Of a stretch of DNA of 60,692 nucleotides, positions 1-60,692 are shown piece by piece. The stretch comes from Ilumatobacteraceae bacterium (lineage in GTDB: Bacteria > Actinomycetota > Acidimicrobiia > Acidimicrobiales > Iamiaceae). Made by a program: the position numbers and the translations under genes. Below the pieces are notes generated by a model. That model ran no database searches, had not been told where the DNA came from, and saw only the letters and a list, made by a program, of their open reading frames with translations. Within the stretch, counting starts at the first letter, position 1. Every line of letters begins with the position of its first letter. The stretch spans positions 1-60,692 of the forward strand of contig JAOBWH010000060.1 of assembly GCA_025463265.1 (NCBI GenBank), read 5' to 3'.

Positions 1-394
1 GGTCTCCGGGTGCGAACGTGAGCGCCGGGGTCGTCGTGGTGCACCCGGTGTAGGGGGTCAAGACGCCGGTCGAGGCGTTCTTCTTGGCCACCGTGACCGT
101 GTAGCCCGGTTCCGAGGTCAGCCGCTCGTCCTGCCCGCGCACGCGGTCGACGATGTTCCGGTGCCCGTTGCACCCGCTGTTGACGGCCGTGGGCGTGAAC
201 TGGGCGACGGCAGCCCCCTCGCGGGCCGCGTTCGACAGGCGGTTGAAGTACGTGGCCGTGCGGCCCAGGTCGATCGTGCTGAAGATGATCATGGCGAGAA
301 CCGGCATGATCAGCGCCAGCTCCACCAGCGCCACCCCTCGCTCACCCCCGCGGGCGCACGGCGGCGGGGGTGCGACCGGGCGAGCTCCTTCCAT
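1..394 (-). CDS. TadE/TadG-like pilus assembly protein, 3' end outside window
   Basis: The reading frame starts at ATG 394 and runs off the left edge, giving about 131 residues. After a short basic, proline-rich leader comes the pilin-like segment GERGVALVELALIMPVL, a prepilin-type Gly/Glu motif followed by a hydrophobic helix. This is the signature of the TadE-like family, whose members are minor pseudopilins of Flp/Tad pili anchored in the membrane by one N-terminal helix. The rest (residues about 45-131) looks like an exported, Cys/Thr-containing domain. An AAGGAG-like site lies just before the ATG (GGAAGG region). No other Tad gene is visible, so the locus probably continues to the left. 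Confidence 0.72.
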   Translation of the reverse strand, partial: MEGARPVAPPPPCARGGERGVALVELALIMPVLAMIIFSTIDLGRTATYFNRLSNAAREGAAVAQFTPTAVNSGCNGHRNIVDRVRGQDERLTSEPGYTVTVAKKNASTGVLTPYTGCTTTTPALTFAPGD

Positions 395-459
395 GCACTG
401 ATTGGACTCCCCGACTGATGAACGAAGCATGAACACCGGCCCACCGGCCCGCTCCGCCA

Positions 460-475
460 GGCCCGTCGACGGGCC
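460..475 (-). terminator. Candidate hairpin terminator after the lipoprotein gene
   Basis: A perfect palindrome, GGCCCGTCGACGGGCC, lies 13 bases past the stop of the lipoprotein gene transcribed leftwards. It could fold to a 6-bp stem with a TCGA loop. There is no T-run, which is common for actinobacterial terminators. It is inferred from position and symmetry only. Confidence 0.4.
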
Positions 476-487
476 ACGCAGCCCGGC

Positions 488-1483
488 TCAAGTGATGGTC
501 ACGGTGTCCAGGACCGATTCGAGCGCGGCGCTCACCTCTTCGATCTCGGTGTCGTCCGCGTCGAGCGACAAGACGTGCCACCGGGCGCCTGCGCTGTCCT
601 CGGCCTCGAAGTACAGCGAGCGCCCCACGGTGCCGTCGCCGTAATCGAAGTAGTAGGCGATCGCCTCGTAGTCGCCGACCGTCGTCTCCTCGGGTCCGCC
701 CGTGATCTCGTACCCATCCTTGTCGGCACCGTTCTCGACCGACTGCTGGGCAACGTCGGGGAGCGTGGTCGCATCGGGGTCCAGCGTGTACAGCCCGATG
801 CGGGCACCGTTGCCGTTCTCCATCTCGATCACCGCCACCGCCGTCGCCTCGAACCCCTCGGGGACCTCCATGGAGGCCGTGCCCGTCTCGGCGACCTCGC
901 CAGCGGGGATGACCTCGTCGGTCGGGGCTCCGCCATCGTCCGTCGACGCCTCGAAGTCGGACTCGATGCCGTCCGTGCCGAACGCCTCGGCGGCCGAGTT
1001 CAGGGCTTCGTACCAGCCCGAGCGGGCCTCGGCCTCGGCGTCGAGCTGGTCGTTGTACTGGTCGACCTCGGTGACGCCCACGTACCCGTCGAGCACCTCG
1101 ATGAACGTGCCGTTGGCCGTCAGGACCTCGTTCATCGTCGTCTGGAGGGACGCAGGCACCTCGAGCTCGCGCAGCTGCTCGTCGAAGAGGTTGAGCGCGA
1201 AGCGCAGATCACCGGCGCTCTCCGCGGCACCGGGCACGTCGCCGTCCTCGGCGAAGCCATCGCGCACCCCGGCCTCGTAGTCGACGGACCGGTCGGCTCC
1301 GACGATCAGCTCTTGGAACGCGTCGCCGTCGAACTCGTCGTCGACAACCGCGCTGGTGGTCGAGGCGGGCGCTGACGTGGTCGTCGTCGTCGGCGGCGGG
1401 CGGTCGCCCGACTCGCCACCACTTGCGCCGCACGACGCCAGCAGGAAACCAGCCGCGATGGCGGCCACCACGTTCTTCTTCAT
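488..1483 (-). CDS. Secreted lipoprotein of unknown function
   Basis: 331 residues from ATG 1483, chosen because GGAGGG sits just upstream and the N-terminus MKKNVVAAIAAGFLLASC is a clean type II signal peptide with a lipobox (LLASC). A long Gly/Ser/Pro/Thr linker follows (to about residue 45), then an acidic helical region and a C-terminal beta-rich domain of about 110 residues. No family is recognised. It is probably a membrane-anchored substrate- or stress-related lipoprotein outside the cell. A frame continuing 13 codons upstream exists but lacks a ribosome site. Confidence 0.8.
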   Translation of the reverse strand: MKKNVVAAIAAGFLLASCGASGGESGDRPPPTTTTTSAPASTTSAVVDDEFDGDAFQELIVGADRSVDYEAGVRDGFAEDGDVPGAAESAGDLRFALNLFDEQLRELEVPASLQTTMNEVLTANGTFIEVLDGYVGVTEVDQYNDQLDAEAEARSGWYEALNSAAEAFGTDGIESDFEASTDDGGAPTDEVIPAGEVAETGTASMEVPEGFEATAVAVIEMENGNGARIGLYTLDPDATTLPDVAQQSVENGADKDGYEITGGPEETTVGDYEAIAYYFDYGDGTVGRSLYFEAEDSAGARWHVLSLDADDTEIEEVSAALESVLDTVTIT

Positions 1484-1564
1484 CGAGCCTCCCTCCAGGA
1501 CCGGCGGCACCGGCCGCTGCACAAGGTTTGCACACGGCCCAGCAGGCCCGCGGCAGGATCTGGA

Positions 1565-3922
1565 TCAGGCCGTCGGCACCGCGTCCCGGGGTGCAGCTCG
1601 TCGGGCGCGGAGGAGCTCGGTGATGTCCTCGGCGGGAGCCGGGCGGGCGAAGTAGTAGCCCTGGGCGAGGTCGCATCCCAGGGAACGGGCGAGCTCGAGC
1701 TCCGCCGGCGTCTCGATGCCCTCGGCGGTGGTCACCAGTCCCAGGGCGTGGGCCAGGCTGGCGACGTTCGCGGTGATCGCCGCGCTCTTGGCATCGTTCT
1801 CGATGCCGTGGATGAAGGAGCGGTCGACCTTGATCACGTCGATCGGGAACCGCTTCAGCTGCTCGAGCGACGAGAACCCGGTGCCGAAGTCGTCGATCGC
1901 GATCTGCACGCCGAGGCGGTGGAGCTCGTCGAGCTCCACCCGGGCCCGGTCGCCCGCCTCCCCCTTGAACACGATCGCCGTCTCGGTCACCTCGAGGCCC
2001 AGGCACGAAGCCGGAAGCCCGGTCAGATCCAGCGTGTGACGCACGAGCTGGCTTACGCCTCCGGCCGAGAGCTGGACGCCCGACAGGTTCACCCACATCA
2101 CGAACGCGTCGGGCGAGACCCCGCCGTCGCGCCACCGGGCCGCCTGCTGGCAGGCGTGGCGGAGGACGAGCTCGCCCAGCGGGTGGATCAGCCCGGTCTC
2201 CTCGGCCATCGGGATGAAGTCCTCGGGCGAGACCGCGCCACGCGTGGGCGAGGTCCACCGGACCAGGGCTTCGGCGCCGACGACCTCATCGCTCGTCAGG
2301 TCGATCTCGGGCTGGTAGTGCACCGTGATCTCGCCGTTCTGCAGCGCGGCGCGCAGCTCGTGCTCGAGGCCGAACAGCTCGCTCGACTCCTCGATCATGT
2401 GCATCCGAAAGACCTCGTACCGGCTGCCTCCGCTCCGCTTGGCGGCGTACATGGCGACGTCGGCCCGGCGGACGAGCTCCTCGCCGGCCAGGTGCCCGCC
2501 GACGTGGGCGACGACCCCGATGCTCGCGTCGAGGACCACCTCGCGGTCTCCGATGTCCACCGGCTCTCGGAGCTGGGCGAGGAGCCGGTCGGCGATCTTC
2601 ACCGCGGCGGCCTCGCTGGTGCCGCTCAACAGGACCGCGAACTCGTCCCCGCCCAGGCGCGCCAGGGTGTCGGCCGCACGCGGCACCGTGCTGAACCGCG
2701 TCGCCAGCTGCCGCAGGAGCTCATCGCCGGCGCCGTGGCCGAGCGTGTCGTTCACCTGCTTGAACCGGTCGAGATCGATCAGCAGGATCGCCAGCGAGTC
2801 GTGGGCCCGCGCCGATGCGGCCAGCCCCTGCTCGAGACGGTCCTGGAACAGGGCGCGGTTGGCCAGGCCGGTGAGCCCGTCGTGGAACGCCTGGCGGGTG
2901 AGCTCGTGTTCGAGGCGGACCCGCTCGGTGGTGTCACGGGCGTTGAAGAGGACGCCGCGGATCTGTCGATCGTCGTGCAGGTCGGTGAGGTGCGCTTCAA
3001 GGTGGCGCCACTCGCCGAACCGGTCGGCGACGAGGAACTCCATCTCGTGGTTCGGACCGCCGGCCCAGGCGGCCGCCACCCGCTCCCGGTCGTCGAGGTG
3101 CACGAACCGCATGAAGCCCTCCCCGAGGAGCGCGTCGCTGGAGACCCCGAGCATGGACGTCACCGAGTCGCTCGCGTACCGGCACCCATCGGGGCCGAAC
3201 ACCAGCACGAGATCGGTCGAGGAGGTCACGAGCTTGCGGAAGTGCGCCGACTGCCGTCGGGTGGCGACGATCAGCGCCCAGCCGAGGAGCAGGGCGGCGA
3301 GACCGCTGGCGATGCCGAGCCCGACCTGCAGTGCGATGAGGTCGCCGACGTTGTCATCGGTCTCCTCGGCGAGCGTGCGCGCCGCGTTCAGCGACACGTT
3401 CGAGGTCAGCGCCGCCAGGACCCGCAGCTTGGTCACCGGATCGGGCACGTCGGCGTTCTCGTTGGCGGTCTCCGGCACGTCGTCGAGCGGCCGGTCCCCC
3501 AGCAGGGCCTCGCCGTAGGCCACCAGGTCGCGCACGAGCCGCCGCTCCTGCAGCAGCTGGGCCCGGACGACCGCACCGGTGACCGGATGGAGGACGACCT
3601 CGTCGTCGTCGCCGTTCACCGCCGGCGCCGTGCCCCCGTCGAGCAGCGCGTCGGCGCTGGCGGTGAGCACCTCGGCCAGCGCCTCGGGATCGGCCTGGGT
3701 GCCGTTGAGCACCAGCACGACCTCTTGCACGTACCGCTCCGCCAGCGTGCGCTGGCGGGCCGCCACCTGGACCACCGAGGCCCGGTCGCGGGAGCGCTCC
3801 GTCGCCCGGATCGACAAGGTGACGCTCGCGGCCGAGAACACCACGAAGGTGGCGAGGATCGCAGCGATGGCCCGCCGGCCCTGGGCCTCGAACGGCCGCA
3901 GCGTGCGACGCTCGGTCCTCAC
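1565..3922 (-). CDS. Membrane GGDEF-EAL cyclic-di-GMP protein with PAS domain
   Basis: 785 residues. The GTG start at 3922 overlaps the stop of the cupredoxin gene by 4 bp (GTGA), so the two are translationally coupled. Order: N-terminal helix (about 15-40), extracytoplasmic helical sensor like the PilJ/type IV pili sensor (about 40-200), second membrane helix with ALLLGWALIVA, PAS (about 225-340), GGDEF (about 350-510) with intact LGGDEFAV, EAL (about 520-785) with GAEALVRW and DDFGTGFSS. Both catalytic motifs are intact, so it may make and cleave c-di-GMP, with the balance set by the sensor. The coupling to an exported copper-type protein suggests a periplasmic redox or metal cue, which is an inference. 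Confidence 0.93.
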   Translation of the reverse strand: MRTERRTLRPFEAQGRRAIAAILATFVVFSAASVTLSIRATERSRDRASVVQVAARQRTLAERYVQEVVLVLNGTQADPEALAEVLTASADALLDGGTAPAVNGDDDEVVLHPVTGAVVRAQLLQERRLVRDLVAYGEALLGDRPLDDVPETANENADVPDPVTKLRVLAALTSNVSLNAARTLAEETDDNVGDLIALQVGLGIASGLAALLLGWALIVATRRQSAHFRKLVTSSTDLVLVFGPDGCRYASDSVTSMLGVSSDALLGEGFMRFVHLDDRERVAAAWAGGPNHEMEFLVADRFGEWRHLEAHLTDLHDDRQIRGVLFNARDTTERVRLEHELTRQAFHDGLTGLANRALFQDRLEQGLAASARAHDSLAILLIDLDRFKQVNDTLGHGAGDELLRQLATRFSTVPRAADTLARLGGDEFAVLLSGTSEAAAVKIADRLLAQLREPVDIGDREVVLDASIGVVAHVGGHLAGEELVRRADVAMYAAKRSGGSRYEVFRMHMIEESSELFGLEHELRAALQNGEITVHYQPEIDLTSDEVVGAEALVRWTSPTRGAVSPEDFIPMAEETGLIHPLGELVLRHACQQAARWRDGGVSPDAFVMWVNLSGVQLSAGGVSQLVRHTLDLTGLPASCLGLEVTETAIVFKGEAGDRARVELDELHRLGVQIAIDDFGTGFSSLEQLKRFPIDVIKVDRSFIHGIENDAKSAAITANVASLAHALGLVTTAEGIETPAELELARSLGCDLAQGYYFARPAPAEDITELLRARRAAPRDAVPTA

Positions 3923-4377
3923 GCCGTGACCTCGAGGTCGTCGTACATGCCGCCCATGAAGTGGCCGGACATGTTGCACACGACCGAGTACATCCCCGGC
4001 TCCAGGTCGAGGGGCAGGTCTCGCGAGGTGCCCGGCTCGCCCGGTTCAAGCACGCCGACCGTGATGTCCTCGATCTCGTCCTCATCGATGGTCACGTCGT
4101 CCGCCCGCAGCGGCAGCGGACCATCGGCGGACCGCACCACGATCAGCTCGTGGGCCACCGGGCCCTTGTTGACGACCCGCAGCACCATCGGCCCCGAACG
4201 CACCCGGTGGGTCGAGAGGCGGATGCTGAAGTCGCGCTCGACGACCCGCACCACCGCGCCCTCGTTCGCCTCCAGACGGTCCGGTGACGAGCACCCGGGC
4301 AGCAGCACCGCCGCAGCCAGGGCGGCAGCCAGGATCGACCCGGTCAGGCCCCCGTGCTCGGCTCGCGCGCTCCCCAT
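3919..4377 (-). CDS. Cupredoxin-like lipoprotein
   Basis: 152 residues from ATG 4377. The N-terminus is a lipoprotein signal (hydrophobic AAALAAAVLL then PGCSS). The rest is a plastocyanin/cupredoxin-like beta sandwich: a loop His in PVAHELIVV and a C-terminal cluster with VVCNMSGHFMGGMYD supply the His, Cys, His and Met expected of a type 1 copper site. Length fits small azurin/plastocyanin-type proteins plus an anchor. It probably acts as an extracellular electron carrier or copper-sensing protein. It is coupled by a 4-bp overlap to the GGDEF-EAL gene downstream and is divergent from the RsbW-type gene. Confidence 0.8.
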   Translation of the reverse strand: MGSARAEHGGLTGSILAAALAAAVLLPGCSSPDRLEANEGAVVRVVERDFSIRLSTHRVRSGPMVLRVVNKGPVAHELIVVRSADGPLPLRADDVTIDEDEIEDITVGVLEPGEPGTSRDLPLDLEPGMYSVVCNMSGHFMGGMYDDLEVTA

Positions 4378-4470
4378 GCCTTGCCCATCGGCCGGCACGA
4401 CCGACACCTGAGGCCCGCCACCTGACGGCTCGCGGGTTTCGCATCGGCGCATCTGGGCAAGGATCCCGGT

Positions 4471-4896
4471 GTGATGTCCGTCGAGCTCACCCTGCCCAGG
4501 GACAACGTCGCCCCACGAGCCGCGAGGAGGTGGGTGGCCGAGCGCCTCACCCCCTTCGGTCTGGAGGACGCGATGATGCAGGGGATCCTGTTGGCGGTGA
4601 GCGAGCTGGTGACCAACGTGGTCGACCACACCGACTCGGATCCCATCATCTGCCTGCAGGTGGACCCAGGGGTCGTGGAGGTCCGGGTGGCCGACACGAG
4701 CCAGAAGGCCGCGGCGGTCCGCACCCGGGACCCCGACGAGCCCGGCGGTTGGGGGCTGATGCTCGTCGAGCAGGTCGCGGACCGGTGGGGAACCATCGTC
4801 GACGGTGGCACCAAGATCGTGTGGTTCGCCATCGACGTCGACGGCCCGTCACCGGGACAGCCCCACCCCCGGTCCCCTGACCGCAGGCCGGTCTAG
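4471..4896 (+). CDS. RsbW-type anti-sigma factor serine kinase (HATPase_c_2)
   Basis: 141 residues. GTG 4471 is preceded by AAGGA at a 7-base distance; ATG 4474 is possible. It has the small GHKL fold of anti-sigma kinases: N-box SELVTNVVDHT at about residue 45 and a G-box region GGWGLMLVEQVADRW at about 90. The family phosphorylates STAS antagonists and binds sigma factors when the antagonist is phosphorylated. The neighbouring convergent gene is a STAS protein, so the two are a likely cognate pair. The stop codon shares a CTAG with that gene's stop. No sigma factor gene lies nearby. Confidence 0.9.
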   Translation: MMSVELTLPRDNVAPRAARRWVAERLTPFGLEDAMMQGILLAVSELVTNVVDHTDSDPIICLQVDPGVVEVRVADTSQKAAAVRTRDPDEPGGWGLMLVEQVADRWGTIVDGGTKIVWFAIDVDGPSPGQPHPRSPDRRPV

Positions 4897-5231
4897 CCGG
4901 GGTGGATCTCGAGCGTCTCGGTCAGGCCCGTCATCTCGAGCAGCTGCTGCACGCACGGCGACGGAGCGCGCAGCGCGAACGAGATCCCTTGGCCTTCGAT
5001 GGCCTGGTGCAGGCGGATGAACATCCCGATCCCGCTCGAGTCGCAGAATGTCACCGCGCTGGTGTCGAGCCAGACCTGCTGGTCATCGGGCTGCTGCTCG
5101 GCGAGGACCCGGTCGGCGATGGGCTGGGCCACCGCAGCGTCGATCTCACCGGACAGGTGGACGGTGAGCTCGTGGCCCGAGCGGTCCAGGGCGATGTGCT
5201 CGCCTGGCAGATCGGTCGTCGGTTCCGTCAT
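4893..5231 (-). CDS. STAS-domain anti-sigma factor antagonist
   Basis: 112 residues, a single STAS domain. The phosphorylatable serine is in TFCDSSGIGMF (about residues 62-72), the usual SpoIIAA/RsbV motif. It is transcribed in the same direction as the PP2C phosphatase gene, 94 bp downstream of it, and converges on the RsbW-type gene. Phosphatase, antagonist and kinase thus form a complete partner-switching set: the phosphatase should dephosphorylate this protein, which then draws the kinase off its sigma factor. The target sigma factor is not in the window. Confidence 0.92.
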   Translation of the reverse strand: MTEPTTDLPGEHIALDRSGHELTVHLSGEIDAAVAQPIADRVLAEQQPDDQQVWLDTSAVTFCDSSGIGMFIRLHQAIEGQGISFALRAPSPCVQQLLEMTGLTETLEIHPG

Positions 5232-5325
5232 CGCCCAAGCCCTCCCAGGGGTCGTCCGGCACGAACGTACCCGGCGTCGTCGCTATGCAGAACCGGCGTC
5301 CGAGGAACCCGCTCGCACACCGCCG

Positions 5326-8025
5326 TCATCGCGGCGACCGGTCCACATCACCCTCGCCCGACGCGTGGATCAACAAGACCGCGACGTCGTCGTTCGTCGG
5401 TCGCGCCGGCCCGCCGTCCCGGCGCACCGAGTCGATGAGGTGGTCCAGGCTGGGGCCCAGATCGCTGAGGTCGAGCTGCGCGAGGTGGCCGGCGAGACGG
5501 CCGATGCTCTCCACTACCGGCTCCCCTCGGCGTTCGATGAGCCCGTCGGTGTAGGTGAGCAGGGCCGTTCCCGGAGGGAACGGCACGTAGACCAGGTCGT
5601 GCGGGAGGACGTTGAGCCCGATCATCGGATGCTGGTTCTCGTTGAGCGGTTGGATGCGGCCGTCCGGTTGGCGCAGGAGCGGCCAGGGGTGGCCGGCGCT
5701 CACGTACCCGAGCCGACCGGCCGCTGGGTCGATGTGCAGCAGCAGCGCCGTGGCGTAGATCTCATCGGGCCCGCTCAGCATCGAGTTCGCATCGGCGAGC
5801 ACGTCTCGGGGCGGGGTGCCGGCTCGGATCAGCCCGGCGAGCAGGTTCTGGATCTGGGCCATCGCCGCGACGGCCTCGACCCCGTGGCCCACGACGTCGC
5901 CGATGACGGCGACGACGCTCCCGTCGCCGAGCGGCGTGGCCTCGTACCAGTCTCCGCCCATCCCCACGGCGGATGCCGCAGGCTCGTAGCGCGCCAGGAG
6001 GTCGACACCGTCCACCTCCGGAAGCGGGGCCAGCAGGCGGCGCTGCATCGAGGTGACGACGGCGTGCTCGGCCTCGTAGAGCCGCACCCGTTCGAGCGTC
6101 TGACCGGCCACGTCGCACAAGGTCGCGACCCTGGACCGGAACCGCCGGTCGAAGGCCATGGGTGCCGACCACGCCAGCGCGACCGCGCCCACGACGGTCC
6201 CGTCGCTGTGGTGCAGGGGGATCACCGCCGTCGCCTCGAGCCCTGCGGCCTCGGCAGCCGCTGCGGCCTCGGGGAAGTGCGTCCGGTAGGCGCCGAGGTC
6301 CCGGAGCCAGATCGTGCGGTTCTCGCGCACCGCGGTGCTGAGCGGCAGGTCGAGATCGAGCGAGATGTGGTCGAAGCGCCGGGCGACGTCGGGAGGGAGC
6401 TCGCTCGGCAGCGCAGCCACCAGGACGGCGTGGTCGCCCTCGAGGATCCGCACGTTCGCCACGGCGGCGTGGAGGACCTCGTTGGCGTGCCGGCGGACGA
6501 GCTGGGAGACCTCGGCGGTGGTCCGGGCCGCCGCCATCTCCGCACCGAGCGCCGCCATCGAGGTGGTGTGCCCGGCCAGCTGCGATCGGACGATGGCCTG
6601 GCCGCACAGGCGGGTGAGGGTCTCGACGGTGTTGAGGTCCTCGTCGTCGAACGGCCTCGGGTCGTCCCACTCCAGGATCAAGACGCCCATGGGGTGGTGC
6701 AGGTCGTCGTAGAGGGGTGACACCACCCGTGCTCCGACCGGGCCTCGTTCGACTGCGTCGCGCAGGACCGTGTCGGCGCGCTGGAGCGCCTCGGCGACAT
6801 CGGCGGCGTCGTCGAGCACCAGCACGTCGTCGTGGTGCCCGAACATCTGGAGGCTTCGGGCGTCGCGTATCAGGCCGATCGCGCTGCGCTGGGCTTCGAG
6901 GACCTGAGGTGCCTCGTCCATGATGACCTCGAGGACCTCCTGCTCGGTCGTCGATGCGGCGAGGCGCCGGCCCAAGCGCGCAAGGACGGCGTCGGTCTGT
7001 GCGGTCCGCGCCCGTTCCTGCCGGAGCCGGCGGTTGTCGAGCGTGGCGGCGATGCGCGCCGCGATCACCTGGGCGAGCGCCACGTCCTCACCGGTGAAGT
7101 CGCGGTGATCGTGGGTCATCACGAACTGCATCGCGCCGTACGCTCGGCTGCGCTTGGTCAGCGGCACGGTGATGGCGCTGCGCAGGGCGAGGTCCTCGAC
7201 GATCTTGGCCTGGTCCGGGGGCAGGTCCGCAGCCGCGATGGCGCGCTCGTCGATGTGGGGGTGGAACTCCGGGAGGTTCGTGCGGATCACCGCCGCCACG
7301 CCCGATTCGGCGTCGGGGTCGAACGGGTAGCGAGCGTGGAGCTCCCTCGCGTACCGCACCATGGTGGGGTCGCGGTGCGCGATCTCGACCACGGGAACGG
7401 TGTCTCGCGGGCCGTCGATCACGTGCAGGCCGCACCAGTCCGCGAACCGGGGCACGACGGTCGCGGTCACGGCGCGCATGAGGTCCTGGAGACCTTCCGC
7501 GTTCTCGAGCGCCAGGTTCACGGCGCTGACGAGCTCGAGCCGCTCCCGCTGCAGGCGCTCGCGCGACAGTGCTGCGACCGCCAGCTCGCTCAGGCGGTCG
7601 CGCTCGAGGTCCGACTCGGTGCGAGCGGAGATGTCGCAGCAGCACCCGACCGTCCCGGTCACGGTTCCGTCGTCGTCGATGGTGACCCGACCGGAGCCCT
7701 CGATCCAGCGCGTGCCGCCGTCGGGCAGCTTCACCCGGTGCGTGAGCTGGTAGGAGCCTCGCCGGGACAGCGCATCCTCGAGCGTCGACCGGACCTCTGC
7801 CCAGTCATCGGGGTGCACGAGCGCCTTCCACGCGTCGTAGGTCCCGTCGAACGTGCCCGGCTCCAAGCCGAACAGGCGCTCCATCTGCTGATCCCACGTG
7901 GTCGTGCCCGAGGCCAGGTCCCACCGCCACGTCCCGAAGCCGGCAGCGTCGAGCGCGAGGCGGAGGTGCTCGGCGAGCAGCAGGGTCTCGGAGGGTGCAC
8001 CGGTGACGGCCTCGTCGTCGCTCAT
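5326..8025 (-). CDS. PAS-GAF-GAF-GAF-SpoIIE PP2C phosphatase (RsbU-like)
   Basis: 899 residues from ATG 8025; no strong ribosome site, and a frame extends 30 codons upstream. Order: PAS_3-type PAS (about 12-135), three GAF-like domains (about 165-330, 345-490, 495-650), then the SpoIIE/PP2C domain (about 660-895) with metal-binding aspartates in GGDWYE and IGDVVGHG. Such multisensor phosphatases dephosphorylate STAS antagonists in response to bound ligands. The STAS gene directly downstream on the same strand is the obvious substrate. The PAS domain contains VGCCCDIS, three adjacent cysteines, which is unusual and could be redox-active. Confidence 0.93.
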   Translation of the reverse strand: MSDDEAVTGAPSETLLLAEHLRLALDAAGFGTWRWDLASGTTTWDQQMERLFGLEPGTFDGTYDAWKALVHPDDWAEVRSTLEDALSRRGSYQLTHRVKLPDGGTRWIEGSGRVTIDDDGTVTGTVGCCCDISARTESDLERDRLSELAVAALSRERLQRERLELVSAVNLALENAEGLQDLMRAVTATVVPRFADWCGLHVIDGPRDTVPVVEIAHRDPTMVRYARELHARYPFDPDAESGVAAVIRTNLPEFHPHIDERAIAAADLPPDQAKIVEDLALRSAITVPLTKRSRAYGAMQFVMTHDHRDFTGEDVALAQVIAARIAATLDNRRLRQERARTAQTDAVLARLGRRLAASTTEQEVLEVIMDEAPQVLEAQRSAIGLIRDARSLQMFGHHDDVLVLDDAADVAEALQRADTVLRDAVERGPVGARVVSPLYDDLHHPMGVLILEWDDPRPFDDEDLNTVETLTRLCGQAIVRSQLAGHTTSMAALGAEMAAARTTAEVSQLVRRHANEVLHAAVANVRILEGDHAVLVAALPSELPPDVARRFDHISLDLDLPLSTAVRENRTIWLRDLGAYRTHFPEAAAAAEAAGLEATAVIPLHHSDGTVVGAVALAWSAPMAFDRRFRSRVATLCDVAGQTLERVRLYEAEHAVVTSMQRRLLAPLPEVDGVDLLARYEPAASAVGMGGDWYEATPLGDGSVVAVIGDVVGHGVEAVAAMAQIQNLLAGLIRAGTPPRDVLADANSMLSGPDEIYATALLLHIDPAAGRLGYVSAGHPWPLLRQPDGRIQPLNENQHPMIGLNVLPHDLVYVPFPPGTALLTYTDGLIERRGEPVVESIGRLAGHLAQLDLSDLGPSLDHLIDSVRRDGGPARPTNDDVAVLLIHASGEGDVDRSPR

Positions 8026-8175
8026 CACGCGCACTCTACGAGCGTCCGCAACCCCCGGGGGCGGGGCCCGGTTCCCGCACCGGCGACGGTCCCGGGTCAT
8101 CGACGGTCGCGACATCCCCGGAGATGTTCAAGTTCGGCATGTCCGACGCCGATGTGCCTGGTGGGAGGGATGGAC

Positions 8176-9465
8176 ATGACCGATGCGGGCGCAGCCCCAG
8201 ATCGGACCGACGACGAACGCTTCGGTCTCGATGATTCGTTCGGCACACTGCTGTGGAGCCTGTTCCTGGCCGTGTCCGGGATGTTCGCCGCCTATGCCGC
8301 GGCGCGGTTCGTCGCGGCCGCCCTCGGGGTCGACCAGGGTGCTGGCGGCTTCTTGTTCACCGGCATCCTCCTGGCCTCGTTCGGCACGGTCAGCATCTAC
8401 CTGACCTCGGCCCGGCCCATCCGCGCTGCGCTGCGGCAGCAGCGCGAGGCGGTTTTGGCCAGCGAGCGCGAGATCCGCCTGGAGTCGGAGCGGCATCGCT
8501 TCGCCAGCCAGGTCCAGGATGCGTTCGAGATGGGTGAGACCGAGGCCGAGGCGCTCGAGGTCGCGAGCCGGGCCCTCGCTGCGATCTCCGACCGTCGCTC
8601 GGAGGTCCTGCTGGCCGACTCGAGCCGGGCGCACCTCCGTCAGGCAGCCGTGTCCAAGGTGGCCGGTGGCGCCGGCTGCGGCGTGGCCACCCCGTGGGCG
8701 TGTCCAGCGGTGCGGCGTGGTCAGACGCTGCGCTTCACGTCGAGCGAGGAGCTGTCGGCGTGCCCTCGTCTCATCGATCGAGGTGAGCCGTGCTCGGCGA
8801 TCTGCGTGCCCGTCACCGTGTACGGCACCCCCATGGGGGTCATCCACGTGGTCGGCGCTGCGGACGAAGGAGCCGATTCGGCGATGGTCGATCGCTGGGA
8901 GGTGCTGGCTCAGCAGGCGGGCTCACGGATCGGTGTCCTGCGGGCGATGGAGGCGAGCGAGCTGCAGGCATCCACCGATCCGCTCACCGGGGCGTCCAAC
9001 CGGCGGAGCCTCGAAGCGAAGGTCCGCCAGCTGCGAGAGGCCGGTGAGCGCTACGCCATCGTCTTCGCCGATCTCGATCACTTCAAGGACCTCAACGACA
9101 CGCACGGCCACGAGACCGGCGACCGGGCCTTGCGCCTCTTCGCCGATGTGCTCCGGTCCAACGTCCGGCCCGACGACATGGTGTGCCGCTACGGCGGCGA
9201 GGAGTTCGTCGTCTTGTTGCCCGGCCTCGGCCGGAGCTTCGCCTCCGAACGGGCTGAAGGCCTCAGGATCGAGCTCCAAGGGGCCCTCGTCGCCGGGGAC
9301 GTGCCACGCATCTCCGCGAGCTTCGGCGTGGCCGACTCCACGCAGGCGGGGAGCGCAGAGGAGGTCATCGCCCTCGCCGACATGGCGATGTTCTCGGCCA
9401 AGACCACGGGTCGGGACCGCGTGGTCGTCGCCGACGCCACGGTCCGACCGGCCCAGGTTGGCTGA
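8176..9465 (+). CDS. Membrane GAF-GGDEF diguanylate cyclase
   Basis: 429 residues. ATG 8176 is chosen over ATG 8170 because GGGAGG lies 7 bases before it. Two N-terminal membrane helices (about 22-48 and 55-75) are followed by a coiled-coil linker, a GAF-like domain (about 110-255) and a GGDEF domain (about 260-425) with RYGGEEFVVLLPG, an active-site variant (GGEEF) that is catalytically competent in known cyclases. The GAF region has five cysteines, including ATPWACPAV and SACPRL, seen in other cyclases and possibly a metal or redox site. It is divergent from the PP2C gene with 150 bp between starts. Confidence 0.93.
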   Translation: MTDAGAAPDRTDDERFGLDDSFGTLLWSLFLAVSGMFAAYAAARFVAAALGVDQGAGGFLFTGILLASFGTVSIYLTSARPIRAALRQQREAVLASEREIRLESERHRFASQVQDAFEMGETEAEALEVASRALAAISDRRSEVLLADSSRAHLRQAAVSKVAGGAGCGVATPWACPAVRRGQTLRFTSSEELSACPRLIDRGEPCSAICVPVTVYGTPMGVIHVVGAADEGADSAMVDRWEVLAQQAGSRIGVLRAMEASELQASTDPLTGASNRRSLEAKVRQLREAGERYAIVFADLDHFKDLNDTHGHETGDRALRLFADVLRSNVRPDDMVCRYGGEEFVVLLPGLGRSFASERAEGLRIELQGALVAGDVPRISASFGVADSTQAGSAEEVIALADMAMFSAKTTGRDRVVVADATVRPAQVG

Positions 9466-9546
9466 CCCGTCATCGTCGCTGCCTCAGCGGCTCGGCCCAC
9501 CGCCGCCGGGTGGTTTGAACCTCGCCGTTTCGGGGGACCAGACGAC

Positions 9547-9636
9547 ATGATCTACACACTGCTCGTCATCATCCTCGTCGTCATCGCCGCCGTCGTCATC
9601 TTGAACTTCGTCCGCAGCGGCGGACGCCGGGTCTGA
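9547..9636 (+). CDS. Small single-helix membrane protein, 29 residues
   Basis: An ATG with GGGGGA at 9532-9537 opens a 29-residue frame: a hydrophobic stretch YTLLVIILVVIAAVVILNF, then a basic tail RSGGRRV. That is the layout of small regulatory or stress membrane proteins with the positive end inside. No family is recognised. A GTTTGAA element and GGGG lie upstream and may be a promoter. It is too short for ordinary gene callers; the ribosome site and hydrophobicity make it plausible, not proven. Confidence 0.5.
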   Translation: MIYTLLVIILVVIAAVVILNFVRSGGRRV

Positions 9637-9999
9637 CCCGCCGGTAGGCGGGTTCCACCACGGCCTCCCGAAGGGGGGAAACGGCGCCCGCCACCCGGGT
9701 ACGGCGCGGGGGTACCTCCCCGCCGAGGTCGGCGTCGCCTGGTCGCCCGACTCCCCCACGACCGGCCGGCGGGCCGTGACGCTGTCGACGACACCGTTCG
9801 AGTTCCTCCGGCTGAGGCTCGGGCGTCGCTCGGAGGCCCAGGCCGTCGCCCTCGACTGGTCAGCGGACCCCGGCCCCACCTGCCCCAGATCTTCGTGTTC
9901 GGCCCGGCACCCCACGACCTCCACGAATCCTGAAGGCGACGGGTCCATGCTCCTTGCGCGCCGCACCGTCCCCATGATCGACGGCCGCAGGCCTGCCCG
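9637..9999. other. Intergenic stretch, no convincing gene
   Basis: About 360 bases between the 29-residue peptide and the dehydrogenase. Open frames here (for example 9776-10003 on plus) have no ribosome site or recognisable protein. The stretch is rich in GC runs with several short self-complementary segments. I see no tRNA or clear promoter. Confidence 0.4.
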
Positions 10000-10728
10000 G
10001 TGAGCGGCATCCCGGGAGCCATCGACGCGACGCTCGAGATGCTGATCGCGCCGAGCTTCACGCGGATCGGCTTCGACGTGAGGCGGGCGATGTACCGCTG
10101 GCAGCCCCTCGACTCCTACGACCTGAGCGGTCGGGTCGTGGTGGTGACCGGGGCCACGTCGGGACTCGGTCGCGCCGCAGCCGAGCAGCTCGCCCGGGAC
10201 GGTGCCACCGTCGTGACGGTCGGGCGGGATGCCGCTCGGACCGAGGCGGCGGCGGCCGCCGTGCGGGCGGCCACCGGCAACCCGGAGGTCAGCGCCGTCA
10301 TCGCAGATGTCGGCGACCTGGCGCAGGTCCGGGCGGCCAGCGCCGAGATCATCGAGTCGCACGACCGGCTCGATGTGCTCATCCACAACGCCGGCTTGCT
10401 CGACCGGACGCGCTCCGAGTCGAGCTCGGGGATCGAGTCGACGATCGCCAGCCAGGTCGTCGGGCCGTTCCTGATGACCCACCTCCTCCTGGACCGGCTG
10501 GCCGAAGGTGCGCCGGGACGGGTCATCACCGTGTCATCGGGCGGCATGTACACCGCCGAGCTCACCACCGATCACCTGGAGCTCTCGCCGGACGACTACG
10601 ACGGCACCCGCCAGTACGCGCTTGCGAAGCGGGCCCAGGTCACGCTCAACGAGCTCTGGGCGGAACGCGTCGACCGCCGCTCAGTCGTGTTCCAGGCCAT
10701 GCACCCCGGCTGGGCGGACACCCGGTAG
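10000..10728 (+). pseudogene. Short-chain dehydrogenase, 5' part, interrupted by transposon
   Basis: Starts GTG 10000. The Rossmann fold is intact: TGATSGLG (NADP-binding Gly motif, about residues 50-57), HNAG at about 130, and the catalytic YALAK at about 205. At HPGWADT the frame enters the transposon's left terminal repeat and stops at a TAG at 10726. Joining bases up to 10723 to base 14139 (dropping one target duplicate) restores HPGWADTPGVATSL and a 325-residue protein. It was therefore an intact NAD(P)-dependent oxidoreductase before insertion; the truncated form keeps the active site but loses about 84 C-terminal residues. Substrate unknown. Confidence 0.93.
10716..10723. repeat. Target site duplication, left copy (GGACACCC)
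   Basis: GGACACCC directly before the left terminal repeat; the same 8 bases follow the right terminal repeat at 14131-14138. An 8-bp duplication agrees with the 8-9 bp made by IS1-family elements. Confidence 0.95.
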
Positions 10729-10741
10729 TGGGTCAGTTTGA
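10724..10741 (+). repeat. Left terminal inverted repeat of the IS1-family element
   Basis: GGTAGTGGGTCAGTTTGA, exact reverse complement of 14113-14130. Identity ends after 18 bases. Its TAG stops the interrupted dehydrogenase, and its TTGA end may contribute an outward or inward -35 element. Confidence 0.95.
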
Positions 10742-10789
10742 AATTCGTGGTGCTTGACCGGTCGGGCATCGGCCGTGAGGATGGACGGC

Positions 10790-11059
10790 ATGGCCAAGAA
10801 GTCCAAGAAGCCAGCCGACATGAACTCGCTCGCCGCCGCCATCGTGCGCCAGGCGACCGATCCCGACGACGACGGCGACGACCCCTACGAGGGGAAGAAC
10901 CCGGCTGCGGTCGAGCTGGGCCGGTTGGGCGGCCAGAAGGGCGGTAAGGCCCGCGCCGAGTCGCTGACCGCCGAAGAGCGGTCAGCGATCGCCAAGAAGG
11001 CGGCTCAGGCCCGGTGGCGCGAGTCGGGAAAGAGCGACACGACGTTGGCTGACGAGTAG
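10790..11059 (+). CDS. Small basic GGxKGG-motif protein, transposon cargo
   Basis: 89 residues from ATG 10790, preceded by GAGG at 9 bases; ATG 10781 is an alternative. A lysine-rich start (MAKKSKKP), an acidic patch (DPDDDGDDPYEGK), then GRLGGQKGGKARAE and a helical AAQARW segment. Similar small proteins with GGxKGGKAR are common in actinobacteria and on mobile elements; they are sometimes called RNP-1-like and may bind nucleic acid, but I know no proven function. Its 3' end overlaps the 3' end of the protease gene by 55 bp, tail to tail. Confidence 0.75.
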   Translation: MAKKSKKPADMNSLAAAIVRQATDPDDDGDDPYEGKNPAAVELGRLGGQKGGKARAESLTAEERSAIAKKAAQARWRESGKSDTTLADE

Positions 11060-12099
11060 CCGGACATCGGGGCGAACTCTGCGGCGAAGTCGTCCTCGAA
11101 CACGTAGGCGACGCCTGTGGCAAGTTCGGCGGGCGTGTAGTCGTGGTCGCTCAAGTGGACCGCTATGGCAGACGGGATGATCGTGGTCGGCTCGTCTGGC
11201 AGAGGGTACGGCTCCTCGGTGTTGTACCCCTTGGCGCTGTATTGCTTGTAGAGGCGCTGTGCATGATCGGTGTCGATTGCTCCCAGCCGTTGCGCCCGCA
11301 TGATGAGCGCCTTCATGGACAGTCGCCATGACATCTTGAGCGGATACAGGCGGTCGAACGTGAGCCGCCGAAGCTCCGGTGCGATCAGGGCGCGAGGCGC
11401 CAGGAACTCGCCGGCGAACGCGTCCGCCTCCTCCTCCGGGTCGCCGTTGGGGGGCACGGCGTGCATCGTGAGGTGGCCGAGTTCGTGGGCGAGAGTCCAT
11501 CGAAGATCAGCGGTCGACATCCGAGCGTTGAGGTAGAAGAGCGGCTGGCTGTCGCGCTCCCAGCAGCTCATCCCCATGAGCTTGTTGGTGCCGAAGTCCG
11601 CAGTGAGGATCACGCCCCCGGCCGACTCGATCAGGGCGGTCATGTTGGAGATGGGGCCGGGTGGAACGCGCCAGGCCGCCCGAAGTTCCTGAGCGACGCG
11701 CTCGGGTGAGTTGCCGTACTCGTCCGGGTCGAACGTGTGGAACATCCGTTGAGCGTCGATGTCCAGATCACGCAGCATCCGCCGCACCCCGACGAGCCGA
11801 AGTTCCATGCGGGCGTTCAACGCCTTGAGGACTTTGGCGGGGAGCGTCTTGCGCTTGCGGTGGTAGAGGCATCCGCTTCCGAGGACGCGGGCGCGACCGG
11901 GCTCGAAGAACATCCGGGCCGGGTAGCGAAGGTGGTGGGCGATCGCGTCCACCTGTTCGGCCGAGAGGTCGATCAGGCCGTTCTCGGCTTTGGAAATCAT
12001 CCCTATAGTGATGGTGGCGGCTTTGGCTACTGCCGCCTGACTTTCACCACGGCTCTCGCGGGCGGCGATGAGGAGGTCAGGGTTTACGCGCTCGGTCAT
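11005..12099 (-). CDS. XRE-family HTH fused to ImmA/IrrE metallopeptidase
   Basis: 364 residues. The ATG overlaps the upstream partner's stop (ATGA). Residues about 5-60 are a Cro/C1-type HTH (AVAKAATITIGMISKAENG); about 160-260 is the ImmA/IrrE domain with the zinc motif LAHELGHLTMH and a downstream EEEADAFAGEFL glutamate. Proteins of this build cleave repressor-like partners or regulate their own operon on mobile elements, and some act in toxin-antitoxin-like pairs. The HTH plus the palindrome at 12748-12758 suggest autoregulation. It is cargo of the IS1-family element. Confidence 0.92.
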   Translation of the reverse strand: MTERVNPDLLIAARESRGESQAAVAKAATITIGMISKAENGLIDLSAEQVDAIAHHLRYPARMFFEPGRARVLGSGCLYHRKRKTLPAKVLKALNARMELRLVGVRRMLRDLDIDAQRMFHTFDPDEYGNSPERVAQELRAAWRVPPGPISNMTALIESAGGVILTADFGTNKLMGMSCWERDSQPLFYLNARMSTADLRWTLAHELGHLTMHAVPPNGDPEEEADAFAGEFLAPRALIAPELRRLTFDRLYPLKMSWRLSMKALIMRAQRLGAIDTDHAQRLYKQYSAKGYNTEEPYPLPDEPTTIIPSAIAVHLSDHDYTPAELATGVAYVFEDDFAAEFAPMSGYSSANVVSLFPDSRHRA

Positions 12100-12710
12100 C
12101 CCTCGCCTGCTTCGTCTTGAGCAGCCTTCTTCTTCTTGGACGTGACGACCGCCGGGCGCGCTTCCTCCGTTCCAGGGAAGCGGAGTTGGACAGCCGGGGC
12201 CAGCTCGCCATGGATCGGGTAGTGCCAGGTGTCGTGGCCCTTGCAGTCGCGCTGGATGCGCACCGAGGACATGTCCAGACCGTCGAGCGTGTAGCCGCAG
12301 GTGACAAGAGTGGGTGGCTCCGTGATCCCGATGGAGGCGAGGAGTTCCATCGTCTCCTCGGTGTATTGCTGGCTGTCGAGCAGCTGCTGCTGCTCGGTGG
12401 ACTTGTTGTTCGCGGGGGCTCCGTTGCCGAGGTACTTGAACCTCACCAAGAGGTTGACCCCCACGGCGATCGTGTCCACGTTCCAGGGCGTGACGCGCAC
12501 GCCCTCCATAGGCTCGACCGCGACTGCCGTCAGGTCGCGGATCTGGCCGTGGAGGAAGTTGGCGCGCTCGGTTGCGTTGAGGGCGGCGATCGCCGCCGGG
12601 TGATCCTTGGCGATGGCCTTCAGGCGCTCTGCTGCGCCGAGGTGGCAGGCCACCAAGGCGGACTCGAGGTCGTCTCCGAGGATGGCGTGGACTTCGTGAT
12701 CGTCGAGCAT
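12096..12710 (-). CDS. Partner protein of the XRE-ImmA gene, unknown function
   Basis: 204 residues from ATG 12710; no clear ribosome site. Its stop overlaps the XRE-ImmA start by 4 bp, so the two are made together. No catalytic motif is recognised. It ends in a lysine-rich tail (TSKKKKAAQDEAG). Upstream partners of this kind often accompany XRE-ImmA genes in actinobacteria, and a toxin-antitoxin or repressor-substrate role is possible but not shown. It is divergent from the transposase with about 95 bp between starts. Confidence 0.8.
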   Translation of the reverse strand: MLDDHEVHAILGDDLESALVACHLGAAERLKAIAKDHPAAIAALNATERANFLHGQIRDLTAVAVEPMEGVRVTPWNVDTIAVGVNLLVRFKYLGNGAPANNKSTEQQQLLDSQQYTEETMELLASIGITEPPTLVTCGYTLDGLDMSSVRIQRDCKGHDTWHYPIHGELAPAVQLRFPGTEEARPAVVTSKKKKAAQDEAGEG

Positions 12711-12747
12711 GGAGACATCATTGCACACCCGACGGAAAAATGGGTAC

Positions 12748-12758
12748 GTTCTATGAAC
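12748..12758. promoter_or_regulatory. Candidate operator, GTTC-TAT-GAAC
   Basis: A perfect GTTCTATGAAC palindrome lies between the divergent XRE-partner and transposase genes, 38 bases before the partner's start. Position and the XRE domain encoded by the operon make self-binding plausible. No binding data. Confidence 0.4.
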
Positions 12759-12767
12759 AATTCCATC

Positions 12768-12797
12768 TTGACGTAAGCGGAAGCGGTCATGCATAAT
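12768..12797 (+). promoter_or_regulatory. Transposase promoter (TTGACG-N18-CATAAT)
   Basis: TTGACG at 12768-12773 and CATAAT at 12792-12797 with an 18-base spacer, close to the housekeeping consensus. Initiation about 7 bases beyond the -10 falls at the transposase ATG (12805), implying a leaderless mRNA. The earlier in-frame ATG at 12796 lies inside the -10. Confidence 0.65.
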
Positions 12798-12804
12798 GGT
12801 CAGT

Positions 12805-13671
12805 ATGGTGAACCGGTTGAGCACGGAGCGACGAGGGCAGGTCATCGGCGGACTGGTGGAGGGCATGTCCATCCGGGCGATCACCCGCACCACGGGCGTC
12901 GCCAAGAACACGGTGACCAAGCTTCTGGTCGATCTGGGCGAGGCGTGCGCCGAGTACATGGACGGCGAGTTCCAGAACCTCGACTGCAACATCATCGAGT
13001 GCGACGAGATCTGGTCGTTCTGCTACTCCAAGCAGAAGAACATCCCCGACGAGCACCGCGGCGAATACGGCTACGGCGACGTGTGGACGTGGACTGCGAT
13101 CGACGCCGAGACGAAGCTGGTCCCGTCGTGGCTGGTGGGTGAGCGCACCACCGAGGATTGCTTCACCTTCCTGACTGACCTGCGCTCGCGGCTACTGCCC
13201 GGCAAGCGCATCCAGATCACGTCGGACGGGTTCGGGGCCTACCCCGTGGTGATCGACGCCTTGTGGCGCGACAACGTGGACTACGCGCAGATCATCAAGG
13301 AGTACAAGAACCCGACCGAGGAGGAGCGGCGCAAGTACTCGCCCGCCTCCTGCAAGGTCATCGACATCAACGTGCTGAACGGCGAACCGGACCCGGCTCA
13401 CATCTCGACCAGCTACGTCGAGCGCCAGAACCTCACTATGCGGATGGGGATGCGGCGGTTCACCCGGCTGACCAACGGGTTCTCCAAGAAGGTCGAGAAC
13501 CTGACCCACGCCGTGAGCCTCCACTACCTGCACTACAACTTCGCCCGCCCGCACCAGTCGCTCGCCATCAAGATGGACAACGGCCCGCGAATGAAGCGCA
13601 CCCCGGCGATGGCCGCAGGCGTGTCAGACCGGATCTGGTCGCTGACCGACATCGCCGCCCTGCTCGACTGA
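12805..13671 (+). CDS. IS1-family DDE transposase
   Basis: 288 residues from ATG 12805, which coincides with the predicted transcript start. N-terminal HTH (SIRAITRTTGVAKNTV, about 25-40) then a DDE domain: ECDEIWSF (first Asp), TSDGFGAYP (second Asp), YVERQN (Glu), and the typical C-terminal LHYNFARPHQSL. This matches the single-ORF IS1 branch rather than the frameshifted InsA-InsB type. The flanking 18-bp inverted repeats and 8-bp duplication fit. A strong hairpin follows the stop. Confidence 0.93.
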   Translation: MVNRLSTERRGQVIGGLVEGMSIRAITRTTGVAKNTVTKLLVDLGEACAEYMDGEFQNLDCNIIECDEIWSFCYSKQKNIPDEHRGEYGYGDVWTWTAIDAETKLVPSWLVGERTTEDCFTFLTDLRSRLLPGKRIQITSDGFGAYPVVIDALWRDNVDYAQIIKEYKNPTEEERRKYSPASCKVIDINVLNGEPDPAHISTSYVERQNLTMRMGMRRFTRLTNGFSKKVENLTHAVSLHYLHYNFARPHQSLAIKMDNGPRMKRTPAMAAGVSDRIWSLTDIAALLD

Positions 13672-13679
13672 GGCAGGTC

Positions 13680-13712
13680 GCCGGGGGCCGCTGCTGCTGA
13701 ACGGCCCCCGGC
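13680..13712 (+). terminator. Hairpin terminator after the transposase
   Basis: Perfect 11-bp stem (GCCGGGGGCCG with its complement) and an 11-base loop, starting 9 bases past the transposase stop. It has no T-run. It separates the transposase from the ANTAR gene, which has its own -10. Confidence 0.7.
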
Positions 13713-13779
13713 TAACAGCCAGACCCGCGTACGTCGAGCCCGGCCACCTGGACTCTGACTACCACGGATCAACCCGGGG

Positions 13780-13785
13780 TAACAT
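13780..13785 (+). promoter_or_regulatory. Candidate -10 element of the ANTAR cargo gene
   Basis: TAACAT ends 9 bases before ATG 13795, so the mRNA would have almost no leader. The -35 is weak (TGAC near 13757). Inferred from spacing only. Confidence 0.35.
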
Positions 13786-13794
13786 CATCCCGTC

Positions 13795-14121
13795 ATGGGT
13801 GAGGAACGGGAGCGCATCGACGAGCTAGAGGCTGAGGCTGTGGTCCACCTCGCGCGGATCGAGGTCTTGGAAGGCGACGTAGTCATACGGGACGCGAAGA
13901 TCGCCGACCTGGCCAAAGAGGTCGACGGTCTCGTTAAGTCGAAGGAGCACGCCGCCGTCATCGAACAGGCCAAGGGCGTGATCATGCACAGCACACAGTG
14001 CGGGCCGGACGCAGCGTTCGCTGTGTTGGTTGCAGCGTCCCAGCGGGAAAACGTGAAGCTGTTCCTGGTCGCTCAGCGCATCGCCGCCGCTCAGGATCGC
14101 CAGCCGCCCAAATCAAACTGA
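13795..14121 (+). CDS. Coiled-coil ANTAR-domain RNA-binding protein, transposon cargo
   Basis: 108 residues. Residues 3-50 form an acidic coiled coil (ERERIDELEAEA onward); residues about 53-102 match ANTAR (AVIEQAKGVIM, then AFAVLVAASQRENVKL). ANTAR domains bind paired hairpins in nascent RNA and prevent termination. Family members usually carry a GAF, PAS or receiver sensor; here a coiled coil replaces it, so dimerisation may be constitutive. The stop TGA lies within the right terminal repeat, so the gene is an integral part of the element. Confidence 0.88.
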   Translation: MGEERERIDELEAEAVVHLARIEVLEGDVVIRDAKIADLAKEVDGLVKSKEHAAVIEQAKGVIMHSTQCGPDAAFAVLVAASQRENVKLFLVAQRIAAAQDRQPPKSN

Positions 14122-14130
14122 CCCACTACC
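14113..14130 (-). repeat. Right terminal inverted repeat of the IS1-family element
   Basis: TCAAACTGACCCACTACC, exact inverse of the left end. It includes the stop codon of the ANTAR gene at 14119-14121. Confidence 0.95.
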
Positions 14131-14138
14131 GGACACCC
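14131..14138. repeat. Target site duplication, right copy (GGACACCC)
   Basis: Second copy of the 8-bp target duplicate; see the left copy. Confidence 0.95.
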
Positions 14139-14392
14139 CCGGTGTGGCCACATCGCTACCGGCGTTCCGCCGGGTGGTCGGACCGCTGCTGCGCAGCCCG
14201 GAAGCCGGCGCCGACACGATGGTCTGGCTCGCAGCCGACGACGGTGAGCCCGTCGCGTCCAGCGGCGGGTTCTGGCTCGACCGCAGGCAGCGTCCGATCC
14301 ACCGCCTCCGATCGACGCGCCGCTCGGACTCCGACCAGCAGCGAGCGGCCCTCTGGGACCTGGTGTCAGCTCAGGCGTCCATCGACCGCTGA
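14139..14392 (+). pseudogene. Short-chain dehydrogenase, 3' part beyond the transposon
   Basis: In phase with the 5' part once the element and one duplicate are removed. Encodes the C-terminal 84 residues (from PGVATSL to the stop), including the substrate-side segment and a terminal helix. It has no start signal of its own, so is probably not made. Its 3' end overlaps the racemase gene's 3' end by 22 bp. Confidence 0.9.
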
Positions 14393-15447
14393 GCGCTGAG
14401 CGGCACGAAGGGGGAGGTCGCGGCTCGGAGCAGGGCGGCGTAGTCCAGGCCGAAGCGCAGCTCGGTCCCGATGGCGACGGTCCGATCGCCGGCGTCGAGG
14501 ACGAGGTGGTCGCTGCTCGCGCCGAGGACCTCGAAACCCGGGGGCGGCGTCACGCCGTCCGGGTCGATGTCCTGGCGGCCCAGCGCGACGAGCACCCGGG
14601 TGGTGGCTCCCCGGTCGAGCTGGTGACGGGGCACGCCGAACGCCCCCTGGGCGGTGCTGCCCCAGCCGATCGACGGCTTGGTCTTGGCTTCGATGACCTC
14701 GCCCACGAGGGTGAAGGCATCGAGGTGGAGGCCGTCGAGGGGCTGGCGGTGGAGCGGTTCACGGCCGAGCAGGATGGACTCGCCCAGCCGGAGGTCGTTG
14801 ACCCGTCCGACGTCGGACGATGGGTCGGTCGCCCATCCGAGGTTGGCGGAGTTCCCGCCGGACACGACCGGGAGGCTGATCTGGAGGTCGTCCTCGAGGG
14901 TGCGCACCAGGCCCGACAGCGCAGCCATGTTGACCGCGTCGGGCACGGTGCCGTGCTGGCAGGCGAGGTTGGCGCCGAGGCCTTGCAGCTCGATCCCCTC
15001 CAAGGCGGCCGCGCGCCGGGCCACGTCGGCCACGTCGTCGGGGAGGATGCCTTCGCGCAGGTCGCCCAGCTCGACCATCAGGATCACGCCGTGGCGCCGA
15101 CCGGTGGCCTGTGCTGCGGCGGAGAGCGCAGCAAGGACGTCGAGCTCGGTGTTGAGGCTCGTGTCGGCGACGGCCACGACGCGGCCGACCTGGCTGAGCG
15201 AGGGCGAGCGGATCAGGGTGATCGGCGCGGTGACGCCCGCCGCCCGCAGCCGCTCGATGTTCTCGATCCGGGACTCGCCGAGGCCGACGGCCCCGGCGGC
15301 GAGCAGGGTGTGCGCGATCATCGGCGAACCGAGCGTCGCCTTGGTCACGGCGGTGACGCCGATGCCACGGGTGGCGAGGCGGTCGACCAGCGTGGACGCG
15401 TTGTGGGCGATCCGGTCGAGCCGGACCTCCAGGCGAGGCGTGCTCAC
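14371..15447 (-). CDS. Alanine/ornithine racemase-family PLP enzyme
   Basis: 358 residues. The GTG start overlaps the DUF1611 stop (GTGA). It has the N-terminal alanine-racemase TIM barrel with the PLP lysine in GVTAVTKATLG (about residue 34) and conserved GESRIENIERLR. The family, distinct from biosynthetic Alr, includes ornithine and other amino-acid racemases. Tight coupling to the DUF1611 protein, some of whose members are D-glutamate N-acetyltransferases (DgcN), suggests joint metabolism of a D-amino acid. The exact substrate cannot be read from sequence. Confidence 0.88.
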   Translation of the reverse strand: MSTPRLEVRLDRIAHNASTLVDRLATRGIGVTAVTKATLGSPMIAHTLLAAGAVGLGESRIENIERLRAAGVTAPITLIRSPSLSQVGRVVAVADTSLNTELDVLAALSAAAQATGRRHGVILMVELGDLREGILPDDVADVARRAAALEGIELQGLGANLACQHGTVPDAVNMAALSGLVRTLEDDLQISLPVVSGGNSANLGWATDPSSDVGRVNDLRLGESILLGREPLHRQPLDGLHLDAFTLVGEVIEAKTKPSIGWGSTAQGAFGVPRHQLDRGATTRVLVALGRQDIDPDGVTPPPGFEVLGASSDHLVLDAGDRTVAIGTELRFGLDYAALLRAATSPFVPLSAQRSMDA

Positions 15448-16580
15448 CGGACGGGAGCAGCGGTCAACTTCTCGCCGAGGGCGGGGAAGGCCCGGACGAC
15501 CATCTCGACCAGGCGGTCGGGCGACCGCGTGAGGGCGTCGGTGGCGGGGATGCCGAGCTGGTCCTCGTAGGCGATGATCGCGGCGCTGACCTCGGCGTCG
15601 GTCAGCGCTTCGTGGTTGATGGTGAGGCCGATGACCTTGGTGGGGGCGAAGGTCTCCAGCAGGTTGATCTCGCTCGCCGGGGTGGGCATCGGCACGGCGG
15701 CGAAGTCGCCCAGCCGGCCGCGGCCGGGGGCGTGCTGCAAGATGACGGCGTCCGGCTGGCTGCCGCGCAGGATGAAGGTGGACGACAGGTAGGCGGGATG
15801 GCTGAGCGCCCCCTGGCCCTCGATGACGATGACGTCGGGGTGCTCGCCCTCCCAGGCTTCGACCACGGCGTTCTCCATCTCGCCCGAGCAGAACTGGCAC
15901 GGGATGGCGTCGAGCGCGATCCCGTACCGGGCCCCTTGGATGAGCCCGGTCTGGCCCGTGCCGACGAGCACGGTGCGGATGCCGCGATCGTTCAGCGCCC
16001 GGGTGAGGATCGTCGCCGTGGTGCGCTTGCCGATCGCCGAGTCGGTGCCGAGCACGGCGATGCGGGGGCAGTCCACCTCGGCGATGCGACCGCTGAACAT
16101 GTGCAGGTCCTTCTTGGCCTTCGGCTTGCGCACGTCGTGGATCGCGACGCCGTTCTCCAGGGCGACCGAGACGAACTCGGGATCCTCGGTGAGGAACTCG
16201 TGCAGGCCGTTGACCAGGCCCATGCCGCGCCCCATCGCGTCGAGCATCAGCGCCCGCTCGTGGGGCGAGAGCATGCCGCTGGTGGGGGCGACCCCGAAGA
16301 TGAACGTGTCCACCGGGTGGCCGACGAGGCGCACGGCAGCATCGAGGTCGGCGCAGATCGGGATGCCGTTGGGGCTGCCGTCGAGGACCGTTCCGGCGTC
16401 GAGGCCCGCATGCGTGCTGTCGAGCACCGCGACGATCTCGTACCGCTCGGAGTGGCGGACGAGGCCGTTCGCCGTCTTCCCGTCCTGCTCGCCGAAGTTG
16501 GCTTCGCAGTAGACGACCGCCGACGGCCGCTGCCCGGTCGCGCAGGTGGGCGTCGGCGAAGACGGAGATGATGGGGACAT
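15444..16580 (-). CDS. DUF1611 (DgcN-like) P-loop protein
   Basis: 378 residues from ATG 16580, preceded by GAGGAG. Residues about 20-150 form an N-terminal Rossmann-like domain; the C-terminal part has the P-loop-like GTDSAIGKRTTA (about 178-189) and VIEGQGALSHPAY. DUF1611 members include D-glutamate N-acetyltransferase DgcN, which works with racemase/epimerase DgcA. Here the second gene is an alanine-racemase-type PLP enzyme rather than the DgcA enolase-fold enzyme, so the pathway may be the same with a different racemase. First gene of a two-gene unit. Confidence 0.9.
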   Translation of the reverse strand: MSPSSPSSPTPTCATGQRPSAVVYCEANFGEQDGKTANGLVRHSERYEIVAVLDSTHAGLDAGTVLDGSPNGIPICADLDAAVRLVGHPVDTFIFGVAPTSGMLSPHERALMLDAMGRGMGLVNGLHEFLTEDPEFVSVALENGVAIHDVRKPKAKKDLHMFSGRIAEVDCPRIAVLGTDSAIGKRTTATILTRALNDRGIRTVLVGTGQTGLIQGARYGIALDAIPCQFCSGEMENAVVEAWEGEHPDVIVIEGQGALSHPAYLSSTFILRGSQPDAVILQHAPGRGRLGDFAAVPMPTPASEINLLETFAPTKVIGLTINHEALTDAEVSAAIIAYEDQLGIPATDALTRSPDRLVEMVVRAFPALGEKLTAAPVR

Positions 16581-16728
16581 GGTGCTCCTCGAGTGGGGCC
16601 CAGAGGAGGCGACCCTGCGGCTCAGGCCCCTTGGGGCGGAGCTGCGGAAGAGGTCCACGCTGAACGTCGAAGAGCCCATCGTACCCCTGTTCGCCCCCGA
16701 TCCCCCGATCGGCAGCGCTCGAGGCGGG

Positions 16729-17469
16729 TCAGGGCTCGGCGCGAGCGTAGGGCCTGGTGCCCCGGTCGAACCGGGGGATCAGGTCCATCAGATGGGAGAT
16801 GTCGACGCCGTCGTCGAACGCCTCGGCGCTGGAGCGCTGGAACAGCCGCGATCGTCCCGTGACCGTTGCGGTGCGCCCCGACACCCGAAGCCACGAGCCC
16901 TCGTACAGGGCGAGCACGGGGCACGGGTTCTCCTCGAGGAACTCCGTGATCCGCTCCTCGCGGGATTCGCCCATGAACGTCGAGGCGGGATCGCGATCCA
17001 CGTAGTGGAGGTTGATCTGGAACGGGATGAGCCCGAGGGCATCGAAGCTCACCGGTTGGCAGATCGGCATGTCGTTCGTGGTCCGGATGGTCGGGCAGGC
17101 CACGTTCGTGCCCGCTGACGCACCGAGGTACCGGGTCTCGCCGGTCCGGACCCGGTGTCCGAGCCCGGGGAGGACATCGAGGCCGGCGAGCGTGTCGAGC
17201 AGGCGGAACGTGTTGCCGCCTCCCATCATCACGACCTCTGCTTCGAGGATCGCCCGAGCGGGGTCGGGGGCTCGGTGCGCCGACACCAGCTCCACGCCGA
17301 ACGACCGGAACGCAGCCTCGGCCCGGTAGGCGTAGTCGTCCCACGCCGCCAGGGCGTACGGGATGAACGTCACCGTCGATCCTGCCGCCACCTGGGCGAA
17401 CGTCTCCGCTGCGTGGGCGTACATCCGCTCGCCGTGGTTCGTCGAGTTGGAGAGCAGCAGCAGTTCCAT
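16729..17469 (-). CDS. pepE: Dipeptidase E (alpha-aspartyl dipeptidase, peptidase S51)
   Basis: 246 residues from ATG 17469, close to the 229 of E. coli PepE. The nucleophile elbow GASAGTNVA (about 120-128) and MMGGGNTFRLLD (about 80-90) are the family hallmarks, as is the HYVDRD segment near 165. PepE hydrolyses N-terminal Asp-X dipeptides in the cytoplasm. It is divergent from the PAS-GGDEF gene with 104 bp between starts. An ATG-less extension upstream exists but has no ribosome site. Confidence 0.92.
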   Translation of the reverse strand: MELLLLSNSTNHGERMYAHAAETFAQVAAGSTVTFIPYALAAWDDYAYRAEAAFRSFGVELVSAHRAPDPARAILEAEVVMMGGGNTFRLLDTLAGLDVLPGLGHRVRTGETRYLGASAGTNVACPTIRTTNDMPICQPVSFDALGLIPFQINLHYVDRDPASTFMGESREERITEFLEENPCPVLALYEGSWLRVSGRTATVTGRSRLFQRSSAEAFDDGVDISHLMDLIPRFDRGTRPYARAEP

Positions 17470-17573
17470 GCGGCAGCCTGACAGGGCCGCACCCTCCGCA
17501 GGGCATCGGGTGTCCCGAGCAGACGAGCGGACGTTCACGGTTCGATCATGGCGGTGGGTGTTGGGTGGTCTCC

Positions 17574-19202
17574 ATGGAGCTCCCCGGATCGGTCGCAGCA
17601 CCGGTCGAGCTCGATGTCGAGGTGCTCGCCGGGATGTTCCGCCTCGCTCCGGACCTGTTGGCCATCGCGTCGTTCGATGGCACGTTCATCGCGGTGAACC
17701 CGGCGTGGGAGGCCACGTTGGGCTGGCTCGAGTCGGAGATCGTCGGGAGACCCTTCGTCGGGTTCGTCCACCCCGATGACGTGGAAGCCACGCTGCGGGA
17801 GTGCAATGCGATGGACGAGCGGGGCAGCGCGAAGTTCGTCAACCGGTACCGGTGCCGCGATGGCAGCTACCGGTGGCTCGAGTGGGTCTCCCAGCCCCGC
17901 CCGGACGAAGGCCGGATCTATGCGATCGCCCGCGACATCACGGAGCGGGTCGATGCCGAGTCGGCTCTCCAGGTGACGAAGCGTCGCTACGAGGCGCTGC
18001 TCGAGAACCTGCCCCAGACCATGGTGGTGCTGGCCGACGCCGACATGCGATGCGTCTTCATGGCGGGCGGGGCGCTGACCAGAGCCGAGGTCCGTGTCGA
18101 GGACTACCACGGCCGGCCCTTGCACGACATCTACGAGGCGTACGGCGACCGCCGCCAGGATCTCCTCGACCGTCACGCCGATGCGGCCGCCGGGACGCCC
18201 TCGTCGTTCGACGTGCGATCGACGGTGTCGGGTGAGCACTACCACCTGTCGGTCGTCCCGCTCCTCGAGGATGCGGCAGAGGGAGCCTCCATGTTGGTGG
18301 CGACCAACATCTCCGAGCGCCACCGGCGCGAGCACCAGCTTGCGGTGGCGAGCGAGCAGCTCCACCAGACCATCGAGCACTCACCGATCGGGATGGCGAT
18401 CGTGGACCTCGACGGCCGTTTCGCCAGCGCCAACGCCGCGCTGTGCGAGATCGTCGGCTACTCCGAGACCGATCTGGCCACGCTCACCTTCCAGAACCTC
18501 ACCCACCCCGATGATCTCGACACCGACCTGGCGTTCGTCCAGCAGCTCGTCGACGGGTCGATCCCGGCCTACCGGATGGAGAAGCGGTACTTCCACAAGA
18601 GCGGTCGCATCGTGTGGGTCCAGCTGTCCGTGTCGTGCGTGCGCGACAGCCAAGGGGTTCCGCTCCACTTCATCGCACAGATCGAGGACATCACGCAGCG
18701 CAAGCGGCGCGAGGTGGACCTCGCTCATCGGGCCCAGCGAGACGGCCTCACCGGTCTGCTCAACCGGGCGACGTTCGACCAGGACCTCGAGATGTTCTCC
18801 GCTGCGGCGCGGGCCGGCGATCCCAGCACGCTGCTCCTGGTGGACCTCGACCGGTTCAAGGAGGTGAACGACGGGGGAGGCCATGCCGCGGGCGATGCCC
18901 TGCTGCGCAAGGTCGCCGATGCGATCGCCGGGAGGGCTCGTTCGACCGACCGCTGCTACCGGCTCGGCGGCGATGAGTTCGCCGTGATCCTCCCCGGCCG
19001 CTCGGCTGACCAGTCGACCAGCGTGGCCACCGAACTCGAGCGCCTCATCGAAGAGACTGCGGTCGAACACGGCGGACTCACCTGGAAGGTCGGGGCGAGC
19101 ATCGGCGCCGCATCCGTCGATGGGCAGCCGGGTGCCGCCGTGCTCGCCGCTGCGGACCACCGGATGTACGCCAAGAAGTGGACCGTCCAAGCTTGTCGGT
19201 AG
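17574..19202 (+). CDS. PAS-PAS-PAS-GGDEF diguanylate cyclase
   Basis: 542 residues from ATG 17574; GTG 17565 is an alternative. No membrane helix. Three PAS domains (about 20-130 with HPDDVEATLREC, 140-255, 265-385 with HPDDLDTDLAF), then GGDEF (about 390-540) with DLDRFKEVND and LGGDEFAVILPG, a catalytically intact site. RxxD inhibitory motif not seen. A soluble multi-PAS cyclase should sense cytoplasmic redox, light or ligand cues; no cofactor residue is obvious. Confidence 0.94.
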   Translation: MELPGSVAAPVELDVEVLAGMFRLAPDLLAIASFDGTFIAVNPAWEATLGWLESEIVGRPFVGFVHPDDVEATLRECNAMDERGSAKFVNRYRCRDGSYRWLEWVSQPRPDEGRIYAIARDITERVDAESALQVTKRRYEALLENLPQTMVVLADADMRCVFMAGGALTRAEVRVEDYHGRPLHDIYEAYGDRRQDLLDRHADAAAGTPSSFDVRSTVSGEHYHLSVVPLLEDAAEGASMLVATNISERHRREHQLAVASEQLHQTIEHSPIGMAIVDLDGRFASANAALCEIVGYSETDLATLTFQNLTHPDDLDTDLAFVQQLVDGSIPAYRMEKRYFHKSGRIVWVQLSVSCVRDSQGVPLHFIAQIEDITQRKRREVDLAHRAQRDGLTGLLNRATFDQDLEMFSAAARAGDPSTLLLVDLDRFKEVNDGGGHAAGDALLRKVADAIAGRARSTDRCYRLGGDEFAVILPGRSADQSTSVATELERLIEETAVEHGGLTWKVGASIGAASVDGQPGAAVLAAADHRMYAKKWTVQACR

Positions 19203-19272
19203 CCGATGGCAGGCCCCCGAGGCTCACTCCGGAGCACTTGGGACTCCCCGGTTCGCTGGCGGGTCGTCGTGG

Positions 19273-19650
19273 TCAGAGCTCGAACCAGACGACCTTGCCG
19301 CCGTCGGGGTCATCGTCGAGGCCGATCCTGGCGGCGAGCCGGTGGACGAGCGCGATGCCTCGACCGCCCTCGGACCGTGGGTCGACCTCGCTCGGCGGGC
19401 CGTCGATCAGCTTCCGGAAGGCGACGGTGGCTGCGGCGCCGTCGTGGACCTCGACCCGGAAGGGAGGCCCGGGCACGACCTGCACCCGTATCTCGGTGTC
19501 AGCGTGACGGACGACGTTGGTGACCAGTTCGCTCGTCAGAAGCGCGACGACCTGCGGATCGAGCGCTTCGGGGGCGAGGGCCACGGCGTGCTGGCGCGCG
19601 ACGCGGACGCTCGAGTGATCGGCGGGCAGGGTGAGCGGTTCAGGACGCAC
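19273..19650 (-). CDS. RsbW-type anti-sigma kinase, second copy
   Basis: 125 residues. GHKL motifs SELVTNVVRHAD (N-box, about 40) and EGGRGIALVHRLAARIG (G-box, about 92). Similar in size to the first kinase at 4471 but only moderately alike, so not a recent duplicate. It faces away from the STAS-GAF-ANTAR gene with about 215 bp between starts, making that STAS domain a candidate partner. Confidence 0.9.
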   Translation of the reverse strand: MRPEPLTLPADHSSVRVARQHAVALAPEALDPQVVALLTSELVTNVVRHADTEIRVQVVPGPPFRVEVHDGAAATVAFRKLIDGPPSEVDPRSEGGRGIALVHRLAARIGLDDDPDGGKVVWFEL

Positions 19651-19754
19651 GGCTACCGCTGGTGCGATGGGGTTCTCGAGCGGCCGGAGTACGGGGGTTG
19701 GTTGCCATGGTCGAGGAGATCCTCACCCAAACTCGATTCATCTCTCAACTCAGG

Positions 19755-19834
19755 CCTCGCTCGGCTCCTCCGGCACGTCGATTAGAGTCGAACCGTCTCC
19801 GGTTGGCCGTCGGTCCCAGACCTCGCTCGGCTCC
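19755..19834. repeat. 14-bp direct repeat and small hairpin upstream of the STAS-GAF-ANTAR gene
   Basis: CCTCGCTCGGCTCC occurs at 19755-19768 and 19821-19834. Between them GAACCG-TCTC-CGGTT can form a short hairpin near 19790. The layout, 30-110 bases before the start codon, could be a regulator site or leader structure. Function unknown. Confidence 0.4.
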
Positions 19835-19865
19835 CTTCCTGCGGCTCCCGCTTGGAGGCGTCGTC

Positions 19866-20924
19866 GTGCCCATGCCACCGGAAATGTCGTTCGCGACCGT
19901 TCACCAGGGGGGCGACCACTCCCTCATCACCGTCACGGGTGAGGTGGACCACAGGACGGCCCCCCACCTGTCGACCGCAGCCGGTGACCTGCTCGCCGGC
20001 GGGCAGCGCCATCTGCGGTTCGATCTCAGCGGTGTGACCTTCTTCGACGCTGGAGGGGTGCGGGCGCTCCAGGTCGCCGTCCGGCAGGCTCGCCGGGTGG
20101 ACGGCACGGTCACGGTCGTCGCGCCGCCCCCGTTCGTCGTCCAGGTCCTCGAGGTGTTGGGACTGGGCGGCCTGGTCGAGCTTGGGAGCGGTGCGCCAGC
20201 GCCCACGGTGGCGGACCGTCGCCTGGCGATCCTCGCCCGCCTGACCGATCTCCCGTCGGACGACGCTGCGATCCGCAGCCTCGGCGAGATCTGCGCGGAG
20301 GTGACCGAGATGACCGGCGCAGGGATCATGTTGATGGCCGGGGGTGCTCCGCAAGCGTCGGTGGGGGTGACGAACGCGGCGGGCGAGCTCATCGAGCGGC
20401 TGCAGTACGAGCTCGGCGAGGGCCCGTGCGTCGACGCCCACGCTCTGGACCGGCCGGTCCTCGCGCCCGACCTCGCGGCCCCTCGCGAGTTGCGTTGGCC
20501 GGCGTTTCGCGGTCCGGTCCTCGATGCAGGGGTGCGAGCGATCTTCGGGTTCCCGATGCGGGTCGGTGGCGTGAGGCTCGGCGCGCTGAACCTGCACCGC
20601 GACACGGCCGGGCCGCTCACCGACGACCAACACGCCAATGCCCTGGTGGTCGCCTCCATCGCCGCCGAGGTGATCCTCGCCCTGCAGGCCGAAGCCCCGC
20701 CGGGGCGCCTCTCGGCGTCGCTCGAAGCGGAGACCGAGAGCCAGCTCGTCGTCCACCAAGCAACCGGGAGGATCGCCGTGCAGCTCGACGTACCGATCGC
20801 CGAGGCCATGGTCCGCCTGCGGGCCCACGCCTTCGCGACCGATCGGTCGATCCGCGACATCGCGGCCGAGGTGGTCGACGGCACCCTCCGATTCGACCGC
20901 ACGGACCCCGGCGAGCCCTCGTGA
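19866..20924 (+). CDS. STAS-GAF-ANTAR fusion protein
   Basis: 352 residues. GTG 19866 is chosen for GGAGG at 7 bases; ATG 19872 follows. Order: STAS (about 8-105) with a DAGGVRAL in place of the usual DSSGxxxL phosphosite, GAF (about 120-280) with the short EGPCVDAH motif typical of GAF-ANTAR proteins, ANTAR (about 290-345) with ATGRIAVQLDVPIAEAMVRL. It joins a partner-switching module to an RNA-binding antiterminator. The replaced phosphoserine (Ala-Gly for Ser-Ser) suggests the STAS part may be locked in one state. Confidence 0.9.
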   Translation: MPMPPEMSFATVHQGGDHSLITVTGEVDHRTAPHLSTAAGDLLAGGQRHLRFDLSGVTFFDAGGVRALQVAVRQARRVDGTVTVVAPPPFVVQVLEVLGLGGLVELGSGAPAPTVADRRLAILARLTDLPSDDAAIRSLGEICAEVTEMTGAGIMLMAGGAPQASVGVTNAAGELIERLQYELGEGPCVDAHALDRPVLAPDLAAPRELRWPAFRGPVLDAGVRAIFGFPMRVGGVRLGALNLHRDTAGPLTDDQHANALVVASIAAEVILALQAEAPPGRLSASLEAETESQLVVHQATGRIAVQLDVPIAEAMVRLRAHAFATDRSIRDIAAEVVDGTLRFDRTDPGEPS

Positions 20925-21015
20925 CCGAGCGGACGGTCCGGATGCTCCCCCGCCCTCTACGCTGGAAATCGGTGCCGGTCGCGCATCGCGAGGCGCCCCG
21001 AACATCGGACACCAC

Positions 21016-21747
21016 ATGACCAGAGAAGCGATCCTCGCCCAGACGCTGGTGGATCTGGCCGACACCCTCGTCGACGACTTCGACGTGGTCGACGTCCTCA
21101 CCTTGTTGGCCGACCGCTGCGTGAGCGTCCTCGACGCCTCCGCAGCGGGGATCATGCTCGCCGGCGCCGACGGGAGGCTCCACCCGATCGCGGCGTCCAG
21201 CGAAGCCATGCACCTGCTCGAGCTCTTCGAATCCCAAGCGCAAGAAGGCCCGTGCCTCGACTGCTACCTGACCGGAACGGCCGTCGCAGCGCCCGACCTC
21301 ACCGGCGACACCCCGTGGCCTGGGTTCAGCACCCGCGCTGTCGAAGCCGGGTTCCTCTCCGCAACCGCACTGCCCATGCGGCGACGGGGAACGATCATCG
21401 GGGCGCTCAACTTCTTCCGCAGCGTCACCGGCCCGATCAACGACTCCGACTTCGCTGCTGCCCAAGCCCTCGCCGACATCGCCACCATCGCCCTGATGCA
21501 GCACCGCATCGCCCTCGAGGCGCAGATGCTCAACGAACAGCTCGAGACCGCGCTGCACAGCCGCATCGGCATCGAACAGGCCAAGGGCATGATCGTCGAA
21601 CGGTTCCAGATCGACCTCGAGGAGGCGTTCGAACGGCTCCGCAGCTACGCCCGCAGCCACCGCATCGGCATCTCCCAGGTCGCCGGCGACATCGCAAGCG
21701 GCGAACTCCCCATCGGCGATCTCTACGAGCAGAAGGACACTCGATGA
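21016..21747 (+). CDS. GAF-ANTAR transcription antiterminator
   Basis: 243 residues. GAF domain (about 20-165) with EGPCLDCYLTG, then ANTAR (about 175-240) with RIGIEQAKGMIVERFQ. Family members sense a ligand through GAF and bind twin-hexaloop hairpins in leader RNAs. The two cysteines of CLDC could hold a metal or be redox-active. Its stop overlaps the ferredoxin start by 4 bp, so both are made together. Very close relative of the GAF-ANTAR gene at 34696. Confidence 0.93.
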   Translation: MTREAILAQTLVDLADTLVDDFDVVDVLTLLADRCVSVLDASAAGIMLAGADGRLHPIAASSEAMHLLELFESQAQEGPCLDCYLTGTAVAAPDLTGDTPWPGFSTRAVEAGFLSATALPMRRRGTIIGALNFFRSVTGPINDSDFAAAQALADIATIALMQHRIALEAQMLNEQLETALHSRIGIEQAKGMIVERFQIDLEEAFERLRSYARSHRIGISQVAGDIASGELPIGDLYEQKDTR

Positions 21748-22010
21748 AGGTTTGGATCGACCAGGACCTGTGCACCGGTGACGGGCTGTGCGAGGAGATC
21801 GCGCCCGACATCTTCTTCGGACAGGACGACGGGCTCTACTACGTGAAGGAGTCCGCCGTGCACTTCGGCGAGGACAAGGCCTTCGACGGAGTGGCGAACC
21901 CAGCAGGTGCCGACGGCATGGCTCGGCTGCCCGACTCTCAGGTGGAGGCCGCCATCGAGGCCGCCGAGGAGTGCCCCGGCGAGTGCATCTTCATCGAGAT
22001 CGAGGCCTGA
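21744..22010 (+). CDS. Single-cluster ferredoxin
   Basis: 88 residues. ATG overlaps the GAF-ANTAR stop (ATGA). Cluster motif CTGDGLC near residue 9 and a distal EECPGEC near 79. The spacing CX2DX2C with a distal CP matches ferredoxins that use Asp as fourth [4Fe-4S] ligand (as in Pyrococcus furiosus) or hold a [3Fe-4S] cluster, as in cytochrome P450 partners. An insert of about 30 residues sits between the ligands. The coupling to a GAF-ANTAR protein suggests that it supplies or reports redox state to that regulator. Confidence 0.9.
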   Translation: MKVWIDQDLCTGDGLCEEIAPDIFFGQDDGLYYVKESAVHFGEDKAFDGVANPAGADGMARLPDSQVEAAIEAAEECPGECIFIEIEA

Positions 22011-22034
22011 CTCCCCCACGACGCTGCGGCCCCC

Positions 22035-22049
22035 GGACCGCGGCGGTCC
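22035..22049. terminator. Candidate bidirectional terminator
   Basis: GGACCG-CGG-CGGTCC hairpin between the convergent ferredoxin and DUF4214 genes. No T-run. Position is the main support. Confidence 0.4.
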
Positions 22050-22098
22050 CTGGTTCCGCTCGAGATGACGGCGATGGTGTGCGACGGCCCGGAAGGTG

Positions 22099-23994
22099 TC
22101 AGGTGCGCTGGTAGTACTCGTTGCTGGCCGCAAGGAACGCGATCAGCTGCTGTTCGCCCTGGGTGCTCGAGCCGAGGGTCGAGACCCAGGTGGTGATCTC
22201 ACCGTCGGTGGGTTGACGGTCGAGGAAGCGCAGGAACTGGTCGCGGACGATGTTGCGGCGAGCTTCGGTCGATGCGAGGAACTGCAGCGCGACCTGACCG
22301 CGCTCGGCACCGTTGTTGAGCTTCTTGGTCCAGTAGGCCTGGCCGCTGGGGTCAGGTTTGCGGCCGAGCACGTCGGCGTAGGCCGCGACCATGTACTGGG
22401 CGTTGGTGCCGCCGGCCTTGGTGAAGTACTCGTTCGACCCGAAGAGCTGCGCACGGAATTTCACCAGGCTCTTGCCGCTGTGGAGGCTGTTGATCCAGTA
22501 GGTGCGCCCGGAGGGATCGGCCTGGCGGTCGAGGTAGTCGACGAAGGTGCGGTCGACGTCGAGGCCGCGGTAGAGGTCGGTGTCCATCAGCCCCGTGATG
22601 ATCTTGGGCCTCGTGGTGGTGCTTCCGGCGAGGTTGTTGCGGATGGTGAGGCGCTCGCTGTCTCCTGCGATGCGGAACTGCAGGTCGCGGATGACCCGGT
22701 GCCCGAATCCTTCGTAGATGTTCGTCCAGGCGCCGTGGACGCTGATCGCGCCGGTGTTGTTCATGATGATGGAGCCGTAGGCGGGGTCGACGGGGTTCAC
22801 CGTGCTGGTACCGCCCGCCACGATGTTCTCGGTCCAGGCCCCGGTCGGGATGGTGATGTCGAGCACGTCGTTGTCCTGCTCGTCGCCGAAGACGGTGACG
22901 CTCTGGTGGACGGCACGGACGTCGATGAGGGCCCGGTCCTTCTCGGCGCCGACGGCGTAGTCCAGCTCGATCCGGTCGAAGTTGGCCGGAAGGAGCTGCT
23001 GGCCGGTCCGATTGAGGCTGTTCGTGATCATCGCGGTGTTGGCGTTCGCGCCCGGCCGGACACGGGTGGTGGTGTCGCTGCCGTCGAGCTCGGTGCGATG
23101 CCGGTCCGTGCTTCCGCTGCCGGTGAGGGTGCGGCCGCCCGATCGGAGGCTGAGCCGGTCCGTCACGAAGTTGTCCGCACCGCCCGCCAGCTTGATGACG
23201 TCGGTGTTGGAGTTCGATTCGAACGTGTCCTTGGCGGAGCTCCCGTTGTAGGTGTTGGTGCCCGTCCCGCCAACCGCATAGGTGGGCTTGAACGCGCTTG
23301 CGGTGATCGTGTCGTCGCCATCCCCGGCGTAGAAGAAGATGCTGGTGAGGTTCGAGCCGTCGGTGACCCCGCTGGCCGCCAACGTGTCGTCGCCGGTGTA
23401 GGACTCGACCTGAACGGACTCGACCGAGGCCACGGCGTCGAGGGCTGGGCCGCCGGAGGTGCTGGTGACGACGGAGACGTCGGCGTTCATCGAGCTCACG
23501 GAGATGGTCTCCTCTTCGAGGCTCCCCCACACCCGCAGCAGATCGGTTCCCGCACCCAGCGTCAGCGCCGTGTCGTGCGCGCCGCCGGATTCGAGGAGCA
23601 GGGTGTCGGCGCCGGGGCCGAGGTCGAGGGTGTCGGCGTTGTCGGACTCGACCACGGTGTCGGCACCGTCGCCGAGGGCCACGAACAGCTTCGGGTTGGC
23701 GCTGAACACCGTGTTGTTGAGGTCGCGGCCCATCACCGCTTGGTTGCCGATGTCGCCGTTCACGGTGACCTTGCTCACGGAGGAGCACAGCAGCGACGGC
23801 TGCGCCACGGTGCCGTTCACGCTCACGTGTCCCAGCGAGCACCCGATCCCGACGCTCACGTTGCCGGTGGCGGTCACCGTGACCGTCGTACCCGACGTGG
23901 TCGCCGCAACCGCGGCGCTCGCCGGATTCGCCAGCGGCACCAACAGCGCCGCCGATGCGACGGCAACCGCCGCGAAGAGATGTCGTGCCCGCAT
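22099..23994 (-). CDS. Secreted RTX-like protein with C-terminal DUF4214 domains
   Basis: 631 residues. Clear signal peptide (MRARHLFAAVAVASAALL, cleavage after NPASA). A long region of Gly/Asp-rich repeats (GDGADTV, GPGADTLLL, GDGDDTI) resembling calcium-binding RTX turns covers about 90-300. Residues about 490-630 hold two DUF4214 repeats (FVDYLDRQADPSGRTYW, YADVLGRKPDPSGQAYW). DUF4214 occurs in many exported actinobacterial and proteobacterial surface proteins and is often tied to S-layer or matrix proteins; its function is not known. A truncated paralog lies at 45400. Confidence 0.9.
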   Translation of the reverse strand: MRARHLFAAVAVASAALLVPLANPASAAVAATTSGTTVTVTATGNVSVGIGCSLGHVSVNGTVAQPSLLCSSVSKVTVNGDIGNQAVMGRDLNNTVFSANPKLFVALGDGADTVVESDNADTLDLGPGADTLLLESGGAHDTALTLGAGTDLLRVWGSLEEETISVSSMNADVSVVTSTSGGPALDAVASVESVQVESYTGDDTLAASGVTDGSNLTSIFFYAGDGDDTITASAFKPTYAVGGTGTNTYNGSSAKDTFESNSNTDVIKLAGGADNFVTDRLSLRSGGRTLTGSGSTDRHRTELDGSDTTTRVRPGANANTAMITNSLNRTGQQLLPANFDRIELDYAVGAEKDRALIDVRAVHQSVTVFGDEQDNDVLDITIPTGAWTENIVAGGTSTVNPVDPAYGSIIMNNTGAISVHGAWTNIYEGFGHRVIRDLQFRIAGDSERLTIRNNLAGSTTTRPKIITGLMDTDLYRGLDVDRTFVDYLDRQADPSGRTYWINSLHSGKSLVKFRAQLFGSNEYFTKAGGTNAQYMVAAYADVLGRKPDPSGQAYWTKKLNNGAERGQVALQFLASTEARRNIVRDQFLRFLDRQPTDGEITTWVSTLGSSTQGEQQLIAFLAASNEYYQRT

Positions 23995-24181
23995 GTTCCC
24001 AGCCTCCGCTCACGCTGCCCGCGGCAGCAGAGACGAGAACTTAGTTGTCGCGTGACGACCTCACCGGAGTTCCACTCATCGCGTCGACGGCGCGAGTCAC
24101 GAATCCTGGGCAGCCAGACGCCGAGACGACGCGCCCTCGTTCGCTATTCTCTCCCCACTTCAACATGTGGAGATCAGCTCG

Positions 24182-25102
24182 ATGGTGGGACTTCGACGTA
24201 TCGGTGTTGTGTTGGCCGTGGTAACCGTCTGCTTGGTGGCGGGGACCGGACCGGTCTCCGCGAACGAGGTGACCGTCGGCAACGCGGCGGCGCGCAGTTC
24301 GACCGACGGCATGGGCGGTCAGGGCACCGATCCAGGCGAGATCACCGTCACCACCGGAGATGATCCCCTCGGCGTCGGGCCCTTCCACATCAGCATCGAC
24401 TGCGACAACGGGTTCTCCAACGACCTGCTCCTGGCCGCCAACACCACGGTGGTCGCGTACAGCACCACCCCCGCCGACGGGGTGACGGCGGTCATCTGCT
24501 CGGTGACCCAGGCCGACACCGTCGTGTACGAGAGCTACGGCGGCGACCAGTCCGATGCGTGCCTCCGTCCACCGACCGAGCCCTGCGAGTCGAGCAACAC
24601 CCACGTGACGTTCACCAACCAGATCCCCAAGGTCGCCTCGATCGCCATCGACAAGCAGACCAACGGCGTGGACGCCGCCACCCCCGACGACGCAGCAGCG
24701 GTGGTTGCGGGCGACGCGGTCACCTGGACCTACGAGATCACCAACGACGGCACGATCCCCGTGGTCGGAGAGACCGTCACGGTCGTCGATGATCACGAGG
24801 GTGAGGTCACCTGCGACGTGCCCGACCAGTTGATGCCCGGCGAGTCCGTCACCTGCGAGCCGATCGTGGGCACGGCGACCGAAGGGCCCTACGCCAACAC
24901 CGCCACCGCCACGGCCACCGCCACCGAGTGCTTCGTGTGCGGCTCGTTCGAGGTCACCGCATCAGACACCTCCCACTACCAGGCCGCACCTGCACCCTCG
25001 ACGACCACCACGACGACGGCTCCTGCACCCCCTGCGGTTCTCCCGGCCGCCGTTCCACCAGCCGCGCGACCGGTCAGCGGCCAGCCCACCTACACCGGCT
25101 GA
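24182..25102 (+). CDS. Exported DUF11-like surface protein with Thr/Pro tail
   Basis: 306 residues from ATG 24182, with GGAGA 8 bases upstream. Signal peptide (VVLAVVTVCLVAG, cleavage near VSA), an N-terminal Cys-containing domain, a DUF11-type Ig-like domain (about 155-240, TWTYEITNDGTIPVVGETV), a TTTTTT/Pro-Ala linker, and an abrupt end at QPTYTG. That end looks like an LPxTG-type sorting motif with the following membrane helix and charged tail missing. It is divergent from the DUF4214 gene. Confidence 0.85.
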   Translation: MVGLRRIGVVLAVVTVCLVAGTGPVSANEVTVGNAAARSSTDGMGGQGTDPGEITVTTGDDPLGVGPFHISIDCDNGFSNDLLLAANTTVVAYSTTPADGVTAVICSVTQADTVVYESYGGDQSDACLRPPTEPCESSNTHVTFTNQIPKVASIAIDKQTNGVDAATPDDAAAVVAGDAVTWTYEITNDGTIPVVGETVTVVDDHEGEVTCDVPDQLMPGESVTCEPIVGTATEGPYANTATATATATECFVCGSFEVTASDTSHYQAAPAPSTTTTTTAPAPPAVLPAAVPPAARPVSGQPTYTG

Positions 25103-27059
25103 ACCAGCAGGCGGCGCTGCGGCGCTGACCGCCGCGGCCGGTCCTAGCGTGCGTCGGGTGATCACGGCTGTGCACCACCTCATCTACTCCGACGACGCCC
25201 CCGCCACCCGTGCCTTCCTCCGAGACGTGTTGGGGCTGCCGTTCGTCGAGGACGGGCCGTCCGGCGATGGCTGGCTGATCTTCGGTACGGGACCGAGCGA
25301 GATGGGCGTCCACCCGACCGTCGCCGTCTGGGAGGGGAAGGAGTACCGGAGCCCCCGCCAGCACCTGATCAGCTTCATGTGCGACGACCTCCCTGCGACG
25401 ATCGCCGAGCTGGAGGCCAAGGGAGCCACCTTCGCCGAGGGCCCCGACGATCAGGGCTACGGCATCACGGCGATGGTCGAGGTCCCCGGCGCCGACCCCA
25501 TCATGATCTACCAACCCCGCCACGCGACCGCCTACGCCCTCTGACCGCTCGCGGCGCCCCATCGACGGGCGGCCACGGCCCGACCGCACAGCTGGGCGCC
25601 AGAGCCACCGGACGGTGATGGTCACGGTTGCGGTGGCGCAGTTCCCGGAACCGTCCTCGACGGCGTACTGCAGCCGGACGCTCCCGGCGACCGGACCGGC
25701 GTTGTAGCGCAGGCGATCGCCGACGACGCTGGCTGCGCCGGAGGATGGTGCCTCAGCGAGGCGGAGCGACGCACGGACCAGGTCGTCGTCCGGGTCGGTG
25801 TCGTTCGCAAGCACGTCGATGTCGATGACCGCCGTGCGCTGGACCTGGGTCTCGTCGGGGGCGGGCTCGGGTGGACGGCCGCGGTCGGGGGGCGCGGGCA
25901 CGGTGGTGCTCGAACCGACCGTCGGAGCGGTGCTCGGTGTCGGAGGCACGATCGTCGTGGTGGACGCGGTCGGAGCGGGACAGGGCCGGACCGGTCCCGA
26001 CCCGACGAGGCCCGGGATGGAGGTCGAGGAGAACGATCCCGTGGTCGATGTCGACGAGCTCGGCGGCATGGTGGCCGACGAGGTGCGACCGCCGGGGGAG
26101 GTCGTGGAGGTCGGCGGCTCGACCGGAACCGTCATCGAGGGGGCGGGGACGTTGAGGTCTCGGAAGTTGCGGAACCCGCCTTGGGTTCCGCTCGCCACCA
26201 CCACCGATGCGGCGGCTCCCGAGCCGAGCCCCACGGCTTGGGAGGTGATCCCCGCAGACGCGACGGGACCGACGAACGGGATCTGAGCGAGCCATGCCAA
26301 CGGACCGAGGACCATCCACAGCCGCCGCCCTGAGAGGTTGACCATCGCCCGGGCGACCTGCGGGTCGAACTGGGTTCCCGCACAGTCGACGACCTCGGTC
26401 AGTGCCGCCTCGGCGCTGCGGGGCCGAGGCTGGTAGCTGCGGACCGATGTCATGACGTCGTAGGAGTCCGCCACCGCCACGACCCGGGCGCCGAAGCAGA
26501 TGTCCTCACCGGCGAGGCCCTGCGGGTAGCCCGTCCCGTCCCAGCGTTCGTGGTGCTCGAGCGCGACCGGTGCGAAGGCGCCGAGCCACTCGCGCAGGCC
26601 GCCGAGCATCCGGTCGCCCTCGGCCGGGTGAGCGTGGATCATCGCCCACTCGTCGTCGCTCAGGCGGCCCGGCTTGCGCAGCACCTCGACGGGCACCGCG
26701 AGCTTGCCGATGTCGTGGAGGAGCGCAGCCCAGCGCAACCGGTCTCGATCGTGCTCGTTCAGGTGCAGCTCCTCGGCCAGCAGGTCAGCGAGGGCCCGCA
26801 CCCGCTCGGAGTGCCCCCGCGTCCGCCGGTCGTGCGCGTCGAGCGCCGCGATCAGGCGGATGAGCGTGTTCGCCGCGACCTCGGCGGTCTCGCCGAGCCC
26901 GTGCTCGAGCACGCGAGCGGTGAGGGCGTTGAGCTCGCGCCGTGTGCTCTGCCGCGTCAGCGCGACCCGCGACGGGGCGGGCCCGGGGAACAGCAGCGAC
27001 AGCCGCAGCAGCGCCACGAGCGGCATGACACGCCGAGCCAGCACCTCGCCGCCCAACAT
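25074..27059 (-). CDS. HD-GYP phosphodiesterase with Ig-like extracellular tail
   Basis: 661 residues from ATG 27059 (GTG 27062 also possible). HD-GYP domain at about 55-240: LLHDIGK, HPAEGDRML, HHERWDGTGYP; this family cleaves c-di-GMP. A membrane segment (about 248-300, LWMVLGPLAWLAQI and an Ala/Gly stretch), a Ser/Thr/Pro-rich linker, and a cadherin-like Ig domain (DVLANDTDPDDD) ending near TVTITV (about base 25615). The frame then runs open for about 180 codons, antisense across the whole VOC gene, to 25074; that tail is low in structure and may be an accident of GC-rich DNA or a lost stop. The true end is uncertain. Confidence 0.85.
   Translation of the reverse strand: MLGGEVLARRVMPLVALLRLSLLFPGPAPSRVALTRQSTRRELNALTARVLEHGLGETAEVAANTLIRLIAALDAHDRRTRGHSERVRALADLLAEELHLNEHDRDRLRWAALLHDIGKLAVPVEVLRKPGRLSDDEWAMIHAHPAEGDRMLGGLREWLGAFAPVALEHHERWDGTGYPQGLAGEDICFGARVVAVADSYDVMTSVRSYQPRPRSAEAALTEVVDCAGTQFDPQVARAMVNLSGRRLWMVLGPLAWLAQIPFVGPVASAGITSQAVGLGSGAAASVVVASGTQGGFRNFRDLNVPAPSMTVPVEPPTSTTSPGGRTSSATMPPSSSTSTTGSFSSTSIPGLVGSGPVRPCPAPTASTTTIVPPTPSTAPTVGSSTTVPAPPDRGRPPEPAPDETQVQRTAVIDIDVLANDTDPDDDLVRASLRLAEAPSSGAASVVGDRLRYNAGPVAGSVRLQYAVEDGSGNCATATVTITVRWLWRPAVRSGRGRPSMGRRERSEGVGGRVAGLVDHDGVGAGDLDHRRDAVALIVGALGEGGSLGLQLGDRRREVVAHEADQVLAGAPVLLPLPDGDGRVDAHLARSRTEDQPAIAGRPVLDERQPQHVSEEGTGGGGVVGVDEVVHSRDHPTHARTGRGGQRRSAACWFSRCRWAGR
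25149..25544 (+). CDS. VOC-family (glyoxalase-like) protein
   Basis: 131 residues from GTG 25149 (GTG 25158 also possible). One vicinal-oxygen-chelate repeat pair: AVHHLIYSDDAPATRAFL at the N-terminus with the first His, and VEVPGADPIMIYQPRH at the C-terminus. Typical of small glyoxalase/bleomycin-resistance-like proteins that bind a metal and a small molecule. No substrate can be assigned. Wholly antisense to the open tail of the HD-GYP frame. Confidence 0.85.
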   Translation: MRRVITAVHHLIYSDDAPATRAFLRDVLGLPFVEDGPSGDGWLIFGTGPSEMGVHPTVAVWEGKEYRSPRQHLISFMCDDLPATIAELEAKGATFAEGPDDQGYGITAMVEVPGADPIMIYQPRHATAYAL

Positions 27060-27310
27060 CACCGCCGCCGAGCTGGCCAGGATCGCCGTCCACCGCTACA
27101 CCCTCGCCCCCGGATCCCGCCTGGGGCGACCCCTGCGCCGCCCCCGCCAACATCCACATGTGTTGACCCCGTCGTCCCTCCACTGGGACCCGTCGACCCG
27201 GCCCTCAGATCCCGTCGCGATCAGCAGTTCGGCGACGATTCCGCCAGGATGGTCACCGCCGCCCCATCCGGGGACCATCCCGAAGCGGCCACGACCACGA
27301 GGAGATCGCC

Positions 27311-28747
27311 GTGCAGCGACTGACCGGTCTCGATGCATCGTTCCTCTACCTGGAGACGCCGTCCTCGCACATGCACGTCGCCGGGCTCATGGTCCTCGAC
27401 CCGGCCGACACGCCCGAGGGCGTGACGCTCGAGCGCGTGCGCGAGGTCTATGGCCAGCGTCTCCACCTCGCTCCGCCGTTCAGGCGCAAGCTGGCCACTG
27501 TGCCGTTCGGGCTGCACCACCCGCTCTGGATCGAAGATCCCGACTTCGACATCGACTTCCACGTCCGCGGGACCGCGCTCCCCTCGCCCGGGTCCGATGA
27601 GCAGCTCGCCACGCTCGTCGGCCGGCTCGTGGCCCAACCCCTCGACCGGTCCCGGCCGCTCTGGGAGGTCTGGGTCATCGAGGGTCTCGAGGACGGCCAT
27701 GTCGCCTGCCTCACCAAGGTCCACCACGCCGCCATCGACGGCGCGTCGGGCAACGAGCTCACCGTCGCCCTGCTCGACCTGACCGCCGAGGTCGCCGTCC
27801 ACGAACCCGAGCAGGCGTGGGTGCCCGATCGGGTTCCGTCGGACATCGAGAAGCTCGGCTACGCCGCGAACTCGCTCGCCCGCCAACCCCTGCGAGTGGC
27901 GAAGGCTGGGTGGAAGACCGCCGGCACCGCGCTCGCCCTGCGGCGTCGAAACCGCTCCGAGCCCAACCTCACGCCCCCACCAGCACCCTTCGCAGCACCG
28001 CGCACCTCGTTCAACACGGCGATCACACCTCGTCGCTCCTACGCGTTCACGTCCGTTTCGCTTCCCGCCGTCAAGGCCATCAAGGCGGAGACCGGGTCGA
28101 CGGTCAACGACGTCGTGCTCGCGCTCTGCGCCGGTGCGCTGCGGACCTACCTGATCGGCCACGGCGACCTCCCGGATGACCCGCTCGTCGCGATGGTGCC
28201 CGTCTCCGTGCGCCCGGCCGAGCTGAAGGAGGCCATGGGCAACCAGGTGGCCTCGACGTTCACCTCCCTGGCCACCGACATCGACGATCCGCTCGAACGC
28301 CTCGATGTCATCCACGAGTGCATGGTCCAGGTGAAGGAGCAGCAGAACGTCATCGGCGCCGAGGTCCTCGCGGACTGGGCCGAGTTCGCTGCTCCCGCGG
28401 TCGCCGGCAGTGCGGCTCGCCTCTACAGCCGCACGAAGATGGCCGACCGGCACCGACCGCTGTTCAACGTCACCATCTCGAACGTTCCTGGGCCGCCGTT
28501 CCCGCTCTACTCCATCGGCGCCCGCATGGTCGCCAACTACCCCATCGGCCCGATCATGGACGGCGGCGGCCTCAACATGACCGTGATGAGCTACCTGGAC
28601 CGGCTCGACTTCGGGCTCCTCGCCTGCCCCGACGTCCTTCCCGATGTGGCCCAGCTCGCCGAGGGGCTCCAGACCGCCCTCGACGAGCTCATCGCCGCCA
28701 CCGGCGTCCGCCCCACGGCCATGTGCAGGTACAGCCGCACCCCCTGA
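27311..28747 (+). CDS. Wax ester synthase / acyl-CoA:diacylglycerol acyltransferase (WS/DGAT)
   Basis: 478 residues; GTG 27311 has GGAG 6 bases upstream. The active-site motif HHAAIDG (about residue 138) and the conserved NDVVLALCAGALR (about 260) and NVTISNVPGP (about 385) are intact. These enzymes make triacylglycerol or wax esters from acyl-CoA at the membrane, as storage lipid during stress. In mycobacteria the paralog tgs1 belongs to the DosR regulon, but I see no good 14-bp DosR-like box here. Monocistronic; 250 bp of divergent intergenic DNA precede it. Confidence 0.94.
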   Translation: MQRLTGLDASFLYLETPSSHMHVAGLMVLDPADTPEGVTLERVREVYGQRLHLAPPFRRKLATVPFGLHHPLWIEDPDFDIDFHVRGTALPSPGSDEQLATLVGRLVAQPLDRSRPLWEVWVIEGLEDGHVACLTKVHHAAIDGASGNELTVALLDLTAEVAVHEPEQAWVPDRVPSDIEKLGYAANSLARQPLRVAKAGWKTAGTALALRRRNRSEPNLTPPPAPFAAPRTSFNTAITPRRSYAFTSVSLPAVKAIKAETGSTVNDVVLALCAGALRTYLIGHGDLPDDPLVAMVPVSVRPAELKEAMGNQVASTFTSLATDIDDPLERLDVIHECMVQVKEQQNVIGAEVLADWAEFAAPAVAGSAARLYSRTKMADRHRPLFNVTISNVPGPPFPLYSIGARMVANYPIGPIMDGGGLNMTVMSYLDRLDFGLLACPDVLPDVAQLAEGLQTALDELIAATGVRPTAMCRYSRTP

Positions 28748-28768
28748 CCGCGAACGTGCCCGGCATCG

Positions 28769-29155
28769 TCAGGACGGGCATCCGCCGTGATCCCATCGTG
28801 CCCGGGTGGGGCCGCTGGGATGCTCGGGGCCTGGCCACTGGGAGCCTGCGGCGGTGAGCACCTCGGCGAGCGGTCCGAGGTGGTCGATGAGCTGAGCGAG
28901 CTCGCCGGCGTCGAGGACGTCGTAGCCCGGCGCGGCGAGCCGGTCGGTGAGCGACTCGAGGCGCTCCTTGACGTGCCGCCCGGAGGTGGTGAGCCATCCG
29001 TCATCGCCGACGAGGCCTCTGATCCGCATCCCGTCGACGACGTCGGCCAGTTGCTGGCGAGGGAGGTGCGAGATGCGGCCGAAGGACGCTGCGGGGGTGC
29101 CTTCGGAGAGCGCGTGCAGCACGTGTGCCTCCGTGCCGCCGATGCCCAGGGTCAT
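28769..29155 (-). CDS. Winged-helix (MarR/PadR-like) protein
   Basis: 128 residues. Residues about 5-80 fold as a winged HTH (FGRISHLPRQQLADVV, then a turn GLVGDDGWLTTSG) followed by a dimerisation helix (VKERLESLTDRL). Of the type seen in MarR-like regulators; no ligand known. It lies 15 bp downstream of the membrane protein gene on the same strand, so probably cotranscribed. Confidence 0.7.
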   Translation of the reverse strand: MTLGIGGTEAHVLHALSEGTPAASFGRISHLPRQQLADVVDGMRIRGLVGDDGWLTTSGRHVKERLESLTDRLAAPGYDVLDAGELAQLIDHLGPLAEVLTAAGSQWPGPEHPSGPTRARWDHGGCPS

Positions 29156-29169
29156 CAGGGCGGCCGGTC

Positions 29170-29661
29170 CTACGCCCGTGGGCGGGTGTCGACGGTGGTG
29201 TCGCGATCGTTGTCGTGGCGGCTGGCGAGGCCCATGGCCAGCACCGCCGTCTGCACCGCAGCGACGACGATGGCCAAGATGAGACCGATCTCGACGCCGA
29301 CCTGGTCTCCGAGGTCAGGGCTGATGGCACCCTTGCCCAGGTAGATGCCGACGGCGAGCAGCAGGCTGGTGGCGGCGAGCCCGGCGGGCACGGCGCTGGG
29401 CACACCTCGGCCCGGCCGCAGCTCGGTGGCGCCCAGCACGGCGATGAGTCCGGCGGCGAGGGCGAAGCCGATGACGGCCGTGGTGGGCATCTGGAAGGCG
29501 AACCCGGAGTACTTCAACTGGTCGCTGCCTTCGCCGAGGCTGAGCCAGCGCATGAAGCCGAGCAGGAACATGACCAGACCGAGGAGGCCGCCGACGAGCG
29601 ACAGCAGGCGCTCTCGGTCCGCCTTGTCGGCGTCACGGGTGGTGGGATCGTTCGCAGCCAT
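29170..29661 (-). CDS. Four-helix membrane protein, DUF5336-like
   Basis: 163 residues from ATG 29661 (MAANDPTT). Four membrane helices (about 18-42, 58-78, 88-108, 120-145) with a basic C-terminus. Resembles small actinobacterial membrane proteins of unknown role. An inverted repeat TTCACA-TT-TGTGAA lies 52 bases before its start, and a large hairpin lies about 100 bases before it. Operon with the winged-helix gene downstream. Confidence 0.75.
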   Translation of the reverse strand: MAANDPTTRDADKADRERLLSLVGGLLGLVMFLLGFMRWLSLGEGSDQLKYSGFAFQMPTTAVIGFALAAGLIAVLGATELRPGRGVPSAVPAGLAATSLLLAVGIYLGKGAISPDLGDQVGVEIGLILAIVVAAVQTAVLAMGLASRHDNDRDTTVDTRPRA

Positions 29662-29713
29662 CGGGAACTCGTTTCGGTAGGCGGAGCGGTGAGCGGACCG
29701 CTCCTGCCCGTTG

Positions 29714-29727
29714 TTCACATTTGTGAA
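29714..29727. promoter_or_regulatory. Candidate operator TTCACA-TT-TGTGAA
   Basis: Perfect 6-bp inverted repeat with 2-base spacer, 52 bases upstream of the membrane-protein start. Symmetric and AT-rich against the GC background, as for a dimeric repressor site. Regulator not identified. Confidence 0.5.
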
Positions 29728-29757
29728 ACAGAGGCGCTGCACGTGGGTCGCCAGGCG

Positions 29758-29785
29758 CCCTCCGCCCTCGTGGGAGGGCGGAGGG
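29758..29785. terminator. 12-bp perfect hairpin, probable terminator
   Basis: CCCTCCGCCCTC and its exact complement flank a 4-base loop (GTGG). No T-run. It may end transcripts from the DoxX gene, which stops about 260 bases away on the minus strand. Confidence 0.5.
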
Positions 29786-30045
29786 TGCACCGCCGAGAAC
29801 ATGCGGGCTCCCGCCGCGGACGGGAACCCGCGCCCTCACCGCACGGCACACGCTTTGAACCGTTGCGGATCACCGGGTCGCGGTCGTTCTGCCCCTGACT
29901 CGTGGTCCCAAACGATCTGCTGAGCGACCCCCTGGTGCACGCCGCACCTCGACCACACGCCGCCTCAGCGGTCCGGGCTGATCGCCGACCCGGTGGCCAA
30001 CCTGGGCAGCGGTGGGGAGGCTCGGATCCACGTCGGCGGGGCGGT

Positions 30046-30612
30046 TCAGCGAAGGAACGGCAGGCGGCCGACCAGAGGCAGGCGGCTCCACACCCGACCG
30101 AGTCCAGCGGTGTCTCCGGCGTTCACGAGCGCCAGCCCGACGAGGACCATGGCGTAGATGAGGTGGTCGTCCATGAACGGGTTGTTGTCGAGCGGCAGCG
30201 AGGCCGCCCACATGAACACCAGCAGGAGCCCGCCGCTCGCCGCTGCGATGCGCATCCCGATGCCGAGGGTCAGCGCCACACCCACTCCGAGGAGTCCGGC
30301 CATGAAGAGCCAGTCGGCCCAGGCACTGCCGGCCATGGAGTGGAAGGTGCTGGCGAACGGGCCGGCGGCACCCGACAGGAACCCGGTGGTGGGAGACCCG
30401 CCGTCGAGCCACGCTCCGGCTGCTGGGGTGGCCTTGCCCCACCCGAAGGTCTTGTCGAGGAACGCCCACAGGAACGTGAAGCCGAGGCTGACGCGGACGA
30501 GGGCGCCCACGTACCGGGCGGCGACGATCCGGGCCGGCTCGGCTCGGGCTTCGACCCGGTCTCGTTCGAAGGTGGCTCCTTGAGCTCGGGTGGGTGTGAC
30601 GGCGATGGTCAT
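30046..30612 (-). CDS. DoxX-family membrane protein
   Basis: 188 residues; ATG 30612 has AGAGGA 8 bases upstream (ATG 30621 overlaps it). DoxX/SURF4-like four-helix fold: ALVRVSLGFTFLWAFLDKTFG at about 38-58, then helices near 100, 120 and 155. DoxX proteins act in membrane redox and quinone-linked processes, including thiosulfate:quinone oxidoreductase subunits. Second DoxX-type gene in the window (see 55649). Confidence 0.85.
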   Translation of the reverse strand: MTIAVTPTRAQGATFERDRVEARAEPARIVAARYVGALVRVSLGFTFLWAFLDKTFGWGKATPAAGAWLDGGSPTTGFLSGAAGPFASTFHSMAGSAWADWLFMAGLLGVGVALTLGIGMRIAAASGGLLLVFMWAASLPLDNNPFMDDHLIYAMVLVGLALVNAGDTAGLGRVWSRLPLVGRLPFLR

Positions 30613-30764
30613 GTGCTTCATCCTCTGGGCTGTGGCTCAGGGAAGGCGTTCGCCTGGTTCGACCGCTACGTCGGTCAGCCGAGGCGCTCCCTGAGCCGGG
30701 TGGCTTCGTTGTTCCTGTCTCCACAGTGTTCGGACCGGGTGGACGGATCCAGGGTCAAAGTGCT

Positions 30765-32252
30765 CTACCTGAGGACGCCGCGGGCATCCGGCTCCTCGAT
30801 CTGGTCGATGGGCTCGGGTACGAGGCCGAGGCGCTCGCGGCGGGCCTTGAGGAACGAGTAGATCGGGATGCCGATCAGGATCAGGACCATGGCCTGGTAG
30901 ACGGACTGGTAGCCCGAGGCGAAGGTGACCCACAGGGAGAACAGGGCGCTGACACCGGCGATCGAGAGGTCTCGGGCGAGGTTCCAGCCTTGGACCTTCC
31001 GGCGGCGCGACACCAGGTAGGCGAGCTGGGAGCAGGCGGAGAAGAAGTACGGGATGGCCACGGTGACCACGGAGAGGTACACGAGGTAGGTGAACACCTT
31101 GAGCCCGGTCGAGCCGCTGTAGCTCCACGCCATGAGCACGGAGGCGACGATGGTCGATGCGATGATGCCGAACCACGGCGTGCCGTTGCGGTCCTCCTTG
31201 GCGAAGGAGCGCGGGAAGAGCCCGTCTCGCGCAGCGGCGAAGGGCATCTCGGCGGTGACGAGGGTCCAGCCGTTGAGGGCGCCGATGCCGGAGACCACGG
31301 CGATCAGCGCGACGGCCTTGCCCACCCAGCCGGCGCCGGAGAACATCGATTGGATGCCGGCGACGAAGGGCGCGCCGTCGTCGACGAGCTGGTCGTGCGG
31401 GACGAGCCCCATGATGACGGCCGTGACGGCGACGTAGAGCAGGCCGCTGGCCGCAGTTCCGATGACCGATGCCCGCCCCACGTTGCGCCGGGGGTCCCTG
31501 ACCCGGCCGGCGGCGATCGATGCGCACTCGACGCCGATGAACGAGAAGAGGGCGACACCGGCGGCGATGCCGATGCCGTCGTAGAGGCTGCCGCCCGACG
31601 CGTTGAAGGGGCCGAAGTTGGCGGACGACACGAAGAACCAGCCGAAGATGGCGACGAAGACGAGGGGCACGAACTTGAGCACCACGGTGAGGTTTTGGAA
31701 CCAGGCCATCTGGCGGATGCCGGCGAGGTTGATGATGGCGGGGATCCACAGCCCGGTGAGGGCGATGCCGAGGTTGGTCCACGCCGAGGGGTTCTCGATC
31801 CCGAACAGCGACTCGACGTAGAGCACCCAGGAGGCGACGATCGCCGCGTTGCCGGCCCAGCAGGTGATCCAGTAGCACCAGGCCGTCAGGTAGCCGGCGA
31901 AGTCGCCGAACTCGTGGCGCGAGTAGGCGTAGAGGCCGCCATCGACGCTGGGAACCCGCTTGGTCAGCTGGCCGAACATCACGCCCAGCAGGACCGCGCC
32001 GACCGCGATGACCGCCAGCGTGATGATCGAGCTGGTCCCGGCGCCGGCCATCACCGCGGGCATGGTGAACACGCCGGTGCCGATGATGCTGCCGATCACG
32101 AGGGCGGTCGACGACGTGAGCCCCAGTTCAGCCGACGGGTCGTGGCGCCCGGTGGCCTGCCCTGGGGTCGGGCTGGCAGGCGCAGCGGGCGGCGGGCCGG
32201 AGGGCGGCGGACTGGCGGGCGGCGCTGGCGGCGGTTCGAGGATCGAGGTCAT
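30765..32252 (-). CDS. arcD: APC-family amino acid antiporter, probable arginine/ornithine type
   Basis: 495 residues from ATG 32252. A Pro-rich N-terminus is followed by about 12 membrane helices. The family motif [16 protein letters not shown] is in helix 1, and [18 protein letters not shown] lies in the conserved loop. By family these are basic amino acid antiporters of the AdiC/ArcD type. It is divergent from arcA across 187 bp containing the paired 13-mers, which makes arginine-ornithine exchange the likely role; substrate is inferred from context. The symbol rests on that context. Confidence 0.88.
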
Positions 32253-32330
32253 GTGGCGGTCCGTTCTGCACGGCACACCGACGTCGGCGTGGCTGACTCC
32301 GATCGTGGACCTCGCCTCGGCTGGAGGGCA

Positions 32331-32344
32331 GGGCCGAAGGTCAC
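32331..32344 (-). promoter_or_regulatory. DosR-like box, arcD side (GTGACCTTCGGCCC)
   Basis: Minus-strand copy of a 14-mer with the GGGAC-N4-GNCCC layout of DosR/DevR half-sites. It shares the 13-mer TGACCTTCGGCCC with the plus-strand site at 32368 and forms an inverted pair with it, arms separated by about 25 bases, between the divergent arcD-like and arcA genes. Confidence 0.6.
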
Positions 32345-32367
32345 CAACGCCGGGTCCACGTCCGTCG

Positions 32368-32381
32368 ATGACCTTCGGCCC
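32368..32381 (+). promoter_or_regulatory. DosR-like box, arcA side (ATGACCTTCGGCCC)
   Basis: Plus-strand copy of the 13-mer, 58 bases upstream of the arcA start. With 32331-32344 it makes a 13-bp perfect inverted repeat, so a stem-loop in RNA is an alternative reading. A weaker GGGACCTTC lies at 32411. Confidence 0.6.
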
Positions 32382-32439
32382 TTGTTCTCCGCGCCCGGCG
32401 CGCACACGATGGGACCTTCCCCCGGACTCAGGAGCTCAC

Positions 32440-33666
32440 ATGTCGTCGCCATTCGGTGTTCACTCCGAAGTCGGTCAGCTGCGGCGGGTGATCGTGCACC
32501 GCCCCGGCCTCGAGCTGAGCCGGCTCACCCCGAGCAACGCCGAGGGCCTGCTGTTCGACGACATCTTGTGGGCGCAGAAGGCGCGCGAGGAGCACGACGC
32601 GTTCGTCGCCGCCCTCGAGGAGGCCCACGTCGAGACCCACTACTTCGCGGACCTGCTCGCCCAGACCCTCGCGGTCCCCGATGCTCGCGACCACGTGCTC
32701 GATGAGCTGTGCACGCCGCAGCGAGTCGGGCCTGCCCTGGTCGCGCCGTTGCGAAAGCTGGCCGAGGAGGCGGAACCGGACGATCTGGCCCGCTACCTCG
32801 TCGGCGGGATCACGCGGTCCGATCTCGGGTCCCTGCAGGCGACGAGCCTCACCTGGAGCGCCCTGCGGGAGGACGACTTCGTGCTCGCCCCGCTGCCCAA
32901 CCACCTGTTCCCCCGCGACAACTCCTTCTGGGTGTACGACGGCGTCGCCATCAGCCCCATGGCGAAGACCGCTCGGCAGCGCGAGGCCGTGCACATGCGG
33001 GCGATCTACCGCTACCACCCGATGTTCGCCGACGCCACGTTCCCGACCTGGCTCGGCGGCGCCGACGCGCCCTTGACCCCGGCCTCGATCGAGGGTGGCG
33101 ATGTGCACGTGTTGGGCGACGGCATCGTGCTGGTCGGCATGGGAGAGCGCACCACGCCTGCAGCCGTCGAGATGCTCACCGCCTCGCTGTTCGCGCACCG
33201 CAGGGCGACCCGGGTCGTCGCCATCGAGCTGCCACGCTCGCACGCCTTCATGCACCTCGACACGGTGATGACCATGGTCGATCGCGACACGTTCATCGCC
33301 TACCCGTACCTCGACGACGACCTGGGCTCCTGGACCCTCACACCCGGGGATGCTTCCGCCAACGACATCCAGGTCGAACGGAACGATGACCTCTGGGCCT
33401 CGATCGCGTCTGCGCTCGAGGTCGACAAGGTTCGAGTCCTCCGAGCCGACGAGGACATCCGCGCCGCCGAGCGGGAGCAGTGGGACGACGGCACGAACTT
33501 CCTCGCCGTCGCCCCCGGCGTGGTCGTGGGCTACGACCGCAACGTCACGACCAACACGATGCTCCGCCGAGCTGGGATCGAGGTCATCTCCATCGCCGGC
33601 AGCGAGCTCGGCCGTGGTCGCGGTGGACCCCGCTGCATGACGTGCCCCATCGAGCGGGCGGCCTGA
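32440..33666 (+). CDS. arcA: Arginine deiminase
   Basis: 408 residues from ATG 32440, with AGGAG 5 bases upstream. Motifs: FPRDNSFW (substrate loop, about 163), EGGDVHV (about 218), [11 protein letters not shown] (about 268), and nucleophile Cys399 in GPRCMTCP. It converts arginine to citrulline and ammonia in the cytoplasm, the first step of the ATP-yielding arginine deiminase pathway. Followed by arcB after 2 bp. Length is usual for the family. The paired 13-mers upstream suggest oxygen control. Confidence 0.97.
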
Positions 33667-33668
33667 TC

Positions 33669-34688
33669 GTGACCATCGCCGCAACCCCCGCCCTCGACCT
33701 GCGCGGCCGGAGCTTCCTCAAGGAGCTCGATTTCACCGCGGCAGACCTGCTGGGTCTCCTCGACCTCGCCGCTCAGCTCAAGGCCGACCGGTCTGCGGGG
33801 GTGGAGGACCGCCACCTCGACGGCCGCAACATCGCCGTGATCTTCGAGAAGCCATCGACCCGCACCCGGTGCGCGTTCGAGGTCGCCGCCCACGAACAGG
33901 GGGCGCACGTCACCTACCTCGACCCGACCGGCTCGCAGATGGGGCACAAGGAATCCACGAAGGACACAGCGCGGGTGCTCGGCCGCATGTTCGACGGCAT
34001 CGAGTACCGCGGCTTCGCCCAGGCCACCATCGAGGTCCTGGCCGCCCACGCCGGCGTCCCCGTCTGGAACGGCCTCACCGACGAGTGGCACCCCACGCAG
34101 ATGCTGGCCGACATGCTCACCATGCGCGAGCACACGACGAAGGCGCTCGGCGACGTGGCGTACTGCTACCTGGGTGACGGACGGAACAACACCGCCCGCT
34201 CCCTTCTCGTCACCGGGGCCATGCTCGGCATGGATGTCCGCATCGCCGCACCAGCGGACCTGTGGCCCGACGCTGACCTCCGTGCGCAGGTCGACGTGAT
34301 CGCTGCCGTCACCGGCGCACGGATCCAGATCACCGAGGTGGTCGCAGACGCGGTCGCCGGCGTCGACTACCTCTCCACCGACGTGTGGGTGTCGATGGGC
34401 GAGCCTCCAGAAGCGTGGGACGCCCGAATCGCCGCGCTCCTCCCGTACCAGGTCGATGCCGACGTGCTGGCCCTGACCGGGAACCCGGAGGTCAAGTTCA
34501 TGCACTGCCTCCCCGCGCTGCACGACCGGACGACGGCCGTGGGCGAAGCCCTGTTCCAACGGACCGGCCTCGAGTGCCTCGAGGTCACCGACGAGGTCTT
34601 CGAGTCCGAGCACTCGATCGTGTTCGACCAAGCCGAGAACCGCCTCCACACCATCAAGGCCGTCATGGTCGCCACGCTGCGGTCCTGA
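33669..34688 (+). CDS. arcB: Ornithine carbamoyltransferase, catabolic type
   Basis: 339 residues from GTG 33669, 2 bp after the arcA stop. Carbamoyl-phosphate motif [12 protein letters not shown] (about 57-68, the Cys-Ala-Phe form seen in catabolic enzymes rather than the biosynthetic Val-Ser form), HPTQMLAD (about 142), and HCLPA (about 278) are intact. It splits citrulline to ornithine and carbamoyl phosphate. Its adjacency to arcA rather than arg genes supports the catabolic role. Confidence 0.96.
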
Positions 34689-34695
34689 GGGCGGA

Positions 34696-35430
34696 TCAGC
34701 TCGTGCCGGAAGTGCCCTCGTCGAGGTTCTCTGGCGGCAGACGTCCGTCGATGACGGCTCCGGCCACGGCCCCGAGGCGCAGGTTGTGGTTCCGGGCGTG
34801 GCTGCGGAGCCGGATGAACGCCTCCTCCATGGAGCGCCCGGTGCGATCGGCGACCATGCCCTTCGCCTGCTCGATGACGATGCGGCTGTCGAGCGCCTGT
34901 GTCAGCTGATCGTTGACGGCCTGGGCTTCGTCCGACGCACGCTTGGAGAAGATGGCGATCGTGGCGACGTCGGCGAAGGCTTGAGCGGCCCGCACGTCGT
35001 CATCGTCGAGCAGCCCTTCATCGGCCCGGAAGAGATTGAGCGCGCCGATGGTCTGGCCGCGGAGCCGCATCGGGAGCGCGTGGACCGACCGGAATCCGGA
35101 GGCCACGGCACGGGGGGCGAACTTCGGCCACCGGTGATCGACCGTGGTGAGCTGCTCGTTGATGATCGGGATGCCCGTCCGGAAGCACTCCGGACACGGA
35201 CCCTCCTCGGACTGCACCTCGAACAGCTCCAAGACGCGCATCGCATCACTCGATGACCCGACGACGCGCAGCTCGCCGTCGGCACTGGCGACCATCACAC
35301 CCGCAGCGGCCACGTCGAGCACCTCGACGCTGCGATCAGCGACGAGCGTCAGCAGTTCGACCAGATCGAAGTCATCGACGAGCGAGTCAGCGAGCTCGAC
35401 GAAGGTCTGCACGAGAGAGGCTTCTCTCAT
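34696..35430 (-). CDS. GAF-ANTAR transcription antiterminator, second copy
   Basis: 244 residues from ATG 35430, with GGGAGGAG just upstream. GAF (about 20-165) with EGPCPECFRTG, then ANTAR (about 172-235) with RIVIEQAKGMVADRTG. Close paralog of the gene at 21016. The C-terminal tail is shorter on basic residues. Convergent with arcB and divergent from the ABC genes; a DosR-like 13-mer lies about 130 bases upstream in the shared intergenic stretch. It may act on leaders of nearby operons. Confidence 0.93.
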   Translation of the reverse strand: MREASLVQTFVELADSLVDDFDLVELLTLVADRSVEVLDVAAAGVMVASADGELRVVGSSSDAMRVLELFEVQSEEGPCPECFRTGIPIINEQLTTVDHRWPKFAPRAVASGFRSVHALPMRLRGQTIGALNLFRADEGLLDDDDVRAAQAFADVATIAIFSKRASDEAQAVNDQLTQALDSRIVIEQAKGMVADRTGRSMEEAFIRLRSHARNHNLRLGAVAGAVIDGRLPPENLDEGTSGTS

Positions 35431-35561
35431 CGGGGTCTCCTCCCTTGGCGATCGCCGACGGCGCCCCGATGCGGACTGGGACCAGCGACAGTGTACGGCT
35501 CCCCGACGCGCCACCTGGCAGAGCACCCCGATGCAACGTCGTCGGAATCGGCTTGGCGGCG

Positions 35562-35575
35562 GTGACCTTCGGCCC
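35562..35575 (+). promoter_or_regulatory. DosR-like box (GTGACCTTCGGCCC), GAF-ANTAR/ABC intergenic
   Basis: Third exact copy of the 13-mer, between the divergent GAF-ANTAR (start 35430) and ABC (start 35708) genes, identical over 14 bases to the arcD-side site. It could serve either gene. Confidence 0.58.
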
Positions 35576-35707
35576 TACCGGGGGCGCGGCGATCTCCGTA
35601 CGTTCGAACTGCTGACCCGTGACGGTCGTCCTCACCCGGGCGTAGCGCCTCTCCCGGGCCGGCCCGCACGCAGGCACGCACGCAGCACGCACCACGAAGG
35701 ACTCCAG

Positions 35708-36634
35708 TTGATCGAAGCCACCAACCTCACGAAGCGGTACGGACCGGTGCTCGCTGTCGATGACCTCAGCTTCCGGGTGGCGTCGGGGCAGGTCACGGGC
35801 TTCCTCGGGCCGAACGGTTCGGGCAAGTCCACCACCATGCGCATGGTGCTCGGCCTCGACGCTCCCACGTCCGGCCACGCGACCGTCGCCGGACGCCGCT
35901 ACCAGGACCTCCGGTTCCCGCTGCGGCAGGTCGGAGCTCTGCTCGACGCCAACGCCGGGCACCCCGGCCGCACCGCCCGCAACCACCTCCGCTGGCTCGC
36001 CGACTCCAACGTCATCCCACGTGACCGGGTCGACCAGGTCCTCGAGATCGTGGGTCTGACCGACGTCAGCGACCGGCGGACCGGGACCTTCTCGTTGGGC
36101 ATGCGCCAGCGACTCGGCATCGCGGCGACCATGCTCGGCGATCCGGAGGTGCTGATCTTCGACGAACCGGTGAACGGCCTCGATCCCGAGGGGATCATCT
36201 GGGTCCGCCAGCTCCTCCGCTCCCTCGCCGACGAGGGGCGCACCATCCTCGTGTCGAGCCACCTGATGTCGGAGATGGCCCTGACCGCCGACCACCTGAT
36301 CGTCATCGGCCGAGGGCGGCTGCTCTCGACCGGCAGCGTCGCCGATTTCGTCGAGAGGAGCTCGTCGCACCACGTCCGGGCACTCACCCCCGACGCCGTG
36401 CGCCTCGCCCGACTGCTCCGCGACCACGGTGCCCTCGTCACTGAGATCGGACCCGAGGAGCTCTCCATCGAGGACTTCGCCTGTCGCGACGTCGGTGCAC
36501 TCGCTGCCGGTGCGGGACTCACGCTCTACGAGCTCTCCCCGCAGGACTCCTTGGAGGACGCCTTCATGGAGGCCACCCACGAGCAAGCCGATTTCCGAGC
36601 CACCGTCCACACCCTCGAAACGACCGCACCATGA
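35708..36634 (+). CDS. ABC transporter ATP-binding protein (ABC-2 exporter type)
   Basis: 308 residues. TTG 35708 is chosen because AAGGA lies 6 bases before it and the reading begins IEATNLTKRYGP, the usual first strand. Walker A GPNGSGKST (about 40), signature FSLGMRQR (about 130), Walker B VLIFDEPV (about 155), and the switch His in VSSHLMSE. Typical daunorubicin-resistance or BcrA-type exporter ATPase. Permease overlaps by 4 bp. Substrate unknown. Confidence 0.95.
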   Translation: MIEATNLTKRYGPVLAVDDLSFRVASGQVTGFLGPNGSGKSTTMRMVLGLDAPTSGHATVAGRRYQDLRFPLRQVGALLDANAGHPGRTARNHLRWLADSNVIPRDRVDQVLEIVGLTDVSDRRTGTFSLGMRQRLGIAATMLGDPEVLIFDEPVNGLDPEGIIWVRQLLRSLADEGRTILVSSHLMSEMALTADHLIVIGRGRLLSTGSVADFVERSSSHHVRALTPDAVRLARLLRDHGALVTEIGPEELSIEDFACRDVGALAAGAGLTLYELSPQDSLEDAFMEATHEQADFRATVHTLETTAP

Positions 36635-37461
36635 CCGAAGCCATCCATCCCCGAACCACCGCCGTCGCTTCCGACCCCCACCGCACCGCGGTCTTCCGGG
36701 CGACCGTGCGCTCGGAGTGGACCAAGCTCGGCACCGTCCGATCCACCTACTGGACCCTGGCGTTCACCGTGGTCGCCATCCTCGGCCTCGGCATCTTGTT
36801 CACCGCGCTCGAGGTCGGTCGTTGGGATCAGCGGACCCCGCAGGAGATCGCAGAGTTCAACCCGCTCATCTACAGCCTCGCCGGCATGAACCTCGCTCAG
36901 ATCTCCATCGGGGTGCTCGGCGTCTTGATGATGACGTCGGAGTACTCCACCGGGACGATCACCTCCACGCTTGCTGCCACCCCGCAGCGGAGCCTCCTCC
37001 TCACCGCGAAGGTCACGGCGTTCGCCGTCGTGGTCGTCGTCGTGAGCATCGTGTCCACGATGGCGGCGTTCCTCATCGGCCAGGTGATCCTCGGACCGGA
37101 CCACGGCGGACTGTCGATCACCGATCCCGGGGTCCTGCGGGGCGTGCTCGGAGGCGCCACCTTCCTGCTCTTCATCGGGGTCATCGGGCTCGGGGTCGGC
37201 GCTGCGGTGCGCCGCACCACCGGCGCCGTGGCGATCCTGTTCGCCGTCCTGCTCGTGATCCCCGGCCTCGTCTTGTTGCTGCCCAGCCCGTGGGACGAGC
37301 GCGTCGGGCAGATCCTGCCGAGCGCTGCGGGCGAGGCGATGGCGGCGCCGCAACAGATCCCGCAGCTGCTGAGCCCCACCATCGGCGTCCTGGTCCTGGC
37401 TGCGTGGGCCCTGGTGGCCTTCGGTGCCGGAGGGCTGGCCCTCGCACGCCGCGACGTCTGA
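36631..37461 (+). CDS. ABC-2 type permease
   Basis: 276 residues, ATG overlapping the ATPase stop. Six membrane helices, the first at about 38-60 (TYWTLAFTVVAILGLGILF) after a cytoplasmic N-terminus. Ends with a helix and a short basic tail. Forms the membrane half of a BcrAB-like exporter. No substrate clue. Converges on the DevS-like kinase gene (10 bp between stops). Confidence 0.92.
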   Translation: MTEAIHPRTTAVASDPHRTAVFRATVRSEWTKLGTVRSTYWTLAFTVVAILGLGILFTALEVGRWDQRTPQEIAEFNPLIYSLAGMNLAQISIGVLGVLMMTSEYSTGTITSTLAATPQRSLLLTAKVTAFAVVVVVVSIVSTMAAFLIGQVILGPDHGGLSITDPGVLRGVLGGATFLLFIGVIGLGVGAAVRRTTGAVAILFAVLLVIPGLVLLLPSPWDERVGQILPSAAGEAMAAPQQIPQLLSPTIGVLVLAAWALVAFGAGGLALARRDV

Positions 37462-37470
37462 GGGCCGGAG

Positions 37471-38721
37471 TCAGCTCGACCCGGCGCCCGCCCCGACGAG
37501 ATCCGGGGCGTCGATCGGCACCCACCAGCAGACTCGCGTACCGCCGCCATCTCGAGTCGTCATGAGGCTTCCCCCGCCCAGCTGCTCCGCCCGGCTCGCA
37601 AGGTTCCCGAGGCCGTTCCCGGAAGGCCGCCGCTCCCCCAGGCCGATGCCCTCGTCGTCGACGGTGGCGGTCAGGACGCCGCGCTCGACCACGACCCGCA
37701 CGGAGGCGGTGGCTGACCGCGCGTGCCGAGCGATGTTCGCCAGCGCTTCGCGTACGACGGCGATCAGGTGCGCGGCGATGTGGTCGGGCAGCGCAACGTC
37801 GATGGGGCCTTCGAAGTGGAAGCTGGGCTCGTACCCGAGCGCCTCGGCGAGCTCGTCGCCCACGGCCAGGAGGAGGCGGCGCAGGCCATCTGCGGCGGCG
37901 GCGACCGCATGGAGCTCGAAGATGGACGACCGGACCTCGCGCACGACGAGATCGAGCTCATCGACGGCGTCCTGGATGCGGTCGACCACCTCCGGCAACG
38001 GGGCCGCGAGCCGGGCGGCCGATTGCAGCGACAGACCGGTGGCGAAGAGGCGCTGGATGACGGTGTCGTGGAGGTCCCTGGCGATGCGGCTGCGGTCCTC
38101 GATCACATCGAGCTCGCGAACCCGGTCGTGGAGCCGCGACTTGTCGATGGCCGTCCCCGTCGCCGCAGCGAGTGCGACGGCCAGCTCCTCGTCGACATCG
38201 GTGAAGCCTCCGGTGCCGTGCTTGTCCGTGAGGTACAGGTAGCCGTAGGCCTGGCCTCGGACGAACACCGGGACACCCAGGAACGACGTCATCGGCGGGT
38301 GGTGGGGCGGGAACCCCGACGTCGCCGGGTGGGCGTGGAGGTCGGGCAGACGGAGGGGCTGGGGGTCATCGATGAGCAGGCCGAGGATCCCGTGGCCCTT
38401 CGGCAGGTCCCCGATCGCCGCTCGCACGTCGTCATCGATCCCGACGGTGATGAAGTCCGAGAGGTCGGTCCGAGTGGCGTCGAGCACGCCTAGGGCCCCG
38501 TACTCGGCGTCCACGAGGTCCACGGCGGTCTCGATGAGCCGCCGCAAGATGACGCCCAGATCCAGATCGGACGCCAGGCTCATGACGGCGGCGAGGAGGC
38601 GGCGGAGCTCCGCCGGAGTCATCGCCTTCGCCGCGTTGACCAACGGGATGTCCCCAGGATCGCGAGCGCCGTTCCGCGTGGCTGACGGGGGCTGGATCGG
38701 CCGAACACCGTTGCTTTCCAT
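37471..38721 (-). CDS. DevS/DosT-like GAF histidine kinase
   Basis: 416 residues from ATG 38721, GAGG upstream. A helical N-terminus, one GAF domain (about 50-195) including GHGILGLLIDDPQPLRL and FPPHHPPM, then HisKA_3 with the phospho-His in RIARDLHDTVIQRLF (about 227) and a NarL-type HATPase (about 285-405). The GAF closely resembles the sensor of mycobacterial DevS/DosT; the HHPPM segment is where, from memory, the heme ligand lies. DosS-type kinases have two GAFs, so this is shorter. Last gene after arcC in a unit starting with PPOX. No DevR-type regulator is in the window. Confidence 0.9.
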   Translation of the reverse strand: MESNGVRPIQPPSATRNGARDPGDIPLVNAAKAMTPAELRRLLAAVMSLASDLDLGVILRRLIETAVDLVDAEYGALGVLDATRTDLSDFITVGIDDDVRAAIGDLPKGHGILGLLIDDPQPLRLPDLHAHPATSGFPPHHPPMTSFLGVPVFVRGQAYGYLYLTDKHGTGGFTDVDEELAVALAAATGTAIDKSRLHDRVRELDVIEDRSRIARDLHDTVIQRLFATGLSLQSAARLAAPLPEVVDRIQDAVDELDLVVREVRSSIFELHAVAAAADGLRRLLLAVGDELAEALGYEPSFHFEGPIDVALPDHIAAHLIAVVREALANIARHARSATASVRVVVERGVLTATVDDEGIGLGERRPSGNGLGNLASRAEQLGGGSLMTTRDGGGTRVCWWVPIDAPDLVGAGAGSS

Positions 38722-38794
38722 GTTGCTGCCTCGCTCCACTAGGGATGCGGGTCGCCGAGGGCCGGAGCAACACCGTTGATGGCACACATCCGGT

Positions 38795-39808
38795 CTACGC
38801 CGGGTCCATCCCCACTGACGGTACAGGAACCGGCACGCTTTGTCTCCGGTCGGCCTGCGGTTCGGCAGCGTCGCGCCAAGGTGCCGCGACCGGTCCGGCC
38901 GGCTGCGGCGACCGGATCGATGTCCCGGCGGCCCCGGCCAGGACCTCGGTTGCCTCGGCCAGGGCTCCGATCGCGCTCACCGCCCCGCCGCCCTCGGCGA
39001 AGCGACAGATGGCTTCGACCTTCGGGCCCATCGAGCCTGCTGGAAGGTCGAGCGACCGGAGCTCCGCCGCCGTCGTCGCTCCGATCGGACGCTCCGCGGA
39101 CGATCCCCAACCCTCGTGGACCGCGTCGACATCGGTGAGCAGCAGGAGTGCGTCCGCGCCGAGCTCCGTTGCGATGAGCGAGGAGGCGAGATCCTTGTCG
39201 ATCACGGCCTCGATCCCCCGAAGCCCGCCGGAACCGTCTGGCACGACGGGTATGCCGCCACCGCCGGCGCAGATGGTCGTCACGCCGTGTGACACCAGGA
39301 GCCGGATCGTGGCGATCTCGACGATCGAGCGCGGCGCGGGTGACGGGACCACGCGACGCCAGTGCGGCCCATCAGCCGCCACCGCCCAGCCGCGTTGATC
39401 GGCCAGTTCGCGCGCCTGCGCCTCCTCGTACACGGGGCCGATGAACTTCGTCGGCAACACGAACGCGGGGTCGAGCGGATCGACGACCACCTGGGTGAGC
39501 AGGGTGGCGAGCGTGTCACGAGGCAGGTGGTTCCCGAGCTCTTGTTCGAGCAGGTACCCCACCATGCCTTCGCTCTCGGCGTCGAGGACGTCGAGCGGGT
39601 AGGCGGCGACCGCCGGATACGCGTCGTTCTGCAGTGCCAGCAGACCGACCTGAGGACCGTTGCCGTGGGTGAGGACGACATCGTGATCGCGAGCGATGCC
39701 GGCGATGGCCTGCACGGCAGTGGCGATGTTCGACCGTTGTGCATCGACGTGGAGCGGCTCGCCGCGCCGGAGCAGTGCGTTTCCACCCAGTGCGATGACG
39801 ACCAGCAT
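38795..39808 (-). CDS. arcC: Carbamate kinase
   Basis: 337 residues from ATG 39808. ALGGNAL (about 5-11), HGNGPQVG (about 48) and the KFIGPVY and AGGGGIPV motifs are present. It makes ATP from carbamoyl phosphate, the last step of arginine deiminase. A C-terminal extension of about 40 residues beyond the usual end (after ALAEATEV) is Pro- and Ala-rich and unexplained. It lies 73 bp before the DevS-like kinase and 70 bp after the PPOX gene, same strand, so likely one operon. Confidence 0.95.
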   Translation of the reverse strand: MLVVIALGGNALLRRGEPLHVDAQRSNIATAVQAIAGIARDHDVVLTHGNGPQVGLLALQNDAYPAVAAYPLDVLDAESEGMVGYLLEQELGNHLPRDTLATLLTQVVVDPLDPAFVLPTKFIGPVYEEAQARELADQRGWAVAADGPHWRRVVPSPAPRSIVEIATIRLLVSHGVTTICAGGGGIPVVPDGSGGLRGIEAVIDKDLASSLIATELGADALLLLTDVDAVHEGWGSSAERPIGATTAAELRSLDLPAGSMGPKVEAICRFAEGGGAVSAIGALAEATEVLAGAAGTSIRSPQPAGPVAAPWRDAAEPQADRRQSVPVPVPSVGMDPA

Positions 39809-39878
39809 CAGCTGTCCCGCAGGCCGGAGCGCCCGCCGGGGCGAACGGCGAACACCGTCGGCGAGCAGCTGGTCGCGA

Positions 39879-40316
39879 TCATCGGTGAGCGATCGTTCCC
39901 GCAGACGCTCCACCGATGCGGCGTCCGCTGATGAGGCCCGAGCGGATCTGGACGTACGCGTCGCCGGAGCCGACCCATGGTCGCAGCGGGAGCTCCTTGG
40001 CGACGGCGAGCTCGCCCGGTTCGGTCATCACATGGGTCGGACCGATCACCATGACGCTCCAGCCCCGGTGGCATTCGGTGTCCACGTCGTCGACCTCGAG
40101 GCACACCACGTGCCCCGAGCTCCCTGCGGCGAGCTTCGTACCGCTGCCCGTCCGGAAGACGGGGTCACGGCCGAGCAGCGCGAAGTGGATGGGGAACACC
40201 GCGGGCAGTGCACCGACGGTGAGCGCGATGCGCCCGAGATGGGCGGTCCCCAGCAGACGAAGGCACTCGCGCTCGTCGAGCTCCTCGAGCACGACCGCGG
40301 CAGGAGCCGTGTCCAT
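39879..40316 (-). CDS. PPOX-family flavoprotein (pyridoxamine 5'-phosphate oxidase-like)
   Basis: 145 residues. Split-barrel fold: LEELDERECLRLLGTAHLGR at the start, FPIHFALLGRDPVFRTGSGTK (about 40-60), and a flavin-side VVCLEVDDVD. Small PPOX proteins bind FMN or F420 and reduce small molecules; in actinobacteria several are induced under hypoxia. First gene of the PPOX-arcC-kinase unit. A degenerate DosR-like box (40388-40401) lies 72 bases upstream. Confidence 0.85.
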   Translation of the reverse strand: MDTAPAAVVLEELDERECLRLLGTAHLGRIALTVGALPAVFPIHFALLGRDPVFRTGSGTKLAAGSSGHVVCLEVDDVDTECHRGWSVMVIGPTHVMTEPGELAVAKELPLRPWVGSGDAYVQIRSGLISGRRIGGASAGTIAHR

Positions 40317-40387
40317 GGGTGCCTGCCTTCGGTCGAGTCGGAGATGGGTCAGATCTCGATGCTCGTCCCATCAGCCGTCACCGGACA

Positions 40388-40401
40388 GTGCCATAGGTCC
40401 T
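40388..40401 (-). promoter_or_regulatory. Degenerate DosR-like box before PPOX-arcC
   Basis: AGGACCTATGGCAC on the minus strand, two mismatches to GGGAC-N4-GGCCC, 72 bases before the PPOX start. Confidence 0.4.
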
Positions 40402-40493
40402 GAACCGCCGAGGATCGTCGGCCCGACTTCGAGCGCTTCGGGCGACCGATCCGGCCGGCAACGGCTCCGACCCCGGCTCGGCGGTCGGTGGAT

Positions 40494-40781
40494 CTACGCC
40501 TTGAACGTCCGGGCGACCGCCGCATAGATGAGCTCCTCTGCCTGACGGATCGCGTCGGGCTCGAACTCGGTGACCTCGGCCGAAGCGATCTCTGCCCCGC
40601 CGCACAAGACGCGCCCACGGAAGGTGTCGGGCTCGACGGTGACGTACACCGCCTCGACCCGCAGCTCAGGCCAGGGCAGCGGGAACCCTTGCGCCACCGC
40701 ACCCGGCGCCACCTCGTGCCCATCTGGCGTGAGCCGTGCTGGGCTGTTGCTTGCTTCCGATGAAACGTCGGCAGGGGCCAT
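40494..40781 (-). CDS. Hypothetical protein, 95 residues
   Basis: From ATG 40781. An acidic, beta-rich protein with VYVTVEPDTFRGRVLCGG and a C-terminal helix (AEELIYAAVARTF). No family recognised. A GTG about 21 codons in may be the real start, because a DosR-like box sits only 14 bases before the ATG. Same strand as the PPOX operon. Confidence 0.55.
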   Translation of the reverse strand: MAPADVSSEASNSPARLTPDGHEVAPGAVAQGFPLPWPELRVEAVYVTVEPDTFRGRVLCGGAEIASAEVTEFEPDAIRQAEELIYAAVARTFKA

Positions 40782-40794
40782 CTCGAAGATGATA

Positions 40795-40808
40795 GGGGCA
40801 TCAGTCCC
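40795..40808 (-). promoter_or_regulatory. DosR-like box (GGGACTGATGCCCC)
   Basis: Near-palindromic: minus strand GGGAC-TGAT-GCCCC, plus strand GGGGC-ATCA-GTCCC. Good match to the box pattern. It lies 14 bases before the 95-residue gene and about 207 before the cupredoxin lipoprotein gene. Confidence 0.5.
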
Positions 40809-41015
40809 TGGGCACTTCCTGGGATCAAGCGCATCCGGGTCAGCGCAGCCGGTCCGCCACGACACACGTCGTCTCGATGAGACTCTTTTCGATGGACGAT
40901 CGAGGCCCGTCGGATTAGGTTTCCACCTGAACATGTGGGGGTGGTGCGGGAAGGCGAGCGAGAGATCTCCGGCTTCTGACGCGCCCATCCGGCGACGAGG
41001 TCCGAGGGAGGACGC

Positions 41016-41645
41016 ATGAACAAGCGCGTTTCGAAGGTGTTCGTTCTGATGATGGCCGTGGGTCTCACCAGTGCGGCTGCGGGTTGTGGCTCAGACGGTA
41101 CGTCAGAGGGAGCCACGCCAACGACGAGCCCAGCAAAGACGACCACCACCGCCACCGCCGACGACGAGAAGACCACGACCACCGTCGCCGGTGACGAGAC
41201 TGCGGACGAGGTGAAGGTGATCGCCTCCGACTACAAGTTCGAGGGTGTGCCGAAGTCGGTCCCGGTCGGGACCAAGCTCGTCCTGCAGAACGACTCCGAA
41301 GAAGAGCTTCACGAGATGGTGGTGATCAAGTTCCCCGACGACGAGGAACGCTCGATCGACGAGGTCGCGAAGCTCTCCGAGGCTGAGCAGGACGCGATCT
41401 TCGGCGACGCCATGCCTGCTGCCGTGCAGCTCCAGGCGCCTGGCGGTGAGGTCATCCCCGCTGTGGGTGATGGCACGCTGGCCGAGCCCGGCCGCTACGC
41501 GATCGTCTGCTTCATTCCCGTCGGAGTCGACCCGCAGGAGTACCTCGACGCATCTCAGGCGAACCCCGACGGGCCCCCTGAGATCCCCAACGCCGGTCCC
41601 CCGCACTTCATGAAGGGCATGTACACCGAAGTCACCGTGGAGTAG
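41016..41645 (+). CDS. Cupredoxin-like lipoprotein, second type
   Basis: 209 residues with GGGAGGAC upstream. Lipoprotein signal (VGLTSAAAGC), a Thr-rich linker (TTSPAKTTTTATADDEKT), then a plastocyanin-like domain (about 65-209) with loop His in SEEELHEMVVIKF, VCFIPVG and a final GPPHFMKGMYTE that supply His, Cys, His and Met. An insert of about 50 residues precedes the copper loop. Probably extracellular electron transfer or copper handling. Larger than the protein at 3919. Confidence 0.82.
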   Translation: MNKRVSKVFVLMMAVGLTSAAAGCGSDGTSEGATPTTSPAKTTTTATADDEKTTTTVAGDETADEVKVIASDYKFEGVPKSVPVGTKLVLQNDSEEELHEMVVIKFPDDEERSIDEVAKLSEAEQDAIFGDAMPAAVQLQAPGGEVIPAVGDGTLAEPGRYAIVCFIPVGVDPQEYLDASQANPDGPPEIPNAGPPHFMKGMYTEVTVE

Positions 41646-41692
41646 CGGACTGGGTCGTCGGGGCTCCCGCCTGGCGGCGTTACGGTTCGTCC

Positions 41693-42508
41693 GTGGACCA
41701 GAGCGAGGTTTGGGGTGGTTCGGTGGCGTCGGGTTGGGTGCGCCACGCGGCGGCCATCGACGCGCACAGCGCACCGTTCGGCCGGGCCGCCCGCTTGGCC
41801 CTCGGCCCACTCGACGGACTTCGCGTGCTCGACATCGGCTGCGGCACGGGAGCTACGACTCGAGAACTCGTGGCCTACGGCGCGCGCGAAGCGGTCGGCG
41901 TCGACCTGTCCGAAGCGATGATCGCCGCAGCTCGTGCTCGCTTCGCCAACATCGCAGACGTCTCGTTCGTTGCCGCCGACGCGACCTCTGACGCCGTGAC
42001 GGGGCCCTTTGACGCCCTCTTCTCTCGCTTCGGGGTCATGTTCTTCGATGACCCGCTCGCGTCGTTCACGAAGCTGCACCGTCTCGTGGAACGTGGCGGC
42101 AGGATCGCCTTCTCGAGCTGGAGCGGCCCGTTCGACAACCCCTGGATGACCGCAGCCGTCCTCGCTTCGATCCCCGTGCTCGGCCCTCCGACCCTGCCTG
42201 GACCCGGTGAACCAGGCCCGTTCTCCCTTGCGGAGCCGGCTGACGTCGCGGACCTTCTCGAGCAAGCGGGTTGGAGCAACTGCCGCGTGGAGATCCTCAC
42301 CACCGAGGAGCCGCATCCCGCCGGTCACCGTTCCGCTGTTGCGCAGATGTTGATCGACAACGTCCCGCCTCTCGCCATCGGCGTCGCCGAAGCCCCCGAG
42401 ACGGCAGGCCTGCTGCACGAGGCGGTCGTCGAAGCGCTCGTGCCGTTCGATCGCGACGGTCAGGTGGTCATGCCCGCATCGGCGCTCATCGTCTCCGCCA
42501 CCGCCTGA
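41693..42508 (+). CDS. Class I SAM-dependent methyltransferase
   Basis: 271 residues from GTG 41693. Motif I LDIGCGTGATTRE (about 44-55), then VGVDLSEAM (acidic strand 2), and a DALFSRFGVMFFDDP segment near 108. UbiE/Methyltransf_25-like. No substrate can be inferred. Downstream lies the kinase remnant. Confidence 0.9.
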   Translation: MDQSEVWGGSVASGWVRHAAAIDAHSAPFGRAARLALGPLDGLRVLDIGCGTGATTRELVAYGAREAVGVDLSEAMIAAARARFANIADVSFVAADATSDAVTGPFDALFSRFGVMFFDDPLASFTKLHRLVERGGRIAFSSWSGPFDNPWMTAAVLASIPVLGPPTLPGPGEPGPFSLAEPADVADLLEQAGWSNCRVEILTTEEPHPAGHRSAVAQMLIDNVPPLAIGVAEAPETAGLLHEAVVEALVPFDRDGQVVMPASALIVSATA

Positions 42509-42580
42509 CGCGGGACACGTTTGGATCGGGTGGCGGGAGGGCATCGTTTTTTCGCGGCCGTTGCTCGATGGAGGTCAACG

Positions 42581-42812
42581 ATGTCCGGTACCGACCAAGC
42601 CGTCGAGCCCACCGACATCTCCGACCCGCCGGAGGATCCGCTAGTGGCGCAGCCCTGGTCCCACCGACCGGATGGGCTCCGGTCTGGGACTGGCGATCGT
42701 GCAAGACATCGCCATGCGCCACGGGGGCCAGGCGATCGCATCGGAGTCACCGCTGGGCGGGACCCGCATCGCCATCACGATCCCGTCCGCGGAGGAGGCA
42801 TCGACGAGCTGA
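42581..42812 (+). pseudogene. Histidine kinase remnant (C-terminal ATPase tail)
   Basis: An ATG at 42581 with GGAGGTC upstream opens 30 codons of unknown sequence (MSGTDQAVEPTD) that run out of frame into a typical HATPase end: from 42672, GSGLGLAIVQDIAMRHGG and a final GTRIAITIP, with a stop at 42810-42812. The G2 box is intact but the H-box, N-box and sensor are gone and the frames differ. So it is a decayed kinase or a fusion across a deletion. The PepSY gene that follows usually sits beside such kinases. Confidence 0.75.
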
Positions 42813-42824
42813 ACGGAGCGGAGA

Positions 42825-42857
42825 GTCAGGTCAGGTTCAGGAGGCCCTCGGTAGGTT
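42825..42857 (+). promoter_or_regulatory. Direct-repeat promoter of the PepSY gene
   Basis: GTCAGGTCAGGTTCAGG at 42825-42841 carries repeated TCAGG units, the pattern for OmpR-type response regulators near actinobacterial PepSY genes, with TAGGTT at 42852-42857 as a -10. Promoter is inferred; the adjacent kinase is dead, so a regulator elsewhere would be needed. Confidence 0.45.
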
Positions 42858-42896
42858 GATGCTGGCGGTGGAACCCCGGATCAGAAGGAAGCAACC

Positions 42897-43229
42897 ATGC
42901 GCAAGCGAATCGCCATCATCGGGATCACCGCCGTCGTCCTGAGCGGCGCCGGAGCGGCAGCGGCCACGGCCGGGCACGACACGGACCCCCCGGCGGAGAC
43001 GAAGGCCGAGGCGACCTACACCGCCGCCCACGAGGGCCGGGCCGAGGTCTCACGGGCCGAGGCCGAGCGGACCGCCCTGGCGCTCCACAAGGGCGCAGCG
43101 TTCGACACCCACCTGCAGGACGAGGGCACGTTGACCTGGGAGGTCAAGGTCGAAGACGGCACCCACGTCTGGGAGGTCAACGTCGACGCCCAGACCGGGA
43201 AGGTCGTCAGCGACCAGGGCGACGAGTAG
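42897..43229 (+). CDS. Exported PepSY-domain protein
   Basis: 110 residues; GGAAG upstream of ATG. Signal peptide (IAIIGITAVVLSGAGAAAATA), then PepSY at about 45-110 with WEVKVEDGTHVWEVNVDAQTGKV. PepSY proteins are exported inhibitors or metal-linked modulators found beside two-component systems. Probably in the cell envelope. The neighbouring kinase is only a remnant. Confidence 0.85.
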   Translation: MRKRIAIIGITAVVLSGAGAAAATAGHDTDPPAETKAEATYTAAHEGRAEVSRAEAERTALALHKGAAFDTHLQDEGTLTWEVKVEDGTHVWEVNVDAQTGKVVSDQGDE

Positions 43230-43271
43230 CTCCTTCGTCACCCGGCGAGCACGTGGCCGCAGGGCGCCTGG

Positions 43272-43311
43272 CATCCACCGCCGAGGCGACCTGCGGCCAC
43301 TTCGCGCGGGT
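43272..43311 (+). repeat. 40-bp imperfect direct repeat, left of ZIP gene
   Basis: Matches 44258-44297 in 31 of 40 positions by hand alignment. The pair brackets the ZIP transporter gene. Origin unknown. Confidence 0.45.
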
Positions 43312-44135
43312 CAGGCCCCTGCCGCCACCAGCACGTAATCGGTGGCGAAGCCCAGGAACAGCCCGGCCACGAGTCCCCACATCAGGACCTCGGGCTGGCC
43401 CATGCGGTTCGCCACCTTGAGCAACTGCACGACGACGTAGATGATCGAACCCGCCGCAAGGGCGAGGAAGGCGAGGAACAGGGTCTCGTTGACGAACGAG
43501 TTGCCGACGACGGTGCCGAGGAAGGTCGGGAGTCCGCCGATCAGGCCCATCGCGCCGAGGAACCGCCAGCTCGGGCGGTCGTCGCCGGACGCGAACGGGC
43601 CGACGATCCCGAACCCCTCGGTTCCGTTGTGGAGCGCGAACCCGATGATGAGCATCAAGGCCAGGTCGATCTCGCCGCTTGCTGCCGACTGCCCGATGGC
43701 CAGGCCCTCGGAGAAGTTGTGCAAGCCGATGCCCAGTGCGATGAACAGCGAGAGCCGCTTTGCGTCGGACAAGCCCGCAATGATCCCCGAGGCGGCGGTT
43801 GCCTTCGACGTGCCGGCCGAGCGGTTCGCCATCCAACGGTCGTAGCGGACCAGCGAGACCGACCCGATCGTGACCCCGACGACGAACACGGCGAGCAGGC
43901 CGCAGAACCGAGTCCAGGTGCCAGTCCCGTCCTGTGCGCCCAGCAGCGCCGTCTCGACCGGCTCGTTCGCATGGGCGAGGACGTCAAACAACAAGAAGAC
44001 CAAGATGCCGATGGCCACGGCGTTGAGCGCAGCGCGGGTCCTCGGCATCGCGTGCTTCAGACGACCCACGGGCAGCCCCAGGAAGATCGTCGAGCCGGCG
44101 ATGGCGGCGAGGATCAGCAGCTTCGTTTCGGACAT
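43311..44135 (-). CDS. ZIP-family metal transporter
   Basis: 274 residues, ATG preceded by GAGGAG. Eight helices expected for ZIP; the two metal-site motifs HNFSEGLAIG (about 137) and HNGTEGFGI (about 167) are intact, as in GufA-type transporters. It imports Zn2+, Fe2+ or Mn2+. A 22-bp palindrome over the -10 (44173-44194) suggests metal-repressor control. A run of Gly/Ala residues (TALLGAQDGTGTW) lies in an early loop. Confidence 0.92.
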   Translation of the reverse strand: MSETKLLILAAIAGSTIFLGLPVGRLKHAMPRTRAALNAVAIGILVFLLFDVLAHANEPVETALLGAQDGTGTWTRFCGLLAVFVVGVTIGSVSLVRYDRWMANRSAGTSKATAASGIIAGLSDAKRLSLFIALGIGLHNFSEGLAIGQSAASGEIDLALMLIIGFALHNGTEGFGIVGPFASGDDRPSWRFLGAMGLIGGLPTFLGTVVGNSFVNETLFLAFLALAAGSIIYVVVQLLKVANRMGQPEVLMWGLVAGLFLGFATDYVLVAAGA

Positions 44136-44172
44136 GCGGGGACGCTCCTCGGGGCCGGGTCAGGCGGACGGT

Positions 44173-44194
44173 GATGTTAGGAGCACATAACATC
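44173..44194 (-). promoter_or_regulatory. ZIP promoter with 7-bp inverted repeat operator
   Basis: GATGTTA-N8-TAACATC. On the minus strand TTGTCA (44198-44203) and TAACAT give an 18-base-spaced promoter, with the repeat covering the spacer and -10, as in metal-repressor operators. Start codon 38 bases away. Confidence 0.55.
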
Positions 44195-44257
44195 TTCTGA
44201 CAAGCCGGCCGGGATCGGGCGTGCCAGGTGAGCGGGGCACGCTTCCGCTCGGGCGCG

Positions 44258-44297
44258 CGTCCATCGCCGAAGCGACGTGCGCGTGCTTCGCCCGGGT
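44258..44297 (+). repeat. 40-bp imperfect direct repeat, right of ZIP gene
   Basis: Partner of 43272-43311; see that entry. Lies between the ZIP promoter and the next gene. Confidence 0.45.
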
Positions 44298-44332
44298 GGC
44301 TCGGCAACCGTCAGGGATGGGGCGGTGGGGCG

Positions 44333-45379
44333 CTACTGCACGTTCCACTCGATGGCGTCCGAGGTGTCGTCGTCGCGCCACCGCGGCCAGTTGACGTTGT
44401 GGCCACCGTCGCGGCCGACCGTCGGGTCCGTTCGCAGCGGGGCATCCTGATCGCCCGCTGTCAGGTGGTTGATCGAGATGAACGACTCGTGGTCACGGTT
44501 GCTGGTGTAGGGCCGCGGAGTCGACGGTCCGCCGACGATCCGCACCGCGCTCGAGAACCACACCGCCCCTGCCGGTGGGAGCGACCGGTTGAGGGCGAAC
44601 TCGAACCAACGCCCGCCATCGGCGGTCGAACCCTGGCGGCCCGTGCGCGTCGGAACCGGCCCGGGGCTCGACGGGTCGAGCTTCGGGTCGGCCGAGAGGA
44701 TCGTCCCGCGCGGGACCGTCAGCACGAACGTGATGCCCGCCGCCTCGCTGGTGCCCTGGTTGTAGATCTGTCCGAGTGCCCAGAGCCGGGTTCCGACCGG
44801 GCACACGCGCGTGCGGTCCGGATCCGAGCAACCGGCGTACCAGTTGATCGCCGAGTGTCGCGCCGCGAGGTCGTGGGCAAGCGCGGGCCCGTCGCCGGGG
44901 TCGTTCCCGCTGTTCTGCGACGACGAGCTGGATGCGGGGTCCCCGTGGTCGGGCAGCAGCCCGAGATCGACCCCGGTGACGGCGCGCCCGGCGGTGATGG
45001 TGATGTGGGCTCGGACGAACTGGTTCTCGACGGCGAACCGCTGGTTCGGTGTCCGCCCCGACGCGCACCTGAGGTCGCCTGGACAGGCCGAGGGGAGCCA
45101 CCCCGTGATGGCACTGATGGTCACGGCTCCCGCTGGGAGGGTCAACGTCCAACGCCCATCGGGCCCGGTCTCCGCCCGGGTACTGGTGCCTTCCCGCGTG
45201 ACCACCACGTGAGCGACTCCCGGCTCGCCAGCCTCACGCCGTCCGTCTCCGTCGAGGTCGTGCCACACGACGCCGCTCACGGTTCCCGTCGAGCCTGCGC
45301 CGGCGGCCGGGAGCGTCGCGGCAGGCAACCACATGGCGACGGCAACGAGAGCAGCGGTACAAACGGAACGAGGATCCAC
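44333..45379 (-). CDS. Exported SdrD B-type/CnaB-like surface protein
   Basis: 348 residues; GTG 45379 with GGGAG upstream. Signal peptide (LVAVAMWLPAATLPAAGAG), then an SdrD-B-type Ig-like domain (about 32-95) opening VSGVVWHDLDGDGRREAGEPG, then a region with Cys pairs and a DUF11-like fold (about 195-260). No sorting motif or anchor is seen. The tail (WRDDDTSDAIEWNVQ) is polar. Divergent from the truncated DUF4214 gene with only 20 bp between starts. Confidence 0.82.
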   Translation of the reverse strand: MDPRSVCTAALVAVAMWLPAATLPAAGAGSTGTVSGVVWHDLDGDGRREAGEPGVAHVVVTREGTSTRAETGPDGRWTLTLPAGAVTISAITGWLPSACPGDLRCASGRTPNQRFAVENQFVRAHITITAGRAVTGVDLGLLPDHGDPASSSSSQNSGNDPGDGPALAHDLAARHSAINWYAGCSDPDRTRVCPVGTRLWALGQIYNQGTSEAAGITFVLTVPRGTILSADPKLDPSSPGPVPTRTGRQGSTADGGRWFEFALNRSLPPAGAVWFSSAVRIVGGPSTPRPYTSNRDHESFISINHLTAGDQDAPLRTDPTVGRDGGHNVNWPRWRDDDTSDAIEWNVQ

Positions 45380-45399
45380 GGAAACTCCCGTCAGCTCGG

Positions 45400-46530
45400 A
45401 TGATCACTGAGCGTAGGACTTCTCGTCCCGGATGTCACGCAGCGTGCACAGGTTTGGCCATGCTCGTCCGCCTGTGCGCTCCACGAAGGCCCCACCGCGC
45501 TGCCAGCCGCGGCGCCAGTGCCGACGCGCTGATCGTCGGCGGCGATCCCAGCCGCGTGTACGGGGGCGAGGGAAGCGACACGTTCTCGAACGGCCCGCTC
45601 AAGTCCTATTTCAACGGCGGCCCCGGGGCCAACACGTTCAACGGAGGACCGGCGCAGGACACCGTTGCGACCACGAGCGACGCCGACGTCATCCACGTCG
45701 GTGGCGGCCTGAACCACATCTACGACCAGGACAGCCTCCGCTCCGGCGGCCGCACCGTCGACGCGACCAGTTCCTCCAACGGGTACTTCTGGACCCTCGG
45801 CGGATCCGACGTCGTGTTCCGCATGCGGCCGTCCACGCTGCCCGGACAGCTCCTCAGCGGCACGGCGAGCCTGCACCGTCCAGGCCGGCAGACCATCCCC
45901 TCCACCGGGTTCAACTCCTTCGCAGTCGACCTGAGCGGCGACGCCACCACCGACGACCGCGGGCTCGCCGACATCGTCATCCCTGCCAACCCCACGGCCG
46001 TGGCGATCAACGTCAGCGGCGACTCGTTCGACAACGACCTCGGCGACCTCACCGTCCCCACGGGGACGTGGATCACCACGGGCACCACGGCGACCGCCCT
46101 CACCGTCACCACGAGCGATCCGAACCTGGCCAACCCCAACTCGCTGCAGAACGGCAAGAGCCTGCGCCAGTTCCGAGCACAGCTCTTCGGATCCAACGAG
46201 TACTTCACCAAAGCCGGCGGCACGAACGCCCGGTTCGTGGTCAAGGCCTACGAAGATGTCCTCGGCCGGGCCCCCGACGCAGCGGGCCAGACGTACTGGA
46301 CGAACAAGATCGACGACGGAACCGAGCGAGGGCTCGTCGCCCGCCAGTTCCTCTCATCGCCCGAGGCCCGGCGCAGCATCGTCAAGGACCAGTTCCTCCG
46401 GTTCCTCGACCGCTACCCCACCCCGGCTGAGACCGACACCTGGGTCGCCGCCCTGGGCTCGTCGAGCTCCGGCGAACAGGACCTGATCGCCTTCCTCGGT
46501 GCCAGCAGCGCCTACTTCGCACGGAGCTGA
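45400..46530 (+). pseudogene. Truncated DUF4214 surface protein paralog
   Basis: Open for 376 residues but lacking a signal peptide; the first 40 residues do not match the paralog at 22099. From about residue 50 (GGEGSDTFSNG) it follows the paralog's C-terminal half: SLRSGGRTVDATSSSN, then a jump at DPNLANP to NSLQNGKSL, losing about 100 residues including the first DUF4214 unit. The end (RAQLFGSNEYFTKAGG, then AYEDVLGRAPDAAGQTYW) is well kept. Probably a duplicate that lost its 5' end and an internal block. Whether it is expressed is unknown. Confidence 0.7.
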
Positions 46531-46567
46531 GCTGACACCGCCGATCGGCGAGCGGCGAGCGGCGAGC

Positions 46568-47443
46568 TCAGGCGCGTCGGGCGGCGATGCGCCGGAAGGT
46601 GATGCCGAGGCCCAGGAGGGTCGCGCCGAGCAGGGCGAGCGGTGCGGTGCTCGAGCCGGTCCGGGCCAGCTCGGTCGGGGCCACGTAGGGGGCCGGCTGC
46701 GGGAGCTGGGCCGGGAGCACCGAGGGCGGGTCGGTCGGCACGACGGGGGCGGCGACGGTCGTGCTGGTCGTGCTGCTGGTGGTGGTCGTCGTCGGTGCGG
46801 GGGCGCAGTGCGGCGTGCCCGACAGGTCGGTGATGGTGCCGTCGTGCACCGAGACCAGCTCCGAGGTGAAGGGCACCTCGTCGGGCACCGGTGCCGTGAA
46901 CGTCGTCGACGAACCCGCGGCCAGGTCTCCGGACGAGACGATGGCGCCGTTGACGTGCAGCGAGAGGTTGTCGCCGTAGGTGCCGATGGCGGTGGCCTCG
47001 GCAGTGATGACGGGCTGGTCGCCATCACAGGTCAGCGTGATGCCGCCCACGAAATCGAAGCAGTTGACCGAGAACTCCTCGGTGTAGGCCAAGCCGGGAT
47101 CAGCGCTGATCGAGACGGTCACATCGCTGTTCTCCGGCAGGCCGAAGTGCTGGATCGTCGTCGTGGCGCCTGCGGGCAGGTCGACGGTGTCATCGGCGAG
47201 GCCGGTCACACCGATCGCGAACTGGGCGGAGCTCAGACCGGCGACGTTGCCGAGCTGGATGGTCAGCATCGAGCCGCCGTCGTTGCACCCGATCGTGGCC
47301 GAAGCGGTCGGCTGGGCCGGGAACTCGTCGGTGGCCGACGCAGGGGTGGCGCCGGCCACGAGGGCCAGGCCCGACAGGGCGAGGGCGGCGAGGACACCAG
47401 CGAGGCGATGCCGGGATGGGATGGGAAGCGCAGTGGGGAACAT
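46568..47443 (-). CDS. Sortase-anchored surface protein (LARTG motif)
   Basis: 291 residues from ATG 47443; ATG 47473 also possible. Signal peptide (LAGVLAALALSGLALVAG, cleavage at ASA), two beta-rich domains with Cys pairs (about 40-195), a TTTTTSSTTSTT linker, then LARTG, a hydrophobic helix and RRIAARRA: a complete cell-wall sorting signal with Ala for Pro. No sortase gene is in the window. Divergent from the WD40-like gene. Confidence 0.85.
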   Translation of the reverse strand: MFPTALPIPSRHRLAGVLAALALSGLALVAGATPASATDEFPAQPTASATIGCNDGGSMLTIQLGNVAGLSSAQFAIGVTGLADDTVDLPAGATTTIQHFGLPENSDVTVSISADPGLAYTEEFSVNCFDFVGGITLTCDGDQPVITAEATAIGTYGDNLSLHVNGAIVSSGDLAAGSSTTFTAPVPDEVPFTSELVSVHDGTITDLSGTPHCAPAPTTTTTSSTTSTTVAAPVVPTDPPSVLPAQLPQPAPYVAPTELARTGSSTAPLALLGATLLGLGITFRRIAARRA

Positions 47444-47477
47444 GGTCCGAGTGTGCGCTCGCCACGCAGACATGGCA

Positions 47478-47494
47478 TGAGTACCGGCTACTCA
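47478..47494. promoter_or_regulatory. Operator-like repeat 1 (TGAGTA-N5-TACTCA)
   Basis: Perfect arms around CCGGC, between divergent surface-protein genes. Resembles the TGAGTAC/GTACTCA sites I recall for LuxR-family regulators such as Streptomyces MacR. Centre 42 bp from the second copy. Confidence 0.5.
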
Positions 47495-47519
47495 CTTCGG
47501 CTGATACCGTCGCAGACGA

Positions 47520-47536
47520 TGAGTAGCAGCTGCTCA
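47520..47536. promoter_or_regulatory. Operator-like repeat 2 (TGAGTA-N5-TGCTCA)
   Basis: Second copy, one mismatch in the right arm (GCAGC spacer). Centre lies exactly 42 bp, about four helical turns, from the first. Confidence 0.45.
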
Positions 47537-47570
47537 TGACGCATCGCCGACCCGTCCATACGGTGCCTTC

Positions 47571-49568
47571 ATGCCTCTCAAACCCGCTCTGCGCGGCGCG
47601 CTCATCGTTGTTGCGTCCGTCTCCGTCTCCGCCGTGCTCCTGCCGGCCTCGCCGGCCAGCGCGGTCTCGCAGAAGTTCCCGGTGTCGGCGGTGATCTCCG
47701 TCGCCACCACCGGCAACACCGGCGACGGCGGATCACTCGGCTCCTCGCCGAGCAGCAAGGGGCGGTTCGTCGCCTTCACCTCCTCGGCGGGCAACCTCGT
47801 CGCCGGCGACACCAACGGGGTCAAAGATGTGTTCGTGCGTGACACGCTCGCCGGCACGACGCAGCTGGTGAGCGTGTCCACCGCTGGAGCCCGGGGCAAC
47901 GGCGACAGCGACCAGCCATCGATCAGCTTCGACGGCCGGTACGTGGCGTTCCGCTCGGCCGCGGCCAACCTGGTCGCCGGCGACACCAACGCCAAGAACG
48001 ACGTGTTCCTCCGTGACCTCCGCAACAGCACCACGATCCGGGTGAGCGTGAAGCACAACGGTGGCGGACAAACGACCGGGGGTGACGCCAGCTATCCGAA
48101 CGTGTCCGACGACGGCACCATGGTGTCGTTCCTGTCGAGCTCCCCCAACGTCGTGGACTTCGACCTCAACAACCTGCCGGACGTGTTCGTCCGCGACGTC
48201 GTCGGCAGCGGCACCACCGACATCGCCACCGTGACCTCGAGCGAAGTCCAGCTCGCCCTCGGAGCGAACGCTCCGGCGATGAGCGGAAACGGTCGCTTCG
48301 TGGTGTTCGACTCGGACACGGCCCAGGTGGGCGTCGACACGAACGGCACCCGCGACGTCTTCCTGCGGGATCGGACCCTCGGCACGACCGAGCGGGTCAG
48401 CATCGCCAGCAACGGCGACCCGAGCGATGGCGCCTCCTACTACTCGCGCGTCAGCGACAACGGCCGCTACGTGGCGTTCCAGTCCATCGCCACCGACCTC
48501 ACCCCCGCCGTCGACGCGCCCGGTTTCGACGATGTGTTCCGTCGCGATCGCACGCTGGCCACCACGGAGCTGGTCAGCCGGACCGACGCCGATCAGCCCG
48601 GCAACAAGGGAGGCACCGGACCCTCCATCTCCGCCGACGGCACCAAGGTGGCGTTCGCCTCCCAGTCCACCAACCTCATCACGAGCGACACGAACGCCGT
48701 GACCGACGCGTTCGTTCGCGACCTCTCGGCGCAGACCACCACTCGAAGCAGCGTGAAGACGAACGGCGGCCAGCTCGATGGCCTCAGCTACGGCCCCGAG
48801 CTCAGCCCCGAGGGAGGTGCCGCGAGCTTCACGACCCTGTCGACCCAAGGGTTCAACCAGGACGTCAACGCCACCCTCGATGTGTACCTGCGAGGCGTTC
48901 AGGAGGTCGGCCCGTTCGGCGCCACCAATGCACTGGTCCAGCAGGCGGCGCACGACTTCACCGGCGCCTACCTCGACGGCGCGACCCTCGGCGGGCTCGA
49001 CGCCAAGATCCAGTACGGCCTCGCCAGCCCGGCGTCGACCCTCAACGCCTACGCGCACGGCTCCTTCGCCAAGGATCGTGCACCGGTCATGCGGCTCTAC
49101 TGGGCGTTCTTCAAGCGGGTCCCCGACGCCGGTGGCCTGAACTACTGGTCTGGCAGGCACGCGAACGGCATGAGCATGAAGGCCATCGCCAACGGCTTCG
49201 CCAAGAGCTCGGAGTTCAAGACCAACTTCGGCGCCGGCACCGACACGCAGTTCATCACGCTCGTCTACACCAACGTCCTCGAGCGTCAGCCCGACCAGGC
49301 CGGGCTCACCCACTGGATCAACAAGATGAAGACCGGCACGACCCGTGGCGAGATGATGATCAACTTCTCCGAGTCACCTGAGGGGATCCGCCGGATGCGC
49401 GGCGAGATCGACACCGAGCTCGTGATCCTCGGGATGTTGCACCGGGTGCCGACCAAGAGCGAGGTCACGAGCTACGCCAACGCCCTCGAGCTCAACGGCG
49501 GTCAGGTCACCGAGGTGCTCATCGACGCCATCCTCACCGGACCCGAGTACGCCTCGCTCATCAACTGA
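47571..49568 (+). CDS. Secreted beta-propeller protein with DUF4214 C-terminus
   Basis: 665 residues. Signal peptide (AVLLPASPASA). Residues about 45-440 contain about seven repeats of a 55-residue unit with SxDGRYVAF, NLVAGDTN and DVFVRD, a TolB/WD40-like propeller. Residues about 490-660 hold DUF4214 units (FFKRVPDAGGLNYW, VLERQPDQAGLTHW). Third DUF4214 protein here. Probably a large extracellular adhesin or binding protein. Hairpin terminator follows. Confidence 0.92.
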   Translation: MPLKPALRGALIVVASVSVSAVLLPASPASAVSQKFPVSAVISVATTGNTGDGGSLGSSPSSKGRFVAFTSSAGNLVAGDTNGVKDVFVRDTLAGTTQLVSVSTAGARGNGDSDQPSISFDGRYVAFRSAAANLVAGDTNAKNDVFLRDLRNSTTIRVSVKHNGGGQTTGGDASYPNVSDDGTMVSFLSSSPNVVDFDLNNLPDVFVRDVVGSGTTDIATVTSSEVQLALGANAPAMSGNGRFVVFDSDTAQVGVDTNGTRDVFLRDRTLGTTERVSIASNGDPSDGASYYSRVSDNGRYVAFQSIATDLTPAVDAPGFDDVFRRDRTLATTELVSRTDADQPGNKGGTGPSISADGTKVAFASQSTNLITSDTNAVTDAFVRDLSAQTTTRSSVKTNGGQLDGLSYGPELSPEGGAASFTTLSTQGFNQDVNATLDVYLRGVQEVGPFGATNALVQQAAHDFTGAYLDGATLGGLDAKIQYGLASPASTLNAYAHGSFAKDRAPVMRLYWAFFKRVPDAGGLNYWSGRHANGMSMKAIANGFAKSSEFKTNFGAGTDTQFITLVYTNVLERQPDQAGLTHWINKMKTGTTRGEMMINFSESPEGIRRMRGEIDTELVILGMLHRVPTKSEVTSYANALELNGGQVTEVLIDAILTGPEYASLIN

Positions 49569-49583
49569 CCCGGAGCGCCGGGT
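49568..49583 (+). terminator. Hairpin terminator after the propeller gene
   Basis: ACCCGG-AGCG-CCGGGT, 6-bp stem, starting at the last base of the stop codon. Confidence 0.5.
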
Positions 49584-50096
49584 TCCCGTCGGTGCGCGCC
49601 ACCTCTCGGGCTGGTCTCGTCGGACGGCCGACAGAGTCCGCGAGCCCCCGTGGTCAGGCCAGCGCCGCCACGAGCGGTGACCTGGCGTTCAACGCCAAGA
49701 GCGGCGACGCTGGCATCCAGGTCGAGATCGCAGCGGCATCGGGCGGGACCATGGCAACGATCGACCAGTCCATCGAGATCGCCGGCACCATCGCCGCTCC
49801 TGCCCTCAGCTGATCGTGACGGCGGCAGCTCCGTGACACGCTGGCTCGAGTTGGAGCGGGTGGGCGAGCTCGTCGAGGCCATCTCCGCCGCCCCCTGAAG
49901 CTGCGAGAGGCGTGACGATCAGGTCACGCCGACCACCACCGGTGCAACGAGCAGTCGGTCTTGCGCATCTAGGCGGGATGCGACGACCTGAGCTCTGCTG
50001 CCGCACCTCTGATCGGCCGTCGCCTTTGGCGAGGGACTGTGTTAGGCCGTCATCACGAGGTGGGTTCCTCCATCGCGGTACCAGGAAGACCCTGCG
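49584..50096. other. Intergenic stretch, no convincing gene
   Basis: About 510 bases. A 73-codon frame (49592-49813) reads like a soluble domain fragment (GDLAFNAKSGDAGIQ) with no ribosome site; a second short frame ends near 49898. An 8-bp inverted repeat (49909-49930) is the main structure. Likely remnants. No tRNA seen. Confidence 0.45.
49909..49930. promoter_or_regulatory. Inverted repeat GGCGTGAC-N6-GTCACGCC
   Basis: Perfect 8-bp arms, about 170 bases upstream of the heme oxygenase start. Operator or hairpin; similar to CRP/FNR-type dyads by symmetry only. Confidence 0.35.
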
Positions 50097-50705
50097 ATGG
50101 CTCGGCGGTTCCTTCGGGAGGCAACGGTGGTGGCCCACCAGTCGGCGGAGTCGGCTGTCGACCTCGGCGTCGGGTTGACCGAGGCGTCCTACATCCGCGT
50201 CGTCGGGCTGTTCCACGGGTTGTGGAGACCCACCTTCGACGTCCTCGCTCGTTGGTCGATCGGTGTCGAGGGCGTTTGGCATGTCGAGGATCGAGCGACC
50301 CTCGCTCGCGACGACCTGGTTGCTCTGGGGATGAGCGCCACCGCCATCGAGGCACTGCCGCGATGTGAGGTCGAGCCACCCCTGCCCGCCCACGATGGGA
50401 TGGCGACGGCCATGGGATACGCGTATGTGCTGGAGGGGTCTTCGCTGGGCGCGGCGACGATCGCCCGTCGCGTCGAAGACGAGCTTCCGCTGGTGCCCGC
50501 GTCGACGTTCCTCGCACAAGACCCGGGTCGTTGGGCGGCGTTCGCCGCCAGCATCGACCGACAGCGTCTCAGTTCCGTGGAGCTGGATCAGGCCGCCGTC
50601 GCAGCGAACCGGCTCTTCGCTGCCTTCGAGGCCATCGCGGTGGCCAGCCGGGCCACCGGAAGTGCAGGAGGTGTCTCGGCTCGCTCGGGTCTCGAGGAAC
50701 GCTGA
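50097..50705 (+). CDS. bphO: Biliverdin-producing heme oxygenase
   Basis: 202 residues from ATG 50097. Helical; the axial His is in EATVVAHQSAE (about residue 14) and the distal MGYAYVLEGSSLG glycine turn near 107 is the family signature. It opens heme to biliverdin, the chromophore of the bacteriophytochrome encoded 163 bp downstream. Start GTG 50127 would drop the His. An ordinary length for bacterial HO. This adjacency is the usual arrangement in bacteriophytochrome loci. Confidence 0.88.
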   Translation: MARRFLREATVVAHQSAESAVDLGVGLTEASYIRVVGLFHGLWRPTFDVLARWSIGVEGVWHVEDRATLARDDLVALGMSATAIEALPRCEVEPPLPAHDGMATAMGYAYVLEGSSLGAATIARRVEDELPLVPASTFLAQDPGRWAAFAASIDRQRLSSVELDQAAVAANRLFAAFEAIAVASRATGSAGGVSARSGLEER

Positions 50706-50868
50706 CTCATCTCGCTGCGAGACGCCCTGGATCGGGTCGGTCGACCGACGCCCGTGCCCTTCGCCGGGCCGCGGCGCCATCACCCGTGAGGGTGAGTAGG
50801 GTCCCTGGCGTCGGTCTGTCCGCTGCGTCGCAGCGTCTCCCCGAGTTCTTCGAACGCTGGGGGTACCT

Positions 50869-53100
50869 GTGGATCCGATCGACGCTGTGGTCCCGGGCGA
50901 GGACCTCGATCTCGCTGCGCTGCTCGACGGTTGTGCCACGGAGCCGATCCATGCGCCAGGGGCGGTGCAGCCCCATGGTGCGCTGCTGGCCACGGACGCT
51001 GGCGGGATGATCCGGGTGGCCTCGGCCAACTGCGAGACCATCGTGGGCTTCGATGCGGCAACTGCGGTCGGCTGTGCCCTGGCCGACATCGTGGGCGACG
51101 AGTCCGCGGCGCGCCTCGCCGAGGCTGACCCGGGCGATGTGGTGGAGGTCGACCTGCTCGCTGGTCCTTGCGAAGCGACCGTCCACCGTGGCGGCGGGTT
51201 CGATCTGATCGAGATCGAACCGGCGGTCGAACCGGCTCGTGACGATCAGGCCCGGCTGCAGCGGGCGCTGCTGCGGTTCCACGGTGCGCCGGACTCGATG
51301 GCGTTGCTGGCCCAGGCGGCGGCGGTCGTCCAGGACCTCACCGGCTTCGACCGCGTCATGGTGTACCGGTTCGACGCCGAGTGGAACGGAGAGGTCGTCG
51401 TCGAGGTGGCGCGCCCCGACCTCGAACCGTTCCTCGGCCTCCGCTACCCGGCCAGCGACATCCCGCCCCAGGCCCGGGCCCTGTACAGCCGGACGCGCCT
51501 GCGGCTCATCCCGGACGCAACCGCCACGCCCAGCCCCCTGCTCGTGGCGGTGACGACGGACCTCGGACAACTCGATCTCTCTGCCGTGTCGATCCGGGCG
51601 GTCTCGCCGGTGCACCTCCGCTACCTCACGAACATGGGGGTCCGGGCGTCCATGTCCGTGGCGATCCACATCCGCGGCGCGCTCTGGGGCCTCATCGCCT
51701 GCCACCACGCCACCGAGCCGCTCCATCCGTCGGTCCGCGTGCGCAACGCCGTCGACCTCGTCGGCCAGACCACCTCCACCGTCCTCGGCGCGCTCCTCGC
51801 AGCAGAGTCCGCCACCACCCACCGCCTCCTCCTCGACGGCCTGGACGCCATCACCGAGCCCCTGCGGCTCGAAGCAGGATCCGATCCCGCCGCAACGATG
51901 GCCGCGACCGGAGACCTGCTGCCGGCGCTCCTCGGCTCCCACGGCGCCGCCGTCGTCAACGGGAACCGGACCCTCACGATCGGGCGCTGTCCGCCACAGG
52001 CGGTCGTCGATGGGTTCATCGCCCTCGCGTCGGCGCGCGGTCGGGACCTCCTCGCATCCGCGCAGCTCGGAGCCCTCGACGCGCACTGGGCCGCCGACGC
52101 CGACACTGCGGCCGGTGCCCTCGCGGTGCGGGCGGGCACCGGGGATCAGTGGCTCATCTGGTTCCGGCCCGAGACCGCACGGGTGATCCGCTGGGGTGGC
52201 GACCCGAACGGCAAGGAGGCGACGGTCAGCCCCCAGGGCGACCACCAGCTCGACCCGAGGGCCTCGTTCGCCGAGTACCTCGAGCACGTCAGAGGCACCA
52301 GCACTCCGTGGAGCGGCGAGCAGCAGGCGGTCGCCCGACTGGCAGCGGCGCGCCTCGGTGCCATGGACGTGCTCGGCGCGCAGCGCGAGGCCACCATCGC
52401 CTCGACGGTGCAGCGGGCCGTCATGCTCGAGACGTTCCCGCCGATCCCCGGCGTCGACGGAGCCGCCCGGTATGCCCCGTGCACCCGCGACCCGATCGGC
52501 GGCGACTGGTACGACGTCTTCGTTCCCGATGACGGCAGACCCGTCATCGCCCTCGGCGACGTCGCCGGCCACGGACTGAGCGCAGCCGCCACCATGGCGC
52601 AGCTGCGCCACGCACTGCGTGCCTACGTCATCCGCGAGGACAGTCCCGCCGAAGCGATGACCCAGCTCAACGAGCTCATGCGAACGCTGCTGCCAGGCGA
52701 CATGGCGACCGCAATGATCGTCTCGCTCGACCCCGTCGCCCGCTCGGCCGACATCGTCAGCGCCGGGCACCTACCGGCCGTCGTCGTCAGTCCCGACGGC
52801 GCCGTGCTCGTCGAGGGCGCCCACCACGACCGGGCGCTCGGGGCCGCACGAAACGCGACCTACCGGTCGACCCGTGTCGACCTGCCGCCCGGTCACACCC
52901 TCGTGCTCTACACCGACGGCCTGATCGAGCAGCGCACCTCCACCCTCGACGCCCGCCTGGGCGTCCTTCTCGACGTCGCCGCATCCGGAGCCCACCTTCC
53001 AACCGGCGATCTGTGCGAGCACCTCATGGCCGAGCTCGTCCGTGGGTCCGACCACCACGACGACGTGACCGCCCTGGCGATCAGGCTCGCCGGACCCTGA
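50869..53100 (+). CDS. Bacteriophytochrome fused to SpoIIE-type PP2C phosphatase
   Basis: 743 residues; GTG 50869 with GGGGG upstream. N-terminal PAS with biliverdin Cys22 in DGCATEPIHAPGAVQPHG, phytochrome GAF (about 130-310) with RYPASDIPPQARALY, PHY (about 325-495) whose tongue ends in DPRASFAEYLE, then SpoIIE/PP2C (about 530-740) with GGDWYDVF and LGDVAGHG. So red/far-red light should control phosphatase activity, feeding STAS-based partner switching. Most bacteriophytochromes are histidine kinases, so a PP2C output is uncommon. The two STAS proteins in the window are candidate substrates. Confidence 0.95.
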   Translation: MDPIDAVVPGEDLDLAALLDGCATEPIHAPGAVQPHGALLATDAGGMIRVASANCETIVGFDAATAVGCALADIVGDESAARLAEADPGDVVEVDLLAGPCEATVHRGGGFDLIEIEPAVEPARDDQARLQRALLRFHGAPDSMALLAQAAAVVQDLTGFDRVMVYRFDAEWNGEVVVEVARPDLEPFLGLRYPASDIPPQARALYSRTRLRLIPDATATPSPLLVAVTTDLGQLDLSAVSIRAVSPVHLRYLTNMGVRASMSVAIHIRGALWGLIACHHATEPLHPSVRVRNAVDLVGQTTSTVLGALLAAESATTHRLLLDGLDAITEPLRLEAGSDPAATMAATGDLLPALLGSHGAAVVNGNRTLTIGRCPPQAVVDGFIALASARGRDLLASAQLGALDAHWAADADTAAGALAVRAGTGDQWLIWFRPETARVIRWGGDPNGKEATVSPQGDHQLDPRASFAEYLEHVRGTSTPWSGEQQAVARLAAARLGAMDVLGAQREATIASTVQRAVMLETFPPIPGVDGAARYAPCTRDPIGGDWYDVFVPDDGRPVIALGDVAGHGLSAAATMAQLRHALRAYVIREDSPAEAMTQLNELMRTLLPGDMATAMIVSLDPVARSADIVSAGHLPAVVVSPDGAVLVEGAHHDRALGAARNATYRSTRVDLPPGHTLVLYTDGLIEQRTSTLDARLGVLLDVAASGAHLPTGDLCEHLMAELVRGSDHHDDVTALAIRLAGP

Positions 53101-53170
53101 CCCCTGGAAGCCGTCAACTCCCGCTTCTCTCTCCAAAGCACCGCTCCGCTTGGGCGGCGAAAGCCGCGTC

Positions 53171-54406
53171 CTACCGGGGTGGGAGGGACACGAAGAGGTC
53201 GAACCGGGCAGAACGTGGGTCGATGAGCTCGCGCCGGGCTCCCATCGCTTGGGCCATGGTTCGTGCGAGGGCCAGTCCGACGCCGGTGCCACCGTTCCCG
53301 GAGACGTGGCGGTTGAAGACCGCATGCTCGATGCCGGGAGCGATGCCTGGACCTTCATCGGACACGCTGATGACGAGGTGATTCCCGGCACGGCGGGCTC
53401 CGACGTGCACCACGCCGTCGCCGTGGCGCAGCGCGTTCTCCATCAGCACGTTCAGTATCTCGGTGACCGGCTGCACGGGCAACGGCTCTTTGTCGGTGCT
53501 GACATCGACATCGATGTCGACTCGACGCTCGGCTCGGGCGAGCAGCGGTTCCCATCGCTGCCGCAGCAGGTCGGTGATCGCACGGAGCGGGGACGACTTC
53601 GTCTCGGTGGTGGTGTTCGACCGGGCGAGGCTCAGCAGTTCGTTGATGGTTTCGTCGAGGCGCTCGACCTCAGCGAACGCATCGGCGAGGGCGGGGCCCA
53701 TCTCGTCGGGACCGCCCATGGCCGCTTCCTCCAGCCGAACTCGGAGTGCCGTGAGCGGCGTTCGGAGCTGGTGCGAGGCGTTCGAGGAGAACTCGCGCTC
53801 ACGGCCGATGAGCTCGGCGATCCGGGCTCCGCTCGAGGTGAGGGCGTCGCCGACCGCATCGACCTCGGGGATCCCGGCCGGTTCGACGTGCACCGAGAAG
53901 TCACCTCCGCCCAGCCGGTGGGAGGCGGCGACGAGATCATCCAGGGGACGCCCGAGGCGGTTGGACTCTCGAACTCCGAGCACGACGGCGGTGCCGATGC
54001 CGATGGCGGCGAGGCCAGCGACGACCAGCCATGCCTGCACGGCGCGGTTGTCGGCGTCTGTTGCGGATGCGACGACGGTGATGTGCACGCCGGTCTCGGT
54101 GCTGACCCTGGCCTCGATGGTGCGTCCGCTCGGACGCGTTCCGACTCGAGTCGTCCGGCCCGAGGTGTCGCGAACCACGACGTAGCGGTCCGTGCGGGCG
54201 GCGGCTCGGATCGCATCGAACGGCACGGCGCCCCCTTTCTCGCTTGGCTCGCTCACGGCGAACCCGATGGCGTCGGCCTCCCGGTCGAGTGACCGCACTG
54301 CTTGCTCCCGGGCGAGGTGCGTGGCGATGATCCCGAGTGGCACACCGAGCACCGTGACGCCCACCACGATGACCGCGAGGAAGGCGCGGAGCAGACGGCG
54401 ACGCAC
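53171..54406 (-). CDS. Two-component sensor histidine kinase
   Basis: 411 residues; GTG start 1 bp after the regulator's stop. Two membrane helices (about 8-30 and 125-145) around an extracytoplasmic loop, HAMP (about 150-200), HisKA with SSNASHQLRTPLTALR (about 215) and HATPase with TGVGLALARTM. Typical OmpR-type pair with the gene at 54408. Ligand unknown. The phospho-His is in the Q-L-R-T-P form seen in actinobacteria. Confidence 0.94.
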   Translation of the reverse strand: MRRRLLRAFLAVIVVGVTVLGVPLGIIATHLAREQAVRSLDREADAIGFAVSEPSEKGGAVPFDAIRAAARTDRYVVVRDTSGRTTRVGTRPSGRTIEARVSTETGVHITVVASATDADNRAVQAWLVVAGLAAIGIGTAVVLGVRESNRLGRPLDDLVAASHRLGGGDFSVHVEPAGIPEVDAVGDALTSSGARIAELIGREREFSSNASHQLRTPLTALRVRLEEAAMGGPDEMGPALADAFAEVERLDETINELLSLARSNTTTETKSSPLRAITDLLRQRWEPLLARAERRVDIDVDVSTDKEPLPVQPVTEILNVLMENALRHGDGVVHVGARRAGNHLVISVSDEGPGIAPGIEHAVFNRHVSGNGGTGVGLALARTMAQAMGARRELIDPRSARFDLFVSLPPR

Positions 54407-54407
54407 G

Positions 54408-55079
54408 TCAGGCCCGCTCGTAGCGGAAGCCGACGCCGCGCACGGTCGTGATGCGGCGAGGTTCGGCAGGATCGTCGCCGAGCTTGCGCCGAAGCCACGA
54501 GACGTGGACGTCGAGCGTCTTGGTCGAGCCGTACCAGTGCTCGTCCCACACTGCTTCCATGATCCGCTCCCTGATCACGACGGATCCTGCACTGCGCATG
54601 AGCAGCGCCAGGAGATCGAACTCCTTGGGCGAGAGGCTGACCTCGGTGCCGTCGACCCAGAGCTGCCGGGCGGCCAGCTCGACCCGGACGGCACCCTCGA
54701 TGAGCTGATCGTTCTCGGATGCGTGTCGGAGGTTGGCGCGCACCCGGGCCAGCAGCTCGGCGAGCCGGAACGGTTTGGTGATGTAGTCGTCGGCACCTGC
54801 ATCGAGTCCCACGACCGCATCGAGCTCTTCGGACCGGGCGGTGAGCATCAGGACCGGCAGGTCAGCGTCGGTGTGGCGCAACCGGCGGCACACCTCGACG
54901 CCGTCGATGCCGGGCAGACCCACGTCCAGCACCACGAGATCCAGGCCGCCCCGCTCGAGCCGCTCGAGCGCGGCTTCACCGGTGCTCACGGCTTCCACGT
55001 CGTGTCCGTCCCGCCCGAGTGCACGCGCCAGCGGTGCTGCGATCGCCTCGTCGTCCTCGACGAGCAGCAGGCGGGCCAT
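54408..55079 (-). CDS. OmpR-family response regulator
   Basis: 223 residues from ATG 55079 (MARLLLVEDDEA). Receiver (1-115) with acidic pair at 8-9, phospho-Asp in VVLDVGLPG (about 51), Thr in LMLTARS and Lys in ITKPF; winged helix (about 130-220) ending TTVRGVGFRYE. First gene of the pair. It probably acts on the divergent membrane-protein promoter, where direct repeats (CTTTGCCAAACCTTGA) lie. Confidence 0.95.
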   Translation of the reverse strand: MARLLLVEDDEAIAAPLARALGRDGHDVEAVSTGEAALERLERGGLDLVVLDVGLPGIDGVEVCRRLRHTDADLPVLMLTARSEELDAVVGLDAGADDYITKPFRLAELLARVRANLRHASENDQLIEGAVRVELAARQLWVDGTEVSLSPKEFDLLALLMRSAGSVVIRERIMEAVWDEHWYGSTKTLDVHVSWLRRKLGDDPAEPRRITTVRGVGFRYERA

Positions 55080-55163
55080 GGCCGGAGCGTACGGGCGCCG
55101 ACGGTGACGGAACGGCGATGTCGTGGACCTTTGCCAAACCTTGACTCGCGCTTGGCCGGAACG

Positions 55164-55178
55164 AGGACCGGCGGTCCT
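55164..55178. promoter_or_regulatory. Palindrome AGGACCG-G-CGGTCCT before the membrane operon
   Basis: 7-bp arms and a 1-base centre, 13 bases before ATG 55192. One base longer than the DosR-like pattern, so not counted with those. Possibly an operator for an unidentified regulator. Confidence 0.35.
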
Positions 55179-55191
55179 TACCGTCGGCTCC

Positions 55192-55635
55192 ATGGACACC
55201 ACGACCCACCCCGATCACAACCACACCGCCCGAGGAGCCGGCGTCGTCGGCCTCGGCGCCATCGCACTCGTCCACCTCCTGGACCTCCAGGGGAAGCTGT
55301 CCGAGACCCCGTACCTCGGCGTTGCGTACGTCGGGCTCATCGTGGGGTGCACGGTCGCTGCCGCCATGTTGGTCCGGGGCGACGTCCGTCGCGGCTGGCT
55401 GCTCGGCGGTGCCCTCGCCGCCGGCACGCTCGTCGGCTACGCCATCAACCGCACCCTCGGCATGCCCGCTGCCACCGAGGACATCGGCAACTGGTTGGAG
55501 CCCCTCGGCCTCGCTTCGGTCTTCGTCGAGGCGTGCGTGGCCCTGCTCGCGGCAGGGGAGCTTCGGGCCTACCGGTCACACAGCCGACGCACCGACGCCA
55601 CTCCCACGGCGAAGCGCTCGCCGGCCCAGGTCTGA
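55192..55635 (+). CDS. Four-helix membrane protein
   Basis: 147 residues from ATG 55192. A His-rich cytoplasmic N-terminus (HPDHNHTARG), then four helices (about 18-38, 42-65, 70-90, 102-125) and a basic tail. No family recognised. 13 bp before the DoxX-Rieske gene, so probably cotranscribed; a role with that redox protein is inferred. Confidence 0.75.
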   Translation: MDTTTHPDHNHTARGAGVVGLGAIALVHLLDLQGKLSETPYLGVAYVGLIVGCTVAAAMLVRGDVRRGWLLGGALAAGTLVGYAINRTLGMPAATEDIGNWLEPLGLASVFVEACVALLAAGELRAYRSHSRRTDATPTAKRSPAQV

Positions 55636-55648
55636 CCGGCTCTGATCG

Positions 55649-56699
55649 ATGATGGACACGCGCCCCGCCTCCCCCGCCCAGGCGGCCGGTGAAGACGCGG
55701 TCACCAGGGACGCCGAGTACCGCCGGATCGCCCGGGCACTCGTCCCGCTCCGAGTCTTCCTCGGAGCGACGTTCGCCTTCGCAGGCCTGCAGAAGCTGGC
55801 GAGCACCGCGTACCTCGACCCTCGCGCCCCCAGCGGCGTCGCCGCGCAGATGCACGCGGCTGCGGCGACGAGCCCGATCGGTGGCGTCATGACCTTCCGG
55901 CCACCACGCAGCAGCCTTCGGCCTGGCCATCGCTCTCGGTGAGCTCGCCGTGGGCATCGGGACCCTCCTCGGGCTGTGGACCCGCGCCGCCGCACTCGGA
56001 GGGATGGCGCTGTCTCTGACGTTCCTGCTCGTGGTCAGCTGGCACACGACCCCCTACTACCTCGGACCCGACATCGTCTTCCTCGCCGCCTTCACCCCGC
56101 TCGCCCTCGCGCCCCCGAGCCGGTGGTCCGTCGATGCTGCCGTCTCCCGCCGGCTGCAGCTCGACCCGTCTCAACACGCCGCAGTGCCCGAGGGACGACG
56201 ACAGTTCCTCGGGACGCTCACCGTCGCCACCTGGATCGGACTCGCCGGACTCGCCGCAGGCGGCTCAGCAGCTGCGCTCGGCCGCCTCCTCGAACCCAGC
56301 AGGACCGACGCCGCCGACGGCCACGCCACGCTCCACCCACCGAGCCAGCCGACAGCCGGGGCAGCCGGCCCCGTGAGCACCGCAGATGCCTCCACGGGGA
56401 CCGCCATCGGACGGGCGGCCGACGTGCCGATCGGCGGCAGCGCTCCGTTCGCCGATCCAACAACGGGCGCCTCCGCCGTGGTCATCCGATCTCGGGCCGG
56501 CGTCTACGAGGCTTGCTCTGCGGTGTGCACCCATCAAGGCTGCACGCTCGAGTACCGGGGCGAGGTCCTTCGCTGCCCGTGCCACGGAGCGGCGTTCGAC
56601 CCCGCGACCGGAGCCGTGCTCCAAGGCCCGGCTCGCCAGCCGCTCGCCACCTTCGACGTCCGTGCCCCCGGCGACGGCAACCTCTACGTCTCGTCCTGA
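55649..56699 (+). pseudogene. DoxX-Rieske fusion gene with a 1-base frameshift
   Basis: The first frame (55649-55942) gives the DoxX N-terminus, ending off-phase. The other frame (from about 55890) continues HHAAAFGLAIALGELAVG, the next DoxX helix, then helices, a twin-arginine-like RRQFLGTLTVATWIG (about 56200), a Pro/Ala linker and a Rieske domain with CTHQGC and CPCHGAAF. Joined length is 1,051 bp, one base from in-phase, so a single base was gained or lost near 55885-55895. The Rieske half could still start at GTG 55950. Function if intact: a membrane oxidoreductase passing electrons via [2Fe-2S] outside. Sequencing error not excluded. Confidence 0.82.
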
Positions 56700-56852
56700 T
56701 CGCGGCGTGACTCCCAGGATCCGTCGCATCGACCGGAACCCGAGGGCGGTTCCGGCCGTTAGCGTCGCACCAGCCGCTGGCCCACCGGGGCCGCAGGCGA
56801 GGGAGCCAGCAGATGTTGCAGCGAGCGGCCCGCACCGCCAAGCGATTCCAAC

Positions 56853-56866
56853 GGGCGAAAAGGCCC
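56853..56866 (+). promoter_or_regulatory. DosR-like box before the DUF1232 gene (GGGCGAAAAGGCCC)
   Basis: Fits the GGGNN-N4-GGCCC pattern, 47 bases before ATG 56914. Similar to the AT-centred form of mycobacterial DosR sites. Confidence 0.4.
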
Positions 56867-56888
56867 TTCACCTTCACCTTCACCTTCA
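56865..56888 (+). repeat. Hexamer tandem repeat, CCTTCA x4
   Basis: Four exact copies of CCTTCA between the DoxX-Rieske and DUF1232 genes, 25 bases before the start codon. Slippage here could change spacing in the leader or promoter. Confidence 0.7.
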
Positions 56889-56913
56889 CCGCCTGACGTA
56901 GGGAAAGGCCTCG

Positions 56914-57339
56914 ATGTCCTGGGTTGGCTGGCTGATGGTCGCTGCGGGGGTCGTCGTTGCGTCCTGGCTCGTGCTGATCGTGCTCGCAGCACGCCTACCG
57001 CCCGGCCTCGCGAAGGACCTCGCCGGATTCCTCCCCGCCTGCGCGACCACCTTGCGCCGACTTCGCAAGGACCCGCGCGTGCCCACCCGAGCCAAGGTGG
57101 CCGTCGCGATCGCTGCGGTCTGGGTCATCAGCCCCATCGACCTCATCCCCGAGTTCCTGCCCATCATCGGACCCCTCGACGATGTCATCGTGGTCGTCCT
57201 CGCACTGCGCTACGCCGCCCGACGCGTGCCCCGCGAAGCGATCGAGGAAGCATGGCCAGGCGAACGACGCCTGCTCAACCGCCTGCTCGGGAGCACGCCA
57301 GACGAGCCGGCACCCGGACTCACTTCACCACCCCGTTGA
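56914..57339 (+). CDS. DUF1232 (YkvA-like) membrane protein
   Basis: 141 residues; AAAGG upstream. One N-terminal helix (about 5-27), a cytoplasmic segment, then the DUF1232 pair of helices with the signature SPIDLIPEFLPIIGPLDD (about 73-90). Widespread in bacteria, thought to be membrane-associated and stress-linked; no proven function. Preceded by a DosR-like box and hexamer repeat. Confidence 0.88.
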   Translation: MSWVGWLMVAAGVVVASWLVLIVLAARLPPGLAKDLAGFLPACATTLRRLRKDPRVPTRAKVAVAIAAVWVISPIDLIPEFLPIIGPLDDVIVVVLALRYAARRVPREAIEEAWPGERRLLNRLLGSTPDEPAPGLTSPPR

Positions 57340-57519
57340 CGCCGTGCGCTCCGCGTGCCGTTCACGGGCACCCCACCACCGCGCCGGGGTCGCCCCACGT
57401 GGTGTCGGGGGTGGTGGTGCAGCCGGTGGCGTCCGCGACGGGTAGCGCACCCGATCGGGAGAGGCCCGTGAGGATCAAGATCTCCGGGATCCTGAGCGCC
57501 GTCTCTCAACCTGGCACCG

Positions 57520-57725
57520 AGCTGCGAAGGCGACCGCCCGGAACACGTACTGCCAGACCCGGCGACCTTCACCAAGGTCTCGTCGGCGAACCAGCGGTTA
57601 CCGACCGAGTGGCGGCATGGCCGGGCGGCCTCAGCGAGCAGCGGTGTGAAGCGTTGCACCCACCGGTACAGCGTGACGTGGTCGACCTCGACCTCATGCT
57701 CAGCCAAGAGCTCCTTCGTCATAGC
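57520..57725 (-). pseudogene. IS6-family transposase fragment
   Basis: Minus-strand codons give EVEVDHVTLYRWVQRFTPLL and VGNRWFADETLVKVAG, the DDE start of IS6/IS240-type transposases. One base later the frame shifts to VWQYVFRAV, then decays. N-terminal and C-terminal parts are gone and no inverted repeats were seen. A dead remnant whose end sits at the VOC gene's start. Confidence 0.8.
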
Positions 57726-57734
57726 CTGGTCGCC

Positions 57735-58082
57735 GTGCTGATCGCCCTCTTCGCTGGGATCTACGTCCGCGACCTCGAGACCGCCACCGGCTGGTACAGC
57801 CGGCTCTTCGGTGACGAACCTTCGTTCTTCCCGAATGACGCCGAGGCCGTGTGGGAACTTGCCGAGCACCGATCGGTCTACATCGAGGTGAAGCCGGAGA
57901 GTGCCGGCCAGTCGGTCGTGACGATCTTCGTGAACGATCTTGACGTACGCATCGCGGCGATCGCCGAGCGTGGCATCGAATCGTTCGGGCGGGAGACCTA
58001 CGAGAACGGCGTGAGCAAGGTCGTCTATCGGGACATCGACGGCAACGAGGTTGGCTTCGGGGGAATGACAACTGCTCTCTGA
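57735..58082 (+). CDS. VOC-family protein, start displaced by IS6 remnant
   Basis: 115 residues from GTG 57735. ALFAGIYVRDLETATGWYS, then EAVWELAEHRSVYIE and YRDIDGNEVGFGG, a clear single-domain glyoxalase/VOC protein. The usual first few residues (normally MxxVT before LFAGIYV) are missing, and the remaining start lies at the edge of IS6 DNA, so the original start was probably lost and a GTG recruited. No ribosome site. May be poorly expressed. Confidence 0.75.
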   Translation: MLIALFAGIYVRDLETATGWYSRLFGDEPSFFPNDAEAVWELAEHRSVYIEVKPESAGQSVVTIFVNDLDVRIAAIAERGIESFGRETYENGVSKVVYRDIDGNEVGFGGMTTAL

Positions 58083-58184
58083 CGCCAGCCGTCGTCACAC
58101 CGGGACCGCAAATGTGATTGCTCTACGGTGGACCAGCCGACGACCGCGCCTGCCAGACGAGCCACCACGATCCCGGAGAACACG

Positions 58185-58667
58185 ATGACGAGTGCCGATC
58201 AGGTGGAGTTCGCAACGAAGGCAGAACGGATCGTCCAGGCCAATAAGTACCTCACGCTCGCAACAGCCGACGGCTCCGGTCGGCCGTGGGCGTCGCCGGT
58301 GTATTTCACACCGCATTGCGACGGACGGTTCCTCTGGATTTCGTCGCCCGATTCCCGCCACTCGCGCAACATCGCCGAGCGGGCCGATGTCGCCTTCACC
58401 TTGTTCGATTCCACGGTCGGGTTCGGACAAGGAGAGGCCGTCTACTGCGCTGCCCGGGCTGGTCTGGTGTGCGACGAGCAAGTGGAGTCCGACACTGCAG
58501 CGTTCGTGGCCCGTTTCGGGGAGCTTTCGAGCATCGGGGTCGAAGAGCTGCGGTCGCCCGGGCCCCTGCGCCTCTATGAGGCGGTCGTGACCGAGATGTC
58601 GGTTCTGCTTCGGGGCGATGACCCGCGCAACACCGAGGGGATCGACACACGCGTCATTCTCAGGTGA
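58185..58667 (+). CDS. PPOX-family flavoprotein, second copy
   Basis: 160 residues from ATG 58185; GGAG lies 8 bases upstream (GTG 58128 also in frame). Split-barrel: YLTLATADGSGRPWASPVYF, SSPDSRHSRNIAERADVAF. Resembles general stress FMN/F420 PPOX proteins, different from those at 39879 and 60607. GGGACC at 58101 upstream is only a half-match to the DosR-like box. Confidence 0.88.
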   Translation: MTSADQVEFATKAERIVQANKYLTLATADGSGRPWASPVYFTPHCDGRFLWISSPDSRHSRNIAERADVAFTLFDSTVGFGQGEAVYCAARAGLVCDEQVESDTAAFVARFGELSSIGVEELRSPGPLRLYEAVVTEMSVLLRGDDPRNTEGIDTRVILR

Positions 58668-58885
58668 GGGACGTGCTGGGGCTCCTTCCCCATTGGTGCG
58701 CCATCGGTCCCAGAGTCGAACGCAGAGGAGGACTTCTGGATCAAAGCCCTCGGTCATGCGTCGTGCGCGCTGTCGCCGGGACGCCATCGCTGCGCGCCGT
58801 GATGATTGACGCAGCGATGCGAGCGCACGGGTCACCCCGGGAGGCCGTTGTGCCCACCGCCCGCTCGACGGCGCAGTCGGGTCGA

Positions 58886-60415
58886 TCAGCGCTGGTGGTG
58901 GCGCTCGGTGGCGTGGGCGTAACTGGTTTCGAACTGGGGGACGAGGCCGTCCCAGGAGAGGTCGGCTTGTGCGTGTGCGAGCGCATTGGCGCCGCGCATC
59001 GTCATCTCCAGTGGGTTGTTCACGACCTCGGCGAGCACGCTGGTGAGGGCCTCGTGGTCATCTGGTGGGGTGAGCCAGCCGGTGGGTCGGCGCAGGTCGA
59101 GGTTCACCATGGACAGCAGGCCGCCGCTGGCGCAGGCAATGACGGGGAGGCCGACAGCCATGGCCTCGAGGGGAACCTGGGGGTAGGGATCTTCGACCGA
59201 TGGGACGATGAGCGCGTCGCAGGCCGCGAGCCCTGCGGGCAGGTCGTCGTGACCCCGCCACCCGGTGAAGTAGATGTCTTCGGCACCGACCTGGTCAGCC
59301 ACGGACACGGGGTGCTCCCCCTCCCACTCGCCGGGGTGGCCTCCCCAGATGACCAACGAGCAAGGACGGGTGAACTGGCTGCGGGCCTTGGCGAACGCCC
59401 GGATCAGCGCAGGAACTCGTTTGAAGTCGAGGAACCGACCGACGTAGAGCAACACGGTGGCGTCGTCGTCGACGCCGAGGAGCCGGTCGAGGTCGGCTTC
59501 GGTGTACGCGATGGTTCCGGGTGGTTGCGTCTCGGTCCAGCCCTGCGGGTCGTCAACGAGAGCCCGTCGGAACACCTCTCGCCGGGATCCCGGGGTGCGA
59601 GGCCGAGGGCAGAACCGCTCGATGTCGACCCCGTTGGGAATGGAGGTCACGTGATCGGGCGACAGGCCGAACATCGAGATCGCGCTGGCCCGGTTCTGCG
59701 GGGACACGGTGATCAGGTGGTCAGCCACGAGCGCCTCCCGGCGGAGCTTGTCCGCCCAGAACGCCCCGTGGCGCCAGGAGCTCCAGCGAGTTCCACGGAA
59801 CAGCTCGGTCTGCGCGGCATCGAGGAGGCGGTCCGTCTGGTTCGCGGTGATCACTGCTGAGGGCATGGTGGCGAGCGTCTCGCCGAGCGATGCCGCCACG
59901 GCCGTCCGCGCAGCGATCCCCTCGAGCAGCTTCATCTCGGTTCCGTGCAGGTGGACCACCATCGGCACCTGCGGCCAGTGGCGGTGCGCAGCGTCGAGCT
60001 GCGGTGTCAGGTGGTGGAGGTGGAACACGCTCGCGTCGGCGGCCCCAGCGGCTCGGAGCGGAGCGATGCACGCCGCCGACTAGTGATCGGCGAGCTCATG
60101 GGCCACCGAAGCGAAGACCACGTCGGGCACACCGGCGCGATCCTCGTACGACGGGTGCATCGGCAGAGGGGCTGCGATCGCATCGCCCCCGGCCTCGAAG
60201 CGGGCGGCCGCTTCGGTGGCATCGAGCTCATGGACGTCGAGACCGTCGAAGAACGTCCGGGCATTGGTCTCGACGCCTCTGACTCCGAGCGACCCGACCG
60301 CCAAGGACACCGATCGGCCTGCTCGCTCGAGCGCTGGACTCAGGTAGCGGACGACGTAGGCCGATCCGCCACGAGGGTAGAAGAGCAGCCCCATAACCAC
60401 TCGTCGTTCGACCAT
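58886..60415 (-). pseudogene. GT4-type glycosyltransferase with in-frame amber stop
   Basis: One 510-codon frame from ATG 60415 (or 60394) to 58886, broken by a TAG at 60080-60082 (codon 112), between VAHELADH and SAACIAPL. N-part: FYPRGGSAYVVRYLSPALE, the donor-side start of glycosyltransferase 4. C-part: VVHLHGTEMKLLEG, LLYVGRFLDFKRVPAL, IVPSVEDPYPQVPLEAMAVG, all intact. A second protein from GTG 60028 would lack the first Rossmann strand. Probably made as one enzyme before the mutation; a TAC to TAG change would restore it. Confidence 0.85.
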
Positions 60416-60556
60416 CTGCGCGGCACGGTACCCAGGCGCGCAACGGTTGCGGCCCAACGTGGAACATTCGAGGTGCTCGGGGACCCGGGACCCGATGCGT
60501 GATGAACCCCAGCACGGACTCGTCGGCAACGTCTGGCATGACCATGGCGGAAGGTT

Positions 60557-60570
60557 GGGACCTTCGACTC
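60557..60570 (+). promoter_or_regulatory. DosR-like box (GGGACCTTCGACTC)
   Basis: Preceded by TT, giving TTGGGACCTTCGACTC, a good left half and weaker right half. 36 bases before the PPOX start at 60607. Confidence 0.45.
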
Positions 60571-60606
60571 TCGATGGGTCTGCGCATCCGAGACACTGTG
60601 AGAGGC

Positions 60607-60692
60607 ATGACAACGCCTCGTGCAAGCATGGACTGGTCCGGCCTCGAGATCCTCGACACCGATGAGTGCTTCCGCAAGCTGGGTCGGGGTGC
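60607..60692 (+). CDS. PPOX-family flavoprotein N-terminus, runs off window
   Basis: ATG 60607 with GAGAGG just upstream; ATG 60628 also possible. About 28 residues visible, including SGLEILDTDECFRKL, the usual start of PPOX-like split-barrel proteins. Rest lies beyond the right edge. A DosR-like box is 36 bases before the start. Confidence 0.7.
   Translation, partial: MTTPRASMDWSGLEILDTDECFRKLGRG

Follow-up and report, generated by a model that had tools for sequence, protein, structure and literature searches.

A bacteriophytochrome fused to a SpoIIE/PPM phosphatase in an Ilumatobacteraceae bacterium: a probable light input to partner switching

What would a bacteriophytochrome control when a SpoIIE-type phosphatase, rather than a kinase, is fused to its photosensor? 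This question is raised by the window analysed here, a stretch of 60,692 nucleotides of DNA (contig JAOBWH010000060.1, assembly GCA_025463265.1) from an Ilumatobacteraceae bacterium. The initial annotation had described a heme oxygenase gene and a PAS-GAF-PHY photosensor with Cys22 fused to such a phosphatase, from which it proposed that red light tunes a general stress response through partner switching. The open reading frames, Pfam domains and residues behind the first part of this description were confirmed (Table 1). The longer frame, bphP-ppm, starts with GTG and encodes 743 amino acids, with bphO upstream on the same strand across a gap of 163 bp. The codon-position GC content is of the coding type in both frames (GC3 of 0.78 for bphO and 0.88 for the fusion), and a consensus search of positions 49560-53300 returned no promoter or terminator.

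Table 1. Features of the window, with positions counted from its first nucleotide.
Feature	Positions	Strand	Basis
Separate RsbW(+)/STAS(-)/PAS-GAF3-SpoIIE(-) module, candidate target at 4893	4471..8115	.	Pfam, ORFs
STAS-GAF-ANTAR protein, unlikely substrate	19662..20924	+	D-A-G-G site; RsbW-like 19273-19650(-) adjoins
bphO, BphO-type heme oxygenase, 202 aa	50097..50705	+	Pfam Heme_oxygenase, 27.4 bits (cut-off 23)
bphP-ppm, bacteriophytochrome-SpoIIE/PPM phosphatase fusion	50869..53100	+	Pfam PAS_2, GAF, PHY and SpoIIE, all above cut-off
Cys22 codon, expected biliverdin attachment site	50932..50934	+	Cys in 40/41 fusions, gap in 1
PAS_2 domain, residues 22-119	50932..51225	+	Pfam
GAF domain, residues 145-287; bilin pocket D197, H249, Y252, H279-H280	51301..51729	+	Pfam and alignment
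PHY domain, residues 335-490; PRxSF tongue motif, R464/S466	51871..52338	+	Pfam and alignment
Predicted signal helix PHY-PPM, residues 483-518	52315..52422	+	AlphaFold; R464-to-D546 spacing
SpoIIE/PPM Pfam match, residues 554-740	52528..53088	+	D564, D683, D731/D732 present; D546 just before the match

In terms of domains, the SpoIIE part of the fusion (PF07228) scores 153.5 bits against a cut-off of 25 and is one of nine SpoIIE matches in the genome, whose sole PHY match lies in this same protein. A sequence search of the PDB returned a solved BphP chain at 292.9 bits, and the 50 structural matches listed for the predicted model, such as 6ptq_A (TMt 0.88) and PadC (5llw), are all phytochromes or phytochrome chimaeras. 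The protein is not a member of the NCBIfam equivalog bacphytchrmBphP (NF041576), because its 260.8 bits, obtained by aligning residues 19-490 to positions 10-500 of the 622 in the profile, fall far under the curated cut-off of 1040. For the bphO product, the NCBIfam and PDB sequence searches were both without hit; its H14, which we take to be the proximal histidine of heme oxygenases, is conserved in 32 of 33 aligned rows, and the protein would, judging from its family, produce biliverdin.

Further comparison was made by aligning the residues of 41 fusions, the window's own included and the same-order relative G269 standing outside these rows. In the photosensor, Y166, D197, Y206, R212, H249, Y252, S261, H279, R464 and S466 are invariant (41/41), as are D546, D549, D564, G567, H568, D683, D731 and D732 in the phosphatase, and Cys22 and H280 are each kept in 40 rows; the roles given to these residues, in the bilin pocket or as metal-binding aspartates, are those that we assume from general knowledge. 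Position 36 is a histidine in the window's protein and an arginine in 24 of the 41 rows, and none of the 40 relatives in this set is more than 42% identical to that protein. Taken together, these data support a complete biliverdin photosensor with chromophore supply, fused to a SpoIIE/PPM phosphatase.

The spacing between the two modules is constant. R464 lies in the tongue of PHY and D546 is the first metal Asp of PPM; the distance from one to the other is 82 residues in 42 of 42 fusions, that is, in the 41 aligned rows, which form 18 clusters at 60% identity, and in G269, which was measured separately. The control for this figure is provided by other intervals of the same proteins, there being no clean one outside the fusion class: most vary (C22-Y166 from 144 to 183, H280-R464 from 174 to 196, D564-D683 from 116 to 155 and D683-D732 from 42 to 50), and three short intervals show little or no variation, Y166-D197 and H249-H280 being constant in 41/41 rows and D546-D564 in 40/41. 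Linker lengths of histidine kinases were also tried and set aside as too crude a control, since 11 of the 40 rows showed no motif, nine gave a value of 41 or 193 that is probably false, and 20 fell at 66, 67, 69, 71 or 87. The AlphaFold monomer (mean pLDDT 88.1, from 40 aligned sequences with L017 and G269 left out) has a single helix leading from PHY into the phosphatase (block pLDDT 87-95), and the tongue residues 441-470 are of low confidence (block pLDDT 62-69). A crossing helical or coiled-coil linker, together with a switch-mediated PPM dimer, is proposed as a general mode of phosphatase control in a passage of PMC12143880, and strong constraint on linker length is described for phytochrome cyclases in a passage of PMC9587094. 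From the model, and by analogy with both cases, we infer that a linker helix of fixed register would couple PHY to PPM here as well.

Fusions of this kind are already known as an effector class, bacteriophytochromes with SpoIIE/PPM output being drawn as such according to the legend of Fig. 2 in Böhm et al. 2022 (PMC9587094), and the window's protein is a further member. At least 41 other phytochrome-SpoIIE fusions were found, a lower bound in that the best 80 of 592 relatives from a scan of GTDB genomes were examined. Among these 80, 39 loci (L009-L047) match from sensor to phosphatase, and all are labelled Actinomycetota, including Geodermatophilus, Blastococcus, Cellulomonas, Nocardioides, Frankia and Mycobacterium. 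The two others, G028 and G269, belong to the same order as the window's genome, G028 being the only other match that spans both modules among the matches listed for 99 genomes.

Within the class, phytochromes are rare: among 296 sampled genomes, PHY matches occur in six at any score and in four over the cut-off, namely those of the window, G028, G269 and G342. The first three carry the SpoIIE fusion, and in G342 a phytochrome histidine kinase gene is followed by a REC-PAS-SpoIIE gene and then by a BphO-like gene (the BphO calls in G342 and G028 come from our own profile, Pfam giving no hit in either). SpoIIE is thus the output to which all four class phytochromes point: in three it is fused to the sensor, and in one it is apparently reached via a two-component step. 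In the same line, an actinomycete metagenome bin (L072) encodes a REC-SpoIIE protein after a phytochrome kinase, the only SpoIIE match in the flanks of 41 non-fused phytochrome loci, and this arrangement further supports a SpoIIE phosphatase as output. The scarcity of the gene in the class could also suggest a photosensor that has degenerated, or one that senses redox state or temperature with no role for light. Such a reading is highly improbable: the pocket residues checked are kept in 40 to 41 of the 41 rows, a heme oxygenase gene stands upstream and the tongue motif is intact.

Regarding its origin, both sensor-module trees place the window's protein with proteobacterial phytochromes, and this placement would suit a fusion event separate from that of the other phytochrome-SpoIIE proteins. 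However, when the sampled SpoIIE fusions are kept together, the resulting tree exceeds the free one by 2.74 in log-likelihood (AU p 0.549), long branches were flagged, and among the loci compared the best sensor match and the best phosphatase match of the window's protein both belong to other fusions. An independent fusion is thus very unlikely, and the claim was dropped, a single fusion clade not being rejected by the AU test and the constrained tree being slightly the better one.

The gene neighbourhoods of the relatives bear on what the phosphatase acts on. STAS, RsbW and BphO profiles were built from sequences of this analysis and run over 41 fusion loci other than the window's, with distances taken to the phytochrome; five of the 41 lack the full 1.5 kb flank on both sides. 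At 14 loci a STAS match is found no more than 1.5 kb from the fusion, and 13 of these have an RsbW-like match as well, the RsbW profile having drifted towards histidine kinases and its matches being counted solely beside STAS. A BphO match within 1.5 kb is likewise found at 14 of the 41 loci. Farther than 3 kb from the phytochrome, STAS matches occur at 2 loci in 346 kb of flank, compared to 14 loci in 117 kb nearby. This comparison inside the fusion loci is a better control than the non-fused phytochromes, none of which has a STAS match near it (0/40; Fisher p 3e-5, with kinship ignored and nearly all of them from other phyla). The latter control is weak because its phytochromes come almost wholly from other phyla; its sole member labelled Actinomycetota is L072, itself with the adjoining REC-SpoIIE gene, and L049, whose flank gave no STAS match, is absent from the comparison.

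Pfam confirmed all ten neighbour domains submitted, which came from five loci and comprised five STAS and five HATPase_c_2 domains; it also confirmed both the STAS and the RsbW of G028, and the STAS of G269. In G028, a BphO-like gene, the fusion, a divergent STAS gene and an RsbW gene stand together, so that all parts of a partner-switching set but sigma are beside the phosphatase; in G269, the STAS gene is directly upstream of the fusion and has the same orientation, with 11 bp between the two matches. The neighbour STAS domains split into several dissimilar groups instead of forming one orthologous family, and their D-S-x-G site is kept in 12 of 16 and absent in four (L022, L034). STAS/RsbW partners seem to have been exchanged between lineages. 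With three sigma factors of the window's genome (C71, C7 and C102) as queries, no sigma gene was found beside the fusions of L009-L047 or L140 at E 1e-8, L158 lying outside this search.

These neighbourhoods support, at the level of gene content, a partner-switching output, and the relatives suggest that the fusion controls such a switch by light. The profile search found no STAS within 1.5 kb at the remaining 27 of the 41 loci, as would be expected if the substrate were a Ser/Thr-phosphorylated protein other than a STAS antagonist and no partner switch were involved. Against this unlikely alternative stand the STAS neighbours in seven of the 18 fusion clusters at 60% identity (a tally that gives G269, without comparison, a cluster to itself), and the STAS gene beside the fusion in both same-order relatives. 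The partner switching proposed in the initial annotation is consequently backed by the relatives and not by the immediate surroundings of the window's fusion, within 1.5 kb of which no STAS or small RsbW-type match was found.

The best explanation of the whole, to which we assign a probability of roughly 0.7, is a light-switched phytochrome-PPM phosphatase that dephosphorylates a STAS antagonist and thereby controls an RsbW partner switch. As the families and residues indicate, biliverdin made by BphO would bind Cys22 of the phytochrome, and the PAS-GAF-PHY module would be switched by red/far-red light. By analogy with RsbU-type phosphatases, the change in the PHY dimer would be carried by the rigid, fixed-register helix to the switch helices of a PPM dimer, and this signal would turn the phosphatase activity up or down. 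The active phosphatase would dephosphorylate a STAS anti-sigma antagonist at its serine, enabling that antagonist to bind an RsbW-type kinase and thereby to free the partner of the kinase. A broader proposal, for which we see the chances as even, is that red/far-red partner switches are widespread in actinobacteria, with an invariant 82-residue register, exchanged STAS/RsbW partners and, in addition, a two-component version in which a phytochrome kinase stands beside REC-SpoIIE.

As for the target in this genome, the initial annotation had pointed to two RsbW kinases and two STAS proteins elsewhere in the window, and had named the STAS at 4893 and 19866 as substrates. Two small HATPase_c_2 (RsbW-like) frames are indeed present, at 4471-4896(+) and 19273-19650(-), as are both STAS domains, the second being the front of a STAS-GAF-ANTAR protein. 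This second domain, at 19866, reads D-A-G-G where SpoIIAA has D-S-S-G. In an alignment to solved SpoIIAA chains, the residue after its Asp corresponds to position 58 of 1th8_B, which we take to be the phosphoserine, and the 1tid/1til chain, presumably a non-phosphorylatable mutant, reads D-A-S-G at the same site. The protein is an unlikely substrate because an alanine stands at the phosphoserine position, and the suggestion that it is a target is not supported. When the genome is searched with the phytochrome-linked STAS profile, this same Ala-bearing protein nevertheless comes first, with its match at 19914 (66 bits, the next reaching 58.2); it was rejected as a likely partner since the usual phosphoserine is missing.

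The first STAS frame, 4893-5231(-), has an intact D-S-S-G site and is SpoIIAA-like by sequence, and its 3' end overlaps that of the RsbW-like frame 4471-4896(+) by 4 bp. Next to it lies a second SpoIIE phosphatase of the window, with PAS-GAF3-SpoIIE architecture (5326-8115(-)), which is missing from the initial annotation. The fusion could conceivably act on this STAS and RsbW pair, red light then being a second input beside the phosphatase at 5326-8115. Nevertheless, the pair is located about 45 kb from the fusion and adjoins a phosphatase of its own, its STAS ranks only tenth of the twelve own-genome matches to the phytochrome-linked profile, and the genome holds 13 STAS matches. This target is therefore quite improbable, and is not supported in the form in which it had been put forward.

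Given these 13 STAS matches and about ten small RsbW-type frames (by frame length, among 24 HATPase_c_2 matches in the genome), no single partner candidate was chosen. A partner search by similarity was also tried, but for the neighbour STAS and RsbW domains of the relatives it pointed to no clear equivalent among the proteins of this genome. Adjacent STAS/RsbW pairs lie on contigs C36 and C197, where no SpoIIE or Sigma70_r3 match was found.

With respect to sigma factors, the window's fusion does not share a locus with STAS, RsbW and sigma genes, and its contig carries no sigma match. The absence of a sigma factor noted earlier thus holds for window and contig but not for the genome, which has eight Sigma70_r3 matches, seven of them over the cut-off. 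Among the four scanned, C71 (242.5 bits) and C102 (266.4) exceed the curated SigB/F/G cut-off of 234.35, C7 (201.9) stays below it, and C171 is of the WhiG type. The sigma gene of C71 is overlapped by a gene that resembles RsbW weakly (29.7 bits, cut-off 145), and a SpoIIE gene and two STAS genes are close by. A general stress response, as proposed earlier, is compatible with the SigB/F/G-type sigma factors of the genome, although no link between any of them and the phytochrome was found.

If light sets the phosphatase activity, red light would act on an anti-sigma switch directly, through a single protein, which would at the same time be a ready light-controlled Ser/Thr phosphatase. Besides, with only one linker length in the class, the coupling of sensor to PPM is directly testable by residue insertion. 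In the literature searched, outside which most subscription papers lie, neither a published assay of a phytochrome-SpoIIE protein nor the STAS/RsbW neighbourhood and 82-residue linker regularity of the fusions was found.

Several known systems are related to this arrangement. The bacteriophytochromes with SpoIIE/PPM output of Böhm 2022 (PMC9587094) have, to the extent that the figure legend tells, the same PAS-GAF-PHY-SpoIIE/PPM layout as the window's protein. The phosphatases of the RsbU/RsbP/RsbZ type, as described in part of PMC12143880, are likewise PPM domains driven by N-terminal sensors via a helical linker, whereas in the window's protein the sensor is a phytochrome, and its class has one linker length throughout (42/42) with a predicted continuous helix. 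In the PadC diguanylate cyclases, the PHY output helix also continues into the effector under strong constraint on linker length, but that effector is a GGDEF domain and linker lengths of -7, -4, 0, +2 and +7 are given in the linker passage of PMC9587094, compared to a phosphatase and one length in the fusion class. The same type of output is served by the blue-light LOV and BLUF sensors that, according to part of PMC4844311, are joined to a SpoIIE phosphatase or a STAS domain; these sensors use flavin and blue light, while that of the window would use bilin and red/far-red light. In Bacillus subtilis, SigB is reported to be activated by both blue and red light, according to the abstract of PMC3019169. 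Finally, the counterparts of the SpoIIAA/RsbV STAS proteins and SpoIIAB/RsbW kinases, as STAS and HATPase_c_2 genes, flank the phytochrome-phosphatase fusion in 13 of the 41 relatives.

The loci L157 (in G342, a sampled genome of the same class) and L072, from other genomes, apparently represent, in two-component form, the light-to-phosphatase route of the bacteriophytochrome-SpoIIE fusion. The GAF motifs of the G342 phytochrome are divergent, PASDIP and CHH both being absent, and a BphO-like gene is also present at this locus. Beside the fusion at L034, P-S-x-A replaces the D-S-x-G motif in all three STAS domains.

Features at the fusion-related loci and in the window
Location	Coordinates	Feature	Source or strand
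L034	6405-7899	Three STAS domains and one RsbW adjoining the fusion	Nocardioides sp. SYSU D00038
L157	392-5096	Phytochrome histidine kinase adjoining REC-SpoIIE protein	G342
L072	7650-12282	Phytochrome histidine kinase adjoining REC-SpoIIE protein	
Window	1565-3979	PAS-GGDEF-EAL protein	
Window	4471-8115	RsbW / STAS / PAS-GAF3-SpoIIE module	+ / - / -
Window	17565-19202	PAS-GGDEF protein	
Window	19273-21747	RsbW-like ORF adjoining STAS-GAF-ANTAR protein, then GAF-ANTAR protein	
Window	22099-23994	631-aa protein, DUF4214 domain at C-terminal end	

Another contig of the window's genome, C197, carries a convergent STAS/RsbW pair related to the window's SpoIIE-containing module (49% identity for STAS, 44% for RsbW); a search of that contig for SpoIIE gave no match. 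Finally, the RsbW-like ORF together with the ANTAR proteins beside it could possibly form a route from RsbW to an antiterminator without sigma factor; in the STAS-GAF-ANTAR protein, the phosphoserine position of STAS is occupied by Ala.
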